DNA from: Candidatus Thiothrix anitrata
Lineage (GTDB): Bacteria; Pseudomonadota; Gammaproteobacteria; Thiotrichales; Thiotrichaceae
Length of the DNA stretch: 64,000 nucleotides
Direction: 5' to 3'
Assembly (NCBI RefSeq): GCF_017901155.1
Contig: NZ_CP072800.1
Coordinates: 771,283 to 835,282, forward strand
Positions 1-64,000 of this stretch are shown in pieces. Position numbers and translations under genes: made by a program. Below the pieces are notes generated by a model. It was not told the DNA's origin. It saw nothing but the letters and a program-made list of their open reading frames with translations, and ran no database searches. How positions within the stretch are numbered: the first letter of the stretch is position 1; the number at the start of each line of letters is the position of its first letter.

Positions 1-1277
1 CAACTCGGCATTCCTGTCATTGAAATCAACCTCGAACGCCACGCCGAACTCGAAGCCCTGTTCCGCCGCTACCAACTCGACGAACTGCTATTCAATTTCG
101 CCTTGATCACTGGGGAACAGATCACCCCTGACAAACCCATGATCCTATTTCTGGACGAAGCGCAAGCCACCCCCGCCGCCTACGCCTGCCTACGCTATTT
201 CTGGGAAGACATGCCGAATCTTGCGGTCATCCTCACCGGCTCATTACTCGATCAAGTGTTGAATGACTACAAGCTACCCAGCCCGGTAGGGCGCATCGAG
301 CCATATTTCATGGGGGCATTGCGTTTCGATGAGTTTCTGCAAGCCATCGATGCAGACAAAGAATTACGGGCGTTAGACATGCTCACCGCCAGCAATATGC
401 ATCTGATTCCTGACAGCCTGCACGAAAAACTATTGGGATTGGTGCGTCGCTACACCCTCACGGGCGGAATGCCGCATTGCGTGCAATTGGGGCTGGATAC
501 GGGCTTCAGCCATGCTGACATCCTCAAATACCAGAGCGCACTGCTGCAAACCTACCGCGATGATTTTGCCAAATACCGGGGTTCACAAACTGCGCTGACC
601 TTGAACGCTTTTTTCAACGGCATTCTGGGGCAAGTTGGGCAACAGTTTTCCCACAAACAAGCTAATGAACTCGCCGCCACCAGCAGCGGCGACAACCGGC
701 AGTTGAATACCGCGATTGAGCATTTTATTGCCGCCCGCCTGTTTTACCGCGTGCTGCACAGCCAAGCGGATGCCGTGCCGTTGGGGGCTGAAACCAAAAT
801 CCGCATCAGCAAATTTCTGTTTATCGACATCGGCTTATTGCTGGCAGCACAAGGCATTCCAGCCCAAACCATTCTGCAAGCCCCGCTGGAAATGGCAGGA
901 CGTGGCACACTGGCAGAACAATTTGTCGGGCAGCAATTGCTGTATGCCAAACCTGTTTACATCAACCCAGAACTGTATTACTGGCAACCACCCAAAGCCG
1001 AAGGTCAAGCCGAAGTGGATTTCCTCTACACCCACGGTAATGAAATTATTCCGGTGGAAGTGAAGGCAGGCTGCAGTGGCACGATCAAATCGCTGCAATC
1101 CTTTGTGCTCAAAAAGCAAGCCAAACGTGCGGTACGCATCAGTTCCGCCAAACCCTCGGTCGACAAGCTGCAAGCAAAATCCAATGGGCAAAGCCGTCCG
1201 TTCCAATTGTTGAATATTCCGTTTTATCTGGTAAATCGGTTGGATGCTTTACTCGGATCACAGGCAGGAAACGCGCA

Positions 1278-1281
<4 letters not shown>
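1..1281 (+). CDS. AAA+ ATPase, DUF4143 family (5' partial)
   Basis: The frame is open from the first base, so the gene starts upstream of the window; about 426 codons are visible and the Walker A region is missing. The Walker B segment MILFLDEAQ and a following sensor-like segment ending LTGS are near the start. The C-terminal part has the restriction-nuclease-like look of DUF4143 proteins (EVDFLYTHGNEIIPVEVKAG; acidic residue, then E-x-K). Family members are P-loop ATPases of uncertain role, often mobile or toxin-antitoxin associated. The stop codon overlaps the start of rtcR by four bases (ATGA), so the two are probably co-translated. That partnership is unusual, since RtcR is normally found beside rtcBA. 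The family call is firm; the function is unknown. Confidence 0.85.
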
Positions 1282-2873
<1,592 letters not shown>

Positions 2874-2963
2874 GCAAAGTGTTTTGTGTTTTAGGTTGAA
2901 CACGAGTTAGTATTCAGGTCTAAGATAATACTGAAAACCAACCATGAAATTGCGGGGATTACG

Positions 2964-5900
2964 ATGACAACACTTCCACCCCTGTTCCGCGCCCTCCTTG
3001 TCTTGTTGCTGCTCTCTGGTAGTGCTGCTTTGACAGGTTGCGCTGACGATGCCCCTAGCACCACGGCACAAGCCACGACAGCCGCACCCGATGCTGCGGC
3101 GCAAGAGCGTACCCGCGTACTGACCGAGTTATTCAGCCAACGCCCTCCTAGTGTGCAACGACGTAACAAACCGTTGACGATTGGTTTCCGTCAAGCGGTC
3201 ATTAGCGACGATAAAATTGGCAGCGATGCGGCTGCTTATCTCAAGTTTACCCCCAGTGTGGCGGGCAAAGCGCAATTTGATACTGCTAGCAGCATCGTGT
3301 TTGTCCCCGATACCGCCCTAGCTTCTGGGCAAGACTACACCGTCAGCGTCAAACCTGCGGGTTTGCTGAATGTCCCTGCTGATACCCAACCGGTTGAATT
3401 TACGTTTAAAACTGCCCCGATGGAGCTGGATATTCAAATTCAAGGCTTAGACCCGGTAGCCGACCAACCCAATCAAATGCAATTGGAAGGCAAAGTATTT
3501 ACGTCTGATTATGTGGAAGCCGCTGCCGTAGAAAAAATCCTGCAAGCCACTTCACAACAAAAGCCGTTGAGCATCGGGTGGGAACACAATGATAACGGTA
3601 CCGAGCACCGTTTTGTGGTGGTCAATATTCCGCGTGAAACCTTCGGCACCGACTTACAGCTAAGCTGGGACGGCAACAGCCTTAGTGCACAAAATACTGG
3701 CAGCAGTGGCACGCGGGATTTCAAGATCGCCAGTCAGGCAACCTTTAGCATTACCCGCATTGACACCACCCACACCAATGCAGAAGGCAAACCGCACGTT
3801 AACGTGAGTTTTTCCGACGCACTCGATTCTCAACAAGACCTCAAAGGCTTGGTGCAACTGGGCAGCGGCGAAGTCAACACCCAAATTATCGGTAATCGTC
3901 TACTGGTTTACCCGGTGAGCGAATTGGGGGCTGGCGAACACAAATTAATCCTGCAAGCTGGTATCAAAGCCGCTTCCACCACTTTGGGCAAACTCGCCGA
4001 ACGCACCGAGCAAACCATTACCCTCGAACCGCCCAAACCCGCCGTGCGCTTCGTTGGCAAAGGCAGTATCTTGCCAGAAGGCCAAAATATGACCATTCCG
4101 CTGGAAGCACGCGGCGTAAATGCGGTGCAAATTACCGCGATGGAAGTATTCCCCGAAAACGTTGAGCAATTCCTGCAAGTCAACGGCTTGGACGGCGAGC
4201 GCGAATTGGAGCGCGTCGGGCGTTACGTGTGGCGTAAAACCATCCCACTGACTGCCGCTAATCCTAACCAGTGGAATCGTTACAGCATTGATGCCAGCGA
4301 TCTGTTTAAAGCCAAACCGGGCACGCTGTACCGCTTGGCATTGTCGGTTGACCGCCGCCATTCGCTGTTCCCCTGCCCGGTGGGAACCCCCGCGCCGCAA
4401 GTCAGCGATAAACCATTGGCAAGTGCCGAAGACGACAACGGCACTGAAACCAGCGGCTGGGACGGCATTGAGGAATACACCCTCACCAGCGAAGATTACG
4501 ACTGGGATAAGCGCGAAGATGCTTGCACCGACAGCTATTTTCACCACAGTGACGAAGTAAAAGCGGAACAGAATTTTGTCGCCAGCAATCTCGGCCTGAT
4601 AGCCAAACAAAACGGCAACGGCAAGCTACACATTATCGCGACCGATCTGCGCACTGCCACAGCGGTGGCAGGTGTGAACCTGAGTTTGCGTAATTTCCAA
4701 GGGCAAATCTTGGCGAGTGCCACCAGCAATGGCGATGGTTTCGCGGAAATTACCACCCCCAACACAGCGTTTTTATTGGTAGCGGAAAAAGCAGGCGACC
4801 GCGCTTACCTCAAGCTCAATGGCAATAGTGCACTCGAAACCAGCCAGTTCGATGTCGGCGGTGAAACCGTGCAAAAAGGCTTGAAAGGCGTGCTGTACGG
4901 CGAACGCGGCGTATGGCGACCCGGTGATGACATTCACCTCACGTTCGTCTTGCAAGACCGCGCCAAAACCTTGCCCGCAAATCATCCGGTTACGGTGCAA
5001 TTGTTTGACCCGACCGGCAAACTCAAGCAAACCGTCACCAACAAACAACCGACGGGCGCGTTTTATCCCTTTACCCTGAAAACGGCGGAAAGCGACCCGA
5101 CCGGCGACTGGTTGGTGAAAGCGGTACTTGGCAGCAGCACCTTCGACAAAACCCTGAAAATCGAAACCGTGCGCCCCAACCGTTTGAAAGTCGATCTGAA
5201 TTACGGTGTGACGGCATTGCACGGCTACCGCGATTTGCCGCAAGCCACCTTGTTTGGGCAATGGTTGCACGGCGGTACGGCTAGCAAGTTGAAAGCCGAC
5301 GTCAGCGTCAAGTTACGCGAAAAAACCACCGAATTTACCCGTTTTGCCGATTACGCTTTCGACGACCCGACCCGCAAGCTGGACAGTGCAGAACAGCAAT
5401 TGTTGGAAGGTTATCTGGACGAACAAGGCTATTTGCGTTTCAGCAAGGGTTTCCAGCCAGAAAAACCCGCGCCGGGAATGTTAAGCGCGTGGTTTACCAG
5501 CCGTGTGCATGAATCAGGTGGCGGTTTCAGCATCAGCAAACAGGAAATCGACTACCACCCATTCCAGCATTACGTCGGTATCAAATTACCCAAAGGTGAT
5601 GCCGAACGCGACATGTTGCTGACCGACACCGAACACACCGTTTCCATCGGTAGCCTCAATGCGGATGGGCAAGAGGTTTCCTTACCGCAGATCGAAGTCA
5701 CCCTCTATAAAATCGAGTGGAAATGGTGGTGGGACAAAACCCCGGATTCGTTGGCTGAATACGCCGATTCCAGCCACAGCAGCAAATTGCAGCAATCCAT
5801 CGTCAGCACTACTAACGGCAAGGGCGAATGGAAATTCCAGATCAGATACCCGGAATGGGGGCGTTATTTGATCCGTGCTTGCGACTTGCAGGGCAAACAT

Positions 5901-8612
5901 TGCACCGGCAAAACGCTGTACGTGGATTGGCCCGGCTGGGCAGGGCGTGCGCAACAAGAAGGTAGTGGTGCTGCCGCGATGTTGCGTTTCAGTAGCGACA
6001 AAACCAGTTATCAGGTCGGCGAAACCGCGCAAATCCAATTGCCGGAAGCGCAAGCCGGACGTGCCTTGTTCAGCGTTGAAACCAGCAGCCAGATTCTGGA
6101 ACAACGCTGGATCGACTTTGACGGCAAACGCACCCAAATTCCGTTGCCGATTACCGCGAACATGGCACCGAATGCCTACGTCAGCGTGACCTTGTTGCAA
6201 GCGCACCAGAACAAGCAGAATGACCGCCCGATTCGCTTGTACGGCATCATTCCGCTATTGATCGAAGACCCGGCAACCAAGCTACAACCCGTGCTGAAAG
6301 CAGCTGAAGAATGGCAGCCGGAAAGCACCCAAACCTTCAGCATCACTGAGCAATCCGGTCGCGCAATGGATTACACCCTTGCGGTGGTCGATGAAGGTTT
6401 GCTCGGTTTGACCCGCTTTAGCGCACCCGATTTGCACAAAACCTTCTACCGCAAAGAAGCACTAGGGATAAAAACTTGGGACTTGTTTGACAGCGTAATT
6501 GGCGCATACAGCGGTAATCTGGAACGCATTCTCGCCATCGGTGGTGGCGACGAAGCGCAAATTGACGATGCTGCCAATAAGCCGAAACGCTTCCCGCCGG
6601 TAGTGCGTTTCCTCGGCGCGTTCCATCTGGAAGCAGGGCAAACCAAGGAGCACAGCGTTGAATTGCCGTCCTACCTCGGCGCGGTACGCATTATGGCGGT
6701 CGCCTCCGACGGCACGGCTTACGGCAAAGCGGAACAGCCGGTATTCGTGCGCCAACCGCTGATGTTGCTGTCATCCTTGCCGCGCACTTTGAAAGTCGGC
6801 GAACGCATCGAAGTACCGTTAACCCTGTTCGTGTCCGACCCAGCGGTGAAATCGGTGCAAGTGAAGCTGGAAGCCGACAGCGCATTTGCCAGCGTTGGCC
6901 CCGCACTCACCATACCGTTCACGCAAACCGGCGAAAAGGTCGTGACCCTGTTCCTCAAAGCAGGCGACAAGCCAATGCAGGGCAAGCTGAAATTCACCGC
7001 CACCAGCGGCAAACTCAGCAGCAGCCACGAGGTAAATCTGCAAGTGCAAGCCCCGAACTTGCCCAGCCTGCGCACGGTAAATACCACGCTCGAACCCAAA
7101 GCGGACTGGAAGGAAACCATCACTCCGCACGGCATGGTAGGCACAAACCAAAGCACGTTGGAACTGTCCAGCCTGCCCAACCTGAATCTGGCGCAACATC
7201 TGGATTACTTGGTCAACTACCCGCACGGCTGTTTGGAGCAAACCACTTCATCGGTGTTCCCGCAGTTATACTTACCCAAACTGCTCAAACTTGACTCCGA
7301 ACGCCAAAAACAGGTGGAACACCACATCAAACGCGCCATCGCCAAACTGGGCGATTTCCAAAGCAGCAATGGCAATTTGATGTACTGGCCGGGTTCGACC
7401 GAAGTCAACGATTGGGCCAGCATTTACACAGGGCATTTCCTGATTGAAGCGCAAAAGCAAGGCTACAGCGTGCCACTCGGCTTGCTCACCGCATGGCAAG
7501 CGTATCAGGCAAAACAGGCACAAGACTGGACGGCAGGCAGCGGTGAAGACACCAGTTCCACCCAAGCTTATCGTTTGTACGTGCTGGCAACCGCAGGCAA
7601 ACCGCAATTGGGTGCTATGAACCGGTTGCGCGAATCCGGCAAAGCCAATCCGCAAGCCCGCTGGTTACTCGCCGCCGGGTATTTGCTGGCAGGCCAAGCC
7701 GAAGCCGCGCAGCAAACCACACAAGGTTTGGTTGCAACTGAGCTGAACACCGCGCTTTCCGAGCAAACCTTCAGCCAGAAACTGGGGCAACTCGGCTTGC
7801 AACTGGAAACCTTGCTGGCACTGAAAAAAGTGCAGGATGCGGAATTGGTGGTGCAACAAATCGCCGCAGAATTGGGTGCAGGCACTAATCACAATACCCA
7901 CGATCTGAGCTGGGCATTGCTGTCGGTAGCGCATTACCTCAGCAGCAGCCAGCAACCACTGGCGGTGCAATACACGCTCGATCAAGGCACGGCAATGCCA
8001 CTGAACAGCGCACAACCGTTGCTCAGTCAATTGCTGAATGCGCAAGATGCAGCGTTCCAGCTTGCTCTCCGCAATGACGGCGACCGCAAGCTCTACGCCA
8101 GCGTGACCCAGCGCGGCACTGCTCCAGCAGGCAATGAACAGGCGGAAGCGCAAGGCATTGACTTGCAAGCAACCTTGCTCGACAAGCAAGGCAACACAGT
8201 GTGGGATACCACGACGGCAACTGGCACATCCACCTTGCCATTGCAACAAGGGCAGGATTACGACCTGACTGTGATCGTCACCAACCCCGGTACGGCGGCA
8301 ATCAAGCACGTAGCCCTGTCCACCTTGCTACCTTCCGGTATGGAAATTGGTACGGCGAGTACGGATAAACCCGCTGGCATTACCCATCAGGACGTGCGCG
8401 ATGATCGGGTATTGAGCTATTTCGATCTGGCAGCGGGTGAAACCAAAACGGTCAGTGTCAAACTCAATGCCGCGTTCTTGGGCGAGTTCTACTTCCCGGC
8501 GATTAGCGGCGAAGCGATGTATCAGCCTGCGGTGCGAGCGCGGACGGCGGATTTGGCGGTGAAGATTATGAAGGTTGTGCCGGTTGCTGCCACAGAACCC
8601 CTCACCCCCTAA
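2964..8612 (+). CDS. Alpha-2-macroglobulin family lipoprotein (YfhM-like)
   Basis: An 1882-residue secreted lipoprotein. The N-terminus has a signal peptide with a lipobox ending LTGC, giving a lipidated Cys26 anchored in the periplasm. Repeated macroglobulin-type domains follow. The thioester motif CLEQ is at residues 1423-1426 in the segment YPHGCLEQ, so the covalent protease-trapping chemistry should be intact. E. coli YfhM is about 1650 residues, so this version is somewhat longer. Such proteins are thought to trap foreign proteases that breach the envelope. They are often paired with penicillin-binding protein 1C, which repairs the wall, and pbpC follows directly here. The last few codons are made of a repeat element. 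Confidence 0.93.
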   Translation: MTTLPPLFRALLVLLLLSGSAALTGCADDAPSTTAQATTAAPDAAAQERTRVLTELFSQRPPSVQRRNKPLTIGFRQAVISDDKIGSDAAAYLKFTPSVAGKAQFDTASSIVFVPDTALASGQDYTVSVKPAGLLNVPADTQPVEFTFKTAPMELDIQIQGLDPVADQPNQMQLEGKVFTSDYVEAAAVEKILQATSQQKPLSIGWEHNDNGTEHRFVVVNIPRETFGTDLQLSWDGNSLSAQNTGSSGTRDFKIASQATFSITRIDTTHTNAEGKPHVNVSFSDALDSQQDLKGLVQLGSGEVNTQIIGNRLLVYPVSELGAGEHKLILQAGIKAASTTLGKLAERTEQTITLEPPKPAVRFVGKGSILPEGQNMTIPLEARGVNAVQITAMEVFPENVEQFLQVNGLDGERELERVGRYVWRKTIPLTAANPNQWNRYSIDASDLFKAKPGTLYRLALSVDRRHSLFPCPVGTPAPQVSDKPLASAEDDNGTETSGWDGIEEYTLTSEDYDWDKREDACTDSYFHHSDEVKAEQNFVASNLGLIAKQNGNGKLHIIATDLRTATAVAGVNLSLRNFQGQILASATSNGDGFAEITTPNTAFLLVAEKAGDRAYLKLNGNSALETSQFDVGGETVQKGLKGVLYGERGVWRPGDDIHLTFVLQDRAKTLPANHPVTVQLFDPTGKLKQTVTNKQPTGAFYPFTLKTAESDPTGDWLVKAVLGSSTFDKTLKIETVRPNRLKVDLNYGVTALHGYRDLPQATLFGQWLHGGTASKLKADVSVKLREKTTEFTRFADYAFDDPTRKLDSAEQQLLEGYLDEQGYLRFSKGFQPEKPAPGMLSAWFTSRVHESGGGFSISKQEIDYHPFQHYVGIKLPKGDAERDMLLTDTEHTVSIGSLNADGQEVSLPQIEVTLYKIEWKWWWDKTPDSLAEYADSSHSSKLQQSIVSTTNGKGEWKFQIRYPEWGRYLIRACDLQGKHCTGKTLYVDWPGWAGRAQQEGSGAAAMLRFSSDKTSYQVGETAQIQLPEAQAGRALFSVETSSQILEQRWIDFDGKRTQIPLPITANMAPNAYVSVTLLQAHQNKQNDRPIRLYGIIPLLIEDPATKLQPVLKAAEEWQPESTQTFSITEQSGRAMDYTLAVVDEGLLGLTRFSAPDLHKTFYRKEALGIKTWDLFDSVIGAYSGNLERILAIGGGDEAQIDDAANKPKRFPPVVRFLGAFHLEAGQTKEHSVELPSYLGAVRIMAVASDGTAYGKAEQPVFVRQPLMLLSSLPRTLKVGERIEVPLTLFVSDPAVKSVQVKLEADSAFASVGPALTIPFTQTGEKVVTLFLKAGDKPMQGKLKFTATSGKLSSSHEVNLQVQAPNLPSLRTVNTTLEPKADWKETITPHGMVGTNQSTLELSSLPNLNLAQHLDYLVNYPHGCLEQTTSSVFPQLYLPKLLKLDSERQKQVEHHIKRAIAKLGDFQSSNGNLMYWPGSTEVNDWASIYTGHFLIEAQKQGYSVPLGLLTAWQAYQAKQAQDWTAGSGEDTSSTQAYRLYVLATAGKPQLGAMNRLRESGKANPQARWLLAAGYLLAGQAEAAQQTTQGLVATELNTALSEQTFSQKLGQLGLQLETLLALKKVQDAELVVQQIAAELGAGTNHNTHDLSWALLSVAHYLSSSQQPLAVQYTLDQGTAMPLNSAQPLLSQLLNAQDAAFQLALRNDGDRKLYASVTQRGTAPAGNEQAEAQGIDLQATLLDKQGNTVWDTTTATGTSTLPLQQGQDYDLTVIVTNPGTAAIKHVALSTLLPSGMEIGTASTDKPAGITHQDVRDDRVLSYFDLAAGETKTVSVKLNAAFLGEFYFPAISGEAMYQPAVRARTADLAVKIMKVVPVAATEPLTP

Positions 8613-8700
8613 CCCCCTCTCCCTCAAGGGGCGAGGGGGAACAAGATCATCCTCTCTATTAGCCCCTCTCCCCTTGAGAGAGATGGGTTGGGGTGAGGGG
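8597..8700. repeat. C/G-rich palindromic repeat bridging two genes
   Basis: The element begins with CCCCTCACCCCCTAACCC and ends with GGGTTGGGGTGAGGGG, which are inverted copies of each other. Two smaller inverted arms lie inside (CCCTCTCCCTC / GAGGGG-type). The first gene's stop codon TAA (8610-8612) lies in the left arm. A good start codon for pbpC (ATG at 8683) lies at the right end. A related but shorter hairpin occurs at 61920-61944. Confidence 0.75.
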
Positions 8701-11034
8701 CATCTTAAGTGGATTTTGCTCCCTTTATTAGCAATAGCAGTGAGTTGGTGGTATTTCTACAGCCTCCCCCCCACACTCTTCGCCACCACCCACTCACACT
8801 TGCTGCTAGACCGCGACGGCAAGCTGCTGAGTGCGCACATTGCCGCCGATGGGCAATGGCGTTTCCCCGAACTCGAAAGCGTGCCGGACAAATTCGCCAC
8901 CGCCCTAGTCCAGTTTGAAGACAAGCGTTTTTGGCAACACAGCGGTGTGGATTTCCTTGCGCTTGCTCGCGCCACCTACGACAACCTGCGTGAACAGCGC
9001 GTGGTCAGCGGTGCAAGCACCTTAAGTATGCAAGTCATCCGCCTCTCACGCGGCAATCCATCACGCACCCTGAGCGAAAAAGGCGTGGAACTGTTCCGCG
9101 CATGGCGACTGGAAAGCCGTTACAGCAAGGATGACATTCTCAAACGTTATGCTAGTCACGCTCCTTTCGGTGGCAATGTAGTGGGTTTGGAGGCAGCAGC
9201 TTGGCGTTACTTTGCGCGTAACCCCGAACAATTGTCGTGGGCAGAAAGTGCGATGCTGGCGGTGTTGCCCAATAACCCTGCACTGATTCACCCCGGACGC
9301 AACCGCGAACGCTTGCTGGCAAAACGCAATCACCTACTCAACAAGCTGTTCACCCAAAATATTTTATCGAAACTGGAATACGATCTCGCCATTGCCGAAC
9401 CCTTGCCCGAAGCACCGCACCGCTTGCCTCACCTTGCGCCGCATTTGTTGGATACACTTGCAGCCAAAAATCCCGGTGGGCAACGTTTTCGCACCACGCT
9501 GGATGCGGGTTTGCAGCAGCAACTTAACACGCTGGCGCAACGCAGCGGCGAACAACTGGCACTGGAAGGCGTGCAAAATCTGGCCATTCTGGTACTGGAT
9601 AACCGTACCTTTGAGGTGAAAGCGTATGTTGGTAATCGCCCAATGGAGACGCAGCGTGAGCAAGGTCATGCGATTGACATGATCCAGCGTCCGCGCAGTA
9701 GCGGCAGTACCCTGAAACCGTTGTTGTTTGCCGACATGATGGAGCAAGGGCTGATCGTGCCGGATTCGCTGGTGGCAGATGTACCGGTGAATTACAGCGG
9801 TTTTACCCCGCAAAATTACAACCGTCATTACCACGGCGCGGTGAGTGCGCGGGAGGCTTTGGCACGGTCGCTGAATATTCCAATGGTAAATATGCTCAGT
9901 GTACGCGGGGTCGAGCCATTTTTGATGCAATTACGTCAACTGGGGTTTAGCCATGTACAGCGTTCGGCGCGGGATTACGGCTTAAGCCTGATTTTGGGCG
10001 GGGCGGAAACCTCGTTGTGGGATTTAGGCGTGGCTTACGCCAACCTCGCCAACCGTGCAATGCAAGATCAGCAACACCAGCAAACCTTCTGGCAACAGGG
10101 GCGGATATTGCAAAGCCAACCTGCCAACAGCTCGCGGATTGCCACGCTTTCCACGGCTACCGCATGGCTGACGCTGGATTCGTTGCTGGAAGTTGCTCGC
10201 CCCGGCGATGACGGTTACTGGGAGAAATTCAGCAGCAGCCGCAAAGTGGCGTGGAAAACCGGCACCAGTTACGGACAACGCGATGCTTGGGCGATTGGCA
10301 CTACCCCGGATTACACCGTGGGCGTGTGGGTCGGCAATGCGAATGGGGTGGGGCGGGCAGGTTTGACCGGAACGCAAAGTGCCGCGCCGATTTTATTCAA
10401 TACGTTTAGCCTGTTGCCGCCGAATCGGAGCTGGTTTCAACGCCCTGACTGGCAAATGTCACAGGTGGAGGTGTGCCGTGATGATGGTTACTTGAGTAAT
10501 GGTGTGTGTGACACCAAAACGGTATCCGTGCCATTGAGCAGCCACTTTGCGCGGATTACGCCTTACCATCAGCGTATCCATCTTGACGCTAGCGGGCAAT
10601 GGCGCGTTACCAGCGAGTGCGAGGCGGTGGCGAACATGCAAACCCGCAACTGGTTTGTGTTGCCGCCGGATCAGGCGGATTATTACCAGCAATTTCATGC
10701 CGATTACCAGCCGTTACCACCCTGGCGGGAGGATTGTCACGGCAGTGATAGCGGGCAAGGTGAAACCCTGAGCGTGGTTTACCCGCAAGACAATACGCAG
10801 ATTTATTTGCCGCGTGAACTGGATGGCAAGCTGGGGGAAACGGTGTTCCGTGCCGTGCCTGCGCACCCTGAAACCTTGCTGTATTGGCATTTGGATAATC
10901 AGTTTTTGGGCACAACGCAAACGTTTCATCAGCAAGCGGTGCAGCCCACAGCCGGTAAGCACCGTTTAGTGGTGGTCGATGAGGCAGGGAATCGGGTACA
11001 GACGGACTTTGAAGTGTTAATAACCACGCAATAA
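8683..11034 (+). CDS. pbpC: Penicillin-binding protein 1C
   Basis: A bifunctional class A penicillin-binding protein of about 783 residues. A short membrane anchor (WILLPLLAIAVSWWYFY) is followed by a glycosyltransferase domain (EDKRFWQHSGVDF). The transpeptidase domain has the active-site segment SGSTLKP and the KTGTS box. A C-terminal BiPBP_C domain (YPQDNTQIYLPRELDGK) is typical of PBP1C. The frame is open back to 8575, but that would overlap the upstream gene. The ATG at 8683, preceded by a GA-rich stretch, gives a normal N-terminus; it lies inside a repeat element. Paired with an alpha-2-macroglobulin as in many proteobacteria. Probably translationally close-coupled to it. Confidence 0.92.
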   Translation: MGWGEGHLKWILLPLLAIAVSWWYFYSLPPTLFATTHSHLLLDRDGKLLSAHIAADGQWRFPELESVPDKFATALVQFEDKRFWQHSGVDFLALARATYDNLREQRVVSGASTLSMQVIRLSRGNPSRTLSEKGVELFRAWRLESRYSKDDILKRYASHAPFGGNVVGLEAAAWRYFARNPEQLSWAESAMLAVLPNNPALIHPGRNRERLLAKRNHLLNKLFTQNILSKLEYDLAIAEPLPEAPHRLPHLAPHLLDTLAAKNPGGQRFRTTLDAGLQQQLNTLAQRSGEQLALEGVQNLAILVLDNRTFEVKAYVGNRPMETQREQGHAIDMIQRPRSSGSTLKPLLFADMMEQGLIVPDSLVADVPVNYSGFTPQNYNRHYHGAVSAREALARSLNIPMVNMLSVRGVEPFLMQLRQLGFSHVQRSARDYGLSLILGGAETSLWDLGVAYANLANRAMQDQQHQQTFWQQGRILQSQPANSSRIATLSTATAWLTLDSLLEVARPGDDGYWEKFSSSRKVAWKTGTSYGQRDAWAIGTTPDYTVGVWVGNANGVGRAGLTGTQSAAPILFNTFSLLPPNRSWFQRPDWQMSQVEVCRDDGYLSNGVCDTKTVSVPLSSHFARITPYHQRIHLDASGQWRVTSECEAVANMQTRNWFVLPPDQADYYQQFHADYQPLPPWREDCHGSDSGQGETLSVVYPQDNTQIYLPRELDGKLGETVFRAVPAHPETLLYWHLDNQFLGTTQTFHQQAVQPTAGKHRLVVVDEAGNRVQTDFEVLITTQ

Positions 11035-11056
11035 AAAGGGAGCCGAAGCTCCCTTT
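11035..11056. terminator. Bidirectional terminator between pbpC and fba
   Basis: A perfect 9-bp stem AAAGGGAGC / GCTCCCTTT with a CGAA tetraloop, starting right after the pbpC stop. The A and T ends let it work for both convergent genes. Confidence 0.85.
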
Positions 11057-11080
11057 CTTAACGCGCTGCGTTAAATGGCA

Positions 11081-12145
11081 TTAAGACACTTTCGGGTCGA
11101 GCTTGCCAGCTTTGTACATGCCAAACATGGTTTCCAGTGAGATCGGCTTGATCTTGCTGGCTTGACCGGCACAACCGAACGCTTCAAAACGCGCTTGGCA
11201 AATGCCTTTCATCGCTGCGGTGGATTCTTTCAAGAACTTACGTGGGTCAAAGTTAGACTTGTTGTCGTGCAAGTGCTTACGAATGGCACCCGTCGATGCC
11301 ATGCGCAGATCCGTGTCGATGTTAACTTTACGCACACCGTGCTTGATGCCTTCGACGATTTCAGAAACCGGTACGCCGTAGGTTTGACCCATGTCGCCGC
11401 CGTAGTTGTTGATGATTTCGAGCCAATCTTCCGGTACAGAAGAAGAGCCGTGCATAACCAAGTGAACGGTAGGAATGCGAGCGTGAATTTCTTTCACACG
11501 GTCGATACGCAATACGTTGCCGGTAGGCTTCTTGGTGAATTTGTATGCACCGTGGGAAGTACCAATCGCAATCGCCAGCGCGTCAACGCCGGTTTTGCTT
11601 ACGAAGTCAGCCGCTTCTTCTGGGTCAGTCAACAGCATGGAATGATCCAACACGCCTTCTGCACCGTGACCGTCTTCTTCACCCATCATGCCGGTTTCGA
11701 GTGAACCCAAGCAACCCAACTCGCCTTCCACAGAAACGCCGCAAGCGTGCGCCAGTTCAACCACTTTACGAGTGGTTTCAACGTTGTATTCGTAGCTGGA
11801 CGGGGTTTTGGCATCCGCCATCAACGAGCCATCCATCATCACAGATGAGAAGCCGGACTGGATAGAACGGAAGCAAACCGCTGGCTCAGCACCGTGGTCT
11901 TGGTGCATAACCACCGGGATGTGCGGGTACATTTCGATAGCCGCTTGTACCAAGTGACGCAGGAACGGTTCGCCCGCGTAAGAACGCGCACCGGCAGAAC
12001 CTTGCAGGATAACAGGAGAGTTGCACGCATCAGCCGCTTGCATGATGGCGTGGATTTGCTCCATGTTGTTAACGTTGAACGCTGGCATCCCGTAGCTGTT
12101 TTCAGCCGCGTGATCCAGTAATTGACGCAAAGAAATCAAAGCCAT
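11081..12145 (-). CDS. fba: Class II fructose-bisphosphate aldolase, Calvin-cycle subtype
   Basis: A 354-residue zinc-dependent aldolase that interconverts fructose 1,6-bisphosphate with dihydroxyacetone phosphate and glyceraldehyde 3-phosphate. In Calvin-cycle organisms it also makes sedoheptulose 1,7-bisphosphate. The metal-binding region [10 protein letters not shown] and the glycine/serine-rich phosphate-binding region [14 protein letters not shown] are present. It starts with ATG preceded by GAGGAG. It is the last gene of the tkt-gap-pgk-pyk-fba cluster and ends at a shared terminator. Confidence 0.95.
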
Positions 12146-12192
12146 GTTGTTCTCCTCAAAATGTTGTTTAAACTGTTAACGTATTGCGTGCC

Positions 12193-13635
12193 TTAGCCGT
12201 TTTCGTGCTCACCGACACGCAGAATCTTGAGCTGATTGGTGCCGCCTTTCGACCCCATCAGATCGCCTTTGGTAATAATGACCAGATCACCGTTTTCGAC
12301 AATGCCTTCTTCAAGCATCAACTCGACAGCCTGACGATTGGCTATTTTCGGGTCTTTTAGTGGCTCATGCAATTTCACCGGATAAACTCCGCGATACATG
12401 CTCACTCGCCGTGCTGCTTCATCATTGGAGATAATCGCGTAAATCGGGATACCGGAACGAATCCGTGACATCCATAATGGAGTAGCACCGGATTCGGTCA
12501 AAGTGGCAATGGCTCTTACACCCATGTGATTAGCGGTATACATGGTGGCCATTGCAATACCTTCGTCAATGCGCACGAAACGATCTTCCATTCGATGACG
12601 CGAACGACGAGTTTGAATGGAGTTTTCTGCTTCCTCACAAATCGCCGCCATCGTTTTCACCACGAGTGCGGGATGTTTGCCAGTGGCCGTTTCACCGGAC
12701 AACATAACGGCATCCGTACCATCCATGACCGCGTTTGCCACGTCGAAAACTTCCGCCCGTGTGGGGATCGGATTGTCGGTCATGGTTTCCATCATTTGTG
12801 TCGCCGTAATGACAACGCGATTCAGACTCCGTGCCCTACTGATTAAACACTTTTGCGCTTCCGGTAACTTAGCATCGCCGATTTCCACGCCTAAATCACC
12901 GCGAGCAATCATAATCACGTCAGAGGCAAGAATGATTTCATCACGAATAGTGGGTTCCATCGTCTCAGCACGTTCCATTTTGGCAACGATAGCGGCTTTG
13001 CAACCGGCTTCCAATGCTAAACGGCGAGCTTCATGAATGTCAGCGGCAGAACGTGGGAACGATACTGCCAGAAAATCCACACCAATACTGGCGGCAGCGG
13101 CAATATCCTCCTTGTCTTTTTCGGTCAAAGCTTCGGCACTCAAGCCACCGCCACGCCGATTCAAGCCCTTATTGTTGGAAAGAATGCCACCGTTGATGGC
13201 ACGGGTATGGATTTCCGACCCTTTCACCTCAACGATTTCCAACACAATGCGCCCATCATCCAACCAGAGTTCATCTCCGGCTTTCACGTCATTGACCAAT
13301 TCTTTGTAGCCAAGGCCAACGCGCTCTTGAGTTCCGGCATCGCTAGCAAGCTCTGCGTCCAAAATGAAGGCATCACCTGCTTTCAGAGTAATTTTACCGT
13401 CTTTGAAACGAGCAATGCGTAATTTAGGGCCTTGCAGGTCGCCGAGAATTCCGACAATGCGCCCCGCTTTGTGTGCCAACTCACGCACCAAAGCTGCTCG
13501 TGCTGCATGTTCTGCATGTGTACCGTGCGAGAAATTCATTCGCACCACGTCCACACCCGCCCGAATGATGGCTTCAATAGCTTCCGGCGTATCGGTAGCA
13601 GGCCCCATGGTCGCTACAATTTTTGTCCTTCTCAA
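12193..13635 (-). CDS. pyk: Pyruvate kinase
   Basis: A 480-residue pyruvate kinase that converts phosphoenolpyruvate and ADP to pyruvate and ATP. The N-terminus RRTKIVATMGPA, the segment MNFSHGTH and the active-site region MIARGDLGVE are all recognisable, as is the TATQMMETM loop. No ATG fits the conserved N-terminus; the start is a TTG at 13635 with only a weak ribosome-binding site (TAGGTAA). This may lower its output relative to its operon neighbours, which have strong sites. A 28-bp palindrome separates it from pgk upstream. Confidence 0.94.
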   Translation of the reverse strand: MRRTKIVATMGPATDTPEAIEAIIRAGVDVVRMNFSHGTHAEHAARAALVRELAHKAGRIVGILGDLQGPKLRIARFKDGKITLKAGDAFILDAELASDAGTQERVGLGYKELVNDVKAGDELWLDDGRIVLEIVEVKGSEIHTRAINGGILSNNKGLNRRGGGLSAEALTEKDKEDIAAAASIGVDFLAVSFPRSAADIHEARRLALEAGCKAAIVAKMERAETMEPTIRDEIILASDVIMIARGDLGVEIGDAKLPEAQKCLISRARSLNRVVITATQMMETMTDNPIPTRAEVFDVANAVMDGTDAVMLSGETATGKHPALVVKTMAAICEEAENSIQTRRSRHRMEDRFVRIDEGIAMATMYTANHMGVRAIATLTESGATPLWMSRIRSGIPIYAIISNDEAARRVSMYRGVYPVKLHEPLKDPKIANRQAVELMLEEGIVENGDLVIITKGDLMGSKGGTNQLKILRVGEHENG

Positions 13636-13705
13636 TGGATTACCTATTAACTGTGTGCTGTAAAGTGCGTAGTTTATGCTTGTTTTATGTCATTTGTGTG
13701 GGATT

Positions 13706-13733
13706 GTAGGGGCAATTCATGAATTGCCCCTAC
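13706..13733. repeat. Perfect 28-bp palindrome between pgk and pyk
   Basis: Two perfect inverted 14-base halves around a central ATGAAT-type core; each arm reads GTAGGGGCAATTC. It lies 10 bases after the pgk stop and about 70 bases before the pyk start, inside the operon. It is of the dispersed palindromic repeat type and would form a strong RNA hairpin, but it is not followed by a T-run on the minus strand. Confidence 0.8.
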
Positions 13734-13743
13734 GGAAGGCTGG

Positions 13744-14925
13744 TTAAGCCTTGGCGCGTTCTTCCAACATCGCTACTGCTGGCAGAGTTTTGCCTTCGAG
13801 GTATTCAAGGAAAGCACCGCCCGCTGTGGAGATATAGGAAATTTTGTCGTAAATATCGTATTTTTGGATCGCTGCGATAGTATCGCCGCCGCCCGCCAGT
13901 GTGAACGCTTTGGTTTCCGCCATTGCCATTGAAATGGCTTTCGTGCCTTCGCCGAATTGGTCGAACTCGAATACACCAACTGGGCCATTCCAGACGACCG
14001 TACCAGCGTTCATGATAATATCGACCAGTTCTTGTGCAGACTTAGGACCGATGTCGAAAATCATATCGTCGTCAGCTACGTCTTTCGCGTCTTTCAGAAC
14101 CGCTGGTTCGGCTGGATCAAATTTCTTGCCGCAAACCACGTCAACCGCGATGGGGATAATTGCGCCGCGAGCAGTCATTTTGCTGATCAGGGTGTTCGCA
14201 GTATCAACCAAATCGTCTTCGCACAAGGACTTGCCGACGTTATGACCTGTGGCTTTCAGGAAAGTATTCGCGATACCGCCGCCGACCACCAACTGTTCGC
14301 ACTTCTCAGACAGGGCTTCCAACACGGTCAACTTGGTGGAAACTTTAGAACCACCAACGATCGCCACCATTGGGCGGGCTGGGTTTGCCAGTGCTTTATC
14401 CAAGGCAATCAGTTCTTCAGTTAATAAGATACCAGCCGCCGCAACGGGTGCGAATTTGCCTGCGCCGTGGGTAGAAGCTTGTGCACGGTGCGCTGTACCG
14501 AATGCATCCATGACGAAAATATCGCACAGTGCAGCGTATTTCTTTGCCAACTCCTCGTTGTCTTTCTTTTCGCCTGCGTTGAAGCGCACGTTTTCCAACA
14601 ACACGACTTCGCCTTCGGCTACGTCAAAACCACCGTTGATGTAGTCTTTGATCAGGCGGACTTCTTTACCTAGCTTGGCAGTCATGTCTTCCGCAATCGG
14701 CTGCATGGAATTGGCTTCGTCCACTTCACCTTCAGTCGGGCGACCACGGTGGGACATAACCATGACTTTCGCGCCTGCTTTCATGGCGTGTTCGATGGTA
14801 GGCATGGAAGCTGTGATACGAGCGTCAGAGGTTACTTTGCCGTCTTTGACAGGAACATTCAGGTCAGCGCGGATCAGAACACGTTTACCCTTCAGATCCA
14901 GATCGGTCATTTTGATGAAAGCCAT
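13744..14925 (-). CDS. pgk: Phosphoglycerate kinase
   Basis: A 393-residue monomeric kinase that transfers phosphate between 1,3-bisphosphoglycerate and ADP. Under autotrophy it runs towards 1,3-bisphosphoglycerate. The N-terminal substrate site ([17 protein letters not shown]) and the C-terminal nucleotide site ([20 protein letters not shown]) are intact. The ATG is preceded by AAGGAG. It sits between gap and pyk in the carbon-metabolism operon. Confidence 0.96.
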
Positions 14926-15031
14926 GTGGTGGAACTCCTTGCAGAAATCAAATCAGTCAAATAAAGCGCGGGATGATTTATGTGACGGATCTGGGAAGGA
15001 GGGCGAGGGATTCCCCCGCCCCACTCGAACC

Positions 15032-16105
<1,074 letters not shown>

Positions 16106-16114
16106 TCATAATGC

Positions 16115-18115
16115 TTACGCGACGCTGTTGATAGCGTTCAGAACGTTGTCAGCAGTAAAACCAAACTGCTTGAACAACTGACCCGCTGGCGCAGATTCAC
16201 CGAACGTATCCATGCAAATGACTTTGCCGTTCAGACCAACGTACTTGTACCAGCCGTCACCGATAGCCGCTTCAACCGCAACACGTGCAGTAACCGCTGC
16301 TGGCAATACCGATTCTTTGTACGCAGCATCTTGTGCATCAAACACGTCGCAAGACGGCATGGAAACCACGCGCACTTTCTTATCAGATTTTGCTGCTGCT
16401 TCCATTGCCAATTCGACTTCAGAACCGGTCGCAATCACGATCACGTCTGGCGTGCCATCGGTGTCTTTCAACACGTAGCCACCCTTAGCGATGTTGGCAA
16501 TCTGCTCAGCAGTGCGCACTTGATGCTTCAGGTTTTGGCGCGAGAAAATCAACGTGCTAGGGCCTTTGTATTCAATCGCGTGCTTCCAAGAAACCGCAGT
16601 TTCTACCGCGTCACACGCACGCCAAACGGACATACGTGGGATCATGCGCAGCGTTGGAATTTGCTCAACCGGCTGATGGGTAGGGCCATCTTCGCCCAGA
16701 CCGATGGAGTCGTGGGTGTAAACGAAGATGCTTTGAATCTTCATCAACGCCGCCATACGCAGTGCGTTACGCGCGTATTCGGAGAACATCAGGAAAGTCG
16801 CGCCGTAAGGCAGCAAACCGCCGTGCAATGCCATACCGTTCATGATCGCGCTCATACCGAATTCGCGTACACCGTAAGACAGGTAGTTACCGCTGAAATC
16901 TTGCGCTTTGCCGTGACCTGCACTGATGTGCTTGCTGGACTTGTTGAAAGTGTTGTTGGAAGGTGTCAGGTCAGCCGAGCCGCCGAGGAATTCAGGCAGC
17001 AACGGTGCAAACGCATCCAGTGCATTTTTGGAAGCCACGCGGGTTGCCGGTGATTCTGCTTTCGCATCAATCGCCGCGATCGCAGCCGCCGATGCTTCAG
17101 CCCAGTTAGCAGGCAATTCGCCAGCCATGCGACGTTTGAATTCAGCCGCTTCTGCTGGGAATGCTGCTGCGTATGCTGCAAACTTGCCATTCCACGCTTC
17201 TTCAGCCGCTGCACCTTTCGCTTTTGCATCCCAACCTTCGTAGACGTTGGCAGGAATCGCAAACGGCTCAGCGTTAGTCCAACCCAATGCTTGGCGAGTC
17301 AACGCGATTTCCGCATCACCTAATGGTGCGCCGTGGCAATCGTGTGAACCGGCTTTGTTAGGTGAACCAAAACCGATGGTAGTTTTGCAGCAAATCATGG
17401 AAGGCTTACCACTTTCTGCTTTCGCTGCCTCAACCGCTGCTTTGATCGCGTCAGCATCGTGACCGTCAACGTCAGCAACAACGTGCCAGCCGTAAGCTTC
17501 AAAACGCTTAGGGGTGTTGTCGGTGAACCAGCCATCGACTTCACCGTCGATAGAGATATTGTTGTCATCGTAGAAGCAAATCAGTTTGCCCAAGCCCATT
17601 GTGCCTGCGAAAGAACACGCCTCGTGAGAGATGCCTTCCATCAAGCAGCCATCGCCCAAGAACACATAGGTGTAATGGTCAACGATGTCATGCCCGTCTT
17701 TGTTGAATTGCGCAGCAAGGATTTTTTCAGCCAAAGCCATACCAACAGCATTGGTGATACCTTGACCCAACGGTCCAGTGGTGGTTTCAACGCCCGGTGC
17801 ATAGCCGTACTCAGGGTGGCCTGGGGTTTTGGAATGCAATTGGCGGAACGCTTTCAGATCGTCCATGCTCAAATCGTAGCCGGTTAGGTGCAATACAGAG
17901 TACGGCAGCATGGAACCGTGTCCGTTGGACATAATGAAACGGTCACGGTTAGCCCAGTTTGGATTCTGTGGGTTGTGAGACATATAGTCGTTATAGAGGA
18001 CTTCGGCAATGTCTGCCATGCCCATCGGTGCGCCCGGATGCCCGGAATTTGCTTTTTGTACGGCATCCATAGCCAAGACGCGGATTGCGTTAGCCAGCTC
18101 ACGGCGTGTAGTCAT
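16115..18115 (-). CDS. tkt: Transketolase
   Basis: A 666-residue thiamine-diphosphate enzyme that moves two-carbon units in the pentose phosphate and Calvin pathways. The N-terminal segment [10 protein letters not shown], the ThDP-binding region ([13 protein letters not shown] ... DDNNISIDG) and the segment [16 protein letters not shown] are intact. Start codon ATG with a CAGGAG site upstream. It is the first gene of the minus-strand operon; the 221-base gap to the divergent hisA should hold promoters for both. Confidence 0.96.
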
Positions 18116-18336
18116 TGACGGGTCTCCTGTAGTTTCAAATTTGGATCAGCAGTGCCTTGTGTGTATTTATTATTCAGGCAGTATAAAGCTTTGTATTGTG
18201 TCGGACTTCCTCCTCAGGGGCAACTCTCCCTTGTTGGATAGATAAACTGTATCGTTTGGGTGAGTAATGGGCTATAAAGCCTGACGCTTTACTGATTTTG
18301 CGGTAGCATTCCCGCTTCACAACCAAGGATTGAACC

Positions 18337-19074
18337 ATGCTGCTAATCCCTGCCATTGATTTAAAAGACGGCCAATGCGTGCGCCTGCGCCAAGGCCGTA
18401 TGGATGACACCACCGTTTTTGACAGCAACCCCGTCGAAGTTGCCCAGCGTTGGGTAAATGCGGGTGCACGCCGCCTGCATTTGGTCGATTTGAACGGTGC
18501 ATTTGCAGGTAAGCCGTTGAATGGCGAGGTGGTTCGTGCAGTCGCGGCACGTTTTCCCAATGTACCGGTGCAAATCGGCGGCGGTATCCGAGATGCTGCA
18601 ACCGTTGCGGCATATTTGGAAGCTGGTGTTCAATATTGCATCATCGGTACTAAAGCAGTGCAAGAACCACAATTTGTTATCGACCTGTGTCAGCAATTTC
18701 CCGGTCACATTATTGTCGGCATTGATGCGAAAAACGGCATGGTGGCAACCGATGGCTGGGCGGAAGTATCCACGGTCTCCGCGATTGAGCTTGCCAAGCA
18801 GTTTGAGCAAGCGGGTGTCAGCGCAATCGTTTACACCGATATTGCCCGCGATGGCATGATGAAGGGCGTGAATGTGGAAGAAACCGCGAAACTTGCCGCC
18901 AGCATTAACATTCCTGTCGTCGCTTCCGGTGGTGTGACCAATATGGACGACATCAAAGCCCTGTGCGCAGTCGAAGACCAAGGCATTATGGGAACGATCC
19001 TCGGTCGTTCGATCTACGAAGGCACTATTGATCTAGCAGCAGCGCAACAGTACGTTGATTCACGCACTGCTTAA
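18337..19074 (+). CDS. hisA: Phosphoribosylformimino-AICAR isomerase (HisA)
   Basis: A 245-residue TIM-barrel isomerase of histidine synthesis. It has the catalytic N-terminal segment IPAIDLKDG, the phosphate-binding loops QIGGGIRD and VVASGGVTN, and the second-half aspartate in YTDIARDG. It stands apart from hisF and hisE (52.8-54 kb), so the histidine genes are scattered. It is convergent with the META-domain gene, leaving only six bases between stops. Confidence 0.96.
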
Positions 19075-19080
19075 ACTCCC

Positions 19081-19863
19081 TTACTTTAAACGCAGCCCAA
19101 CGACATGAATGCCTTGAGCGTTAGACAGTTCCAAGCTCGCCCCCGAACGACGGTAAGTCTTGGCACTGGTTAACGCTTTCAGGAACAGGGCTTCTTCCTG
19201 CATCACGTCTTCCGGTTGCTGGCAAAACATTTTGGTTGCACCAAGCTGACTAATAGCAATGCTATTGTTGCGCGGGTTATGGGTGTAAGTGCCGAAAAAG
19301 CGGTTACAGCCCGCGTTGCCTGTCACGCCCCCATCCTTGCTGAAAGTCATTCTCATGCGCTCGGTATTGATGCTGGAAACAATGCCTTGTTGACCGTTAT
19401 GGTAATCCATAACCTGCCAGTTGGTTCCGGGCAAGGTGGTGGCAGGTTTGTTGAAGGTCGCCAGTTTGCGCCCACGTGCATCTTTCAGAGTTAGGATATT
19501 ATTGTTCAACTGATAGCCGGTGGTGCGATTCAATGCTTGCAGGTACATGCGGGAAAGCTTATCCGCGCCCCCCATACACGCCATCATGGTGGACATCATT
19601 TTATCGGTAGGAATGCGCAAACTGTTGGGTTTCGCGGTTTGGGTATAAATGCCGTTAAACAGGTTGCAGCCATCATTGCCGCTGACGTTATCACCACTGA
19701 ATGCCAGAGTCGCGGGCTGCGGCAGTTTCGCAGGTGATTGAGCGTTCCAGCCGGACAGGGATTGCAACGTCCATTCGGTTTTGTTGAGTTTCGCATCGAC
19801 GGCGTAGGCAGTGTTGCACAATAAAGCGAAACACACGACGAGGGGGAAGAGGATTTTTTTCAT
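19081..19863 (-). CDS. Secreted protein with two META domains
   Basis: A 260-residue protein with a clear signal peptide (MKKILFPLVVCFALLCNTAYA). Two META (HslJ-type) domains follow, at about residues 27-130 and 140-258. Each has the pattern W-x-L/V then a GN-x-GCN-x-F-G/N turn (GNDGCNLFNG; GNAGCNRFFG) and a short MMAC or MFCQ segment. META domains occur in heat-shock and envelope proteins and in inhibitors of secreted proteases; the exact role is unknown. Monocistronic. Confidence 0.85.
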   Translation of the reverse strand: MKKILFPLVVCFALLCNTAYAVDAKLNKTEWTLQSLSGWNAQSPAKLPQPATLAFSGDNVSGNDGCNLFNGIYTQTAKPNSLRIPTDKMMSTMMACMGGADKLSRMYLQALNRTTGYQLNNNILTLKDARGRKLATFNKPATTLPGTNWQVMDYHNGQQGIVSSINTERMRMTFSKDGGVTGNAGCNRFFGTYTHNPRNNSIAISQLGATKMFCQQPEDVMQEEALFLKALTSAKTYRRSGASLELSNAQGIHVVGLRLK

Positions 19864-19991
19864 GGGTCATTCCTTTGTGTGAGCAGGTGGTTTAACGGTT
19901 AGAGATAACGGCAGTGGGCAAAGTTCCCAGAGCAACTTTATAAAGCGGACATCAGGTTATTGGGGAAATCTTCCATTTACACCCTAACATG

Positions 19992-20010
19992 ATAATATAA
20001 AAGATATTAT
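19992..20010. promoter_or_regulatory. Inverted repeat upstream of first Fic gene
   Basis: Perfect 7-bp arms ATAATAT / ATATTAT with a 5-base spacer, 20 bases before the start codon. The position fits an operator overlapping the promoter, perhaps for self-regulation by the Fic protein's C-terminal winged helix. Confidence 0.45.
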
Positions 20011-20029
20011 TTTCACTAAGGTAGCGGAC

Positions 20030-21235
20030 ATGAAAGCGGACAATATGGCGGAAGATAGAGGTGAAACGATCAGCCTGATAGAGCCGCTGCTGCTTTCCGA
20101 AAATTCCCATTTCCGCCCTGCACTGGCAGATTTAGCACTGGAACTCACCGCCAAATCCACCGCACTGCGCAAAAGCCTGCCGGAAGGTATTGTGCGGGCA
20201 TTGTCTGATCTGGTGCGTTCCATGAATTGCTATTACAGCAACCTGATTGAAGGGCATGACACCCACCCGATTGATATTGAACGCGCACTCAACGAGGACT
20301 ACAGCACCGACCTTAAGCAGCGTGATTTGCAACTGGAAGCCAAAGCCCATATTGCGGTTCAGCAATGGATTGATGCTGACGGGCTGAACGGTCGGGCAAC
20401 CACCCGCGATGGCATTTTGGAAACGCACCGCCGCTTTTGTGAGTTGCTCCCTGATGAATTGTTGTGGGTGGAAAACCCCAGTTCTGGTGTGCGAGAGCCG
20501 CTCATCCCCGGCGAATTGCGCCAACGTGACGTTATCGTCGGTCGGCATATCGCCATCAGCCCCGGCGCATTACCCCGCTTCATGGAACGCTTTCAGGCTG
20601 CTTACCGCACGCTGGGCAAAGTTGACGCAATTGTTGCTGCCGCTTGCGCCCATCATCGACTGTTGTGGATGCACCCATTTCTGGACGGCAACGGACGGGT
20701 CGCACGCTTGATGTCCTACGCCATGCTGCGGGAAGCACTGGATACGGGTGGCATTTGGTCGGTGGCGCGTGGTCTTGCCAGAAACGAAGCCCGCTACAAG
20801 AGCCTGCTGGCACAATGCGATTTGCCGCGTCGTAATGATCTCGATGGGCGCGGCAACCTGAGTGAAGAGGCATTAGCCAAGTTTGCGATATTCTTTCTCG
20901 AAACCTGCATCGATCAGGTCGACTTCATGGAAACGCTGGTCAACCCTAAAGGCTTACGGGATCGCATCCTCATCTGGACGGAGGAGGAAATCCGCGCAGA
21001 TCGGCTGCCGCAGAAATCGGACACGGTGTTGGAGGCGATTTTGTATCGTGGGGAATTACCGCGTGGGGAAATCGCGGGGCTACTCGGTACTGGCGACCGC
21101 AATGCGCGGCGGGTTACTTCGGCGTTGCTGGAACGGGGCGTGCTGGCTGCCGAATCAACACGTGCACCGCTGCGCTTGAATTTCCCGGCGACGTTGGCGG
21201 GGCGGTGGATGCCGGGGTTATTCCCGGAAAGGTAG
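20030..21235 (+). CDS. Fic family protein (AMPylase-type), copy 1
   Basis: A 401-residue Fic protein, expected to transfer AMP or another nucleotide part to a hydroxyl on a target protein. The catalytic motif is HPFLDGNGRVAR with His215, complete. An N-terminal inhibitory helix motif (S-x-x-x-E-G, Ser70 to Gly75 in SNLIEG) marks it as a class II, self-inhibited Fic. The C-terminal third (about 330-401) looks like a winged helix, so it may bind its own operator. A second in-frame ATG lies at 20045. It is the first of three Fic genes within 7 kb. Confidence 0.9.
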   Translation: MKADNMAEDRGETISLIEPLLLSENSHFRPALADLALELTAKSTALRKSLPEGIVRALSDLVRSMNCYYSNLIEGHDTHPIDIERALNEDYSTDLKQRDLQLEAKAHIAVQQWIDADGLNGRATTRDGILETHRRFCELLPDELLWVENPSSGVREPLIPGELRQRDVIVGRHIAISPGALPRFMERFQAAYRTLGKVDAIVAAACAHHRLLWMHPFLDGNGRVARLMSYAMLREALDTGGIWSVARGLARNEARYKSLLAQCDLPRRNDLDGRGNLSEEALAKFAIFFLETCIDQVDFMETLVNPKGLRDRILIWTEEEIRADRLPQKSDTVLEAILYRGELPRGEIAGLLGTGDRNARRVTSALLERGVLAAESTRAPLRLNFPATLAGRWMPGLFPER

Positions 21236-21253
21236 CGCAAACTACAAGATGGG

Positions 21254-21341
21254 TTTTCTTATTGTAGAAAGTTGGCTATTTTCTCCAATAAGAACTTGGC
21301 TACGGTGAGAATCTCCATTATAGTTTTTCTTATTGTAGAAA
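21254..21341. promoter_or_regulatory. Triple operator-like repeat upstream of second Fic gene
   Basis: The 17-mer TTTTCTTATTGTAGAAA occurs exactly at 21254-21270 and 21325-21341. A related inverted copy (TTCTCCAATAAGAA) lies between at 21281-21294. All three fall in the 125-base gap between the Fic genes, with the last copy ending 20 bases before the start codon. This is the look of a multi-site operator. Confidence 0.65.
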
Positions 21342-21360
21342 CTATGCCACTTTCTAAAAT

Positions 21361-22497
21361 ATGAATCTATCTGAGTATCAATCTGGTCATTATGAAGCTC
21401 AATATGAGTACCAGAGCTTCCTGCCATCCCTGATCAATCATCCTTGGGTGATCGCTGATCCTGCCCTGTCGCATCTACTGAGTCAGGCTGACCGCGCATT
21501 GGGTGAGCTGAATGCGTTTTCGCAATTAGTGCCGAATGTCGACTTTTTCATCCAGATGTATGTTGCCAAGGAAGCGACTTACTCAAGCCGCATTGAAGGC
21601 ACGCAAACGAATGTCGAAGACGCTTTCAAGGATGCTGCTGATGTCGCGCCAGAGAAACGTGACGACTGGGCGGAAGTGCAAAACTACATTCAGGCACTGA
21701 ATTATGCGGTGGCGCGGCTGGAAACCCTGCATCTCTCCAATCGCTTGTTGCGAGAGGCGCACGCTACCCTGTTGCAAGGTGTCAGGGGTGCAACCAAACA
21801 GCCCGGTGAATTTCGCACCAGTCAGAACTGGATTGACGTTAGCCTGAAAAACGCGGTGTTTGTTCCCCCGCACCATGAGCGGGTTGGTGAGTTGATGAGT
21901 GATCTGGAAAAATTCCTGCATGACGACACGCACTATGTATCACCGCTGCTCAAGATTGCGATTGCGCATTACCAGTTTGAAACGATTCACCCGTTTCTGG
22001 ATGGCAATGGGTGCTTGGGGCGGTTACTGGTTCCGCTGTATCTGGCTTCCGAACAGATTCTTGCCAAACCGGCGTTGTATTTGTCGGATTATTTCGAGCG
22101 CAACAAAACGGCTTATGTCGACCACCTGATGGCAGTCAGGCAAGGCAACCACTTGCGTGAATGGCTGCTGTTCTTTTTGCATGGTGTGGCGGAAACGGCG
22201 CAATCCTCCATTGCCGTATTCAAAAGCATATTACTGCTCAAAGAGCGTATCGACAGCGATGTATTGCCACGCTTCGGTGTACGGCGGCAGGAGAATGCGC
22301 AACAACTTATGCGCTACCTCTACCGGAAGCCTGTCGTTGATGTGAAAACGGTTACGGAGCTTTTGGAAATCACGCAAAAAACAGCGGGGTCGCTGGTTGA
22401 TGACTTGGTTAGTTATGGGGTGTTGGCTGAAATCACCGGGCAGCGGCGGAATCGGTTGTTTGTGTTTAGAGAGTATCTGGGGTTGTTTACAAGATAA
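21361..22497 (+). CDS. Fic family protein, copy 2, with altered motif
   Basis: A 378-residue Fic/DUF4172-like protein. The N-terminal region (DPALSHLLSQADRALGEL) and the inhibitory motif S-x-x-x-E-G (Ser75-Gly80 in SSRIEG) are typical of class II Fic proteins. The core motif reads HPFLDGNGCLGR: His210 and the final Arg221 are present, but the first arginine, which normally helps bind the nucleotide phosphates, is Cys218. Activity may be changed. The C-terminus (about 310-378) is a winged-helix DNA-binding region. It shares little sequence with copies 1 and 3, so these are separate acquisitions, not tandem duplicates. Confidence 0.88.
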   Translation: MNLSEYQSGHYEAQYEYQSFLPSLINHPWVIADPALSHLLSQADRALGELNAFSQLVPNVDFFIQMYVAKEATYSSRIEGTQTNVEDAFKDAADVAPEKRDDWAEVQNYIQALNYAVARLETLHLSNRLLREAHATLLQGVRGATKQPGEFRTSQNWIDVSLKNAVFVPPHHERVGELMSDLEKFLHDDTHYVSPLLKIAIAHYQFETIHPFLDGNGCLGRLLVPLYLASEQILAKPALYLSDYFERNKTAYVDHLMAVRQGNHLREWLLFFLHGVAETAQSSIAVFKSILLLKERIDSDVLPRFGVRRQENAQQLMRYLYRKPVVDVKTVTELLEITQKTAGSLVDDLVSYGVLAEITGQRRNRLFVFREYLGLFTR

Positions 22498-22522
22498 GCA
22501 CGTGACGTTTGCACATTGATAA

Positions 22523-24022
22523 TTAGCTTAAGGGATGCTTGACGTAATGCTGATTCAAAACATCAACCATACTTGTAGCCCTAATTTGCCTTGCATAGTC
22601 AAGTATATCGCCGCCATCTTTCCAACATATTTTATACTTTCTGGCATTATTGCTTTTTTCTTTTAAAAAACTAATAGCATCCTCGGAAAATCGCCCACTA
22701 GTCCAATACTCGAAAGACATATTAACATCTTTAAATCTGGACTCATCTCTTAAAGCCTCTCGAATGATGGGGACTTTTTTAGACAGCCAGATTTCAACGT
22801 CTTTGACATCAATTAAGGTTGAAGGCTGATATCCTTTACATTCATATATTGCAAGCTCGTGCTCGCCTTTTACCCTTCTTATATCTATTTCTGCACGCTC
22901 CCCATTTCTATTGCGTACCTTTACTCCAATATCTATGCTTGAGCCTTCCCCCTTATAAACGAGATGACCAACAATCAACTCAAATAATGCACCACGTAGA
23001 TTGATGGCAGAACCTTCAATGCGGGAAAGAGAGTTTAACAAGGAATTTACTTTATCAGGGTTTTTTGCGGCTATCGCCGCTGCATTCTCTAACGTAGCAG
23101 TCAGTTGACGAATGTTTTCTGCCATCTCACTCCCAAATAATATTTCAGGGGTTGTAAATATCAATCCGTTTGATTTTCCCAAGCGAAATGCTGCATCTGA
23201 AAATCTATCAGCTATTAACATGCCAATGAATGGCTTCATATTTCTCATTGAACGATTTAATGCACATTTTTTTATAAAGTATTGCACCCCTTCTACATCA
23301 ACTAAAGAACTGATGACATCAATAGCAATAAAACCAGGTATAACCTTATCATTTTTAAACTCTGAGAGAGGCCATATATAAGATGGAGCAGTAATATCCC
23401 AGCCAAACTGCCCAAACTCAGGGATATAATCTTTTGTTTTCTTTTTTATGGCATCATAGCTACCAAGACCAATTTTTCTTGTCCAATCATATGTAGCAGA
23501 AATAATCATATCTTCGATCAAAAGCCTATTACTAAGTGAACTTACCTCAGAGTAATCAAGAAAGCCATTAGCATCAACCATAACACACTCTTCATTATTT
23601 TCATCAATCTCTAGCTTAACAAGCTTACTTGATATCAATCCTCGTAAAATATTATCTGAAGATATATGTTTTTTTAATCTTTGAGGTGATCCACTGATTA
23701 TTTTGAAGAATTTTTTTGGAATTATACCGCCTCTAGCCATTAGGCTCTGCAATGCAATTCCGTAGGCAGAATTTGACTGAGTATGCGAATTTGCTAGTGC
23801 ATTCCAAAACTTATCTGTTCCATACTGCTCACTCAAGTACAAGAAACTTTCCCGTCTGGGTAGTTTGATCGTAGTCAGTTTTTTTACCCTCCCTCCTGAC
23901 CTAGAAATTCTTTGTCTGGCTGCCTCTTCACTGATTCCACTAGAGACAAGCACCTCCTTTATCTTTGAAGACGGAGATGGGCCAAGCTTATTCAGGATAT
24001 GTTCTACCGTAAGTTGGGACAT
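22523..24022 (-). CDS. AT-rich hypothetical, probable nuclease domain
   Basis: A 499-residue protein not recognised as a named family. Residues 1 to about 75 look like a winged helix (LTVEHILNKLG ... EEAARQRISRSGG). The segment around residues 385-415 reads GERAEIDIRRVKGEHELAIYECKG, with the D...E-x-K spacing of PD-(D/E)xK nucleases. Codon use is much more AT-rich than its neighbours, a sign of recent transfer. It lies between a Fic gene and a truncated nucleotidyltransferase gene, in a defence-like setting. The real gene call is good; the nuclease role is inference. Confidence 0.7.
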   Translation of the reverse strand: MSQLTVEHILNKLGPSPSSKIKEVLVSSGISEEAARQRISRSGGRVKKLTTIKLPRRESFLYLSEQYGTDKFWNALANSHTQSNSAYGIALQSLMARGGIIPKKFFKIISGSPQRLKKHISSDNILRGLISSKLVKLEIDENNEECVMVDANGFLDYSEVSSLSNRLLIEDMIISATYDWTRKIGLGSYDAIKKKTKDYIPEFGQFGWDITAPSYIWPLSEFKNDKVIPGFIAIDVISSLVDVEGVQYFIKKCALNRSMRNMKPFIGMLIADRFSDAAFRLGKSNGLIFTTPEILFGSEMAENIRQLTATLENAAAIAAKNPDKVNSLLNSLSRIEGSAINLRGALFELIVGHLVYKGEGSSIDIGVKVRNRNGERAEIDIRRVKGEHELAIYECKGYQPSTLIDVKDVEIWLSKKVPIIREALRDESRFKDVNMSFEYWTSGRFSEDAISFLKEKSNNARKYKICWKDGGDILDYARQIRATSMVDVLNQHYVKHPLS

Positions 24023-24210
24023 ACGCTCTCAAGCCTCTCATATACACTGTCACACTGCGCTATTTATAACAACACTACTTTGCTTCTTCTTGTTTTTTGA
24101 ATAAGAAAATACTCATTTTAAAACAAACAGATAGAAGAAGATTTTTTGATGATACTACGTCTTTTGTCACAGTGCCATTGAAATGTATAGGCTTTCACCA
24201 TGCCAGATTC

Positions 24211-24504
24211 CTAAATCACGCTGTTGGCGAGTGTCATCGCCTTGCGCACATCCCAGCCGCCAATATCCAGCACCGCGTTGACGGGCAGTTCGATCACATC
24301 GCGTTCCGGGTCAAGCTGGATGTACCACTCCGGCGCATGGGCATACACAAAGCGCACGTCGTAATCGCTATCCGGCGAAGGAACCCCCCACGAACGGCTG
24401 CCGCTTTCAATCGCGCTAATAATCGTCACCTGATGCTGGCGAGCCAGTTCCTCCAGCTTGCCCAACACTTCCGTGCGGATGCTGGTATTAATCCGTTCCT
24501 GCAT
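24211..24504 (-). CDS. RlaP-like nucleotidyltransferase, C-terminally truncated
   Basis: A 97-residue remnant of a Pol-beta-type nucleotidyltransferase (PF10127, the RNA-repair linked RlaP group). The active-site segment is GSRSWGVPSPDSDYDVRF, with the G-S and D-x-D metal-binding aspartates. Full-length family members run to about 250 residues. This one stops shortly after GGWDVRKAM, where the family normally continues with a conserved helical half. The stop is followed by AT-rich DNA leading to the 499-residue gene, suggesting that an insertion or deletion cut it. Its ATG follows directly after the stop of the upstream partner. Confidence 0.75.
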   Translation of the reverse strand: MQERINTSIRTEVLGKLEELARQHQVTIISAIESGSRSWGVPSPDSDYDVRFVYAHAPEWYIQLDPERDVIELPVNAVLDIGGWDVRKAMTLANSVI

Positions 24505-25413
24505 TTACATTTTCCCCTGATAACGCTGCAACACCTGCCCAATCTCCTCCAACGCCCGCTCAGCCGCGTGCGGACGGTTCACCACCTCGCTGATCGAGCC
24601 GAAATGCTGTTCCAGACAATCCGTCAGCAACTGGCGGATGGCATCCGTATCCGGCGCATCCGGCAAGCGGCTGGCGAGATACACCCGTTCCAGATCGGCT
24701 TCCTTGCGGGCAAAGTAATCTTCCAGTTGCGGCAGCGTCCATTCACCCCGGCGGATCGCTTTCATCTGCTCGGCATCGCGCTGCAAATCCATATCCTGAT
24801 GCATCAGCAATTGCTCAACCTCACCCAGCAAGCGCACCACGTGGTAGGCAAATTTCACGTCATAACCGAATTGCTCCGTCAGCGCCTTGCGTTTGCCCTC
24901 CGGCTGTTTGGTACGGATTTTGTGCATCTGCCCATAGGCATAGCCCTTGAACTTCGCCCAGCAGCCCTTGTGCAAAAACAATTGCCGCCGCTCGCGCACC
25001 AGCTTACCGATGGGCGAGGCATACAGCACGCAATTTTCCGGCACATACAAGCTGTCGATAATGTTGGGGTTATTGTCAGCCAGCAAGCGGAAATACTTGG
25101 CAATCGCAAACACCGTCACGTCATACACCCGCCCCTTGCCACCGAGTGCCGCCGTATCGCGGATATGGTGCTGCTGGTACTGCTCGAATTGCACCGAATA
25201 GCTATCAAAGCCCGGAATTTCACCGCGCAAATGCGGAAACATCATGGTTTTGGGCGGAATTGCAAAGGCGTAGATGTCCATGTCCGAACTGTCGTTGCTG
25301 ACCCCATACGCCACCGAACCCATGATGACTTCGTACTGCACGGCACTGCTGAGAAAATCCGGCGGGCTGGGCAGAAGCTTTTTTTGCTGGAGTGACTGGA
25401 TGTGACTGCTCAT
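24505..25413 (-). CDS. RlaP-like nucleotidyltransferase, full length
   Basis: A 302-residue Pol-beta superfamily nucleotidyltransferase (PF10127). The active-site segment is GSVAYGVSNDSSDMDIYAF, with the conserved GS and D-x-D. The central segment YDVTVFAIAKYFRLLADNNPNIIDSL is also typical. Such proteins are proposed RNA-end modifying enzymes and often sit beside rtcB-type RNA ligases. Here the partner is the truncated paralogue directly downstream, and the nearest RNA-repair gene is rtcR, 22 kb away. It is divergent from the third Fic gene across a 101-base AT-rich gap that must hold both promoters. Confidence 0.8.
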   Translation of the reverse strand: MSSHIQSLQQKKLLPSPPDFLSSAVQYEVIMGSVAYGVSNDSSDMDIYAFAIPPKTMMFPHLRGEIPGFDSYSVQFEQYQQHHIRDTAALGGKGRVYDVTVFAIAKYFRLLADNNPNIIDSLYVPENCVLYASPIGKLVRERRQLFLHKGCWAKFKGYAYGQMHKIRTKQPEGKRKALTEQFGYDVKFAYHVVRLLGEVEQLLMHQDMDLQRDAEQMKAIRRGEWTLPQLEDYFARKEADLERVYLASRLPDAPDTDAIRQLLTDCLEQHFGSISEVVNRPHAAERALEEIGQVLQRYQGKM

Positions 25414-25514
25414 ACGTACTGGCCGACCTCTTTATCTCAAATTTCATATATTTTGAAACAAATATACAGTTTTAGCTATAATGATTTTAATTGTATGTAT
25501 TTTTGAGATGAAAA

Positions 25515-26894
25515 ATGATCAAACATCCTCCTTTCAAGGATCAAACCCCGACTGCTGCATTCCTCGAGGCGTTTGCTGAAATCAACGAGCGTTGCCCTGG
25601 CAAGCTGATGGAATACATCGCTTTTCAGCGTCCTGTGGATGAGAAAGGGCGTTACCTACATTTCGATGAAATGCGTTATCGGCTAAAACCTGAGCTGAAT
25701 GCCGAGTGGGTATGGGCGGTACTGCGTTTTTCACGCGACAAACAATTAACCCCTTTGGTAGTCTTGGGCGACCCTGCTGTGACCTGCGAATACCTGCAAA
25801 CACCCGCTATCCAGCAAGCACTGTCGATGGTGGATCGGTACACCAGTGCTTCCGCTCTCGATTTGATGAGCAGCAAAATCGGTGAAAAGACACAACTGAA
25901 TCACTACCTCATCAATGACCTAATTGAGGACGAAGCGATCAGCAGCAGCCAGCTCGAAGGGGCAGCGACCACGACGCTGGTAGCCAAAGAGATGCTAAAA
26001 CGTAAACGCAAACCGCGTACCCCGGATGAAAAAATGATTCTGGGCAATTTCATGATGATGCAGTTTGCATGGGAACAACGTCACCAGCCGCTCAGTATTG
26101 AACTCATCACCGACTTACACCGCATTGGGGTTGAGGGCATTGATGATGCCAAATACACACCGGGCCGTTTTCGGCGCACCGATGATGTGGTCGTCGTCGG
26201 CAAAGATAACGAGATCGTGCATCAGCCACCACCCGCCACCGCCTTGAAGGAACGCTTGCGGCACTTCGCTGGCTGGATCAATACGTGCCACGACGATGCA
26301 GAAAGCAACGCCTACATTCATACCCTGATCAAGGCCATTACCCTGCACTTTACCATCGGGTATGAACACCCGTTCCGTGATGGCAATGGGCGGGTGGCTC
26401 GTGGTCTGTTTTACTGGTTTATGTTTAAGCATGATTACACCGCTTTTCGTTACATCGCCATCAGTACCCTATTGAAAAAAGCCCCGCTCCAGTATGGCAA
26501 GTCTTACCTTTATACCGAAACAGATGGCATGGACTTAACCTATTTCATTGATTACCAAAGCAGGATTATTGTGCGGGCGATTCGGGGATTCCTCGATACC
26601 TACCAAAAAATACGGCGTGATATTGAAGCATTTGACCGTTGGTTATGGGATAGCGGACTCTATCGCCAACTGAATGACAAACAGCGGATGCTGTTCAACA
26701 TCGCCAAGGACGATCACGATCAACGTTTTACGGTAAGAGGTGTGGAAAAAAACCTCGGCTGTTCCTACAACACAGCGGCGGCAGCACTCAATGGTCTGGT
26801 AGAGCTGGGATTATTCCGCAAGCAGAAAGAAGGCAGGGAATGGGTGTATGTTTTGCTGGATAAACAGGCTATCCAAAAAAGCTGGAAAAGCTAA
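25515..26894 (+). CDS. Fic family protein, copy 3
   Basis: A 459-residue Fic protein. It has the complete catalytic motif HPFRDGNGRVAR with His285 and the class II inhibitory motif S-x-x-x-E-G (Ser144-Gly149 in SSQLEG). A winged-helix region ends the protein (about 395-455, CSYNTAAAALNGLVELGLF). This sub-family is larger than the other two Fic proteins here. It is followed, after 81 bases, by ygiQ. Confidence 0.9.
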   Translation: MIKHPPFKDQTPTAAFLEAFAEINERCPGKLMEYIAFQRPVDEKGRYLHFDEMRYRLKPELNAEWVWAVLRFSRDKQLTPLVVLGDPAVTCEYLQTPAIQQALSMVDRYTSASALDLMSSKIGEKTQLNHYLINDLIEDEAISSSQLEGAATTTLVAKEMLKRKRKPRTPDEKMILGNFMMMQFAWEQRHQPLSIELITDLHRIGVEGIDDAKYTPGRFRRTDDVVVVGKDNEIVHQPPPATALKERLRHFAGWINTCHDDAESNAYIHTLIKAITLHFTIGYEHPFRDGNGRVARGLFYWFMFKHDYTAFRYIAISTLLKKAPLQYGKSYLYTETDGMDLTYFIDYQSRIIVRAIRGFLDTYQKIRRDIEAFDRWLWDSGLYRQLNDKQRMLFNIAKDDHDQRFTVRGVEKNLGCSYNTAAAALNGLVELGLFRKQKEGREWVYVLLDKQAIQKSWKS

Positions 26895-26975
26895 TCCTGC
26901 ATTTTTCAAACCTTTCAATACACTGACTGGGGCTTTTGGTACAATTGGCAACTGAATTTTGATGGAACACCCCCC

Positions 26976-29270
26976 ATGCCACCCAACGCCAATCCCCACG
27001 CCCCTGTCGCCCTGTTCGACCACCCCAAATACTGGGCGGAATGCTACGACACCTCGCCGTATCTCCCCATGAGTCGTGCGGAAATGGACGCGCTAGGCTG
27101 GGATTCCTGCGACATTATTATCGTCACCGGGGATGCTTACGTAGACCACCCTTCGTTCGGCATGGCAGTCATCGGGCGGGTGCTGGAAGCGCAAGGTTTC
27201 CGCGTCGGCATCATTGCGCAACCGGATTGGCATTCCAAAGACCCGTTCATGGCTCTCGGCGCACCCAACCTGTTTTTCGGCGTGGCGGCGGGCAATATGG
27301 ACTCGATGATCAACCGCTACACCGCCGACCGCAAAACGCGCTCCGACGACGTTTACACCCCCGGCGGCATGGCAGGCAAACGCCCCGACCGCGCCACGCT
27401 GGTGTACACGCACCGCTGCCGCGAAGCCTACCCCGACGTGCCGATCATTATCGGCGGAATCGAAGCCTCGTTGCGGCGCATTGCGCATTTCGATTACTGG
27501 CAGGAAAAAGTGCGCACCTCGATCCTGATGGATGCCGCCGCCGACCTATTGCTATACGGCAACGCCGAACGCGCCGTGGTCGAAGTGGCGCACCGCATCG
27601 CTTCCGGCGAACCTGTTTCCAGCATTACCGACGTGCGCGGCACGGCCTTCATCCGCCGCGACACCCCGCCGGGTTGGATGGAAATCGACTCCAGCCGCAT
27701 CGACCAACCGGGCAAAATCGACCGCATTATCAACCCCTACCTCAACACCACCGAGATGAGCGAATGCGAAGTCGAAAAGCGCAATGTGCAATGGTTTGAA
27801 TACGAAGACCCGCGCAGCAAACGCCCCGACGAACACAAGCTGATCTTCCACCCCCGCGCCCGTTTAGACCGCGACACTACCGTGATCCGCCTGCCTTCTT
27901 ACGAAAAAGTCAGCAAAGACAAAGCCTTGTACGCCCACGCCAACCGCGTGCTGCACTTGGAAACCAACCCCGGCAACGCCCGTGCTTTGGTGCAAAAACA
28001 CGGCAACATTGACGTGTGGCTGAACCCGCCACCGATTCCGCTAACCACGCCGGAAATGGATTTCGTGTTCGGGCTGCCCTACGCTCGCTTGCCGCACCCG
28101 TCCTATAACGGCGTAAAAATCCCCGCCTATGACATGATCCGTTTCTCGGTGAATATCATGCGCGGCTGCTTTGGCGGCTGCACCTTCTGTTCGATTACCG
28201 AACACGAAGGGCGCATTATCCAAAGCCGTTCCAAAGAATCCATCATCCGCGAAGTCGAGGAAATCCGCGACAAAGTGCCGGGATTTACCGGGGTAATTTC
28301 CGACCTTGGCGGCCCCACCGCGAATATGTACCGCCTCGCCTGCAAAGACCCGAAGATCGAAGCCGCGTGCCGCAAACCCGCGTGCGTCTACCCCGACGTG
28401 TGCCACAACCTCAACACCGACCACGCCGCTTTGAAGGAATTGTACCGCGAAGCGCGTACCCTGCCCGGTATCAAGAAAATCCTGATCGGTTCAGGGGTGC
28501 GCTATGACCTTGCCATCAAAGACCCCGAATACGTCAAAGAATTGGTGACGCACCACGTCGGCGGCTATTTAAAAATCGCACCGGAACACACCGAATCCGG
28601 CCCCCTGTCCAAGATGATGAAACCGGGCATCGGCGCGTATGACGAATTCAAACGCCTGTTCGAGAAATACACCAAGGAAGCGGGCAAAGAACAATATTTG
28701 ATCCCGTATTTCATCGCCGCGCACCCCGGCACGTCCGACGAAGACATGCTCAACCTTGCACTGTGGCTGAAGAAAAACGGCTTCCGCGCCGACCAAGTGC
28801 AAGCGTTTTACCCCTCGCCGATGGCATCTGCCACCACCATGTACCACACCGACAAAAACCCGCTGCACAAAGTCACCTACAAGAGCGAAAAGGTCGCCAC
28901 CGCCAAATCACCGGAACAACGCAAGCTACACAAAGCGTTTTTGCGCTGGCACGACCCCAAGAACTGGCCGCTGCTGCGCAAAGCGATAGCGGAGATGGGG
29001 CGGCAGGAACTGATTGGCGATGGCGAGAACCAGTTGATCCCGCATTACAAAGCGGGTGAGGAACAGTTGGTGTATGAGGCGCATCGGCGCAAGAATAAGG
29101 GCGGGGAGCATCAGAAGCGGGTGGGGAAGGCGGCCTCTATCCCACCTGCTAACAAGCAGCAGGGTGGCAAGGAAATGCTGACCCAGCATACCGGTTTGCC
29201 ACCGAAACCTCACGCAGGAACAAATAGTAAACAAAAGCCGACAGGAAATCCCAAGCAGTGCAAGAAGTAA
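26976..29270 (+). CDS. ygiQ: YgiQ family radical SAM protein
   Basis: A 764-residue radical SAM protein of the UPF0313/YgiQ family. The iron-sulfur motif C-x3-C-x2-C is intact at Cys398, Cys402 and Cys405 ([10 protein letters not shown]). An N-terminal cobalamin-binding-like region precedes it, and a lysine-rich variable tail follows from about residue 700. The cellular substrate is not established. It is the only complete copy in the window; three 3'-end fragments of the same gene follow over the next 12 kb with other genes between them. Confidence 0.93.
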
Positions 29271-29448
29271 TTTCGTCAAATGATTAATAGATGTTTCCTG
29301 AACAGGGAGGATAAAAATCATATCAGTTATTTTGGCTTCACTGAGGCTGAATCAAGAAATTCAAATTAATGCTTAATATTGAATACAAAACAAGCTGGAC
29401 TTTTTAAAGAAAGACTGGAGTCCATTAAAATTAATAAGCGAGATTGCA

Positions 29449-30687
29449 ATGATTATTCCAAATGTAAGTCGTATTGAAAGAGATATTCATCAACTTAGCA
29501 AATTTCGAGATCCGAAATTTCCAGGAATCACAAGGAGATACGATTCAATACAGTACATTGAGGCTAGAAACTGGATAATAAGAAAATTCAATGAGTATGG
29601 TTTAACCCCTATAGTAGACAAGACAGGAAATTTAATGGTCGAATATGGCAGTCACTCAAATAATAGATTGATTGCTATCGGCTCACATATAGATACTGTC
29701 ATAAGTGGTGGGAAATACGATGGAAGTGTTGGGGTTCTTGGTGGTTTAGAAATACTCCGGTGTCTAATCGAGAATAAGATTGAATTATCTCATAATATAC
29801 TTCTAATTGATTTCTTTGCGGAAGAGTCAACAGAGTTTGGATTATCATTGGTTGGTAGCAGGGGATTGGCTGAAACATTATCTATTGAACAACTTAGCCT
29901 GAAAAACGATGCAGGCAAGAGTTTAAAAGAAGTGATTACAACACATATAAATGAACTAAACACATCGTTTGGTTATATCAATAGACGCAGAATATCTTAT
30001 TTTTTAGAACTCCACATCGAACAAGGTCCTATTTTAGAACACGAGAAAAAGACAGTTGGAGTGGTCTCTGGCATAATCGGGTTGCGTAGATTAGATGTAA
30101 TAATTATTGGCGAAAACAATCACGCAGGGTCAACACCATTAGAATTACGGAAAGATGCACTTTTATCTGCGGCAATTATAATTGTGGAACTTAGAAAAAA
30201 ATGGAAAGAAAAAGCTAAAGACTCAATTCGGATTACAGTTGGTAAATTGAAAATTTCACCAAACTTATCAAATGTAATCCCTGGGCGAGTAGAGTTTTCC
30301 ATTGATCTCCGGGCTGAGTCAAATCAAATTCTAGACTATTGGGTTGATCAAATAGAAAATACAGTTATTGAGTCTTGCGTAGAAAATGACGTGGAATGGA
30401 AGATCATGATTAAATCTCGTATAGAACCTGTTACCTTTAATAAGGACATCTTAGCAGTTATCTTTAAGGCAGCGGAAAAAGCGAAAATGAGTTGCATGAC
30501 TATAAATAGTGGTGCGGCACATGACTCAAGTCAAATGTCATTAATTTCGAAAGCAGGAATGATTTTTATTCCAAGCAAAGATGGCAAGAGCCATTGTGAG
30601 TCAGAGTTCACGTCGATGGATGATATTTCTAAAGGTGTAGAAGTGTTAGGCAATTCTATTCTTCTCCTTGATAGTTTAATCGACTGA
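29449..30687 (+). CDS. M20 family amidohydrolase (N-carbamoyl amino acid / allantoate type)
   Basis: A 412-residue zinc hydrolase of the HyuC/AllC group, which cleaves N-carbamoyl or ureido C-N bonds. Metal ligands are visible in order: GSHIDTV, GKYDGSVGV, AEESTEFG, ELHIEQGP and the final SHCESEF. Codon use is strongly AT-rich compared with ygiQ just upstream, so it is likely imported. It converges on the dioxygenase-TIR-aminotransferase group. Substrate is unknown; deformylation or decarbamoylation of an amino-acid derivative would suit its neighbours but is inference. Confidence 0.85.
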   Translation: MIIPNVSRIERDIHQLSKFRDPKFPGITRRYDSIQYIEARNWIIRKFNEYGLTPIVDKTGNLMVEYGSHSNNRLIAIGSHIDTVISGGKYDGSVGVLGGLEILRCLIENKIELSHNILLIDFFAEESTEFGLSLVGSRGLAETLSIEQLSLKNDAGKSLKEVITTHINELNTSFGYINRRRISYFLELHIEQGPILEHEKKTVGVVSGIIGLRRLDVIIIGENNHAGSTPLELRKDALLSAAIIIVELRKKWKEKAKDSIRITVGKLKISPNLSNVIPGRVEFSIDLRAESNQILDYWVDQIENTVIESCVENDVEWKIMIKSRIEPVTFNKDILAVIFKAAEKAKMSCMTINSGAAHDSSQMSLISKAGMIFIPSKDGKSHCESEFTSMDDISKGVEVLGNSILLLDSLID

Positions 30688-30871
30688 ATGTAGCGTATGC
30701 CACATACGAATAATCATCTAATTTTTCCGGGGCTGTTGCCAACCCCGAATTATATTTCCGATGTCTCCAATCTTTAATGATGTTTTATTTTTTAGTAAGT
30801 CAAAACAATAGAGTTTCCTTTCTAGCTGGGAAATATATCAGCAGGTTATTCGAGGTTTTTAGGCTGATTAT

Positions 30872-32035
30872 CTAAGTGTTTGCATCAGCTTCCGTTTCGT
30901 TAACTAAATTACCAAGCCAAATTAAGAAATCTGTACCGCCAGTTCCCTTGTCTGTAAGCTTTCTCCCATTTTCCACAAGAAAATAATTGACAATATCTAA
31001 ATGCACCCTCCTAAGTTCAGCAACAGCAAGTAATGCATTGCGCCGAGCTTTTTTAATGTATATATTATTAATAAAGCCTAGCAATTGCTGACCAGTCTTA
31101 GATGTACGCTCAAAAAATTCTTGATGACTTGGAGGTGCACATAATACAAAGTGCTTGAAAGATGATATTACATGATCTGAATGTCTAGTTCCAAGAGCTA
31201 TATCTACAGCTCGCATCATGCCAGATTGCGCCCCCGTTTCTCCGACATATGTCACTTCCGGATTGCCTGAAACTCCATTAAATCTAATTCGGTCATGCCC
31301 AAACAATAATGGACGAATAGATTCGCGGAACACTGTAGGATCTATATTTCCAGCAACTTCTGCAAATATACTCTTGGCAAATAAAACACCAGCTTCGATT
31401 GATTCGAGAGCCGAAGTAAGTACTTCTATATTATTACTTTGTAATGCTAATTCCATTCTTTTAATTGCTGCTACAACTTCTGCACCAACAGTCTCAGCTG
31501 ATAAATGTACTGCGATAAACCACTCTTCATCAGATGTACCTGTTAAAGTTTGAGCAACTTTTATATCACTTGGTTTACTACGAACAGAAATTTTATTTGA
31601 AAAATTTGCTAATACATAAGATGCGTAAGTAAGGGATGGAGGTCTTCCAACATATTTAGAAAAATCCCAAATTGGTTTTGCAATCGCCTCTGGAAGTTCT
31701 TTTTTCTGTGCAAAATACGGGCGGTGAATAAGGTGCGCTGCAACAATTACATAGGCTCTGAGAATACCCTCACAGACTTCTGGAGTGGTGTCAGCAGGGG
31801 CAACTTCAGGCTCACCTTTTAATGACGAAATAATGTATTCTAAATCTGTATCCGTCATTACACCAAGCTCAGTGGATAACTGCCCTAGAATTCTAGAGCT
31901 ACCATATGGTAGCTGACTTAGCGCTAAGGGTGTAGATGGAGTAATTTTTGGTAAAAATCCAGTCACATCATCTGGCATCCAAAATGCTGATATACTATCC
32001 ACTTTATTTGTTTCCTTATGCTCTACTAGATACAC
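30872..32035 (-). CDS. Indoleamine 2,3-dioxygenase-like heme enzyme
   Basis: A 387-residue member of the IDO-like heme dioxygenase superfamily. Family landmarks are in order: LTYASYVLANF, the arginine in ESIRPLLFG, the segment GETGAQSG followed by VDIALGTRH, the segment APPSHQEFFE, the likely heme-ligand His345 in LRRVHLDIVNYF, and the C-terminal GTGGTDF loop. The position of Ser167 in human IDO1 appears to be a histidine here (FIAVHLSAE), as in tryptophan 2,3-dioxygenase. The start is a GTG; an ATG 19 codons in is an alternative. It lies 27 bases after the TIR gene in the same operon. Substrate is probably an indole or tryptophan derivative. Confidence 0.8.
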   Translation of the reverse strand: MYLVEHKETNKVDSISAFWMPDDVTGFLPKITPSTPLALSQLPYGSSRILGQLSTELGVMTDTDLEYIISSLKGEPEVAPADTTPEVCEGILRAYVIVAAHLIHRPYFAQKKELPEAIAKPIWDFSKYVGRPPSLTYASYVLANFSNKISVRSKPSDIKVAQTLTGTSDEEWFIAVHLSAETVGAEVVAAIKRMELALQSNNIEVLTSALESIEAGVLFAKSIFAEVAGNIDPTVFRESIRPLLFGHDRIRFNGVSGNPEVTYVGETGAQSGMMRAVDIALGTRHSDHVISSFKHFVLCAPPSHQEFFERTSKTGQQLLGFINNIYIKKARRNALLAVAELRRVHLDIVNYFLVENGRKLTDKGTGGTDFLIWLGNLVNETEADANT

Positions 32036-32062
32036 TATTTTAGAGAATAATAAGCAATAGAC

Positions 32063-33253
32063 TTATTGTTCTGCAAGGACTTGTTTGATTGATTTACCAA
32101 GTTTTATACTCAGTTCCCAAAGCATTTCAAAATTATTCGTTAATGTCTTAATATAGTCAGTATTGGTTGTTTGGTACTGAGTCCACGAGCCTTTTGTGAA
32201 TATATTCACATGCTCTTCATCCAAGTAAGTAAAAAATGCTTCATATGAAATCTCTGCTCCGTCTCTATAAATAAAGACACAATATTCCCTGAAGTATTTT
32301 TTATGAGTATTTCTTAGCTCGCTACGCTGAATTATCCTCCAGTTATTATTTTGGTATTTCTGAAGAAATTTAATAAAAACTTTCATTCGAGGCACGGAAA
32401 TATTGTCTTGAATTACTATTCTCCTGACCTCGTGTGAAAGGTTTTTCTCTTCATCAAACCAATCGCTTTTATTGTTTGTTATGAAAAAGTCAATACTAAG
32501 ATCTGTAAGCGGCAATACGTAGATAGATTCTATACAGTATTTTTGTTTTCTTGCAGCAGATGCTAATTTAAAAAAATTAAAATGTGGTATGCTTGAAGTT
32601 GAAGAGTCCTGGCGAATTAAATTAATTGTTTTTGCGGCATCATCAAAAAAAATATTTTTACTCATGCGATCACATAAGAGAATTTCCCCTATGCAAAATT
32701 TTTGCCTCTTAATTTTTTCTTCAAGTCTGGCTTGAGCGATTTTAAGCAGCTCTTTATATTGTTTTCTTCTTTCAGTACTTTTAGTTAAGTTAATTTTTGA
32801 ATCATCAATTAATTTATCTTTACCAATGTGACCACTTTTTCCTATATATTGCTGAATATGAGAAAGTATTGTGTCTATATGATCAACTTCATATCCATAG
32901 CATTGCTTGTATTGTAATAATTTACTCTTTGGGCAAATATCTGGAGATATAGCTATCGGTATTAAGAATTTTGATTCATCATCTGCTAATGTTAATGCAG
33001 CGCCTAATTCACCAGTGCAAAACTCGCTGTCAAAGTAATCTCCAGTAAGCACCAAAACAAAAAAAGTTGCTTCTCGAATATGTTTGAAAACAGTTTCACT
33101 CCAGTTTAAGCCTGATTGAAAACCATACCTGATTTGGGAAGTAAATAAAATTTGTTCTTCCCTAATTCCAACTTCAGATTCTATAATGTCGACAATTAAT
33201 TGGGTAAGCTCTTTATCTTTCTCGGCATGGCTTATAAAAAAACTCTTTGTCAT
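32063..33253 (-). CDS. TIR-domain protein
   Basis: A 396-residue protein with an N-terminal TIR domain (about 1-135), beginning SFFISHAEKDKEL. The segment FCTGELGAA contains the likely catalytic Glu82, as in NAD-cleaving TIR proteins. The remaining 260 residues are not recognised; they are mixed alpha-beta and lysine-rich with no clear membrane segment. TIR proteins with extra domains are common in anti-phage systems (Thoeris, CBASS, short Argonaute systems). Here it lies between an aminotransferase and a tryptophan-dioxygenase-like gene, on the same strand. Strongly AT-rich. Confidence 0.85.
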   Translation of the reverse strand: MTKSFFISHAEKDKELTQLIVDIIESEVGIREEQILFTSQIRYGFQSGLNWSETVFKHIREATFFVLVLTGDYFDSEFCTGELGAALTLADDESKFLIPIAISPDICPKSKLLQYKQCYGYEVDHIDTILSHIQQYIGKSGHIGKDKLIDDSKINLTKSTERRKQYKELLKIAQARLEEKIKRQKFCIGEILLCDRMSKNIFFDDAAKTINLIRQDSSTSSIPHFNFFKLASAARKQKYCIESIYVLPLTDLSIDFFITNNKSDWFDEEKNLSHEVRRIVIQDNISVPRMKVFIKFLQKYQNNNWRIIQRSELRNTHKKYFREYCVFIYRDGAEISYEAFFTYLDEEHVNIFTKGSWTQYQTTNTDYIKTLTNNFEMLWELSIKLGKSIKQVLAEQ

Positions 33254-33320
33254 TTAAAACCTCAAAACTGCTATGATTTAAATATTATTCAATAAATAAA
33301 CGCCTGAATGTTTCACGACA

Positions 33321-34502
33321 TCATAGACCACAGCGTTGATAGAATTTATCTATTCTATCAAAGGCTTTGTGAATGACTGATATATCACTAGCGAAGGACA
33401 TTCTCAAATGGCCCATTCCAGAAGGCCCCATACTTGAGCCGCCTACAGTGATAACTCCAGTTTCTTTAATCAATAGTTTTGCAAAATCCATATCTGGCAT
33501 TTCAAATCCTAAAAATTTAGGGAATACATAAAATGCACCTTGAGGTGTGTGATAAGTGAATAGGTTTGGTAAATTGTCTAAACGTGTACAAATGGCATTA
33601 CGGCTCTCAGATATTTTTTTAATCATTTCAGCCATTGCTTCTTTGCCTCGCGGGTCGGAAATAGCTGCTGTTACAGCTACCATAGATGGAGTTGGAGGGC
33701 AAATGCTAAAATAGGTATGGATATTGAAAATCCGTTCTGCGAGTTCAGATGGGGCATATGCGTATCCAATACGCCAGCCAGTCATTGCATATTCTTTAGA
33801 AAAGCTTCTGCAAAGAATAGTATGTTTTCTAAGTTCCGGGATAAATAATGGGCTAAAAATTTCTTTACCATATGTCAAAACAAAATAAGCCTCATCTAAT
33901 ATGAGAATTAAATTGTTAGAAATGACTGTTTCGGCAATTGCACGTACATCGGCCTCAGATAAGACAGTGCCTGTGGGATTGTTTGGGTTTGTTAGAATAA
34001 TCGCTCTGGTTTTTTTTGTAATAGCTTTTTTTAAAGAATCGATATTAAAAGACCATCCATCATTTTCTTTAAGCGAAACAAATATTGGCGTGGCTTCTGC
34101 GAGATGAATCTGGGATAGGTGAAGGGGGTAGCTCGGATCGAAGAAGATAATTTCATCGCCTTTTTCAATTAAGGCCATGAGACTGGAGAATAATGCACCG
34201 ATACCACCTAGAGTCAATATCAACTCTTTTGAGTTTGGATAAAATCCATAGTCATCGTCAATCTGCTTTTTAATAAGCTCGATTAGGTTTTTTTCTATTT
34301 CAGGTATCGCATCCGAGTACATTCCAATTTTTCCATCAACCTTGCTGCGCTCTAAAAGAGCTTCGTAGATAAAATAAGGGGTTGGAAAAAGCGGAGTACC
34401 TTGCCCTAATGAAATAGTATCACTGAACTGTGCAGCATAACGCATTATAGATTTTACGCCTGCGTTCGGAAGATTATCAGATCGAGATGAGAAGATATAC
34501 AT
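33321..34502 (-). CDS. Class I/II PLP-dependent aminotransferase
   Basis: A fold-type I aminotransferase of about 393 residues. It has the PLP motifs: NPNNPTGTVLS, DEAYF, and the lysine in SFSKEYAMTGWRIGY. The frame is open to an ATG at 34565, but family members begin near FSSRSDNLPNAG, so the ATG at 34502 is preferred. Related enzymes act on aspartate, aromatic amino acids or kynurenine. It leads the minus-strand group aminotransferase-TIR-dioxygenase. Specificity cannot be read from sequence alone. Confidence 0.85.
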   Translation of the reverse strand: MYIFSSRSDNLPNAGVKSIMRYAAQFSDTISLGQGTPLFPTPYFIYEALLERSKVDGKIGMYSDAIPEIEKNLIELIKKQIDDDYGFYPNSKELILTLGGIGALFSSLMALIEKGDEIIFFDPSYPLHLSQIHLAEATPIFVSLKENDGWSFNIDSLKKAITKKTRAIILTNPNNPTGTVLSEADVRAIAETVISNNLILILDEAYFVLTYGKEIFSPLFIPELRKHTILCRSFSKEYAMTGWRIGYAYAPSELAERIFNIHTYFSICPPTPSMVAVTAAISDPRGKEAMAEMIKKISESRNAICTRLDNLPNLFTYHTPQGAFYVFPKFLGFEMPDMDFAKLLIKETGVITVGGSSMGPSGMGHLRMSFASDISVIHKAFDRIDKFYQRCGL

Positions 34503-34734
34503 TTCTGTTACAACTGAATTTTGAGAAAATAACAGCGAGAAACTTGCTGCACAAAATGCAAACATGGTTTGTGATTACACATTATCTCCACTCCATCTTT
34601 CAATATAGCTACACTCGCATTTGGACTCTAATAACAGTACATGCACCGATTACTCTGATGGTAGCCTAACACTATTGAGTGTGTCCATGTAATTTCTATA
34701 GATTCCTAGAGCATCTCTATGAAAACCATGAGTG

Positions 34735-35927
34735 GCTGCACTTTCTATTCCATCACCGAACACGAAGGGCGCATCATCCAGAACCGTTCGCAGGAATCCA
34801 TCCTCCGCGAAGTCGAAGAAATCCGCGACAAAGTGTCGGGGTTCACCGGAGTCATTTCCGACCTCGGCGGCCCCACCGCGAATATGTACCGCCTCGCCTG
34901 CAAAGACCCGAAGATTGAAGCCGCGTGCCGCAAACCCGCGTGCGTCTACCCCGACGTGTGCCACAACCTCAACACCGACCACGCCGCCCTGAAGGAATTG
35001 TACCGCGAAGCGCGTACCTTGCCCGGCATCAAGAAAATCCTGATCGGTTCAGGCGTGCGCTATGACCTTGCCATCAAAGACCCCGAATACGTCAAAGAAT
35101 TGGTGACGCACCACGTCGGTGGCTATTTAAAAATCGCACCGGAACACACCGAGTCCGCGCCCCTTTCCAAAATGATGAAACCGGGCATTGGCGCGTATGA
35201 CGAATTCAAACGCCTGTTCGAGAAATACACCAAGGAAGCAGGCAAAGAACAATATTTGATCCCGTATTTCATCGCCGCGCACCCCGGCACGTCTGACGAA
35301 GACATGCTCAACCTCGCGCTGTGGCTGAAGAAACACGGCTTCCGCGCCGACCAAGTGCAAGCGTTTTACCCCTCACCGATGGCATCCGCCACCACCATGT
35401 ACCACACCGACAAAAATCCGCTGCACAAAGTCACCTACAAAAGCGAAAAGGTCGCCACCGCGAAATCACCGGAACAGCGCAAGCTGCACAAAGCGTTTTT
35501 GCGCTGGCACGACCCGAAGAACTGGCCGCTGCTGCGCAAAGCGATGGCGGAGATGGGGCGGCAGGAACTGATTGGCGATGGCGAGAACCAGTTGATCCCG
35601 CATTACAAGGCGGGTGAAGAACAGTTGGTGTATGAGGCGCATCGAAGGAAGAATAAGGGCGGGGAGCATCAGAAGCGGGTGGGGAAGCCTGCGCAAGCGG
35701 CAGTGGGGAAACCGAATTATGGTAAACCTGTGCAAAGTGCAGCGGCTGGTAAACCCAATACTGGCAAACCCGCGCAAACAACAACGAGTAAATCGAATGC
35801 GGGTAAGCCGCAGGGTGGGAAGATGTTGACGCAGCATACGGGTTTGCCTCCGAAACCCAAGGCTGATGTAGGGGGCAAGGGCAAACCTGCCCCCAAACAC
35901 AAGCCATCCAACAAACGGCGGGGTTAA
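34735..35927 (+). pseudogene. ygiQ 3' fragment, copy 2
   Basis: About 1.2 kb closely matching ygiQ from codon 402 to the end. Homology begins at the radical-SAM cysteine motif. The first cysteine is missing and the third is tyrosine (GCTFYSIT), so the fragment cannot bind the iron-sulfur cluster. The frame stays open to a stop, with an ATG at 34719 just before the homology. Its tail (GKP-rich repeats) differs from that of the full copy, so it is a separate allele and not a recent simple duplicate. Confidence 0.88.
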
Positions 35928-36016
35928 TCCAGCGTTCTTTCTGGGCATACCCCCCTTACGGAAAACGCGGTATAATTCATCTTCAATCTTGCTGAAAAAT
36001 ACTAGGAAATAAACCA

Positions 36017-36355
36017 ATGAAAGCATCTCTTTTTTCGCTGGCGGTGATTCTTGCTTCCAGTTTGGTGGTTACTGCTTGCGATGAGACCAAGGCCGACGAG
36101 TCCACCGTTAAACCCGCGTTACAAACAGAGACAAAGGAAGTGGTAGACTTGCAAAGTACTGACGTAAAAGCAAGCGACTTAGCGGAGGCGACCACAACCG
36201 TTTCGTCTACAGGGACTTCTTTAGAACCAAGTAAATTAGTTGCTGACGGTACGCCAGAATCTGGTTCTACTGATAATGAGTGGGATACTGGAGAAAGTCT
36301 TGCAGACATAGGGCTTCGTGCGAGGCTTGCTGATGGAATGATAATAGCAAAATAA
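36017..36355 (+). CDS. Small hypothetical lipoprotein
   Basis: A 112-residue protein with a signal peptide and lipobox (SSLVVTAC; lipidated Cys near residue 21). The mature part is acidic and threonine/serine-rich with no recognised domain. A TATAAT -10 element lies 41 bases upstream at 35971-35976, without a clear -35. It follows the second ygiQ fragment and is probably monocistronic. Confidence 0.6.
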   Translation: MKASLFSLAVILASSLVVTACDETKADESTVKPALQTETKEVVDLQSTDVKASDLAEATTTVSSTGTSLEPSKLVADGTPESGSTDNEWDTGESLADIGLRARLADGMIIAK

Positions 36356-36397
36356 ATCAAAGAAGGAAGAATCGATTGATTTTTACCCTTTATCCAC

Positions 36398-36691
36398 TCA
36401 AATTGCATACTGGATATTAAACGCCGATGCCTTCACCACCGGACGCACAGAACGGTTCTGTTTGCACAGTTCCACAATACCGTAGCGTTCCATCGTCTTC
36501 AAGGTACGGCTGAGGTTGCTGGTTTGCCGCCCGCTCAGAGTCGCTAAGTCTTTCAAGGTTTCCGGCTGGTTTTCCTCAATCATTTTCAGCAGGCGCATAT
36601 TGTTGTCGCTCAACACTTCACTCAGGGATTTCATGGAACTGAACCAAATTTGGGGTTCGCCCGGTTGTGGTGTGTAACGTCCCTCATTCAA
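36398..36691 (-). CDS. TumA-like HTH antitoxin, 5'-truncated copy A
   Basis: A MarR/ArsR-like winged-helix protein (HVO_A0114/TumA type): LSEVLSDNNMRLLKMIEEN then LATLSGRQTSNLSRTLKTMERYGIV. It is nearly identical to the copy at 40136-40492, but about 100 bases holding its first 20-odd codons and its normal start are deleted. The only remaining start is a TTG (36691) fused to the end of the upstream toxin remnant. The DNA-binding part is intact; whether it is translated is uncertain. Confidence 0.65.
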   Translation of the reverse strand: MNEGRYTPQPGEPQIWFSSMKSLSEVLSDNNMRLLKMIEENQPETLKDLATLSGRQTSNLSRTLKTMERYGIVELCKQNRSVRPVVKASAFNIQYAI

Positions 36692-36795
36692 AATCTGGTT
36701 AAGTACGCCTCAATTTTGTACCAATAACCGTTTTCTTCCGTGTATTCCGTGCCATTCAATTCCAGCAGGATACTGAGTCCATCATCGTATGCCAT
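36688..36795 (-). pseudogene. TumE-like toxin remnant, copy A
   Basis: A 35-codon ORF starting MAYDDGLSILLELNG and containing ENGYWYKIEAYLTRF before a stop. This matches the N-terminal third of TumE/DUF6516 toxins, which normally continue for about 70 more residues. It lies directly upstream of the antitoxin-like gene, in the usual toxin-then-antitoxin order. The same truncation is present in copy B, so the toxin was already broken before the pair was duplicated. Confidence 0.6.
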
Positions 36796-36928
36796 ACCAT
36801 CATCTTTATTATCAGCAGATGATAGTCATCATAATAGGAATATACGCTTGCTTCAAATTCGACAACACCTGTCATCTTGTTTTAAAGTTCTCGCTATCAG
36901 CTTCTTAACCGTAGGATGACCCCATGCC

Positions 36929-37333
36929 ATGACCACATTGCAAGTCAATTCAGCTATTGAACTGGATCAGGTGTTACGCGGTGTTGAAATGCTCGACACG
37001 CCAGAGCTGGAACGCTTCTTTTCGCAAGTCGGTATCCTGTTGGCACGCCGCAAAGCACCCAGTATCCCGCAACGGGAAGCGGTATTGCTGCAACAAATCA
37101 ATACGCCGTTGCCCGCGCAAACGCTGGCAGACTATCAGGATCTCAGCCAAAAATTGCGCGATGAGAATATTACGCCAGCCGAACATGCTCACTTACTAAC
37201 CTTGGTGGATGTTGTCGAACTGGCAGATGCCGAACGGATGCAGCATTTATTTGAGCTTGCCCAACTGCGCAACGTACCACTGGATACACTGATGCAACAG
37301 TTAGGGATTCAGACACCAGCACCTTATGTCTAA
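36929..37333 (+). CDS. Small hypothetical protein upstream of HNH nuclease
   Basis: A 134-residue, mostly helical, leucine-rich protein with no recognised domain; there is no signal peptide or membrane segment. Its end overlaps the start of the HNH nuclease gene by eight bases, so the two are co-translated and probably work together. Similar small-protein plus HNH pairs are familiar from other bacteria, but the role is not known. Confidence 0.6.
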   Translation: MTTLQVNSAIELDQVLRGVEMLDTPELERFFSQVGILLARRKAPSIPQREAVLLQQINTPLPAQTLADYQDLSQKLRDENITPAEHAHLLTLVDVVELADAERMQHLFELAQLRNVPLDTLMQQLGIQTPAPYV

Positions 37334-37748
37334 ACGCCATCTTTCCAGCGCGGAACAAAGCGCGATTATTGAGCGTGCGGGTGGACGTTGCGAGTATTGC
37401 CAAAGCCAGATGGAATATTCGGGGCAATCGTTCGAGTTTGATCATATCGCCCCTATCAGCCGTGCGGGCGAAACATCGCTTGAAAATCTAGCCTTAGCCT
37501 GCGGTGGATGCAATCGCCACAAATCCAATAAAGTGCAAGGCATTGATCCTGCGACAGGTGATAGGGTTGAGCTGTTTAATCCGCGCCAGCAACAATGGGA
37601 AGTCCATTTTGGTTGGACGGATGATTACACTCAAATGATTGGTTTGACAGCAATCGGGCGAGCAACCGTAGCAGCGTTAAAACTCAATCGTATGGGCTTG
37701 GTGAATATGCGGCGTGTGCTCTGTATGGCGGGCAAGCATCCAGCGTAG
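37326..37748 (+). CDS. HNH endonuclease
   Basis: A 140-residue nuclease with a complete HNH fold: CEYC zinc ligands, the [11 protein letters not shown] segment with the catalytic His, the [10 protein letters not shown] segment and the second zinc pair. It overlaps the preceding small gene by eight bases. The third ygiQ fragment begins about 16 bases after its stop. Confidence 0.82.
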
Positions 37749-37763
37749 GCAACAAGGATAAAG

Positions 37764-38380
37764 GGGGTAAGGAACAATACCTGATTCCGTATTTCATCGC
37801 CGCGCACCCCGGCACGTCCGACGAAGACATGCTCAACCTTGCGCTGTGGCTCAAGAAAAACGGCTTCCGCGCCGACCAAGTGCAAGCGTTTTACCCCTCA
37901 CCGATGGCATCCGCCACCACCATGTACCACACCGACATGGTTGCTGAGCGTAGCCGAAGTAAAAACCCGCTGCACAAAGTCACCTACAAGAGCGAAAAAG
38001 TCGCCACCGCAAAATCACCGGAACAGCGCAAGCTGCACAAAGCGTTTTTGCGCTGGCACGACCCGAAAAACTGGCCGCTGCTGCGTAAAGCGATAGCTGA
38101 CATGGGGCGGCAGGAACTGATTGGCGATGGCGAAAACCAGTTGATCCCGCATTACAAAGCGGGTGAGGAACAGTTGGTGTATGAGGCGCATCGGCGCAAG
38201 AATAAAGGTTGGGAGCATCAGAAGCGGGTGGGGAAGCCTGCGCAAGTGGCAGCGAAACCGAATGCGGGTAAGCCGCAGGGTGGGAAGGTGTTGACGCAGC
38301 ATACGGGGTTGCCACCGAAGGCGCGGGCGGATGTAGGTGGTAAACCGAGACCGACCAACAAATCCAAGCGAGGACGGTAA
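37764..38380 (+). pseudogene. ygiQ 3' fragment, copy 3
   Basis: About 0.6 kb matching ygiQ from around codon 570 to the end ([22 protein letters not shown] onwards). The 5' part is absent and no plausible start fits the family. It carries a 24-base in-frame insertion at 37937-37960 and its own variant tail. Confidence 0.85.
37937..37960. repeat. 24-base in-frame repeat insertion in ygiQ fragment
   Basis: Compared with the other ygiQ copies, 24 bases containing CTGAGCGTAGCCGAAG are inserted, adding exactly eight codons (MVAERSRS). The core resembles short dispersed repeats seen in many bacterial genomes. Confidence 0.6.
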
Positions 38381-38439
38381 TGGCTAATCATCCAACAAGC
38401 GTAGTATTATCACCCTAACAACAATTCATCGGGGCTGTT

Positions 38440-39117
38440 ATGAAAGTAGACGAATACCTCCAATTGCTGAACGATCGCAAGAAAATCAGTGACGTAAAAG
38501 AAAAAATCATTCGGCGATTGTGGGGTAACGAATCTGACAGTTTCCCGAAACCTTGGGTATCTTCTGCCGAATTACTGGAACTGACAGGTCAGAAATACTT
38601 TGACCGACGCACCAGAGAACTCCGCGACCAATTGGGCTGCAACATTGAAACGATTTACCTTGACGCATTTTCTGGTCACGCATGGCGCATCCATTCTCCA
38701 GAACTGGCAGACGCACAAGACCGTGAATACTTGACCCAAAGCCAGAAAAACAAGCTATTTCAAGACAATGGTTTCACCTGCGTTACCTGTGGCGTGTATC
38801 TCCAACCCGGTGTCAGAGGCTTGCAAGCCGACCACAAAGTACCTCTCTCGCGTGGTGGCGGCAATGAACTCCACAATTGGCAACCCATGTGCAACAACTG
38901 TAATGTTGGTAAACGCCGAGCATGTGAGGGTTGTTCACTGGATTGCCAAACCTGTTCTTGGGCTTTCCCTGAAAAACATGGAGTACGAGCCATGTTCGCA
39001 ATCAGTGAACAAACCCTGAGAAGAGTGACCGGATACGCCAACCGGATGGGCAAAAGCCGCGACCAAATCATGGAGTCGGCGGCTAATGAATATCTAGATA
39101 AGCGTGAAAAAGATTAA
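38440..39117 (+). CDS. HNH restriction endonuclease, probable type II
   Basis: A 225-residue protein. The C-terminal half has an HNH core (CVTCGVYL, LQADHKVPLSRGG, NWQPMCNNCN) followed by further cysteines (CEGCSLDCQTC). The N-terminal part may read the DNA site (SSAELLELTG, DRRTRELRDQLG). It is tail-to-tail with a cytosine methyltransferase gene, the two stop codons overlapping, which supports a restriction-modification pair. The recognition site cannot be read from sequence. Confidence 0.82.
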   Translation: MKVDEYLQLLNDRKKISDVKEKIIRRLWGNESDSFPKPWVSSAELLELTGQKYFDRRTRELRDQLGCNIETIYLDAFSGHAWRIHSPELADAQDREYLTQSQKNKLFQDNGFTCVTCGVYLQPGVRGLQADHKVPLSRGGGNELHNWQPMCNNCNVGKRRACEGCSLDCQTCSWAFPEKHGVRAMFAISEQTLRRVTGYANRMGKSRDQIMESAANEYLDKREKD

Positions 39118-40124
39118 GCGGCTAAACGGCTGCTATTCGCTATATCAAGCGCATAAATAATTTGTCTGCCTACCGCTTCAGCTACGGGTGGTGGCAAAGC
39201 ATTACCTACTTGTCTATAAGCTGGCGTTTTCTTGCCGTAAAACTCCCACCAATCAGGGAAACCTTGAATTCTAGCAGCCATCCTCACCGTCAATAACGGC
39301 ATGTATTCGTAGCCAATCTTATTTTTGTAGCCAACGAAACCCTTTTCCGGTGGATGCTCACCAACCAGATTACCGTTTACGTGCAAAGCCTGCCATGCGC
39401 GTCTGGCACGGGTTGGTCCAAGATCAGGCCCACCGTGTTTTTTAGAGCCACCAACTAAGGTAGGGGCAATCTTGTTAGCTTTTTGTTTCCACTCTGCTGC
39501 ATATTCCCAGCCTTGGGATGCCATTAAATCATATAAGGCTTCACCAACTGTTGGGGGAGTAATCTTGTAGACAGGCCATGCAAAGTAGCTTGCATATTCT
39601 GCCTTTAATGCCACCAAAATAACGCGTGGGCGCAATTGCGGAACACCAAAATCACAAGCATTGAGCAATTTCCAGAAAACCTTGTAACCCATGCACCCCA
39701 ATCGGGATTCAATTTCAGCACGGTAAGCATCAAATTTTGCATCCAACAGACCAGCCACGTTTTCCAACATGACTGCTTTGGGCTGAGTGTTGTTCACAAT
39801 GTCTAATGCAGCAGGAAATAAATCCCGCTCATCCTGCTTGCCAAGTTGCTTACCTGCTGTTGAGAATGGTGGGCAGGGAACGCCGCCCGCAACAAGATCA
39901 ATGCCTTTGTATTGATTAGAGGAATATTTAGAAAACTCTTCTATGCAACCCTCAACGATTTGACCCCAGCCCAAGTCATGTAACGCATTGTTATGTCTGA
40001 GTGTCTGACACGCTGGCTTGTCTATATCCATCAATAGCTGGTGCTGAAAACCTGCTAAGTGTAAACCAAGTGCCTGTCCGCCTGCTCCGGCACACAGTTC
40101 GATAGAGGTATACTGACTTTTCAT
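39114..40124 (-). CDS. DNA cytosine-5 methyltransferase
   Basis: A C5-cytosine methyltransferase of about 336 residues. Motifs are in order: I (SIELCAGAGGQALGL), IV with catalytic cysteine (GGVPCPPFSTAG), VI (MLENVAGL), VIII (QLRPRVILVAL) and IX-X (ARIQGFPDWW, YRQVGNALPP). The open frame extends to a TTG at 40139 that would overlap the antitoxin-like stop. The ATG at 40124 gives the normal N-terminus. It protects the host DNA from the neighbouring HNH nuclease and may be co-transcribed with the upstream HTH gene. Confidence 0.9.
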   Translation of the reverse strand: MKSQYTSIELCAGAGGQALGLHLAGFQHQLLMDIDKPACQTLRHNNALHDLGWGQIVEGCIEEFSKYSSNQYKGIDLVAGGVPCPPFSTAGKQLGKQDERDLFPAALDIVNNTQPKAVMLENVAGLLDAKFDAYRAEIESRLGCMGYKVFWKLLNACDFGVPQLRPRVILVALKAEYASYFAWPVYKITPPTVGEALYDLMASQGWEYAAEWKQKANKIAPTLVGGSKKHGGPDLGPTRARRAWQALHVNGNLVGEHPPEKGFVGYKNKIGYEYMPLLTVRMAARIQGFPDWWEFYGKKTPAYRQVGNALPPPVAEAVGRQIIYALDIANSSRLAA

Positions 40125-40135
40125 CGTTCTAGAAC

Positions 40136-40492
40136 TCAAATCGCATACTGGATATTAAACGCCGTAGCCTTCACCACCGGACGCACGGAACGGTTCTGTT
40201 TGCACAGTTCCACAATGCCGTAGCGTTCCATCGTCTTCAAGGTACGGCTGAGGTTGCTGGTTTGCCGCCCGCTCAGCGTCGCCAAGTCTTTCAAGGTTTC
40301 CGGCTGATTTTCCTCAATCATTTTCAGCAGGCGCATGTTGTTATCGCTCAACACTTCACTCAGGGATTTCATGGAACTGAACCAAATTTTGGGTTCGCCC
40401 GGTTGTGGTGCGTAACGTCCGGCAGCAATCGCCAGTACCCGTTGCTGGAACTGTTCGCGGGGCATGATGCCAACATTCAAAACGGTATTCAT
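40136..40492 (-). CDS. TumA-like HTH antitoxin, full-length copy B
   Basis: A 118-residue winged-helix protein of the HVO_A0114/TumA type, with the helix-turn-helix LKDLATLSGRQTSNLSRTLK. It starts with ATG and a GAGGTGA-like site. It is the intact counterpart of the truncated copy at 36398-36691. Its usual toxin partner upstream is reduced to a broken remnant. The methyltransferase follows within about 12 bases, so it may now act as a controller of the restriction-modification genes; that is inference. Confidence 0.75.
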   Translation of the reverse strand: MNTVLNVGIMPREQFQQRVLAIAAGRYAPQPGEPKIWFSSMKSLSEVLSDNNMRLLKMIEENQPETLKDLATLSGRQTSNLSRTLKTMERYGIVELCKQNRSVRPVVKATAFNIQYAI

Positions 40493-40508
40493 GGTTTGCT
40501 CACCTCAT

Positions 40509-40616
40509 TCAAAATCTGGTTAAGTACGCCTTAATTTTGTACCAATAACCGTTTTCTTCCGTGTATTCCGTGCCATTCAATTCCAGCAGGATGCTGAGTC
40601 CGTCATCTTATGCCAT
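40509..40616 (-). pseudogene. TumE-like toxin remnant, copy B
   Basis: The same 35-codon remnant as at 36688-36795, ending KAYLTRF-stop, but with an extra stop (TAA, 40609-40611) at codon 3 replacing the tyrosine of copy A. It is therefore more decayed. Confidence 0.6.
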
Positions 40617-40669
40617 ACCATCATCTTTATTATCAGCAGATGATAGCTATCGTAGCAGAAAAATAAAGC

Positions 40670-40909
40670 CACTACTATCACCGAACACGAAGGGCACATT
40701 ATCCAAAGCCGTTCCAAAAAATCCTCATGTACCGCCTCGCCTGCAAAGACCCGAAGATCGAAGCCGCGTGCCGCAAACCCGCGTGTGTTTACCCCGACGT
40801 GACCACAACCTCAACACCGACCACGCCGCCTTGAAGGAATTGTACCTCGACCCTGCCCGGCATCAAGAAAATCCTGATCGGTTCTGCGCTACGCCCTTGC
40901 CATCAAAGA
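40670..40909 (+). pseudogene. ygiQ fragment, copy 4, heavily decayed
   Basis: About 240 bases matching ygiQ from the segment after the cysteine motif (ITEHEG) onward. It has a deletion of roughly 80 bases and at least three small frameshifting deletions. It begins at almost the same homologous point as copy 2. Homology stops near 40909, well short of the 3' end. Confidence 0.8.
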
Positions 40910-41052
40910 TGGCGAATTCATATCATAAGTGCATAATTTTCCGCTGAAAAAGACTGATTATCTTTTTAGCTTGTACTATTCAATAATTTACATCTATGAT
41001 CATTAGCATAACCGTACTAGTGACGCGCCTCCTACCTATTGAAGCAATACCA

Positions 41053-42276
41053 ATGAATAAGAAAAATGCTGATTTTTTTGTTAATTCACCACCCGCCTTG
41101 TTGCCGGGGCAGCTTGCGTTTTTATTACGTCACGGAGCCTTGTGGTTTTGGGGCAATTTTCTTGCCGCCAGTCTGTTTGTGTTATTGAGCTGGGCGAAAG
41201 ATGACCGTTCGTTATTGCTGGTATTACTGTGGTACGTAGCTATTGTCGCTTTAGGTGGTTGGCGTTGGTCTGTCGGGCAACATTTTGCGCCTGCGCTTAA
41301 CCATGTGCATACCCCGGAAATCGTATCGACATTTGGGCAGCAGTATTTAATTTACTCGACAGTCTTGAGTGCCTTATGGGGTGTATCCGGGGTTATTTTG
41401 TTTTCTTCACAAATGTTAGTGCAGGCGACTCATGTGTTGTTATTGGTAGCCGCTGTCATTGCTGCGATGCCGGTATTGGCATTATCACCATTGGGTTTGT
41501 ATTTACAGATTGGGGTGATTTTGTCACCAATTACCATCAATCTGTTGTGGGCAGGTTCACTGGAACAACAGGCACTGGCAGTAGCAACGTTATTGCTGGG
41601 AGCATTATTGGCCATGACATCGCGCTTTGTGACACACTTGCTGAGCGATTTGCGTCAGGCACAATTGCAAATGCAGGAGCAAGCGCATACCGATCCAGTG
41701 ACACAAATTGCTAACCGCCGCTTTTTTGACGTGATTTTTAAAACGGAATGGCGACGTGCAGCCCGTGATGGCAATACTTTGGCTTTGTTGATGGTCGACG
41801 TGGATTACTTTAAACGTTACAACGATAAGCACGGGCATCACGAAGGCGACAAATGTTTACAACGTATTGCGCAGTCAATGAAAACGGTGACACGGCGTGC
41901 TTCGGATGTGGTAGCACGTCACGGTGGTGAGGAGTTCGCGATTTTATTGCCTAATACTGGGTTGGAAGATGCGGCAAAATTAGCGGAAACCTTGCGTAAA
42001 AATGTTGAAGAATTGCGTATTCCACACGCAGATGGTGCATTACCGCGTATTGTGACCGTGAGTATTGGGGTGGCCTGTTGTGCACCAAGCCATATCGGTG
42101 AGTCACAGGAAATGGGCGCAACGGTGGTTTATCCTGCTATGTTACTCAATTCAGCAGATCGTGCTTTGTATCGAGCCAAGCGCAACGGGCGTAATCAGGT
42201 AGCGAAAGAACAGTGCGGGCAATCCATGTTAGTTTTGCCAGTTGTTGCACCGTTAGTGACAACTCACGCTGCGTAA
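41053..42276 (+). CDS. Membrane diguanylate cyclase
   Basis: A protein of about 407 residues. Five or six membrane helices (roughly residues 25-200) are followed by a GGDEF domain. The active motif is GGEEF and an inhibitory I-site R-x-x-D lies five residues before it (RASDVVARHGGEEF), so it should make cyclic-di-GMP with product feedback. The frame is open to 40996, but the ATG at 41053 (MNKKNADFF) is the likely start. The input domain is not recognised. Confidence 0.88.
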   Translation: MNKKNADFFVNSPPALLPGQLAFLLRHGALWFWGNFLAASLFVLLSWAKDDRSLLLVLLWYVAIVALGGWRWSVGQHFAPALNHVHTPEIVSTFGQQYLIYSTVLSALWGVSGVILFSSQMLVQATHVLLLVAAVIAAMPVLALSPLGLYLQIGVILSPITINLLWAGSLEQQALAVATLLLGALLAMTSRFVTHLLSDLRQAQLQMQEQAHTDPVTQIANRRFFDVIFKTEWRRAARDGNTLALLMVDVDYFKRYNDKHGHHEGDKCLQRIAQSMKTVTRRASDVVARHGGEEFAILLPNTGLEDAAKLAETLRKNVEELRIPHADGALPRIVTVSIGVACCAPSHIGESQEMGATVVYPAMLLNSADRALYRAKRNGRNQVAKEQCGQSMLVLPVVAPLVTTHAA

Positions 42277-42332
42277 TGGGGTGTAGGGTTAAGGCGATAT
42301 TCCTGTTTTTAAATTTGAGGTTGCAATATTAA

Positions 42333-42381
42333 TTGTTACCGTAACAAAAGAGTCCATTATATGTTACACATATAATGGACT
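42333..42381. promoter_or_regulatory. Two adjacent perfect palindromes in a 321-base gap
   Basis: A 15-base palindrome (TTGTTAC-C-GTAACAA, 42333-42347) is followed three bases later by a 13-bp perfect stem (AGTCCATTATATG / CATATAATGGACT, five-base loop, 42351-42381). The first looks like an operator. The second could be a terminator for the cyclase gene, but no T-run follows on the plus strand. The rest of the gap, to 42597, shows no gene. Confidence 0.55.
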
Positions 42382-42597
42382 GATTAATAAAGAAAAAAAT
42401 AATCATTTCCCTCGTGTAGTATTTTCTGTTATAAAAATGCCGCTGCTTATTTTTAGAAGTTTTTTAAGAAAAAACACAAGAACACGGGATAGGAAAATGG
42501 TTTTTGCTCACAGCGTCATCTCCATAGACTTGCGTAGGAGATTGGGACGGTTGAAATCTGGTCTTTTACTCGCTGGATTCATGGGTAATCACTGAGT

Positions 42598-44184
42598 ATG
42601 ACAGTAGATACCCAACAAGTACTGGCTGAATTACAGCGAATTACCACAAGTCCCGGTTTTCGTGCACGCAAGCTGATCAAAAAATTTCTACATTATGTGG
42701 TTCAAGAAAGTCTGGCAGGACGTGGAAATCAGTTAAATCAATACACCATTGCGGTCAATGCATTGGACAAATCGGCTGATTTTTCCCCTATTTATAATCC
42801 TATGGTGCGCATTGAAGCAGGGCGTTTGCGTAAGTTGCTGGATGATTACTACAGTAATGTGGGGCATTTAAACACGGTAATGATTCGGATGCCGAAAGGT
42901 TCGTATCAAGTGGAATTTCAAGCGTGCACATCACAACCGCTTGCTTACTTCAGTGACGAAGTACAACACCATATCAGTGAAGGGCCGCGCTTGTTTGTGC
43001 ATTTTCAGATGCTACACGCTGATCACAACAATGTTTACCCTCTGCTTTATAAAGTACGTGGCGATTTATTGCTGATTTTAAGCCGTTTTCGGAATATCCG
43101 ACTGGTGTCGTCTGCGTCAATGGATACCGGGCATCCTCTCAGTGGGCAACGGTTGTGCGATGTGTGGGATATTTACCGCGCTGACTATCTACTGACCTGC
43201 GACGTGAATCCCGGTGGAGGGACGATGGAATTGTGCTTTTCATTGGCACACACTCAGACGAATGAAACCGTGTGGCGCGGCACAATAGCATTACCCACCG
43301 CCCCTTGCGCTGATACCTTGCAGGCAATGTATCGTCAAATCACCGCAAACACAGTATCGCTGCATTGCGGGTTAATGTTGCAACACTGGGCGCAGCATTG
43401 GCATAACAGCATGACCAACGTACCGGGACATCACCAGGTATTGGTGGCTTATTTGCATTTTTTGCGAGCCATGAGTCTAGAAACCTTTACCCAAGTACTG
43501 CAAGTGTGTCGGCAGCGGCTGAAATATTTCCCGCATGACAGTAAGGCATTGGTAATTTTTGCACGTTTATGTGCGTTCGATGGGGTGTTGCAGTACCGTT
43601 TAATCAAAGATCGCGATCAACTGTGGACACAATCTGCACGTTTGGCAATGAAACTGGATGTCGGGAATGCGGAAGCACATTCGGTCTTTGCGCATAATAG
43701 TTACATGCGCGGTGATTATGCATTGTGTCGTGCCGAATTGGATGTGGCACAACAGGCGAATCCGTTTGATTTATCCGGGGAATATTTGCGAGGCATTGGG
43801 TTGTGCATGTTAGGTGACTGGGATGCTGGGGTGGCACTTATTCAGCAACTGATGCAGGTTCCTTGTAACAAACCCGATTGGTATTATGTTTTGCCGTTTT
43901 TATATGCCTTCAATCGTGGTGATTATCTTCAGGCATTAGCGCACGCGGAACACATTCAACAGTTTGGATATTGGGGGGAATTAGCGCGGTGTGTGAGTTG
44001 CTATCATTTAGGACACCATGCGCGTGCTCAAACCGAGTGGCAGTGTTTGCAGCAAAAATATCCAGATTTATTGCGAAGTGAACGTTTAAGTAACTCGCGG
44101 TTTTTATCAGATCCGGCATTTCAGAGCTTGTGGAGAACCTTACACCTTATGATTTGTCATCATGAGTCGCACAGCGACAGTTAA
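42598..44184 (+). CDS. TPR-type regulatory protein
   Basis: A 528-residue protein. The first 100 residues ([22 protein letters not shown]-like, then [16 protein letters not shown] and [10 protein letters not shown]) match the N-terminal domain found in many adenylate-cyclase-like or TolB/TPR regulators. The middle part resembles a FlgO/TolB-like beta domain. The C-terminal 250 residues are helical TPR-type repeats ([21 protein letters not shown]). There is no catalytic cyclase domain and no signal peptide. Its end overlaps yidD, on the other strand, by 38 bases. Function is unknown. Confidence 0.7.
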
Positions 44185-44404
44185 CCTTATGGGATTTGGG
44201 AACTAAATCAACTCCGCCCTCGTACCAAGGGTTACAACGTCCGATACGGCGGATAGCCAACCAACTGCCCTTAAGTGCGCCGTGGACTGCTATTGCTTCT
44301 TTGGCATAGTGCGAACAAGTAGGATAAAAGCGGCAATTACTACCCAACATCGGGCTGATGGCAAGCTGGTAGAAGCGGATAATGGCAATAAGAACGTGTT
44401 TCAT
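44147..44404 (-). CDS. yidD: Membrane protein insertion efficiency factor YidD
   Basis: An 85-residue YidD protein, which helps YidC insert inner-membrane proteins. It has the conserved core [19 protein letters not shown] with its cysteines and a [10 protein letters not shown] segment. Normally it lies in rpmH-rnpA-yidD-yidC near the origin; here it stands alone between the TPR gene and topA. Confidence 0.93.
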
Positions 44405-44585
44405 ACTCTCAGGATAACGTATCTGCGGGAATTCATACAGTGGCTTAAGTTGACTGAAAGACCTTCAAAACCGTCAATTTCTGCCCTTTACAATGACAGT
44501 GCTTTACTTTTAGAGCGTTTCCGGGGATAAAATGCGCTCTGTGATAAATCAGGATACAGGCAGTCTTGGCCTGAGCATATAAATA

Positions 44586-47039
44586 ATGAGCGAAAATTTG
44601 GTCATCGTCGAATCTCCGGCGAAGGGAAAAACAATCCAAAAGTATTTGGGGCCGGGCTTTGAAGTCCTTGCCTCTTATGGTCACGTGCGTGACCTGATAC
44701 CGAAGGAAGGCGCGGTAGACCCGGCGAATGGGTATACCATGCGTTATGAAATTATCGACCGCAATCTCAAGCATGTTGATGCCATTGCGCGGGCATTAAA
44801 AAAAGCTGATACCTTATATTTGGCGACTGACCCGGACAGGGAAGGTGAGGCCATTTCTTGGCATTTACACGAGTTGTTGCAAGAACGCGGTGCATTAAAA
44901 AATAAAACGGTGCATCGGGTAGTCTTCCACGAAATTACCAAACGCGCAGTTCAGGAGGCGATAGGTAATCCGCGTGAACTGGCGTATGACTTGGTGGATG
45001 CGCAGCAAGCGCGACGTGCACTGGATTACTTAGTAGGCTTTAACTTGTCGCCGTTATTGTGGCGCAAAATCAAACAAGGCTTGTCCGCCGGACGAGTACA
45101 AAGCCCCGCATTGCGCTTGATCGTGGAGCGTGAGGAAGAAATTGAAAACTTCGTCACCCAAGAATACTGGACGATGACCGCGTGTAATGAAAAAGACACG
45201 CAGGCGTTTAATGCACGTTTACACACCCTAGATACTAACAAGCTGGATCAGTTTGACATCAATAATGAAGCGCAGGCGACAGCAGTGCGTGAACGTTTAT
45301 TACAAGCCGCGCAAGGCAGTTTGTTAGTTACCAAGGTCGAGAAAAAACAGCGCAAGCGTTACCCTTCCCCGCCGTTTACGACTTCCACCTTGCAGCAGGA
45401 AGCGGTGCGTAAATTGCGCTTTTCAACCCAACGCGCCATGCGGATTGCCCAGCAATTGTACGAAGGGATTGATTTGGGCAGTGGCGGTACGGTGGGTTTG
45501 ATTACCTATATGCGTACTGACTCGGTATCGTTGGCAAACGAAGCCATAGCGGAATTGCGCGAGTTGATTGGACAACGTTATGGCAATAGCAAATTGCCAG
45601 AAACTCCGAACTTTTACAAAACCAAGTCCAAAAATGCACAGGAAGCCCACGAAGCGGTGCGCCCGACTTCCGCCTTGCGTACCCCGGAAAGCGTGAAGGC
45701 GTTTTTGAGCGAGGAACAGTTTAAGCTGTACGATTTGATCTGGAAGCGCACCGTGGCGTGCCAGATGATTTTCGCGACGTTCGATACGGTAGCAGCGGAT
45801 TTGACCGCGACTGCCGGGAGCTTTTTCCGTGCCACCGGTTCGACGGTGCGTGACCCCGGTTTTTTGAGCGTTTACGAAGAAGGTTTGGACGACCGCGAAA
45901 ACGAGAAAGACAATGCGTTGCCACCGTTGGTTGAAGGTGAACGGATTACTTTGCTCGATATTAAAGCGGACCAGCATTTTACCGAACCGCCGCCACGTTA
46001 TTCAGAAGCATCGTTGGTAAAAGCGTTGGAAGAGTTTGGTATTGGCCGCCCTTCCACCTATTCCAGCATTATTTCCACATTGCTGTCGCGTGAATACGTG
46101 GAACTGGAAATGCGGCGTTTTACCCCAACCGATATTGGACGCATCGTTAACCGTTTTTTGACGGAGCATTTTACCCAATACGTGGATTATGCGTTTACCG
46201 CGAATCTCGAAGATCAACTGGATGAAATTTCTCGCGGTGAAAAACACTGGATACCGGTGATGGATGCGTTTTGGCAGCCGTTTCATCAATTGGTCGATGA
46301 AAAGATGGGTAGCGTGAACCGTAGTGATGTTTTGCAGGCACGCGAATTGGGTATTGATCCAGCGTCTGGCAAACCAATGTCAGTACGCATGGGTCGTTTT
46401 GGGCCCTTTGTGCAAATTGGCTCTAAAGAGGATGAGGAAAAACCGCTTTTTGCCAGTCTGCGTCCCGGTATGAAGATGGATAGCGTTACCTTTGAACAGG
46501 CATTAGAGTTGTTCAAATTACCGCGTCACTTGGGAGAAAATGCCGAAGGTAAAGCAATTAGCACCAATATTGGGCGTTTCGGGCCTTATGTGAAATACGG
46601 CAGCGAGTACGCCTCCTTGGGTAAGCTGGATGATCCTTACACCCTGACACTAGAGCGTGCGCTGGAGCTGATTGCTGAGAAAAAGCAAAAGGACGCGGCA
46701 AAGCTGCTGCGTGATTTCGGTGACGGTTTACAAGTCATTAAAGGCCGTTGGGGGCCGTTCCTCAAGCAAGGTAAGATCAATGCAAAACTGCCCAAGGATC
46801 GCGACATTGATAGCCTTACGTTGGAAGAATGCCAAGCCTTGATTGCGGCAGCGACTCCGGCAAAACCTGCCAAGAAAACCGCTACTAAGAAAGCCGCTGC
46901 GGATAGCACAGCTCCAGTGACAGAAGCTAAACCACTGGCGAAGAAACCGTCTGTTAAAAAAGCAGCAACCAAAACGACTACAACTACGAAAAAAGCCACA
47001 CCTAAAACCACGACGGGTAAGTCATCTAAGAAGTCATGA
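44586..47039 (+). CDS. topA: DNA topoisomerase I
   Basis: An 817-residue type IA topoisomerase. The TOPRIM domain (VIVESPAKGKTI, DPDREGEAISWH) and the catalytic tyrosine at about Tyr308 in TYMRTDS are present. The C-terminus has three glycine-rich topoisomerase repeats (GRFGPFVQIG, GRFGPYVKYG, GRWGPFLKQG) instead of the cysteine zinc fingers of E. coli TopA, then a lysine/threonine-rich tail. The next gene overlaps by four bases (ATGA). Confidence 0.95.
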   Translation: MSENLVIVESPAKGKTIQKYLGPGFEVLASYGHVRDLIPKEGAVDPANGYTMRYEIIDRNLKHVDAIARALKKADTLYLATDPDREGEAISWHLHELLQERGALKNKTVHRVVFHEITKRAVQEAIGNPRELAYDLVDAQQARRALDYLVGFNLSPLLWRKIKQGLSAGRVQSPALRLIVEREEEIENFVTQEYWTMTACNEKDTQAFNARLHTLDTNKLDQFDINNEAQATAVRERLLQAAQGSLLVTKVEKKQRKRYPSPPFTTSTLQQEAVRKLRFSTQRAMRIAQQLYEGIDLGSGGTVGLITYMRTDSVSLANEAIAELRELIGQRYGNSKLPETPNFYKTKSKNAQEAHEAVRPTSALRTPESVKAFLSEEQFKLYDLIWKRTVACQMIFATFDTVAADLTATAGSFFRATGSTVRDPGFLSVYEEGLDDRENEKDNALPPLVEGERITLLDIKADQHFTEPPPRYSEASLVKALEEFGIGRPSTYSSIISTLLSREYVELEMRRFTPTDIGRIVNRFLTEHFTQYVDYAFTANLEDQLDEISRGEKHWIPVMDAFWQPFHQLVDEKMGSVNRSDVLQARELGIDPASGKPMSVRMGRFGPFVQIGSKEDEEKPLFASLRPGMKMDSVTFEQALELFKLPRHLGENAEGKAISTNIGRFGPYVKYGSEYASLGKLDDPYTLTLERALELIAEKKQKDAAKLLRDFGDGLQVIKGRWGPFLKQGKINAKLPKDRDIDSLTLEECQALIAAATPAKPAKKTATKKAAADSTAPVTEAKPLAKKPSVKKAATKTTTTTKKATPKTTTGKSSKKS

Positions 47040-48199
47040 CACTAAGGCTTAATATTCTGTCTTCAATCGCTACGGTGGACTCTAACCAATGGAACGCATT
47101 GGTACAGGATGCCAACCCGTTCTTACAACATGGCTTTTTAGCCGCACTCGAACATCACGGATGTGTAGGGGAAACCTTTGGCTGGTTACCGCGCCACATT
47201 GCGGTGTTTGAAGGTTCGGAATTAGTCGCAGCAATGCCTTTGTACGAGAAGTACAACTCCTACGGAGAGTTCGTATTTGATCAGGGATGGGCAAATGCTT
47301 ACCAGCAGCAGGGTTTGCATTATTTCCCCAAACTGGTTTCGGCGATTCCCTATACCCCGGCGAGTGGACAACGTTGTCTGGTGCAAGCGGGACGTGAGGC
47401 GGAATTGTATCCGTTATTGTTTTCTGCGGTGACGCAAGTGGCGGAAGCTTTGCAAGCCAGTAGTTTCCATTGTTTGTTTGCGGTGAGTGAGCAGCAGGCA
47501 TGGTTTCAGCAACAAGGATTGTTGACCCGCCATGATTGCCAATTTCATTGGTACAACCAGAACTACGCGTGTTTTGATGATTTTCTGGCAACCTTGACTG
47601 CGAAAAAGCGCAAAAACCTCAAGCAAGAGCGGCGTAAAGTGCAGGATGCTGGGGTGCAGTTACGTTTATTGGATGGTAACACCGCGAGCGCGGCAGACTG
47701 GGAGCGATTTGCGTTTTTTTACCGGCACACATTTGAAAGCAAGTGGGGCGTGCCGACACTCAATGTAGGATTTTTTCAGACCATGGCACAAGTGCTGGGC
47801 GAACAAGTGGTGTTGGTTGTGGCGAATAATGCCGCAGGTGAATGCATTGCAGGTTCGTTAATGTTCCGTAGTGCCAGCCGTTTGTACGGGCGGCATTGGG
47901 GTTGTACCGAATATGTCGATAGTTTGCATTTTGAGGCCTGTTACTACCAAGGTATCGAGTACTGTATCCGTCACGGATTGCAGGTGTTTGAACCCGGAGC
48001 GCAAGGCGAACACAAAGTACCACGAGGCTTTGTGCCGACGTTAACCCGCTCAAGTCATTGGTTGCGGGATGATACCTTACACACAGCGATTGCGCGTCAC
48101 GCAGCATACGAGCGTGAGGCCGTGGCGCAATACATGGCAAGTGTGCAAACACATTCACCTTACCGTCCTGAAGTGACTCCGTCCGCGTATCTAGCGTAA
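47036..48199 (+). CDS. FemAB-like / GNAT family transferase (DUF482)
   Basis: A 387-residue protein of the PF04339 group, related to the acyl-CoA N-acyltransferase fold and FemAB. Typical segments are NPFLQHGFLAALE, the segment ending VAAMPLY and the C-terminal FEPGAQGEHKVPRGF. The substrate is unproven; peptidoglycan or amino-acid modification is often suggested. It is translationally coupled to topA. Confidence 0.85.
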   Translation: MTLRLNILSSIATVDSNQWNALVQDANPFLQHGFLAALEHHGCVGETFGWLPRHIAVFEGSELVAAMPLYEKYNSYGEFVFDQGWANAYQQQGLHYFPKLVSAIPYTPASGQRCLVQAGREAELYPLLFSAVTQVAEALQASSFHCLFAVSEQQAWFQQQGLLTRHDCQFHWYNQNYACFDDFLATLTAKKRKNLKQERRKVQDAGVQLRLLDGNTASAADWERFAFFYRHTFESKWGVPTLNVGFFQTMAQVLGEQVVLVVANNAAGECIAGSLMFRSASRLYGRHWGCTEYVDSLHFEACYYQGIEYCIRHGLQVFEPGAQGEHKVPRGFVPTLTRSSHWLRDDTLHTAIARHAAYEREAVAQYMASVQTHSPYRPEVTPSAYLA

Positions 48200-48202
48200 A
48201 AC

Positions 48203-49447
48203 TCAAGCGTTAGCACGATTGCGGTTGGCGTGGTTGGCGACATGATAGCGTTTTACCCCTTTAAACATCGCAGTAGCCAATTTTTGCTGGTATTCGGCGG
48301 TACGTAAGCGGCGTTCTTCAGTGGGATTGCTGATAAATGCAGTTTCTACCAACATGGAAGGAATTTCCGGGGAGCGCAATACCATGAAACGCGCACTTTC
48401 AACCCGGCGACGCAGCGGATCATTCACTTTAGAAAGCTCGTTTAACACGTTTTTGGCAAGATCTAAACTGCGTTCCATCATCGCACTTTGACTTAAATCT
48501 AGTAATACCGATGCAAGGCGGGTATTAGTGTCTTGCAGGCGATGCCCTCCAAATTTCAGATCGTAAGCATTTTCGCTTTCTGCCAACAAATGTGCGGCCT
48601 CGCTGGACGCACCAGTTTCAGAAAGGATATAAACTGAGGAGCCGTTGACACGTGCATTGTGATTAGCGTCCGCATGTACTGAAATGAAAAGGTTGGCTTT
48701 TTGTTGGTGAGCAAATTCTATTCGTTGGCGCAAGGGAATGAATTTGTCAGCATCACGGGTTAACACCGCTTTCATGCCTTTTTCTTTATTGATGAGTGTT
48801 TTCAACTTGCGTGCAACTTGTAACACCACATCTTTTTCACGAGTACCATTGTTGCCAATTGCTCCGGGATCTTTGCCACCGTGCCCGGGGTCAATAACGA
48901 CAATAAATTTACTGCGTGGTGGCTCAGAAGTAACGGGTTTTTCCTTGGACTTTTTCTCAGGAGCGGCTTTAGCTGAGGAGACTGCCTTTTTCTTCTCAAC
49001 GGGTGGCGGAATCATGCCTGAACCTTGAACAGTAACCTTCAACGTGTTTTGGCTACCTCTAGTTTGCATTGCGGTTTGTACCTTAACACTTTCAGCAACA
49101 TCTAAAACCACACGTAAATGACCCTCAGGGCGTTCTGCGTAACGGATGCCAGTCACAGGGAAGCGTTCGTGCGCACCTTGTTTAAGTTGACCTGATAAGC
49201 GCGTGTTTAGGAGGTCAATAACAACACGGTTAGGATCTTTGAGAGTAAAAACTTTATGCTCCACGGGTTCATCAAGTAGTAGGGAAAACGTAATTTGTCC
49301 GGGGGAATCTTCCAGTTTCGCACCGGTTAAACGCCCGTTGACGGCGGCAAGCAGCGTGCTAGGCAAAAACATGCCTGTAGTTACAGCAGTGGCTAAATGG
49401 CTTAGTTTGAGGAGAAAACCTCTCCGCGTTACGTGATTACTGTCCAT
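48203..49447 (-). CDS. amiC: N-acetylmuramoyl-L-alanine amidase with AMIN domain
   Basis: About 414 residues. The N-terminus is a twin-arginine signal (VTRRGFLLKLSHLA) for export by the Tat system, whose genes are 2 kb away. An AMIN domain (about 40-135) targets the septal wall. A variable linker leads to the Amidase_3 domain with zinc ligands in VIDPGHGGKDPGA and ETAFISNP. It cleaves septal peptidoglycan so daughter cells can separate. The frame extends to a TTG at 49462; the ATG at 49447 fits the Tat signal better. It is downstream of tsaE, as in many gammaproteobacteria. Confidence 0.92.
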   Translation of the reverse strand: MDSNHVTRRGFLLKLSHLATAVTTGMFLPSTLLAAVNGRLTGAKLEDSPGQITFSLLLDEPVEHKVFTLKDPNRVVIDLLNTRLSGQLKQGAHERFPVTGIRYAERPEGHLRVVLDVAESVKVQTAMQTRGSQNTLKVTVQGSGMIPPPVEKKKAVSSAKAAPEKKSKEKPVTSEPPRSKFIVVIDPGHGGKDPGAIGNNGTREKDVVLQVARKLKTLINKEKGMKAVLTRDADKFIPLRQRIEFAHQQKANLFISVHADANHNARVNGSSVYILSETGASSEAAHLLAESENAYDLKFGGHRLQDTNTRLASVLLDLSQSAMMERSLDLAKNVLNELSKVNDPLRRRVESARFMVLRSPEIPSMLVETAFISNPTEERRLRTAEYQQKLATAMFKGVKRYHVANHANRNRANA

Positions 49448-49602
49448 GAGTGCGTTTCTCAAACACCAAATGATTGATTTATGAGCGTTCTGCTCTGCAT
49501 TCTGCCCGAAACGGTGCTAGTTACCGTTAAGTATTGATCGTGCAAGAGATTATTTCAAGTGAATTTTTACAAACATTTCTTAAACTAATGATATTATTAT
49601 AT

Positions 49603-50016
49603 TTATTTAACTTTAACGTAACGTGAGTTGCCTGCATGAGAAATAAAGACTTGCAAATCTGCTTTCGGTAAAACATTACCTGCTTGTTCCGGCCATTCCA
49701 CTAAGCACAAGGCATCCGGGCGCAAATAATCACGGATACCCATGTATTCCAGCTCTTCCGGGTCAGCAAGGCGGTACAAATCAAAGTGGTAAATACTCAA
49801 TCCTGCCAGCGAATACGGCTCTACCAAGGTGTATGTGGGGCTTTTTACAATGCCTGCGTGCCCCAAAGCACGTAACAGGCCGCGCACTAAGGTGGTTTTA
49901 CCCGCCCCCAAATCACCGTGCAAGGTAATTAACCCCCCATGTGGTAAACGTGTGGCTAGATTTGCGCCCAAAGCTAACATGGCGGCTTCATCGTCAATTT
50001 GCAGGTGTTCGCTCAT
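49603..50016 (-). CDS. tsaE: tRNA threonylcarbamoyladenosine biosynthesis protein TsaE
   Basis: A 137-residue P-loop ATPase with Walker A LHGDLGAGKTTLVRG and the C-terminal segment LVEWPEQ. It acts with TsaB and TsaD to add the t6A modification to tRNAs that read ANN codons. It precedes amiC with a 155-base gap. Confidence 0.95.
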   Translation of the reverse strand: MSEHLQIDDEAAMLALGANLATRLPHGGLITLHGDLGAGKTTLVRGLLRALGHAGIVKSPTYTLVEPYSLAGLSIYHFDLYRLADPEELEYMGIRDYLRPDALCLVEWPEQAGNVLPKADLQVFISHAGNSRYVKVK

Positions 50017-50077
50017 AGGTACTGGGTTCGTGTAAATAGTGTAATCCTAGCGGGAGTGTGGGTTAGTTTGCAATAGT

Positions 50078-50091
50078 GACACGAGTGTGTC
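50078..50091. promoter_or_regulatory. Palindromic upstream site for sigma-54 promoter
   Basis: Inverted arms GACAC / GTGTC around GAGT, followed by a further half-site (TGTGACA, 50096-50102). It lies about 100 bases before the sigma-54 promoter, the usual place for an enhancer-binding activator. Confidence 0.5.
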
Positions 50092-50188
50092 GTTTTGTGA
50101 CAGCTTTGCCAGTGAACGTCAGTTTGATGGCATTTAGTGCTTTCAAATAAAATTCATATTAATCAATATTTTAGTTAATTTTAAAGAG

Positions 50189-50205
50189 TTGGCACGGGGG
50201 TTGCA
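50189..50205 (+). promoter_or_regulatory. Consensus sigma-54 promoter
   Basis: The sequence TTGGCACGGGGGTTGCA matches the sigma-54 consensus TGGCACG-N4-TTGCA exactly, with the -24 GG and -12 GC ten bases apart. It points to the plus strand into a stretch with no annotated gene. Confidence 0.8.
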
Positions 50206-50215
50206 ACATCATTCC

Positions 50216-50358
50216 CAGTCAGAACAGCTTAACAGCAAAAAAGAATTTATCAGCAAGCCCCAAGAAGCAGAGAGCAGGCTTAAACATCAATAACAACAAG
50301 ATGCCTGACCATGTTTCGACTCCTCTAACCCCCGTGTCATAGCGGGGGTATTTATTTT
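50216..50358 (+). ncRNA. Putative sigma-54-dependent small RNA
   Basis: About 140 bases between the predicted start (about 12 after the -12 GC) and a strong plus-strand terminator. No conserved protein is encoded; the only ORF near the end is 13 codons (ATG at 50299). The body has A-rich and CAACAA-type motifs (AACAGCAAAAAAG, AATAACAACAAG) that could bind Hfq, as in CrcZ-type RNAs. The boundaries are inferred; the promoter and terminator are directly seen. Confidence 0.6.
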
Positions 50359-50359
50359 T
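50328..50359 (+). terminator. Rho-independent terminator
   Basis: A 7-bp GC-rich stem ACCCCCG / CGGGGGT with an 8-base loop, followed by a T-rich tract. The T-run is on the plus strand only, so it ends plus-strand RNA from the sigma-54 promoter, not the minus-strand cvfB-like gene. Confidence 0.85.
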
Positions 50360-51194
50360 AAATACCGGTTAAACGGATACCCTCTTTACCAATCACAATC
50401 TGCTGTTGTTTGTACAACAAGCCAATGGCGCGTTTGAAATGCGCTTTGCTTACCTGAAATTCTTGGTAAATCGCCTCTGGTGAGCTTTTGTCAGTAAATT
50501 CAGAGCTACCGCCACGGGCGTGTAAGTGTTCAAGAATCTTTGTCGTTAAAGCATCGTGAGCCACCGCACTCGGCAATTGCAACATTAAGTCTATTTTTTG
50601 ATCGGATCGCACGGTTTTGATGTAACCTTGCACACGTTCTCCCACGCTCAGCGGTTGAAATACCTCATTGGCATACAACAAACCTAAGTGCGTGTTATCA
50701 ATGACTGCTTTAAAGCCCAATTCGGTGCGTTCGTAAATCAGTAAATCCACCGGCTGACGTGCCTTAAAATCACTGCCAATGTCATTCAGGAATAATTCCA
50801 GCCGAGACGAACCAATAATACTTTCACTAGGGTCGTCAACATGCACGTAAACCACGTAAGATTGACCGACCTGCATGGGTTGCGCTTGTTCCCGACGCGG
50901 AACCAATAAATCTTTCGGTAGCCCCCAGTCTAAAAACGCACCAAAATGACTAACTGCCACAACCTTGAGACTGACACACTCACCAACTTGTGCTTTAGGG
51001 GTGTCGGTAGTGGCGATTAAACGATCTTCCGAATCCAGATAAACGAATACCCTTAGCCAATTGTCAATTTGACAATCGCTTGGCACGTAACGTTTAGGGA
51101 GTAGAATTTCACCGTAATTAGAGCCATCAAGGTAAACGCCAAAGCTGGTTGTTTTTACCACCCGCAGCAAATTGTATCGGCCTAATTTTAACAT
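50358..51194 (-). CDS. CvfB-like S1 RNA-binding protein
   Basis: A 278-residue protein with several S1-like domains and a C-terminal winged helix, matching the CvfB/YitL family. Typical segments are GVYLDGSNYGEILLPKRY and GAFLDWGLPKDLLVP. In Staphylococcus CvfB affects virulence and RNA levels; the role here is probably RNA binding. It is separated by 20 bases from the end of tatC and may be at the end of that operon. Confidence 0.88.
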   Translation of the reverse strand: MLKLGRYNLLRVVKTTSFGVYLDGSNYGEILLPKRYVPSDCQIDNWLRVFVYLDSEDRLIATTDTPKAQVGECVSLKVVAVSHFGAFLDWGLPKDLLVPRREQAQPMQVGQSYVVYVHVDDPSESIIGSSRLELFLNDIGSDFKARQPVDLLIYERTELGFKAVIDNTHLGLLYANEVFQPLSVGERVQGYIKTVRSDQKIDLMLQLPSAVAHDALTTKILEHLHARGGSSEFTDKSSPEAIYQEFQVSKAHFKRAIGLLYKQQQIVIGKEGIRLTGI

Positions 51195-51214
51195 GCTACA
51201 TTCCTTATCAGTGG

Positions 51215-52270
51215 TTATCCCTCTTTGGACTGGTCTTCTTTATGGAAACGTTGCTCCATGCGCTTGAATTCCTCATCCAGCTTTGCCAGCTCCGCTTCCA
51301 TTTCCTCGTCGGTTAACGGACGGAACTCCTCGTCGTCAGTGGACTGGGTTTCAACTGTTTCCTCAAAAATATGGGTATCATCTTCCCAAGCCGTGGCAGT
51401 TACCACCGTTGCAGCCGCTGCCACGCCTGTCGCCGCACCTGCACTACTCGTCTCCGGGTTGGCGGGTGGCTTGATTTCACCTTGGTATTCGAGTTTTTCA
51501 CGGGCTTCGCGTTCTGCACTGGCTTGTTCTATATTTTTGTCAAACAGGTGACTGGCAAGCAAACCGATCTCAAACAACAACCACATCGGCACTGCCAGCA
51601 TCACTTGCGACAACACGTCAGGCGGAGTCAGCAACATACCGAAAATGAAAGCCACCACAATCACATAAGGCCGGGATTTTTTCAGGGTTTCGCGGCTCGC
51701 GATACCTGTGCTAATCAGCAAAATCGTTGCGACCGGCATTTCAAAACCAATACCAAATGCCATGAACATCATCATAACGAAGTCAAGATACTCGGCAATA
51801 TCCGGCGATACATTCACATTCTCCGGTGCAAAACCGGGCAAAATGCCGAAAATCATCGGTAATACGAAAAAGTAGGCAAATGCCATCCCCAAATAAAACA
51901 GGATGACGCTGGAAAGCAGTAGTGGCGTGACGATTTTCTTCTCATGTTGATACAAGCCGGGCGCAACAAACCCCCACAACTGATACAACACGTAAGGTAA
52001 AGCCAGCACAAACGCCACCATCAGAGCGAGTTTGTAGGGAATGAAAAACGGTGAAGCCACGCTCACTGCAATGAGCTTTTGTCCTTCAGGCAAATGTCGC
52101 ACCAGTGGGTCAGATAGCAGGTTATATAAATCCTGCGCAAATGGCATCAAAATCAGGAATACAATGCCAATTGCCATCACCATGCGTAACAGACGGTCAC
52201 GCAATTCGATCAGGTGTTGCAGGAATCCGAGTTCCTCTCCCTCTGCGGGCATATTAGCTTTTTTGGTCAT
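51215..52270 (-). CDS. tatC: Sec-independent protein translocase TatC
   Basis: About 351 residues with six membrane helices (EELGFLQHLIELRDRLLRM onward) and the conserved segments KLALMVAFVLALPYVLYQLW and FGMLLTPPDV. Together with TatA and TatB it exports folded proteins with twin-arginine signals, such as the amidase at 48.2 kb. After residue 255 it carries a long acidic, alanine/threonine-rich tail that E. coli TatC (258 residues) lacks. The frame begins with a TTG at 52288; the ATG at 52270, overlapping tatB, is preferred. Confidence 0.94.
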   Translation of the reverse strand: MTKKANMPAEGEELGFLQHLIELRDRLLRMVMAIGIVFLILMPFAQDLYNLLSDPLVRHLPEGQKLIAVSVASPFFIPYKLALMVAFVLALPYVLYQLWGFVAPGLYQHEKKIVTPLLLSSVILFYLGMAFAYFFVLPMIFGILPGFAPENVNVSPDIAEYLDFVMMMFMAFGIGFEMPVATILLISTGIASRETLKKSRPYVIVVAFIFGMLLTPPDVLSQVMLAVPMWLLFEIGLLASHLFDKNIEQASAEREAREKLEYQGEIKPPANPETSSAGAATGVAAAATVVTATAWEDDTHIFEETVETQSTDDEEFRPLTDEEMEAELAKLDEEFKRMEQRFHKEDQSKEG

Positions 52271-52556
52271 GGGATGGCTTGGTCGCAACTTCGATATTGT
52301 GACGTACTTCGTCGGTATTTTGCTGCATCAGGTTGCGTAATTCGCGGATTTCCTCTTCCTGACGGCTGAGCATAGAACGCATTTCTTCAGTGCGCAATTC
52401 GCGTTCAATGTCTGTGCGGGTGGTCGCAATAAAGGCACGTGCTTTGCCGAGTAGTCTCCCTGCTTTGCGTGCCAATCCCGGCAGACGTTCAGGGCCAATT
52501 ACCAGCAAAGCAATAACACCAATTACCAGCATTTCGAGAAAACTGGACTCAAACAT
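52254..52556 (-). CDS. tatB: Sec-independent protein translocase TatB
   Basis: A 100-residue protein with one N-terminal membrane helix (SSFLEMLVIGVIALLVIGPERLPGLAR) and an amphipathic helix, then a charged tail. It forms the substrate receptor with TatC. It overlaps tatC by 17 bases. Confidence 0.93.
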   Translation of the reverse strand: MFESSFLEMLVIGVIALLVIGPERLPGLARKAGRLLGKARAFIATTRTDIERELRTEEMRSMLSRQEEEIRELRNLMQQNTDEVRHNIEVATKPSHDQKS

Positions 52557-52583
52557 GATGTGTTACCTTAAAGGGCGAGGTAG

Positions 52584-52829
52584 TCAAACCTTGTCCTTTT
52601 CCTTGGCTTCCGAATCAATGACGCGCCCAACAGGTGGAACATTTTGTGAGGGTTGTTGCGAAACCTGTTCGGTGGTTTCTTCCTGCCCGTCCTTCATCGA
52701 CTTTTTAAAGTTTTTGAAGGTTTCACCTAAATCGCTACCCATGTTGCGCAGGCGTTTAGTGCCGAATAACAACAAAATAATCACTAAAATCAGTAACAAT
52801 GACCAAGGACTGATACTGCCAAAACCCAT
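52584..52829 (-). CDS. tatA: Sec-independent protein translocase TatA
   Basis: An 81-residue protein with a membrane helix (LLLILVIILLLFGTKRLRNMG) and an amphipathic helix (LGETFKNFKKSMKDG). It forms the export channel. It is followed by tatB 27 bases on and preceded by hisE. Confidence 0.94.
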   Translation of the reverse strand: MGFGSISPWSLLLILVIILLLFGTKRLRNMGSDLGETFKNFKKSMKDGQEETTEQVSQQPSQNVPPVGRVIDSEAKEKDKV

Positions 52830-52847
52830 AATATATTCTCCTTGAGA

Positions 52848-53171
52848 TTAATCTTTACGACTAGCTTTTTCCACCAGACCAGACATGCCAAAACGCCGTG
52901 CCAGTTCATTCAGCACGTCGTCGGGGTGCAGGTTCTGCTGCGCCAGCAATACCAGCGTATGAAACCACAAATCCGCGACTTCATACACTATTTTATCTTT
53001 GTCACCGTCTTTTGCCGCCATGACGGTTTCAGTGGCTTCTTCCCCGACTTTTTTCAGGATGCTGTCTAAACCCTTGGCATAGAGTTTAGCAACATAAGAG
53101 CTGTCAGCGGGAGCTTGTTTACGGCTTTCCAGCACGTCGGCAAGTTGGGTGAGTACGCTATCGTGTTGCAT
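52848..53171 (-). CDS. hisE: Phosphoribosyl-ATP pyrophosphatase
   Basis: A 107-residue all-helical enzyme that removes pyrophosphate from phosphoribosyl-ATP in the second step of histidine synthesis. Conserved segments are [14 protein letters not shown] and [13 protein letters not shown] with metal-binding acidic residues. It lies 7 bases after hisF and 18 bases before tatA. Confidence 0.95.
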
Positions 53172-53178
53172 TACGCGA

Positions 53179-53952
53179 TTATAACCTCATTTCAATGCCT
53201 TGGGCGGCCATGTAGCGTTTGGCATCACCGACGGTGTATTCACCAAAGTGGAAAATGCTAGCGGCAAGCACTGCATCAGCCCCACCTTTGAGTACGCCAT
53301 CAGCTAAATGTTGCAAATTACCGACCCCACCGGATGCGATTAGCGGAATACCGACGCGATCAGTAATTGCACGGGTTAAGCCGAGATCGAAGCCGATTTT
53401 GGTGCCGTCACGATCCATGCTGGTGACCAATAATTCACCCGCTCCGTATTGCGCCATTTTTTCCGCCCAAGCCACTGCGTCAATACCGGTACGGTTGCGC
53501 CCACCGTGGGTAAACACTTCCCAACGGTCGGGTTCACCCGGTTCATTGACGCGCTTGGAATCAATCGCAACAACAATACATTGTGAGCCGAAATAATCGG
53601 TGCATTCACGTACCAAATCGGGGTTAGTAATCGCTGCGGTGTTTATGCCAACTTTATCCGCACCGGCATTCAACATACGGCGCACGTCTTCAGGCTTACG
53701 GATACCTCCGCCGACGGTGAGTGGAATGAACACTTGCGAAGCGACTGCCTCCACCATGTGGATGGTCGTGTCGCGGTTGTCAGAGCTGGCGGTAATATCG
53801 AGGAAGGTAATTTCGTCCGCGCCTTCGCGGTTGTAACGTGCGGCGATTTCTACCGGGTCGCCTGCGTCACGGATGTCAACGAAGTTCACGCCTTTAACAA
53901 CGCGCCCGTTGTTTACGTCAAGGCAGGGGATAATGCGTTTGGCTAAGCCCAT
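53179..53952 (-). CDS. hisF: Imidazole glycerol phosphate synthase subunit HisF
   Basis: A 257-residue TIM barrel that closes the imidazole ring and releases AICAR, fed with ammonia by HisH. It has catalytic Asp in [14 protein letters not shown] and the second Asp in TSMDRDGTK. It leads the hisF-hisE-tatABC group and is divergent from lexA. Confidence 0.96.
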
Positions 53953-54129
53953 GAGCTGACCTATGGTTACAATGCAAACCGCTATCGTATGCTGATTAGC
54001 TATCCGTAGGCAATGTTTTGCAGCCGCATGAGAATACAGTAGTTGCGAAAACTCACGGGTACGTCCTTATCTAAAACAGTTACCTAGCGTACTCATCTCA
54101 GAGTGAATCTACCGTTCATCGGTAAAACC

Positions 54130-54144
54130 GAACAAAAAACGAAT
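54130..54144. promoter_or_regulatory. Candidate LexA box 2 (GAAC-N7-GAAT)
   Basis: On the minus strand this reads ATTC-N7-GTTC, one mismatch from the GTTC-N7-GTTC direct repeat. It is 52 bases upstream of box 1 and in inverted orientation to it. Confidence 0.5.
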
Positions 54145-54195
54145 CAATTTAAGAATTTTTGATTTGCATTGCGTGTGCGTGCTTACGTATATTTA

Positions 54196-54210
54196 GTTCG
54201 TGTTTTGTTC
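54196..54210 (+). promoter_or_regulatory. Candidate LexA box 1 (GTTC-N7-GTTC)
   Basis: A perfect GTTC-N7-GTTC direct repeat 21 bases before the lexA start codon. This is the form of LexA operator described in alphaproteobacteria, not the CTGT-N8-ACAG form of E. coli. No good CTGT-N8-ACAG site was seen here. Confidence 0.6.
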
Positions 54211-54231
54211 GTTTTGATAAGAGGAAAGCCC

Positions 54232-54837
54232 ATGCTCACCCGTAGACAGCAACAAATTATGGACATCATCCAAACCTTGTATGCCCGCAATGGTTATGTC
54301 CCGACCTTGGATGAAATCGCCCTCGCCAGCGGTATTAATACCCGCAGCACGGTTCATCAACATGTGCAAATCCTGATTCGTGAGGGCTATTTGCAAGCAG
54401 CCACAGGTAAACGTGCTTACCGTATGCCTTCTGCGGCAGAGACAACCCATCCGCAGCAATCGTTGGCGTTACCGTTCGTTGGGTGTATCGCTGCCGGTAA
54501 ACCGATTGCGGCGATTCCCGGACGCGACGAAATTAACCCGCTGGATATTTTCAGTGGCAAAGGCCGTTTCGTACTGGAGGTCAAAGGCGAATCAATGATC
54601 GACATTGGCATTATGGACGGTGATTTTGTGGTAATTCAAACCCAAGAAGAAGCTCGTAACGGCGAAGTCGTGGTGGCTTTGGTGGAACGCGAGGAAGCGA
54701 CTCTTAAACGTATTTACTATTTACCTGACGGCAACATTGAGTTGCACCCCGAAAATAGTGCGATGCGCCCGATGATTTATCCGGCGGAAAGCGTACAGGT
54801 ACAGGGCAAAATGGTCGGCTTATTCCGCAGCTATTAA
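54232..54837 (+). CDS. lexA: SOS repressor LexA
   Basis: A 201-residue repressor. The N-terminal winged helix (LTRRQQQIMDIIQTL, then TLDEIALASGINTRSTVHQHV) is followed by the self-cleavage site Ala88-Gly89. The catalytic pair is Ser121 (KGESM) and Lys159 (ATLKRI). RecA-stimulated cleavage should free the SOS genes. The frame extends upstream to 54169, but the ATG at 54232 with a GAGGAA site is the family start. Its recognition helix differs from E. coli LexA, in line with the unusual operator. Confidence 0.94.
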   Translation: MLTRRQQQIMDIIQTLYARNGYVPTLDEIALASGINTRSTVHQHVQILIREGYLQAATGKRAYRMPSAAETTHPQQSLALPFVGCIAAGKPIAAIPGRDEINPLDIFSGKGRFVLEVKGESMIDIGIMDGDFVVIQTQEEARNGEVVVALVEREEATLKRIYYLPDGNIELHPENSAMRPMIYPAESVQVQGKMVGLFRSY

Positions 54838-54858
54838 ACAACATTTAAGGAGACAATC

Positions 54859-55194
54859 ATGACTAGCGATATGACAGCACAGCAAGCGCAACAGGTCTCA
54901 CTTCATCAAGAACTGGGTGAATTACACAGCTTGAATGCGCAACCGGAGTGGAGGCAGGTTTGGAAAGTGACTCGTGCCTTGTTGGTGGTATGGGCAGTTG
55001 CCGTGTGGGCACTGTTAATTTTATTTCCCGGTGTCGGGCAAATCAGTGATATGGCAAGTGCAACCCTGCATTTACCGTACATGCTGATTGGTTTGGCATT
55101 GGTAGGGGCAGTGGTGGCGGCACACAGCTTACGGGCTGACGGTCACTTACTGTGGTTTTTAGGGGTGTTACTGATGTTAGCAGGATGGATGTGA
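54859..55194 (+). CDS. Small membrane protein downstream of lexA
   Basis: A 111-residue protein with a polar N-terminus (1-33) and about three membrane helices (VTRALLVVWAVAVWALLIL, LPYMLIGLALVGAVVAA, LLWFLGVLLMLAGW). No known family. It has an AAGGAG ribosome-binding site and follows lexA by 21 bases, so it is probably in the lexA transcript and may be SOS-induced. Confidence 0.6.
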   Translation: MTSDMTAQQAQQVSLHQELGELHSLNAQPEWRQVWKVTRALLVVWAVAVWALLILFPGVGQISDMASATLHLPYMLIGLALVGAVVAAHSLRADGHLLWFLGVLLMLAGWM

Positions 55195-55199
55195 AAAGT

Positions 55200-55231
55200 G
55201 GCGTGAGGAAAGCGGCAACTTCCCCCACGCC
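55200..55231 (+). promoter_or_regulatory. Hairpin between two membrane-protein genes
   Basis: Arms GGCGTGAGGAA and TTCCCCCACGCC pair with one bulge. It has no T-run and could adjust expression of the second gene. Confidence 0.4.
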
Positions 55232-55274
55232 GAATCCCTGCATTCAACGAGTTCGATCACAGGAGGGTTCTATT

Positions 55275-56714
55275 ATGACCGATTCTACTACAAATACCAA
55301 ATTTGACCGACCAGCGCACTTAGTGGCGACGAAATCAGTACATGACATCCTTACGGATTTGCGTAAGGCCGAGGTGTGGCTATTACTGGCTGCAATAGCG
55401 GCGTTTTTGGCTTCAGCCTTTTTTGTCGTGAAATACTTTGTGGGCGGGGAGATGATTCCTGCGGAATGGACGGGGGAGCAGTGGGCAAATGCCTTTTTAG
55501 GCTTGGCAATTACAGCGGTGATTACCGCAGCACAAGCGTTTTTATATGCTAGTGGTTATAAGGGATCAGCGGCAATTGCTGCGACCATTTTGGTGGTGTT
55601 TTTCGGGGTGTTTTCTGAAGTATCACAATCAATGGAGCGTGAAGATGCTAGCGTGCGGCATCGCTCAGAAAACTCCCCAGTGTTTCAGGCTGCGTTGGGT
55701 AGTATCAACACCTTAACTAGTACTGCTGCACGAATCTCCCCAGAACAAAAAGCTCTAGCAGATGCACGAGCGCAATTACTGTACTGGCAAAAGCTTGAAA
55801 CCGAAAAACAGGCAAAGGCTACTAAGGTGAAAAGCTCATTTACCACAATTAAACGCAATATTGCCCGCTATGAACAACAAGTCTTGTCGCTAGAGCAGCA
55901 GACGCAATGGCAGGGCAGTAATCACGCGAATTTGCTAGGGGGAGCCATTGCTCAAGCGAAAGCCCTAGAATACGACGAAGACAAACATTACGCCATGATT
56001 CGACTCATCAGGGATCTGTTTGGAGTGACGGGTATTTGGGCATCTTTCTTGTTCTCAATCATTATTATCGGCACGTTTGAGTATGCCTTCCATTTTGTCG
56101 GAGCTTATGTCGCGGATCATCGGCGAGCATTGTTACTGATGGGACGTGATGCCCGTGGTGAATTGATTCATCCAGAAAATCCCGCCTTAGTGACTGCACA
56201 AGAAAACGGCATTCCCAAGGACTACGGTAATACACTGCGTGACGATTACCTACAATGGGTCACCCCCGAGCGTGTGGCAGCGAGTAATACCAAAGCAGAA
56301 GCCCAACAGCCTCTTGCAGCGGCTGCAACCCCAGCAGAAGCAACGGTCAATCAACGCCCGGAACCGCCGCCATCCACGGTGCCGGATTTAACCCGCGAAC
56401 GTTTTTTCCGTTTAATCTACACGGAAGTGCGCACGCGCATTATCAACGGCAGTATTAAACCCACGGTGCGTCCAGTCACTGATGCGGTGACCGATGTTAT
56501 CCGGCATCACACCCAAACCTTGGGTTTGCAACCGTCACTCATTGGCAAACCAGAACGTCAACGGATTGCGGAAAAAATCCTTGAAAAACTGGCGCAAGAG
56601 GCGGTACTCGAACTCAATAACGAACAAGGCATTGGCAAACCCAAATACCGCTTAACCGGTCGTTGGGCAAATCGACCACCGGTGGATATTCCCACGGCGG
56701 CTCATATAGCGTAA
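55275..56714 (+). CDS. Membrane protein with coiled coil and C-terminal domain
   Basis: A 479-residue protein, not recognised. Membrane helices lie at about residues 33-58, 70-95 and 100-120. A cytoplasmic or periplasmic coiled coil follows (about 170-215, QLLYWQKLETEKQAKA). A further membrane helix is near residue 260 (WASFLFSIIIIGTFEYAF). The last 110 residues form a soluble domain (TRERFFRLIYTEVRTRIING) that may be a winged helix. The start with GGAGGG at 55275 is clear; an upstream extension of the frame is not needed. It follows the small membrane gene and lexA on the same strand. Confidence 0.65.
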   Translation: MTDSTTNTKFDRPAHLVATKSVHDILTDLRKAEVWLLLAAIAAFLASAFFVVKYFVGGEMIPAEWTGEQWANAFLGLAITAVITAAQAFLYASGYKGSAAIAATILVVFFGVFSEVSQSMEREDASVRHRSENSPVFQAALGSINTLTSTAARISPEQKALADARAQLLYWQKLETEKQAKATKVKSSFTTIKRNIARYEQQVLSLEQQTQWQGSNHANLLGGAIAQAKALEYDEDKHYAMIRLIRDLFGVTGIWASFLFSIIIIGTFEYAFHFVGAYVADHRRALLLMGRDARGELIHPENPALVTAQENGIPKDYGNTLRDDYLQWVTPERVAASNTKAEAQQPLAAAATPAEATVNQRPEPPPSTVPDLTRERFFRLIYTEVRTRIINGSIKPTVRPVTDAVTDVIRHHTQTLGLQPSLIGKPERQRIAEKILEKLAQEAVLELNNEQGIGKPKYRLTGRWANRPPVDIPTAAHIA

Positions 56715-56836
56715 TAAATGTTCCTCAAGTAACGCTCGTGGGTATATCATATCCCTTCATCCCACTCTGGCTGCAAAATGCAGCCAGATCGTCTATATAG
56801 GGGGATACCTTTTTCGAGTGTCGTTGCGGAAACATT

Positions 56837-58003
56837 ATGAAAAATCCATTCCTTAGCCTGATCTTCGGGCTATTACTTAGCATCGGCGTTGGGATTCAAC
56901 CCGCGACTGCTGCCAATACTTATGGGCCTACCAAGGCACAAGAAACTTTGTGGAGTATTGCCAGTCGTTTGCGCCCCACTTACGATGTCAGCACCCAACA
57001 AATGATGTTGGCAATACGTGCAAAAAATCCTCAAGCCTTTATCACTTCAAATATCAATACCCTGAAAAAAGGTTCCATCTTGAAGTTGCCAACACTAGGG
57101 GAAATTCAGCAATTGGATCGCATTCAGGCATTACACACTGCCCGCCAACAAAATCGTTACTGGCAAGCACAACAAAAAGCGACCAAGACAAAACCAGCCC
57201 GCAACACCGTTCAGGTTAAAAATAAACGGGTTAACCTCAATACAGCCCGTACTACTCAGCAACGCCTCAAACGTGAAATCAACACTTTGAAATCGCAGCT
57301 CAAACAAGAGCAACAACGTAGCTCGCAATTGAGTGCTAAAATCCGTGAACTGCAAGCAGCCACGTCTGCTACCCCGACCACAACTGCGGATTTGACGGCA
57401 TTACGTTCACAAGTGACCGAAATGAAAACGGTTTTAGCAGAAAAAGACACACACATTAAAAACTTACAAGCATCACTCAAAGATGCCAGTGAATCCATTA
57501 AACGCCAATATGCTGAAAATCAGGCACTCTACGATAAGCTTAGAACCGCAAGCCCGGAAAGTGTGCCAGAGCCGCCTACTGCGGCTAGCAATAAACCACA
57601 ACTGACTTTGGCAGAAGTGCCTGCGGATAGGCCTGTTGCTACCAGTTCTAGCCCCAAACCACCCGCCGTTTTTACCGATCAAGTAACGGATGTGGCAGCC
57701 GCCAAAGGTATCGGTACACCACTCACCAGTTTACTGGAGCAACAAAATGCAGCAGTAACAAACGCCAGTGCTACCGCAGCCTCAAACAATGAAACCGCAA
57801 CACCACAAACCACCGCGAATTCAGTTACACCATCACGTTTGTCCTTTATCATTGCTCTCATTTCGCTGTTATTTATCCTAGCTTTATTGTGGCGAGCCTT
57901 CAGTCAACAACGTAGTTTGCGCAAAGAACCACCTAGTCACACACCGGAATCTTCATCGGGTGAAAAGCTCAACGAGCGTACTGAACCTAAACTTCACGGC
58001 TGA
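56837..58003 (+). CDS. FimV/HubP-like protein with LysM-type N-terminus
   Basis: A 388-residue protein. A signal peptide (1-25) precedes the FimV N-terminal LysM-like domain (YGPTKAQETLWSIASRLRP, QMMLAIRAKNPQAF). Two coiled-coil stretches follow (about 130-180 and 200-240) and a membrane helix near residue 345 (LSFIIALISLLFILALLW). FimV/HubP proteins organise type IV pili and the cell pole; this one is short and lacks the long acidic cytoplasmic part. It probably binds peptidoglycan. Confidence 0.8.
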   Translation: MKNPFLSLIFGLLLSIGVGIQPATAANTYGPTKAQETLWSIASRLRPTYDVSTQQMMLAIRAKNPQAFITSNINTLKKGSILKLPTLGEIQQLDRIQALHTARQQNRYWQAQQKATKTKPARNTVQVKNKRVNLNTARTTQQRLKREINTLKSQLKQEQQRSSQLSAKIRELQAATSATPTTTADLTALRSQVTEMKTVLAEKDTHIKNLQASLKDASESIKRQYAENQALYDKLRTASPESVPEPPTAASNKPQLTLAEVPADRPVATSSSPKPPAVFTDQVTDVAAAKGIGTPLTSLLEQQNAAVTNASATAASNNETATPQTTANSVTPSRLSFIIALISLLFILALLWRAFSQQRSLRKEPPSHTPESSSGEKLNERTEPKLHG

Positions 58004-58023
58004 TATAATTATTCGGCAAGCGA

Positions 58024-58269
58024 TGTGGATAACTATCCGCTTATCCAGAAAACATTGCAGTTAATACCGGGGTGTTAAATCCTTAAGTCAACAGACTCAC
58101 CCTATGTTGGAGTGAGTCGATCAGATGAATCCTGATGGGCGGTGGTTTTTTTCCGATAAGCGTAACTATTTCGGGCTATTACTGGCAATCTGCACCATTT
58201 ATTGGCAACCTCCCCATTTTGTAAGATTATCCCCGTCACAGCTTACCCTGTGGATAACTTCGTGGATAA
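58024..58269. other. DnaA-box cluster in a 306-base gap
   Basis: The gap 58004-58309 holds two perfect DnaA boxes (TGTGGATAA at 58024-58032 and 58249-58257). Two one-mismatch boxes are at 58041-58049 and 58261-58269, and a weaker one at 58227-58235. The last pair forms a 12-base direct repeat. A 7-bp hairpin (GACTCAC / GTGAGTC) lies near 58094-58118. No dnaA, dnaN, mnmG or gyrB is nearby, so this may be a DnaA-binding regulatory or titration site and not the origin. Confidence 0.55.
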
Positions 58270-58309
58270 CTGTGAGTATCTTTTCGCATTCAACATCTAA
58301 GAGGGTTTC

Positions 58310-59308
58310 ATGAAATACAATGTATACGGTATCGGCAACGCGCTGGTCGATAAAGAATTCGAGGTGACGGAAGCATTTTTAGCCGAGCATGGCATCCAAA
58401 AGGGCATGATGACCCTGATCGACGAGCCGACCCAACACCGTTTACTGTCGGGCTTAACTGCGACTTTTGGTTTAAAAAAACGTGCCAGTGGCGGTTCTGC
58501 GGCGAATAGTATTGTTGCCGTCAGCCAGTTTGGGGGAAATACTTTTTACGCTTGTAAAGTCGCTAACGACGAAGCCGGTGAGTTTTATATGCAGGATTTA
58601 CACGCGGCCGGGGTAACTACCAAACTGGATCAGGTACGCTGTGGTTGTGAAGGCGTTACCGGTAAGTGCATGGTCATGGTGACCCCCGATGCAGAGCGCA
58701 CCATGAATACGTTTTTGGGAATTACCGCCGATTTCTCTGAAGATGAATTGCATTTGGAGGAGTTAGCACAAGCACAGTATTTGTACATCGAAGGCTATTT
58801 GGTTACCTCCGACGTATCACGCGCCGCTGCGTTAAAGGCTCGCCAAGTCGCAGCGCAGCACGGTGTTAAAACAGCGATGACATTTTCTGACCCAGCGATG
58901 GTGCGTTTTTTCCGTACTGGTATTGATGAAATGATTGGTGACGGCGTGGATATTCTGTTTTGTAACCAAGAAGAAATGAGCGTTTTCACCGGACACGATG
59001 ATTTGGCAAGCGCGATCACAGCTATCAAACCGTTTGCGCGTAAGGTTGTTGTTACCTTGGGTTCAAAGGGTGCATTAGTCATTGATGAATACGGCGAAAC
59101 TCGTATTGATGCTAATCCTGTTACTGCCATTGATACCAATGGTGCGGGCGATATGTTTGCTGGTGCATTCCTGTACGGCATGACACACGGTATGGATAAT
59201 GCGCAAGCGGGAAAATTGGCTAGTCTTGCCGCCTCACGCATTGTTACAGTATTCGGTGCACGCTTGCCGAAAGCAGTACACCAAGATGTCTTAACGGCAG
59301 TGATGTAA
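58310..59308 (+). CDS. PfkB-family kinase, adenosine kinase-like
   Basis: A 332-residue ribokinase-fold enzyme. It has the N-terminal substrate region (YGIGNALVDKEFEV), the segment GGSAANSIVAVSQFGG and the catalytic/anion-hole motif DTNGAGDMFAGAF. Members of this subgroup are usually annotated as adenosine kinase; the nucleoside specificity is not certain from sequence. Two DnaA boxes lie within 65 bases of its start, so its promoter may respond to DnaA. Confidence 0.88.
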   Translation: MKYNVYGIGNALVDKEFEVTEAFLAEHGIQKGMMTLIDEPTQHRLLSGLTATFGLKKRASGGSAANSIVAVSQFGGNTFYACKVANDEAGEFYMQDLHAAGVTTKLDQVRCGCEGVTGKCMVMVTPDAERTMNTFLGITADFSEDELHLEELAQAQYLYIEGYLVTSDVSRAAALKARQVAAQHGVKTAMTFSDPAMVRFFRTGIDEMIGDGVDILFCNQEEMSVFTGHDDLASAITAIKPFARKVVVTLGSKGALVIDEYGETRIDANPVTAIDTNGAGDMFAGAFLYGMTHGMDNAQAGKLASLAASRIVTVFGARLPKAVHQDVLTAVM

Positions 59309-59316
59309 GGCATTCC

Positions 59317-60492
59317 ATGAGTTATAACAATCCCGTCAGCGATACTGAATTACGCGCCCGTCTGCATTTCTGGCGAGCCAAAGGTATTGGCCCCGGCAGT
59401 ATAAAGCGGGTGGTGGAATACTTTGGGGGAGCCGCCGAAGCCTTACAGGTAACAGATCAGGCTTTACGCGAGGCGGGATTACGTGCGGAAGGCATTACGG
59501 CTTACCGTTCATTGCCTGCCAATGCCGCTGCTGCTGATTGGCAATGGCTGGAAGCCGACCCACAACACCACATATTGATGCCGGAAGACAGCCGTTACCC
59601 GGCGTTGCTCAAGCGTATCCGCACCGCGCCGCCTTTATTGTTTGTGCTGGGCAATGCGGAATTACTGAACGACCCGCAAATGGGCATGGTCGGTAGCCGC
59701 TCCCCCACCCAAGGTGGCAAGGACAATGCACGCGCTTTTGCCGCTCACTTTGCTAATAACGGCCTCACCGTCACCAGCGGGCTGGCGGTAGGGATTGACG
59801 CGCACAGCCACGAAGCCGCACTGGATGCCAACGGCAATACTATTGCAGTGGTAGGCAATGGCCTCGACATTATTTACCCGTTGCGCAATCGTCAACTGGC
59901 GGAACGCATTGTGAATCACGGCGCAATTGTGTCGGAATTCCCAATTGGCATTCCCGCACACCCGCAACATTTCCCGCGCCGCAATCGCATTATCAGTGGC
60001 ATGAGTTTTGGGGTATTGGTGGTGGAAGCGGCCTTGCAAAGCGGCACCCTTGTCACCGCCCGTCACGCAATGGAACAGGGTCGCGAAGTGTTTGCAATTC
60101 CCGGCTCAATCCACAACCCGTTGGCACGCGGTTGCCATCACTTGATTAAGCAAGGCGCGAAACTGGTGGAAACCGCTAACGATATTTTGGAAGAAATTGC
60201 CCCGCAATTGAACGTCTGGCTGCAACAGGATAAAGCCAGTAACCTCTTGTCAGAACAACGTCATAGCGTTACCCAAAGCGAATTCAACTTTGATGATACC
60301 GTTGATCCTGAATACGCACAGGTGCTTGATGCGTTGGGCTACGAACCACTACCGATTGACCAGATTATCCTGAACACAGGCTTGACCGCTGAGGCAGTTT
60401 CCTCCATTCTGCTGATGCTGGAACTACAGGGCTTTGTAGCAGCATGTGGTGGTGGGCACTACATGAGGTTGGGGCCGAGAAACGGAAACTGA
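59317..60492 (+). CDS. dprA: DNA processing protein DprA
   Basis: A 391-residue DprA/Smf protein. It has an N-terminal SAM-like part, the Rossmann fold with the conserved VGSRSPTQGG, GLAVGIDAHSHEAAL and FPRRNRIISGMS segments, and a C-terminal winged helix. It loads RecA on incoming single-stranded DNA in natural transformation. Start 8 bases after the kinase gene; it overlaps smg by one base. Confidence 0.95.
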   Translation: MSYNNPVSDTELRARLHFWRAKGIGPGSIKRVVEYFGGAAEALQVTDQALREAGLRAEGITAYRSLPANAAAADWQWLEADPQHHILMPEDSRYPALLKRIRTAPPLLFVLGNAELLNDPQMGMVGSRSPTQGGKDNARAFAAHFANNGLTVTSGLAVGIDAHSHEAALDANGNTIAVVGNGLDIIYPLRNRQLAERIVNHGAIVSEFPIGIPAHPQHFPRRNRIISGMSFGVLVVEAALQSGTLVTARHAMEQGREVFAIPGSIHNPLARGCHHLIKQGAKLVETANDILEEIAPQLNVWLQQDKASNLLSEQRHSVTQSEFNFDDTVDPEYAQVLDALGYEPLPIDQIILNTGLTAEAVSSILLMLELQGFVAACGGGHYMRLGPRNGN

Positions 60493-60965
60493 TGAAAGAA
60501 AACACACTGGATGTCCTCTTCTACCTTTTCGACAATTACCCCGACATGGGCGATAACCTGCCGGAAGACCGTCAATCAATGCACGGTTATTTGCAAGAGG
60601 CTGGTTTTTTACATAGTGAGATTACCCGCGCTTTCGATTGGTTAGAAAGCCTTGGTGATGAAGCTGCCCGCGTCGAAGTGACTTACCGCTCGTCTGCTAC
60701 GCGCATGTTTTCACCGGAAGAACAATGCTGGTTAAACAGCGAGTGCCAAGGTTATTTGGTATTTCTGGAACAAGCCGGAGTGATTAGCCCCGAAGCCCGC
60801 GAACAAATTCTTGACCGCGTACTGGAACTGAAAGACGAAGACTTCAATTTAGATCGCCTTAAATGGGTGGTTTTGATGGTATTAATCAACCGTCCCGAAG
60901 AAGGCAACAGCTTTTTCTGGGCAGAAGGCTTAAACCTGAATGGCGGCGCACCCGTGTTTCATTGA
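60492..60965 (+). CDS. smg: Smg protein (DUF494)
   Basis: A 157-residue Smg-family protein (ENTLDVLFYLFDNYPDM, then LKWVVLMVLINRP). It commonly follows dprA. The function is poorly known. The ATG overlaps the dprA stop (TGATG). Confidence 0.93.
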   Translation: MKENTLDVLFYLFDNYPDMGDNLPEDRQSMHGYLQEAGFLHSEITRAFDWLESLGDEAARVEVTYRSSATRMFSPEEQCWLNSECQGYLVFLEQAGVISPEAREQILDRVLELKDEDFNLDRLKWVVLMVLINRPEEGNSFFWAEGLNLNGGAPVFH

Positions 60966-61036
60966 ACAGACATTCACCCCGCCGATTGCTTGTGGCATGA
61001 TAGCCGCCTTGAATGACCACCTAGCAAGGCACTGCC

Positions 61037-61894
61037 ATGACATCCAACCCAAACTGGTTTACTGAACTGTCTGATTCCGGCACGATTTTCGGGCTGGAAT
61101 TGACCGAAGCGGCAAAAATCCACGAAGAACAAACCCCGTTCCAGAAACTGGAAATCTACGATACCACCACCTTCGGCAAATTAATGACGCTGGATGGTTG
61201 CACGATGGTGACAACCCGTGACAATTTCGTTTATCACGAAATGATGTCGCATCCGGTATTGTTCAGCCACTCTGCACCAAAACGGGTTTGCATTATCGGT
61301 GGCGGCGATTGCGGCACATTACGCGAAGTGCTGAAACACCCGGAAGTGGAATCCGCAATTCAAATCGACATTGATGAGCGTGTTACCCGCGTTAGCGAAA
61401 TGTTTTTCCCGGAATTGTGCGAATCCAATAATGACCCGCGTGCCACCCTCGCGTTTGAAGACGGTATTGCCTGGATCAATAACGCCGAACCCGGTTCACT
61501 GGATATTTTGATTGTGGATAGTACTGATCCGGTCGGCCCCGGTGCGGTATTGTACAGTGAGGAGTTTTTCCGGGGCTGCTGGCGGGCGTTAGGGGAAAAC
61601 GGTTTGCTGGTACAACAAAGCGAATCACCGCTGGTTCACGCCGCGAAAATCATTAAGCCGATGCACGACACCATGCGTAAAGCGGGTTTCAGCGACATTC
61701 AATTGCACCAATTCCAGCAAGTATGCTACCCGACTGGGTGGTGGAGCTGCACTATCGCGGCGAAAAGCGGTTCCATTGCTTTTACCCGTGAAGCCACTGC
61801 GCAAACGCTGAGCTTCCCCACCAGCTACTACAATGCGGAAATTCACCGGGGCAGTGCGGCATTGCCACAATTCCTGAAAGCGATTTTGGCGTAA
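61037..61894 (+). CDS. speE: Spermidine synthase
   Basis: A 285-residue aminopropyltransferase making spermidine from putrescine and decarboxylated S-adenosylmethionine. Key segments are GGGDCGTLREVLKH, the acidic DIDERVTRVSEM site and the catalytic DSTDPVGPG. Full length for the family. Followed by a G/C-rich hairpin repeat. Confidence 0.95.
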   Translation: MTSNPNWFTELSDSGTIFGLELTEAAKIHEEQTPFQKLEIYDTTTFGKLMTLDGCTMVTTRDNFVYHEMMSHPVLFSHSAPKRVCIIGGGDCGTLREVLKHPEVESAIQIDIDERVTRVSEMFFPELCESNNDPRATLAFEDGIAWINNAEPGSLDILIVDSTDPVGPGAVLYSEEFFRGCWRALGENGLLVQQSESPLVHAAKIIKPMHDTMRKAGFSDIQLHQFQQVCYPTGWWSCTIAAKSGSIAFTREATAQTLSFPTSYYNAEIHRGSAALPQFLKAILA

Positions 61895-61919
61895 GCACCC
61901 CATTCCCCCCCATCCCCAG

Positions 61920-61944
61920 CCCTTCCCCCGCAAGGGGTGAAGGG
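61920..61944. repeat. G/C-rich hairpin repeat after speE
   Basis: Arms CCCTTCCCCC and GGGGTGAAGGG with a GCAA loop and one mismatch, between the convergent speE and small secreted protein genes. It resembles the larger repeat at 8597-8700. It may also end transcription. Confidence 0.6.
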
Positions 61945-61963
61945 AGTAAGAAAGGGGAAGTTC

Positions 61964-62359
61964 TTACTTTTTCTCAGCACTTAGCTGTTCTGCACTGGGG
62001 TCAGGTGTTTCGACCAACTCGCCTTTGACCAGTTGTTCAGGGTCGCTATTGACCACTTCGGAAGTCGGTGCTGCCACAGGTTCTTCAGTGACATCGGCCA
62101 CCAATGGCACAGTTTCTTGGATGGTTTCACTAAGATCAGTCATACGCTCAAGGCATTTGCTGACGTAAATAGCTTTAGCCGACTCGGCAATGTCATCTTC
62201 TTGTGCATAAGCGTTACACAAGTCAGTCAGAGTTGATGTGGTACTTTCCGCCACTTCGGGCGTTTCTGCCTTAGCGACAGGTTCTTTCTTTTCTTCTGCG
62301 TGCACTACTAATGCCATACTCATACTGATCGCCGCCACAGCGATTAAAATGTGTTTCAT
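61964..62359 (-). CDS. Small secreted hypothetical protein
   Basis: A 131-residue protein with a signal peptide (MKHILIAVAAISMSMALVVHA) and an acidic, proline/valine-rich mature part containing two cysteines. No family recognised. The frame extends to 62482, but the ATG at 62359 fits the signal peptide. It lies 7 bases after the metal-binding gene and is probably co-transcribed with it. Confidence 0.6.
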   Translation of the reverse strand: MKHILIAVAAISMSMALVVHAEEKKEPVAKAETPEVAESTTSTLTDLCNAYAQEDDIAESAKAIYVSKCLERMTDLSETIQETVPLVADVTEEPVAAPTSEVVNSDPEQLVKGELVETPDPSAEQLSAEKK

Positions 62360-62366
62360 ATGTTCA

Positions 62367-62654
62367 CTAACCTTTGGTATGCATATCAATTCGACCAATG
62401 GCACAACTGACGACGGAAATGGCCTTTTCTTTGAAGGCATCAAGACCCGCCACCGTACCACGCTCAGGATAACCCAGCCCAAACAGTATTTTTACCGCAG
62501 CGTCATGAACGTCCGTGTCGCTTTGCACCATCACTGTCTGGTTAGCTATATCGACATCAACGGCGGTAATTCGTTCGTCTTCCAATAATTTTTTGGTAAT
62601 GGTGTTGGCGCAGCCACCACAACGGATATTTTCTACTTCAATTCGCGTTTCCAT
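62367..62654 (-). CDS. Heavy-metal-associated domain protein
   Basis: A 95-residue HMA (CopZ-like) protein with the metal-binding C-x-x-C motif Cys12-Cys15 (IRCGGCANT) and the ferredoxin-like fold segments. It probably binds copper or a similar ion. Its C-terminal 30 residues are longer than typical CopZ. First gene of a two-gene unit. Confidence 0.82.
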   Translation of the reverse strand: METRIEVENIRCGGCANTITKKLLEDERITAVDVDIANQTVMVQSDTDVHDAAVKILFGLGYPERGTVAGLDAFKEKAISVVSCAIGRIDMHTKG

Positions 62655-62818
62655 CGCCGTTCCTCATCGTGTTTTGCTTACACAGAATATGGAAGCACTT
62701 GGCAGAAAATACAAGGATTATCCGTTAATTGAGTGTACAAGCCGCTGACTACGTTTAAAAATGCATTACAAACGATTCATTATTTGAAAAATAGCGCATT
62801 TTGCATTATATAGTTTAC

Positions 62819-63091
62819 ATGGATATGCAAGCCTTGGGCGTAACCCTGCGCACTGCCCGTAAACAGCGCAACCTGACCCAAGCCGATCTCAGCGATAAAG
62901 TCGGCATGAGCCGCGCCACTTTATCCGCCATTGAAAACGGCACGATTAATGAGGTAGGCATCCGTAAAATCATGGCATTGTGTGCTGTCTTAGGTTTGGA
63001 ATTGCAGGCGCAACCACTGACAACGCGCCGCCCGACCCTGCACACCCTTGTGGATGAAGCACAACACCGTAAAACAGGTCGTAAACCGTGA
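62819..63091 (+). CDS. hipB: XRE-family antitoxin, HipB-like
   Basis: A 90-residue helix-turn-helix protein (TLRTARKQRNLTQADLSDKVGMSRATLSAIENG). It overlaps hipA by four bases (GTGA). An in-frame TTG upstream at 62801 is an unlikely start. Confidence 0.88.
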   Translation: MDMQALGVTLRTARKQRNLTQADLSDKVGMSRATLSAIENGTINEVGIRKIMALCAVLGLELQAQPLTTRRPTLHTLVDEAQHRKTGRKP

Positions 63092-64000
63092 GCAAACACC
63101 CGCAAACCGATCAAGGCAGTTTAGCCATTTTTGTGCAAGGTCAATCCTGTGGCACACTCGGACGCAGTGCCGTGCACCCACACACCTATGTGTTTGGTTA
63201 TCACCCGACAACACCCGCCACCCACGCGGTTTCGCTCACCATGCCCGTGATGGCAGATCAATACGGCTACCAGCAGGGCATTCACCCGATTTTTCAGATG
63301 AATCTGCCGGAAGGCGAATTGCGTGAATTGTTACGCAACCGCTTTCAAAAAACCGTGCAGCATTTTGATGACTTAGCCTTGCTAGGAATTGTCGGGCATT
63401 CACAAATCGGGCGGATTCGATTGGCTGCGGTGGGGCAAACACCGGATGCGATGCCATTACAAGATATGCAGCAGTTGCGCACTTACAGCGGCACGGAAGA
63501 TTTATTCACAGAATTGTTGCAACGTTACGCCAGTTATTCGGGGATTTCCGGGGTACAACCCAAAGTGCTGGTGCGTGACAGCCACACCGTCGCCAGCTTG
63601 GCACAACCGGAGCAATTCAGTTACCGCGACGCAACCCACATTATAAAGGCGTGGAATCCCGAACGTTTTCCGCAATTAGCCGCGAATGAATACTTTTGTA
63701 TGCAAGCAGCACGCCACGCTGGTTTAGAAACACCAGAAGTGGAATTGGTGGCGCAAGGGCAATTATTGGTGGTGAAACGCTTCGATCTGGATAACAAAGG
63801 TGGGTATCACGGTTTTGAAGATTTTTGCGTACTCAATGGGCTGGCAACGGATGACAAATACGTGGGTAGTTACCAAGATATTGCCCAGCGCATCCGCCAA
63901 TTTGTCTCACCACATTTGATTCACGAAGCCTTGGAACAGTTTTTCTTATCGTTAACCCTAAGTTGTGCGGTGCAAAATGGCGATGCCCATTTGAAAAATT
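63088..64000 (+). CDS. hipA: HipA-type serine/threonine kinase toxin (3' partial)
   Basis: About 304 codons from a GTG start, running off the window. It has the N-terminal HipA domain (the segment ending GTLGRS, FQMNLPEGELRELL), the segment SGVQPKVLV, the kinase core (LLVVKRFDLD) and the catalytic loop NGDAHLKN. In E. coli HipA phosphorylates glutamyl-tRNA synthetase and causes persistence. It forms a toxin-antitoxin pair with the overlapping hipB. Confidence 0.88.
   Translation, partial: MSKHPQTDQGSLAIFVQGQSCGTLGRSAVHPHTYVFGYHPTTPATHAVSLTMPVMADQYGYQQGIHPIFQMNLPEGELRELLRNRFQKTVQHFDDLALLGIVGHSQIGRIRLAAVGQTPDAMPLQDMQQLRTYSGTEDLFTELLQRYASYSGISGVQPKVLVRDSHTVASLAQPEQFSYRDATHIIKAWNPERFPQLAANEYFCMQAARHAGLETPEVELVAQGQLLVVKRFDLDNKGGYHGFEDFCVLNGLATDDKYVGSYQDIAQRIRQFVSPHLIHEALEQFFLSLTLSCAVQNGDAHLKN

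Follow-up and report, generated by a model that had tools for sequence, protein, structure and literature searches.

The window, a stretch of 64,000 nucleotides from Candidatus Thiothrix anitrata, contains a gene for a TIR-domain protein that is directly followed by a gene for an IDO-family heme dioxygenase, and this pairing recurs in another bacterial phylum with a different effector part. Sequence comparison of the two loci indicates a conserved unit of two genes, one encoding a TIR or two-helix membrane (2-TM) part fused to a common C-terminal domain and the other encoding an IDO, and as a gene unit this has good support. The exchange of effectors suggests that this TIR/TM-IDO module may be a novel type of immune or suicide switch in bacteria, with a heme enzyme in control; we count it as new because every known system that it resembles failed on a defining feature.

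In the window, the pair lies in a four-gene block (Table 1) that had been recognized in the first-pass annotation. Open reading frames with strong family matches are present for all four genes, and the block is indeed AT-rich, with 32–39% G+C inside DNA, including the flanking ygiQ sequences, of 56–58% G+C. The block had also been described as lying between two copies of ygiQ, which is correct in that ygiQ sequence occurs on both sides, but the right copy is only a truncated 3′ fragment, and a third fragment follows further right. The copies are direct repeats, showing 92–96% identity to positions 28176–29145 over most of their length. The IDO gene starts 27 bp downstream of the TIR gene on the same strand, and the M20 amidohydrolase gene is convergent with it.

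Table 1. Coordinates of the four-gene block, its ygiQ boundaries and the related Terriglobia locus (L016).
Feature	Position	Strand	Matches and remarks
ygiQ (radical SAM), full; left boundary of block	26976-29270	+	PF08497, PF11842, PF04055
M20 amidohydrolase	29449-30687	+	PF01546 E 6e-24; TIGR01879 E 5e-96
IDO-family heme dioxygenase	30872-32035	-	PF01231 E 1e-39; GTG start
TIR protein	32063-33253	-	TIR_2 (PF13676) E 7e-13
Aminotransferase class I/II	33321-34565	-	PF00155 E 6e-59
ygiQ 3′ fragment (truncated gene); right boundary of block	34719-35927	+	repeat of 28176-29145
Third ygiQ 3′ fragment, further right	37829-38380		
2-TM + C-terminal domain protein	L016:1737-2705		322 residues
IDO of L016	L016:2707-3870		same strand as 2-TM gene

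The TIR protein consists of an N-terminal TIR domain (residues ~1–125) and a C-terminal domain (residues ~197–380). Among solved structures, a PDB sequence search identified SpbK as the closest TIR (E 7e-12), with the match limited to the TIR part (residues 2–99 of the query versus 137–233 of the chain). E82 aligns with SpbK E192, which is among the residues mutated in the SpbK study, and is the putative catalytic glutamate, in line with the catalytic residue reported at first pass. The protein is also matched, weakly, by the ThsB model (E 5e-4). The C-terminal domain is absent from the libraries searched, as no significant match was obtained in Pfam, PADLOC, PHROGs or PDB sequences, and the sole Pfam match up to E 10 was CIDE-N at chance level (E 0.19). 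AlphaFold2 predictions from a two-sequence alignment reached pLDDT values of 37 and 41, giving no usable model, and a Foldseek search with the domain returned no significant fold match. By its Phe-x-x-Leu-Trp ending, it may resemble inactive phospholipase-D-like sensor domains. By analogy with other effectors, we infer that this domain is the partner or sensor (receptor) part of the protein.

The search for IDO relatives in bacterial and archaeal genomes gave at least 555 confirmed stretches, and 80 loci were kept. One of these, L016, is located on a MAG contig of the Terriglobia (Acidobacteriota) and encodes an IDO with 45% identity to the window IDO over residues 17–387 (E 6e-100; 44–45% over the full length), the remaining IDO matches listed showing at most 31%. 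Directly upstream of the L016 IDO gene, with a gap of 1 bp and in the same gene order as in the window, lies an effector gene, the product of which matches the C-terminal domain of the TIR protein with its last ~190 residues (33% identity over 189 amino acids, E 1e-31), including common runs such as FTYLD-EH-N-FTKGSW-QY. Its N-terminus contains no TIR domain and is formed by two strongly hydrophobic helices (residues 37–55 and 74–92). The effector part is exchanged between the two loci, TIR in the window and 2-TM in L016, and the C-terminal domain is kept. Among the matches listed, the TIR/TM-IDO pair is found in two loci, one of them on this MAG contig. Such few instances, together with the metabolic genes that adjoin other IDOs, e.g. 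kynU in haloarchaea, could indicate that the IDO belongs to ordinary accessory metabolism and is merely by chance a neighbour of a functionally unrelated TIR gene. However, a pair in the same order, nearly abutting and with both partners homologous is present in two phyla; this reading is already weakened by L016, and we consider it improbable.

The designation “tryptophan dioxygenase” given at first pass is correct at the level of the family. The window IDO aligns with human IDO1 (E 1e-14) and shares with canonical bacterial, archaeal and animal IDOs the proximal heme histidine (His345, corresponding to human His346), Arg241 (corresponding to human Arg231) and the GTGGT motif in its loop. In human IDO, Phe226, Phe227 and Arg231 are important for substrate binding and activity (PMC6072487). 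The Phe227 position carries Arg in the window IDO and Val in that of L016, whereas an aromatic residue occurs there in 85 of the 89 other IDOs, and the NW motif is changed to NF in both. Furthermore, the two proteins group together in a 92-row tree as a clade of their own (SH-aLRT 100, stem of 3.9 changes per column) that is set apart from the 89 other bacterial and archaeal IDOs, and their genes accompany one for a TIR or TM effector, not kynurenine genes. Because of this long-stemmed separate clade, we regard the window and L016 proteins as a deeply diverged IDO type, which has probably kept the ability to bind heme and the carboxylate of an amino acid.

The retention of the heme histidine, the Arg231 equivalent and GTGGT suggests that catalysis has been maintained, which speaks against a different role of the IDO, that of a regulatory or antitoxin-like partner. 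As such, the heme protein would bind the C-terminal domain and hold the TIR or membrane effector off until it is released by a change in heme state, in O2/NO or indole ligand, or by binding of a phage protein. This, the main alternative, draws on the Arg and Val at the Phe227 position, with which turnover may be reduced or altered, and on the tight one-to-one pairing of the genes, which suits a protein complex; we regard it as unlikely, yet as one to be weighed seriously.

Since L016 contains no relatives of the aminotransferase and the M20 amidohydrolase, the unit comprises two genes, not four, and the two additional genes of the window are probably passengers. The aminotransferase, with SFSK and NPNNPTG motifs, is nearest to archaeal aspartate/aromatic aminotransferases, and kynurenine transaminases rank lower; an accessory role is possible. 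The amidohydrolase, probably island cargo, falls in the hydantoinase/carbamoylase subfamily TIGR01879 (322 bits, cut-off 204); it belongs to the N-carbamoyl-amino-acid/allantoate type and not to the kynurenine formamidases. With this type of amidohydrolase, the absence of both genes from L016, the changed pocket of the IDO and its long-branched clade, the first-pass proposal that tryptophan could be converted to a kynurenine or kynurenic-acid-like product is not supported. In the full form of this proposal, the four genes would form one small-molecule pathway, the product of which (e.g. kynurenic-acid-like) feeds the TIR protein. All four genes indeed share one low-G+C block, and the aminotransferase gene, co-oriented with the TIR gene, precedes it by 67 bp; but in addition to the L016 evidence, the M20 gene is on the opposite strand and of the carbamoylase/allantoate type, and adjacent ygiQ-bounded blocks carry unrelated cargo, so that a four-gene pathway appears improbable as well. 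SAR86 loci with an aminotransferase beside an IDO gene were examined as candidates and rejected, being PatB-like by eye and only 22–24% identical.

None of the 15 same-genus genomes sampled has the IDO gene, and the C-terminal domain, present in one copy in its own genome, is found neither in 62 other genomes of the family nor, the window's own apart, in 369 genomes of the class. Because of this absence of the IDO from the same genus and of the C-terminal domain from the rest of the family, TIR-IDO is an accessory pair. In 297 and 40 genomes from the phylum and order, respectively, of the Terriglobia relative, L016 alone was matched by the C-terminal domain; 234, 238 and 229 genomes of three further phyla gave no match, and altogether ~1,470 sampled genomes yielded no further copy. 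Our impression, which is not a count, is of a unit that is either rare or unevenly covered by sampling, and further members may exist beyond the matches listed. The whole block had no match among plasmids, where only the TIR domain and remote IDOs were matched, phages gave no match to the TIR protein or IDO, neither plasmids nor phages matched the L016 protein, and viral contigs matched neither the window pair nor the L016 protein; carriage of the block by a phage or plasmid was set aside on these searches, in which no link to a phage or prophage emerged.

The surroundings of the block look like an insertion hot spot: adjacent blocks contain a further HNH gene as well as an HNH-type restriction enzyme (HNH nuclease) accompanied by a C5 methyltransferase, and upstream there are three Fic genes. 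The immediate flanks of the L016 pair, a weak patatin match and an SDR, include no clear defence gene. The idea of a defence or signalling grouping put forward in the first-pass annotation is thus retained in part, in that the genes for the IDO and the TIR effector adjoin, a second phylum has the pair with its effector exchanged, and defence-type genes abound in the neighbourhood, but not for the set of four, which was found nowhere else. Yet in its only other locus found, the C-terminal domain is again paired with this IDO, not with unrelated neighbours.

We propose, with weak support so far, a mechanism in which the IDO, as partner of the TIR or membrane effector, makes the signal or sets the state within a module of the abortive-infection type, a reading that we hold as plausible if not quite probable. 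The assignment of the C-terminal domain as receptor, and of the IDO as the partner that would supply or set the signal, is made by analogy, because the layout is like that of Pycsar and CBASS. Infection or stress would change the state of the IDO or its product, conceivably an oxidised amino-acid or indole derivative, and the C-terminal domain would read this change. In response, the TIR domains would assemble into clusters and use up NAD, in the L016 version the membrane would be permeabilised instead, and the end result in both would be growth arrest. Activation of the effector by the IDO product and cleavage of NAD by the TIR domain are thus assumed steps of this scheme, and phage may be the trigger, as the type of TIR and the neighbourhood would have it. 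In its most specific form, in which the IDO-family enzyme makes a non-nucleotide, amino-acid-derived second messenger and a new receptor domain switches on TIR or membrane-pore effectors, the proposal is rather doubtful, though well worth considering. The usual product of IDO is N-formylkynurenine, which to our knowledge is not among the known immune signals, and in the described systems that we know of (CBASS, Pycsar, Thoeris, type III CRISPR) the immune second messengers derive from nucleotides. In mammals, IDO-driven tryptophan depletion restricts pathogens, and with this precedent from general knowledge the IDO could be an effector too, adding depletion of tryptophan to that of NAD in a double starvation. 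We judge this highly improbable, as it leaves the conserved C-terminal domain with its exchangeable effectors and the changed substrate pocket unexplained.

The signalling role of the IDO that we favour places the module close to several known systems, yet it is not a member of Pycsar, CBASS or Thoeris, because their defining parts were looked for and are absent; it may, nonetheless, work like them. In Pycsar, PycC is found beside PycTIR or PycTM, i.e. TIR and TM are exchanged around a small-molecule enzyme (PMC11224242). The likeness lies in two genes, with a small-molecule enzyme beside a receptor that has a TIR or TM effector. However, PycC is absent and an IDO (PF01231) takes its place, the four genes of the block encode no cyclase, the C-terminal domain, known from sequence only, has no recognisable cyclic-nucleotide-binding domain (Pfam up to E 10), and the TIR is N-terminal in the window protein but C-terminal in PycTIR. 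CBASS of the TIR-SAVED or 2-TM form likewise places a synthase-like enzyme next to an exchangeable TIR or TM effector that is fused to a putative ligand domain, but neither the block nor the proteins scanned near the L016 pair include a CD-NTase, and SAVED and STING domains were likewise not detected.

Thoeris resembles the module as a multi-gene system with a TIR protein and a small-molecule signal; there, however, the TIR protein ThsB makes the signal, whereas here the likely signal enzyme is the IDO, and the block contains no ThsA-type protein. SpbK, the antiphage TIR NADase of Bacillus subtilis, is similar in its TIR and aligned catalytic Glu, but it consists of one gene, whose product is switched on by a phage portal protein, in contrast to the window TIR with its IDO partner. 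Moreover, its portal-binding N-terminal domain is unmatched, the partner domain of the window protein being a different one and C-terminal. In the open-access literature, with subscription papers and preprints mostly outside this scope, no described system was found that combines an IDO with a TIR or antiphage function.

The claim of a new kind of system would weaken if the module is not an immune system. If it holds, redox/heme chemistry or amino-acid-derived signals would enter bacterial immunity, and bacteria would offer a parallel to the immune role that IDO plays in animals. With two genes, each having a mutable active site, the module is directly testable.

The 3' end of ygiQ, a radical SAM gene, occurs three times within window 26976-38380, as the full gene and two fragments, and the cargo that follows it differs from copy to copy. 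The ygiQ region is thus apparently a repeated insertion hot spot, operating via partial gene duplication. Between fragments two and three lie a small gene and an HNH nuclease gene, the product of the latter being PtuB-like (E 2e-15), while the restriction-modification pair, whose HNH-type enzyme matches the REase_II model (E 1e-17), adjoins fragment three on its right. Two small winged-helix proteins, related to each other, flank these blocks, one per side. Left of the full ygiQ gene, the 499-aa gene among the Fic-domain genes is without a match in Pfam or PADLOC.

Features around the ygiQ copies (window coordinates)
Feature	Position	Strand
Three Fic-domain genes (region 20030-26894)	20030, 21361, 25515	
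499-aa gene	22523-24022	-
ygiQ, full gene	26976-29270	+
ygiQ fragment two	34719-35927	
Winged-helix protein, HVO_A0114 family	36398-36691	
134-aa gene overlapping 140-aa HNH nuclease gene	36929-37748	
ygiQ fragment three	37829-38380	
HNH-type restriction enzyme and C5 DNA methyltransferase, facing each other	38440-40139	
Winged-helix protein, HVO_A0114 family	40136-40492	

The same genome encodes a second TIR-like domain, ~20 kb right of the window on the same contig (G000:C1:855316-855603, locus L002), inside a 1228-aa open frame. Among the matches listed, haloarchaeal IDO genes at four loci (L007, L017, L031 and L066) have a kynureninase gene nearby, the setting expected for a true kynurenine-pathway IDO.
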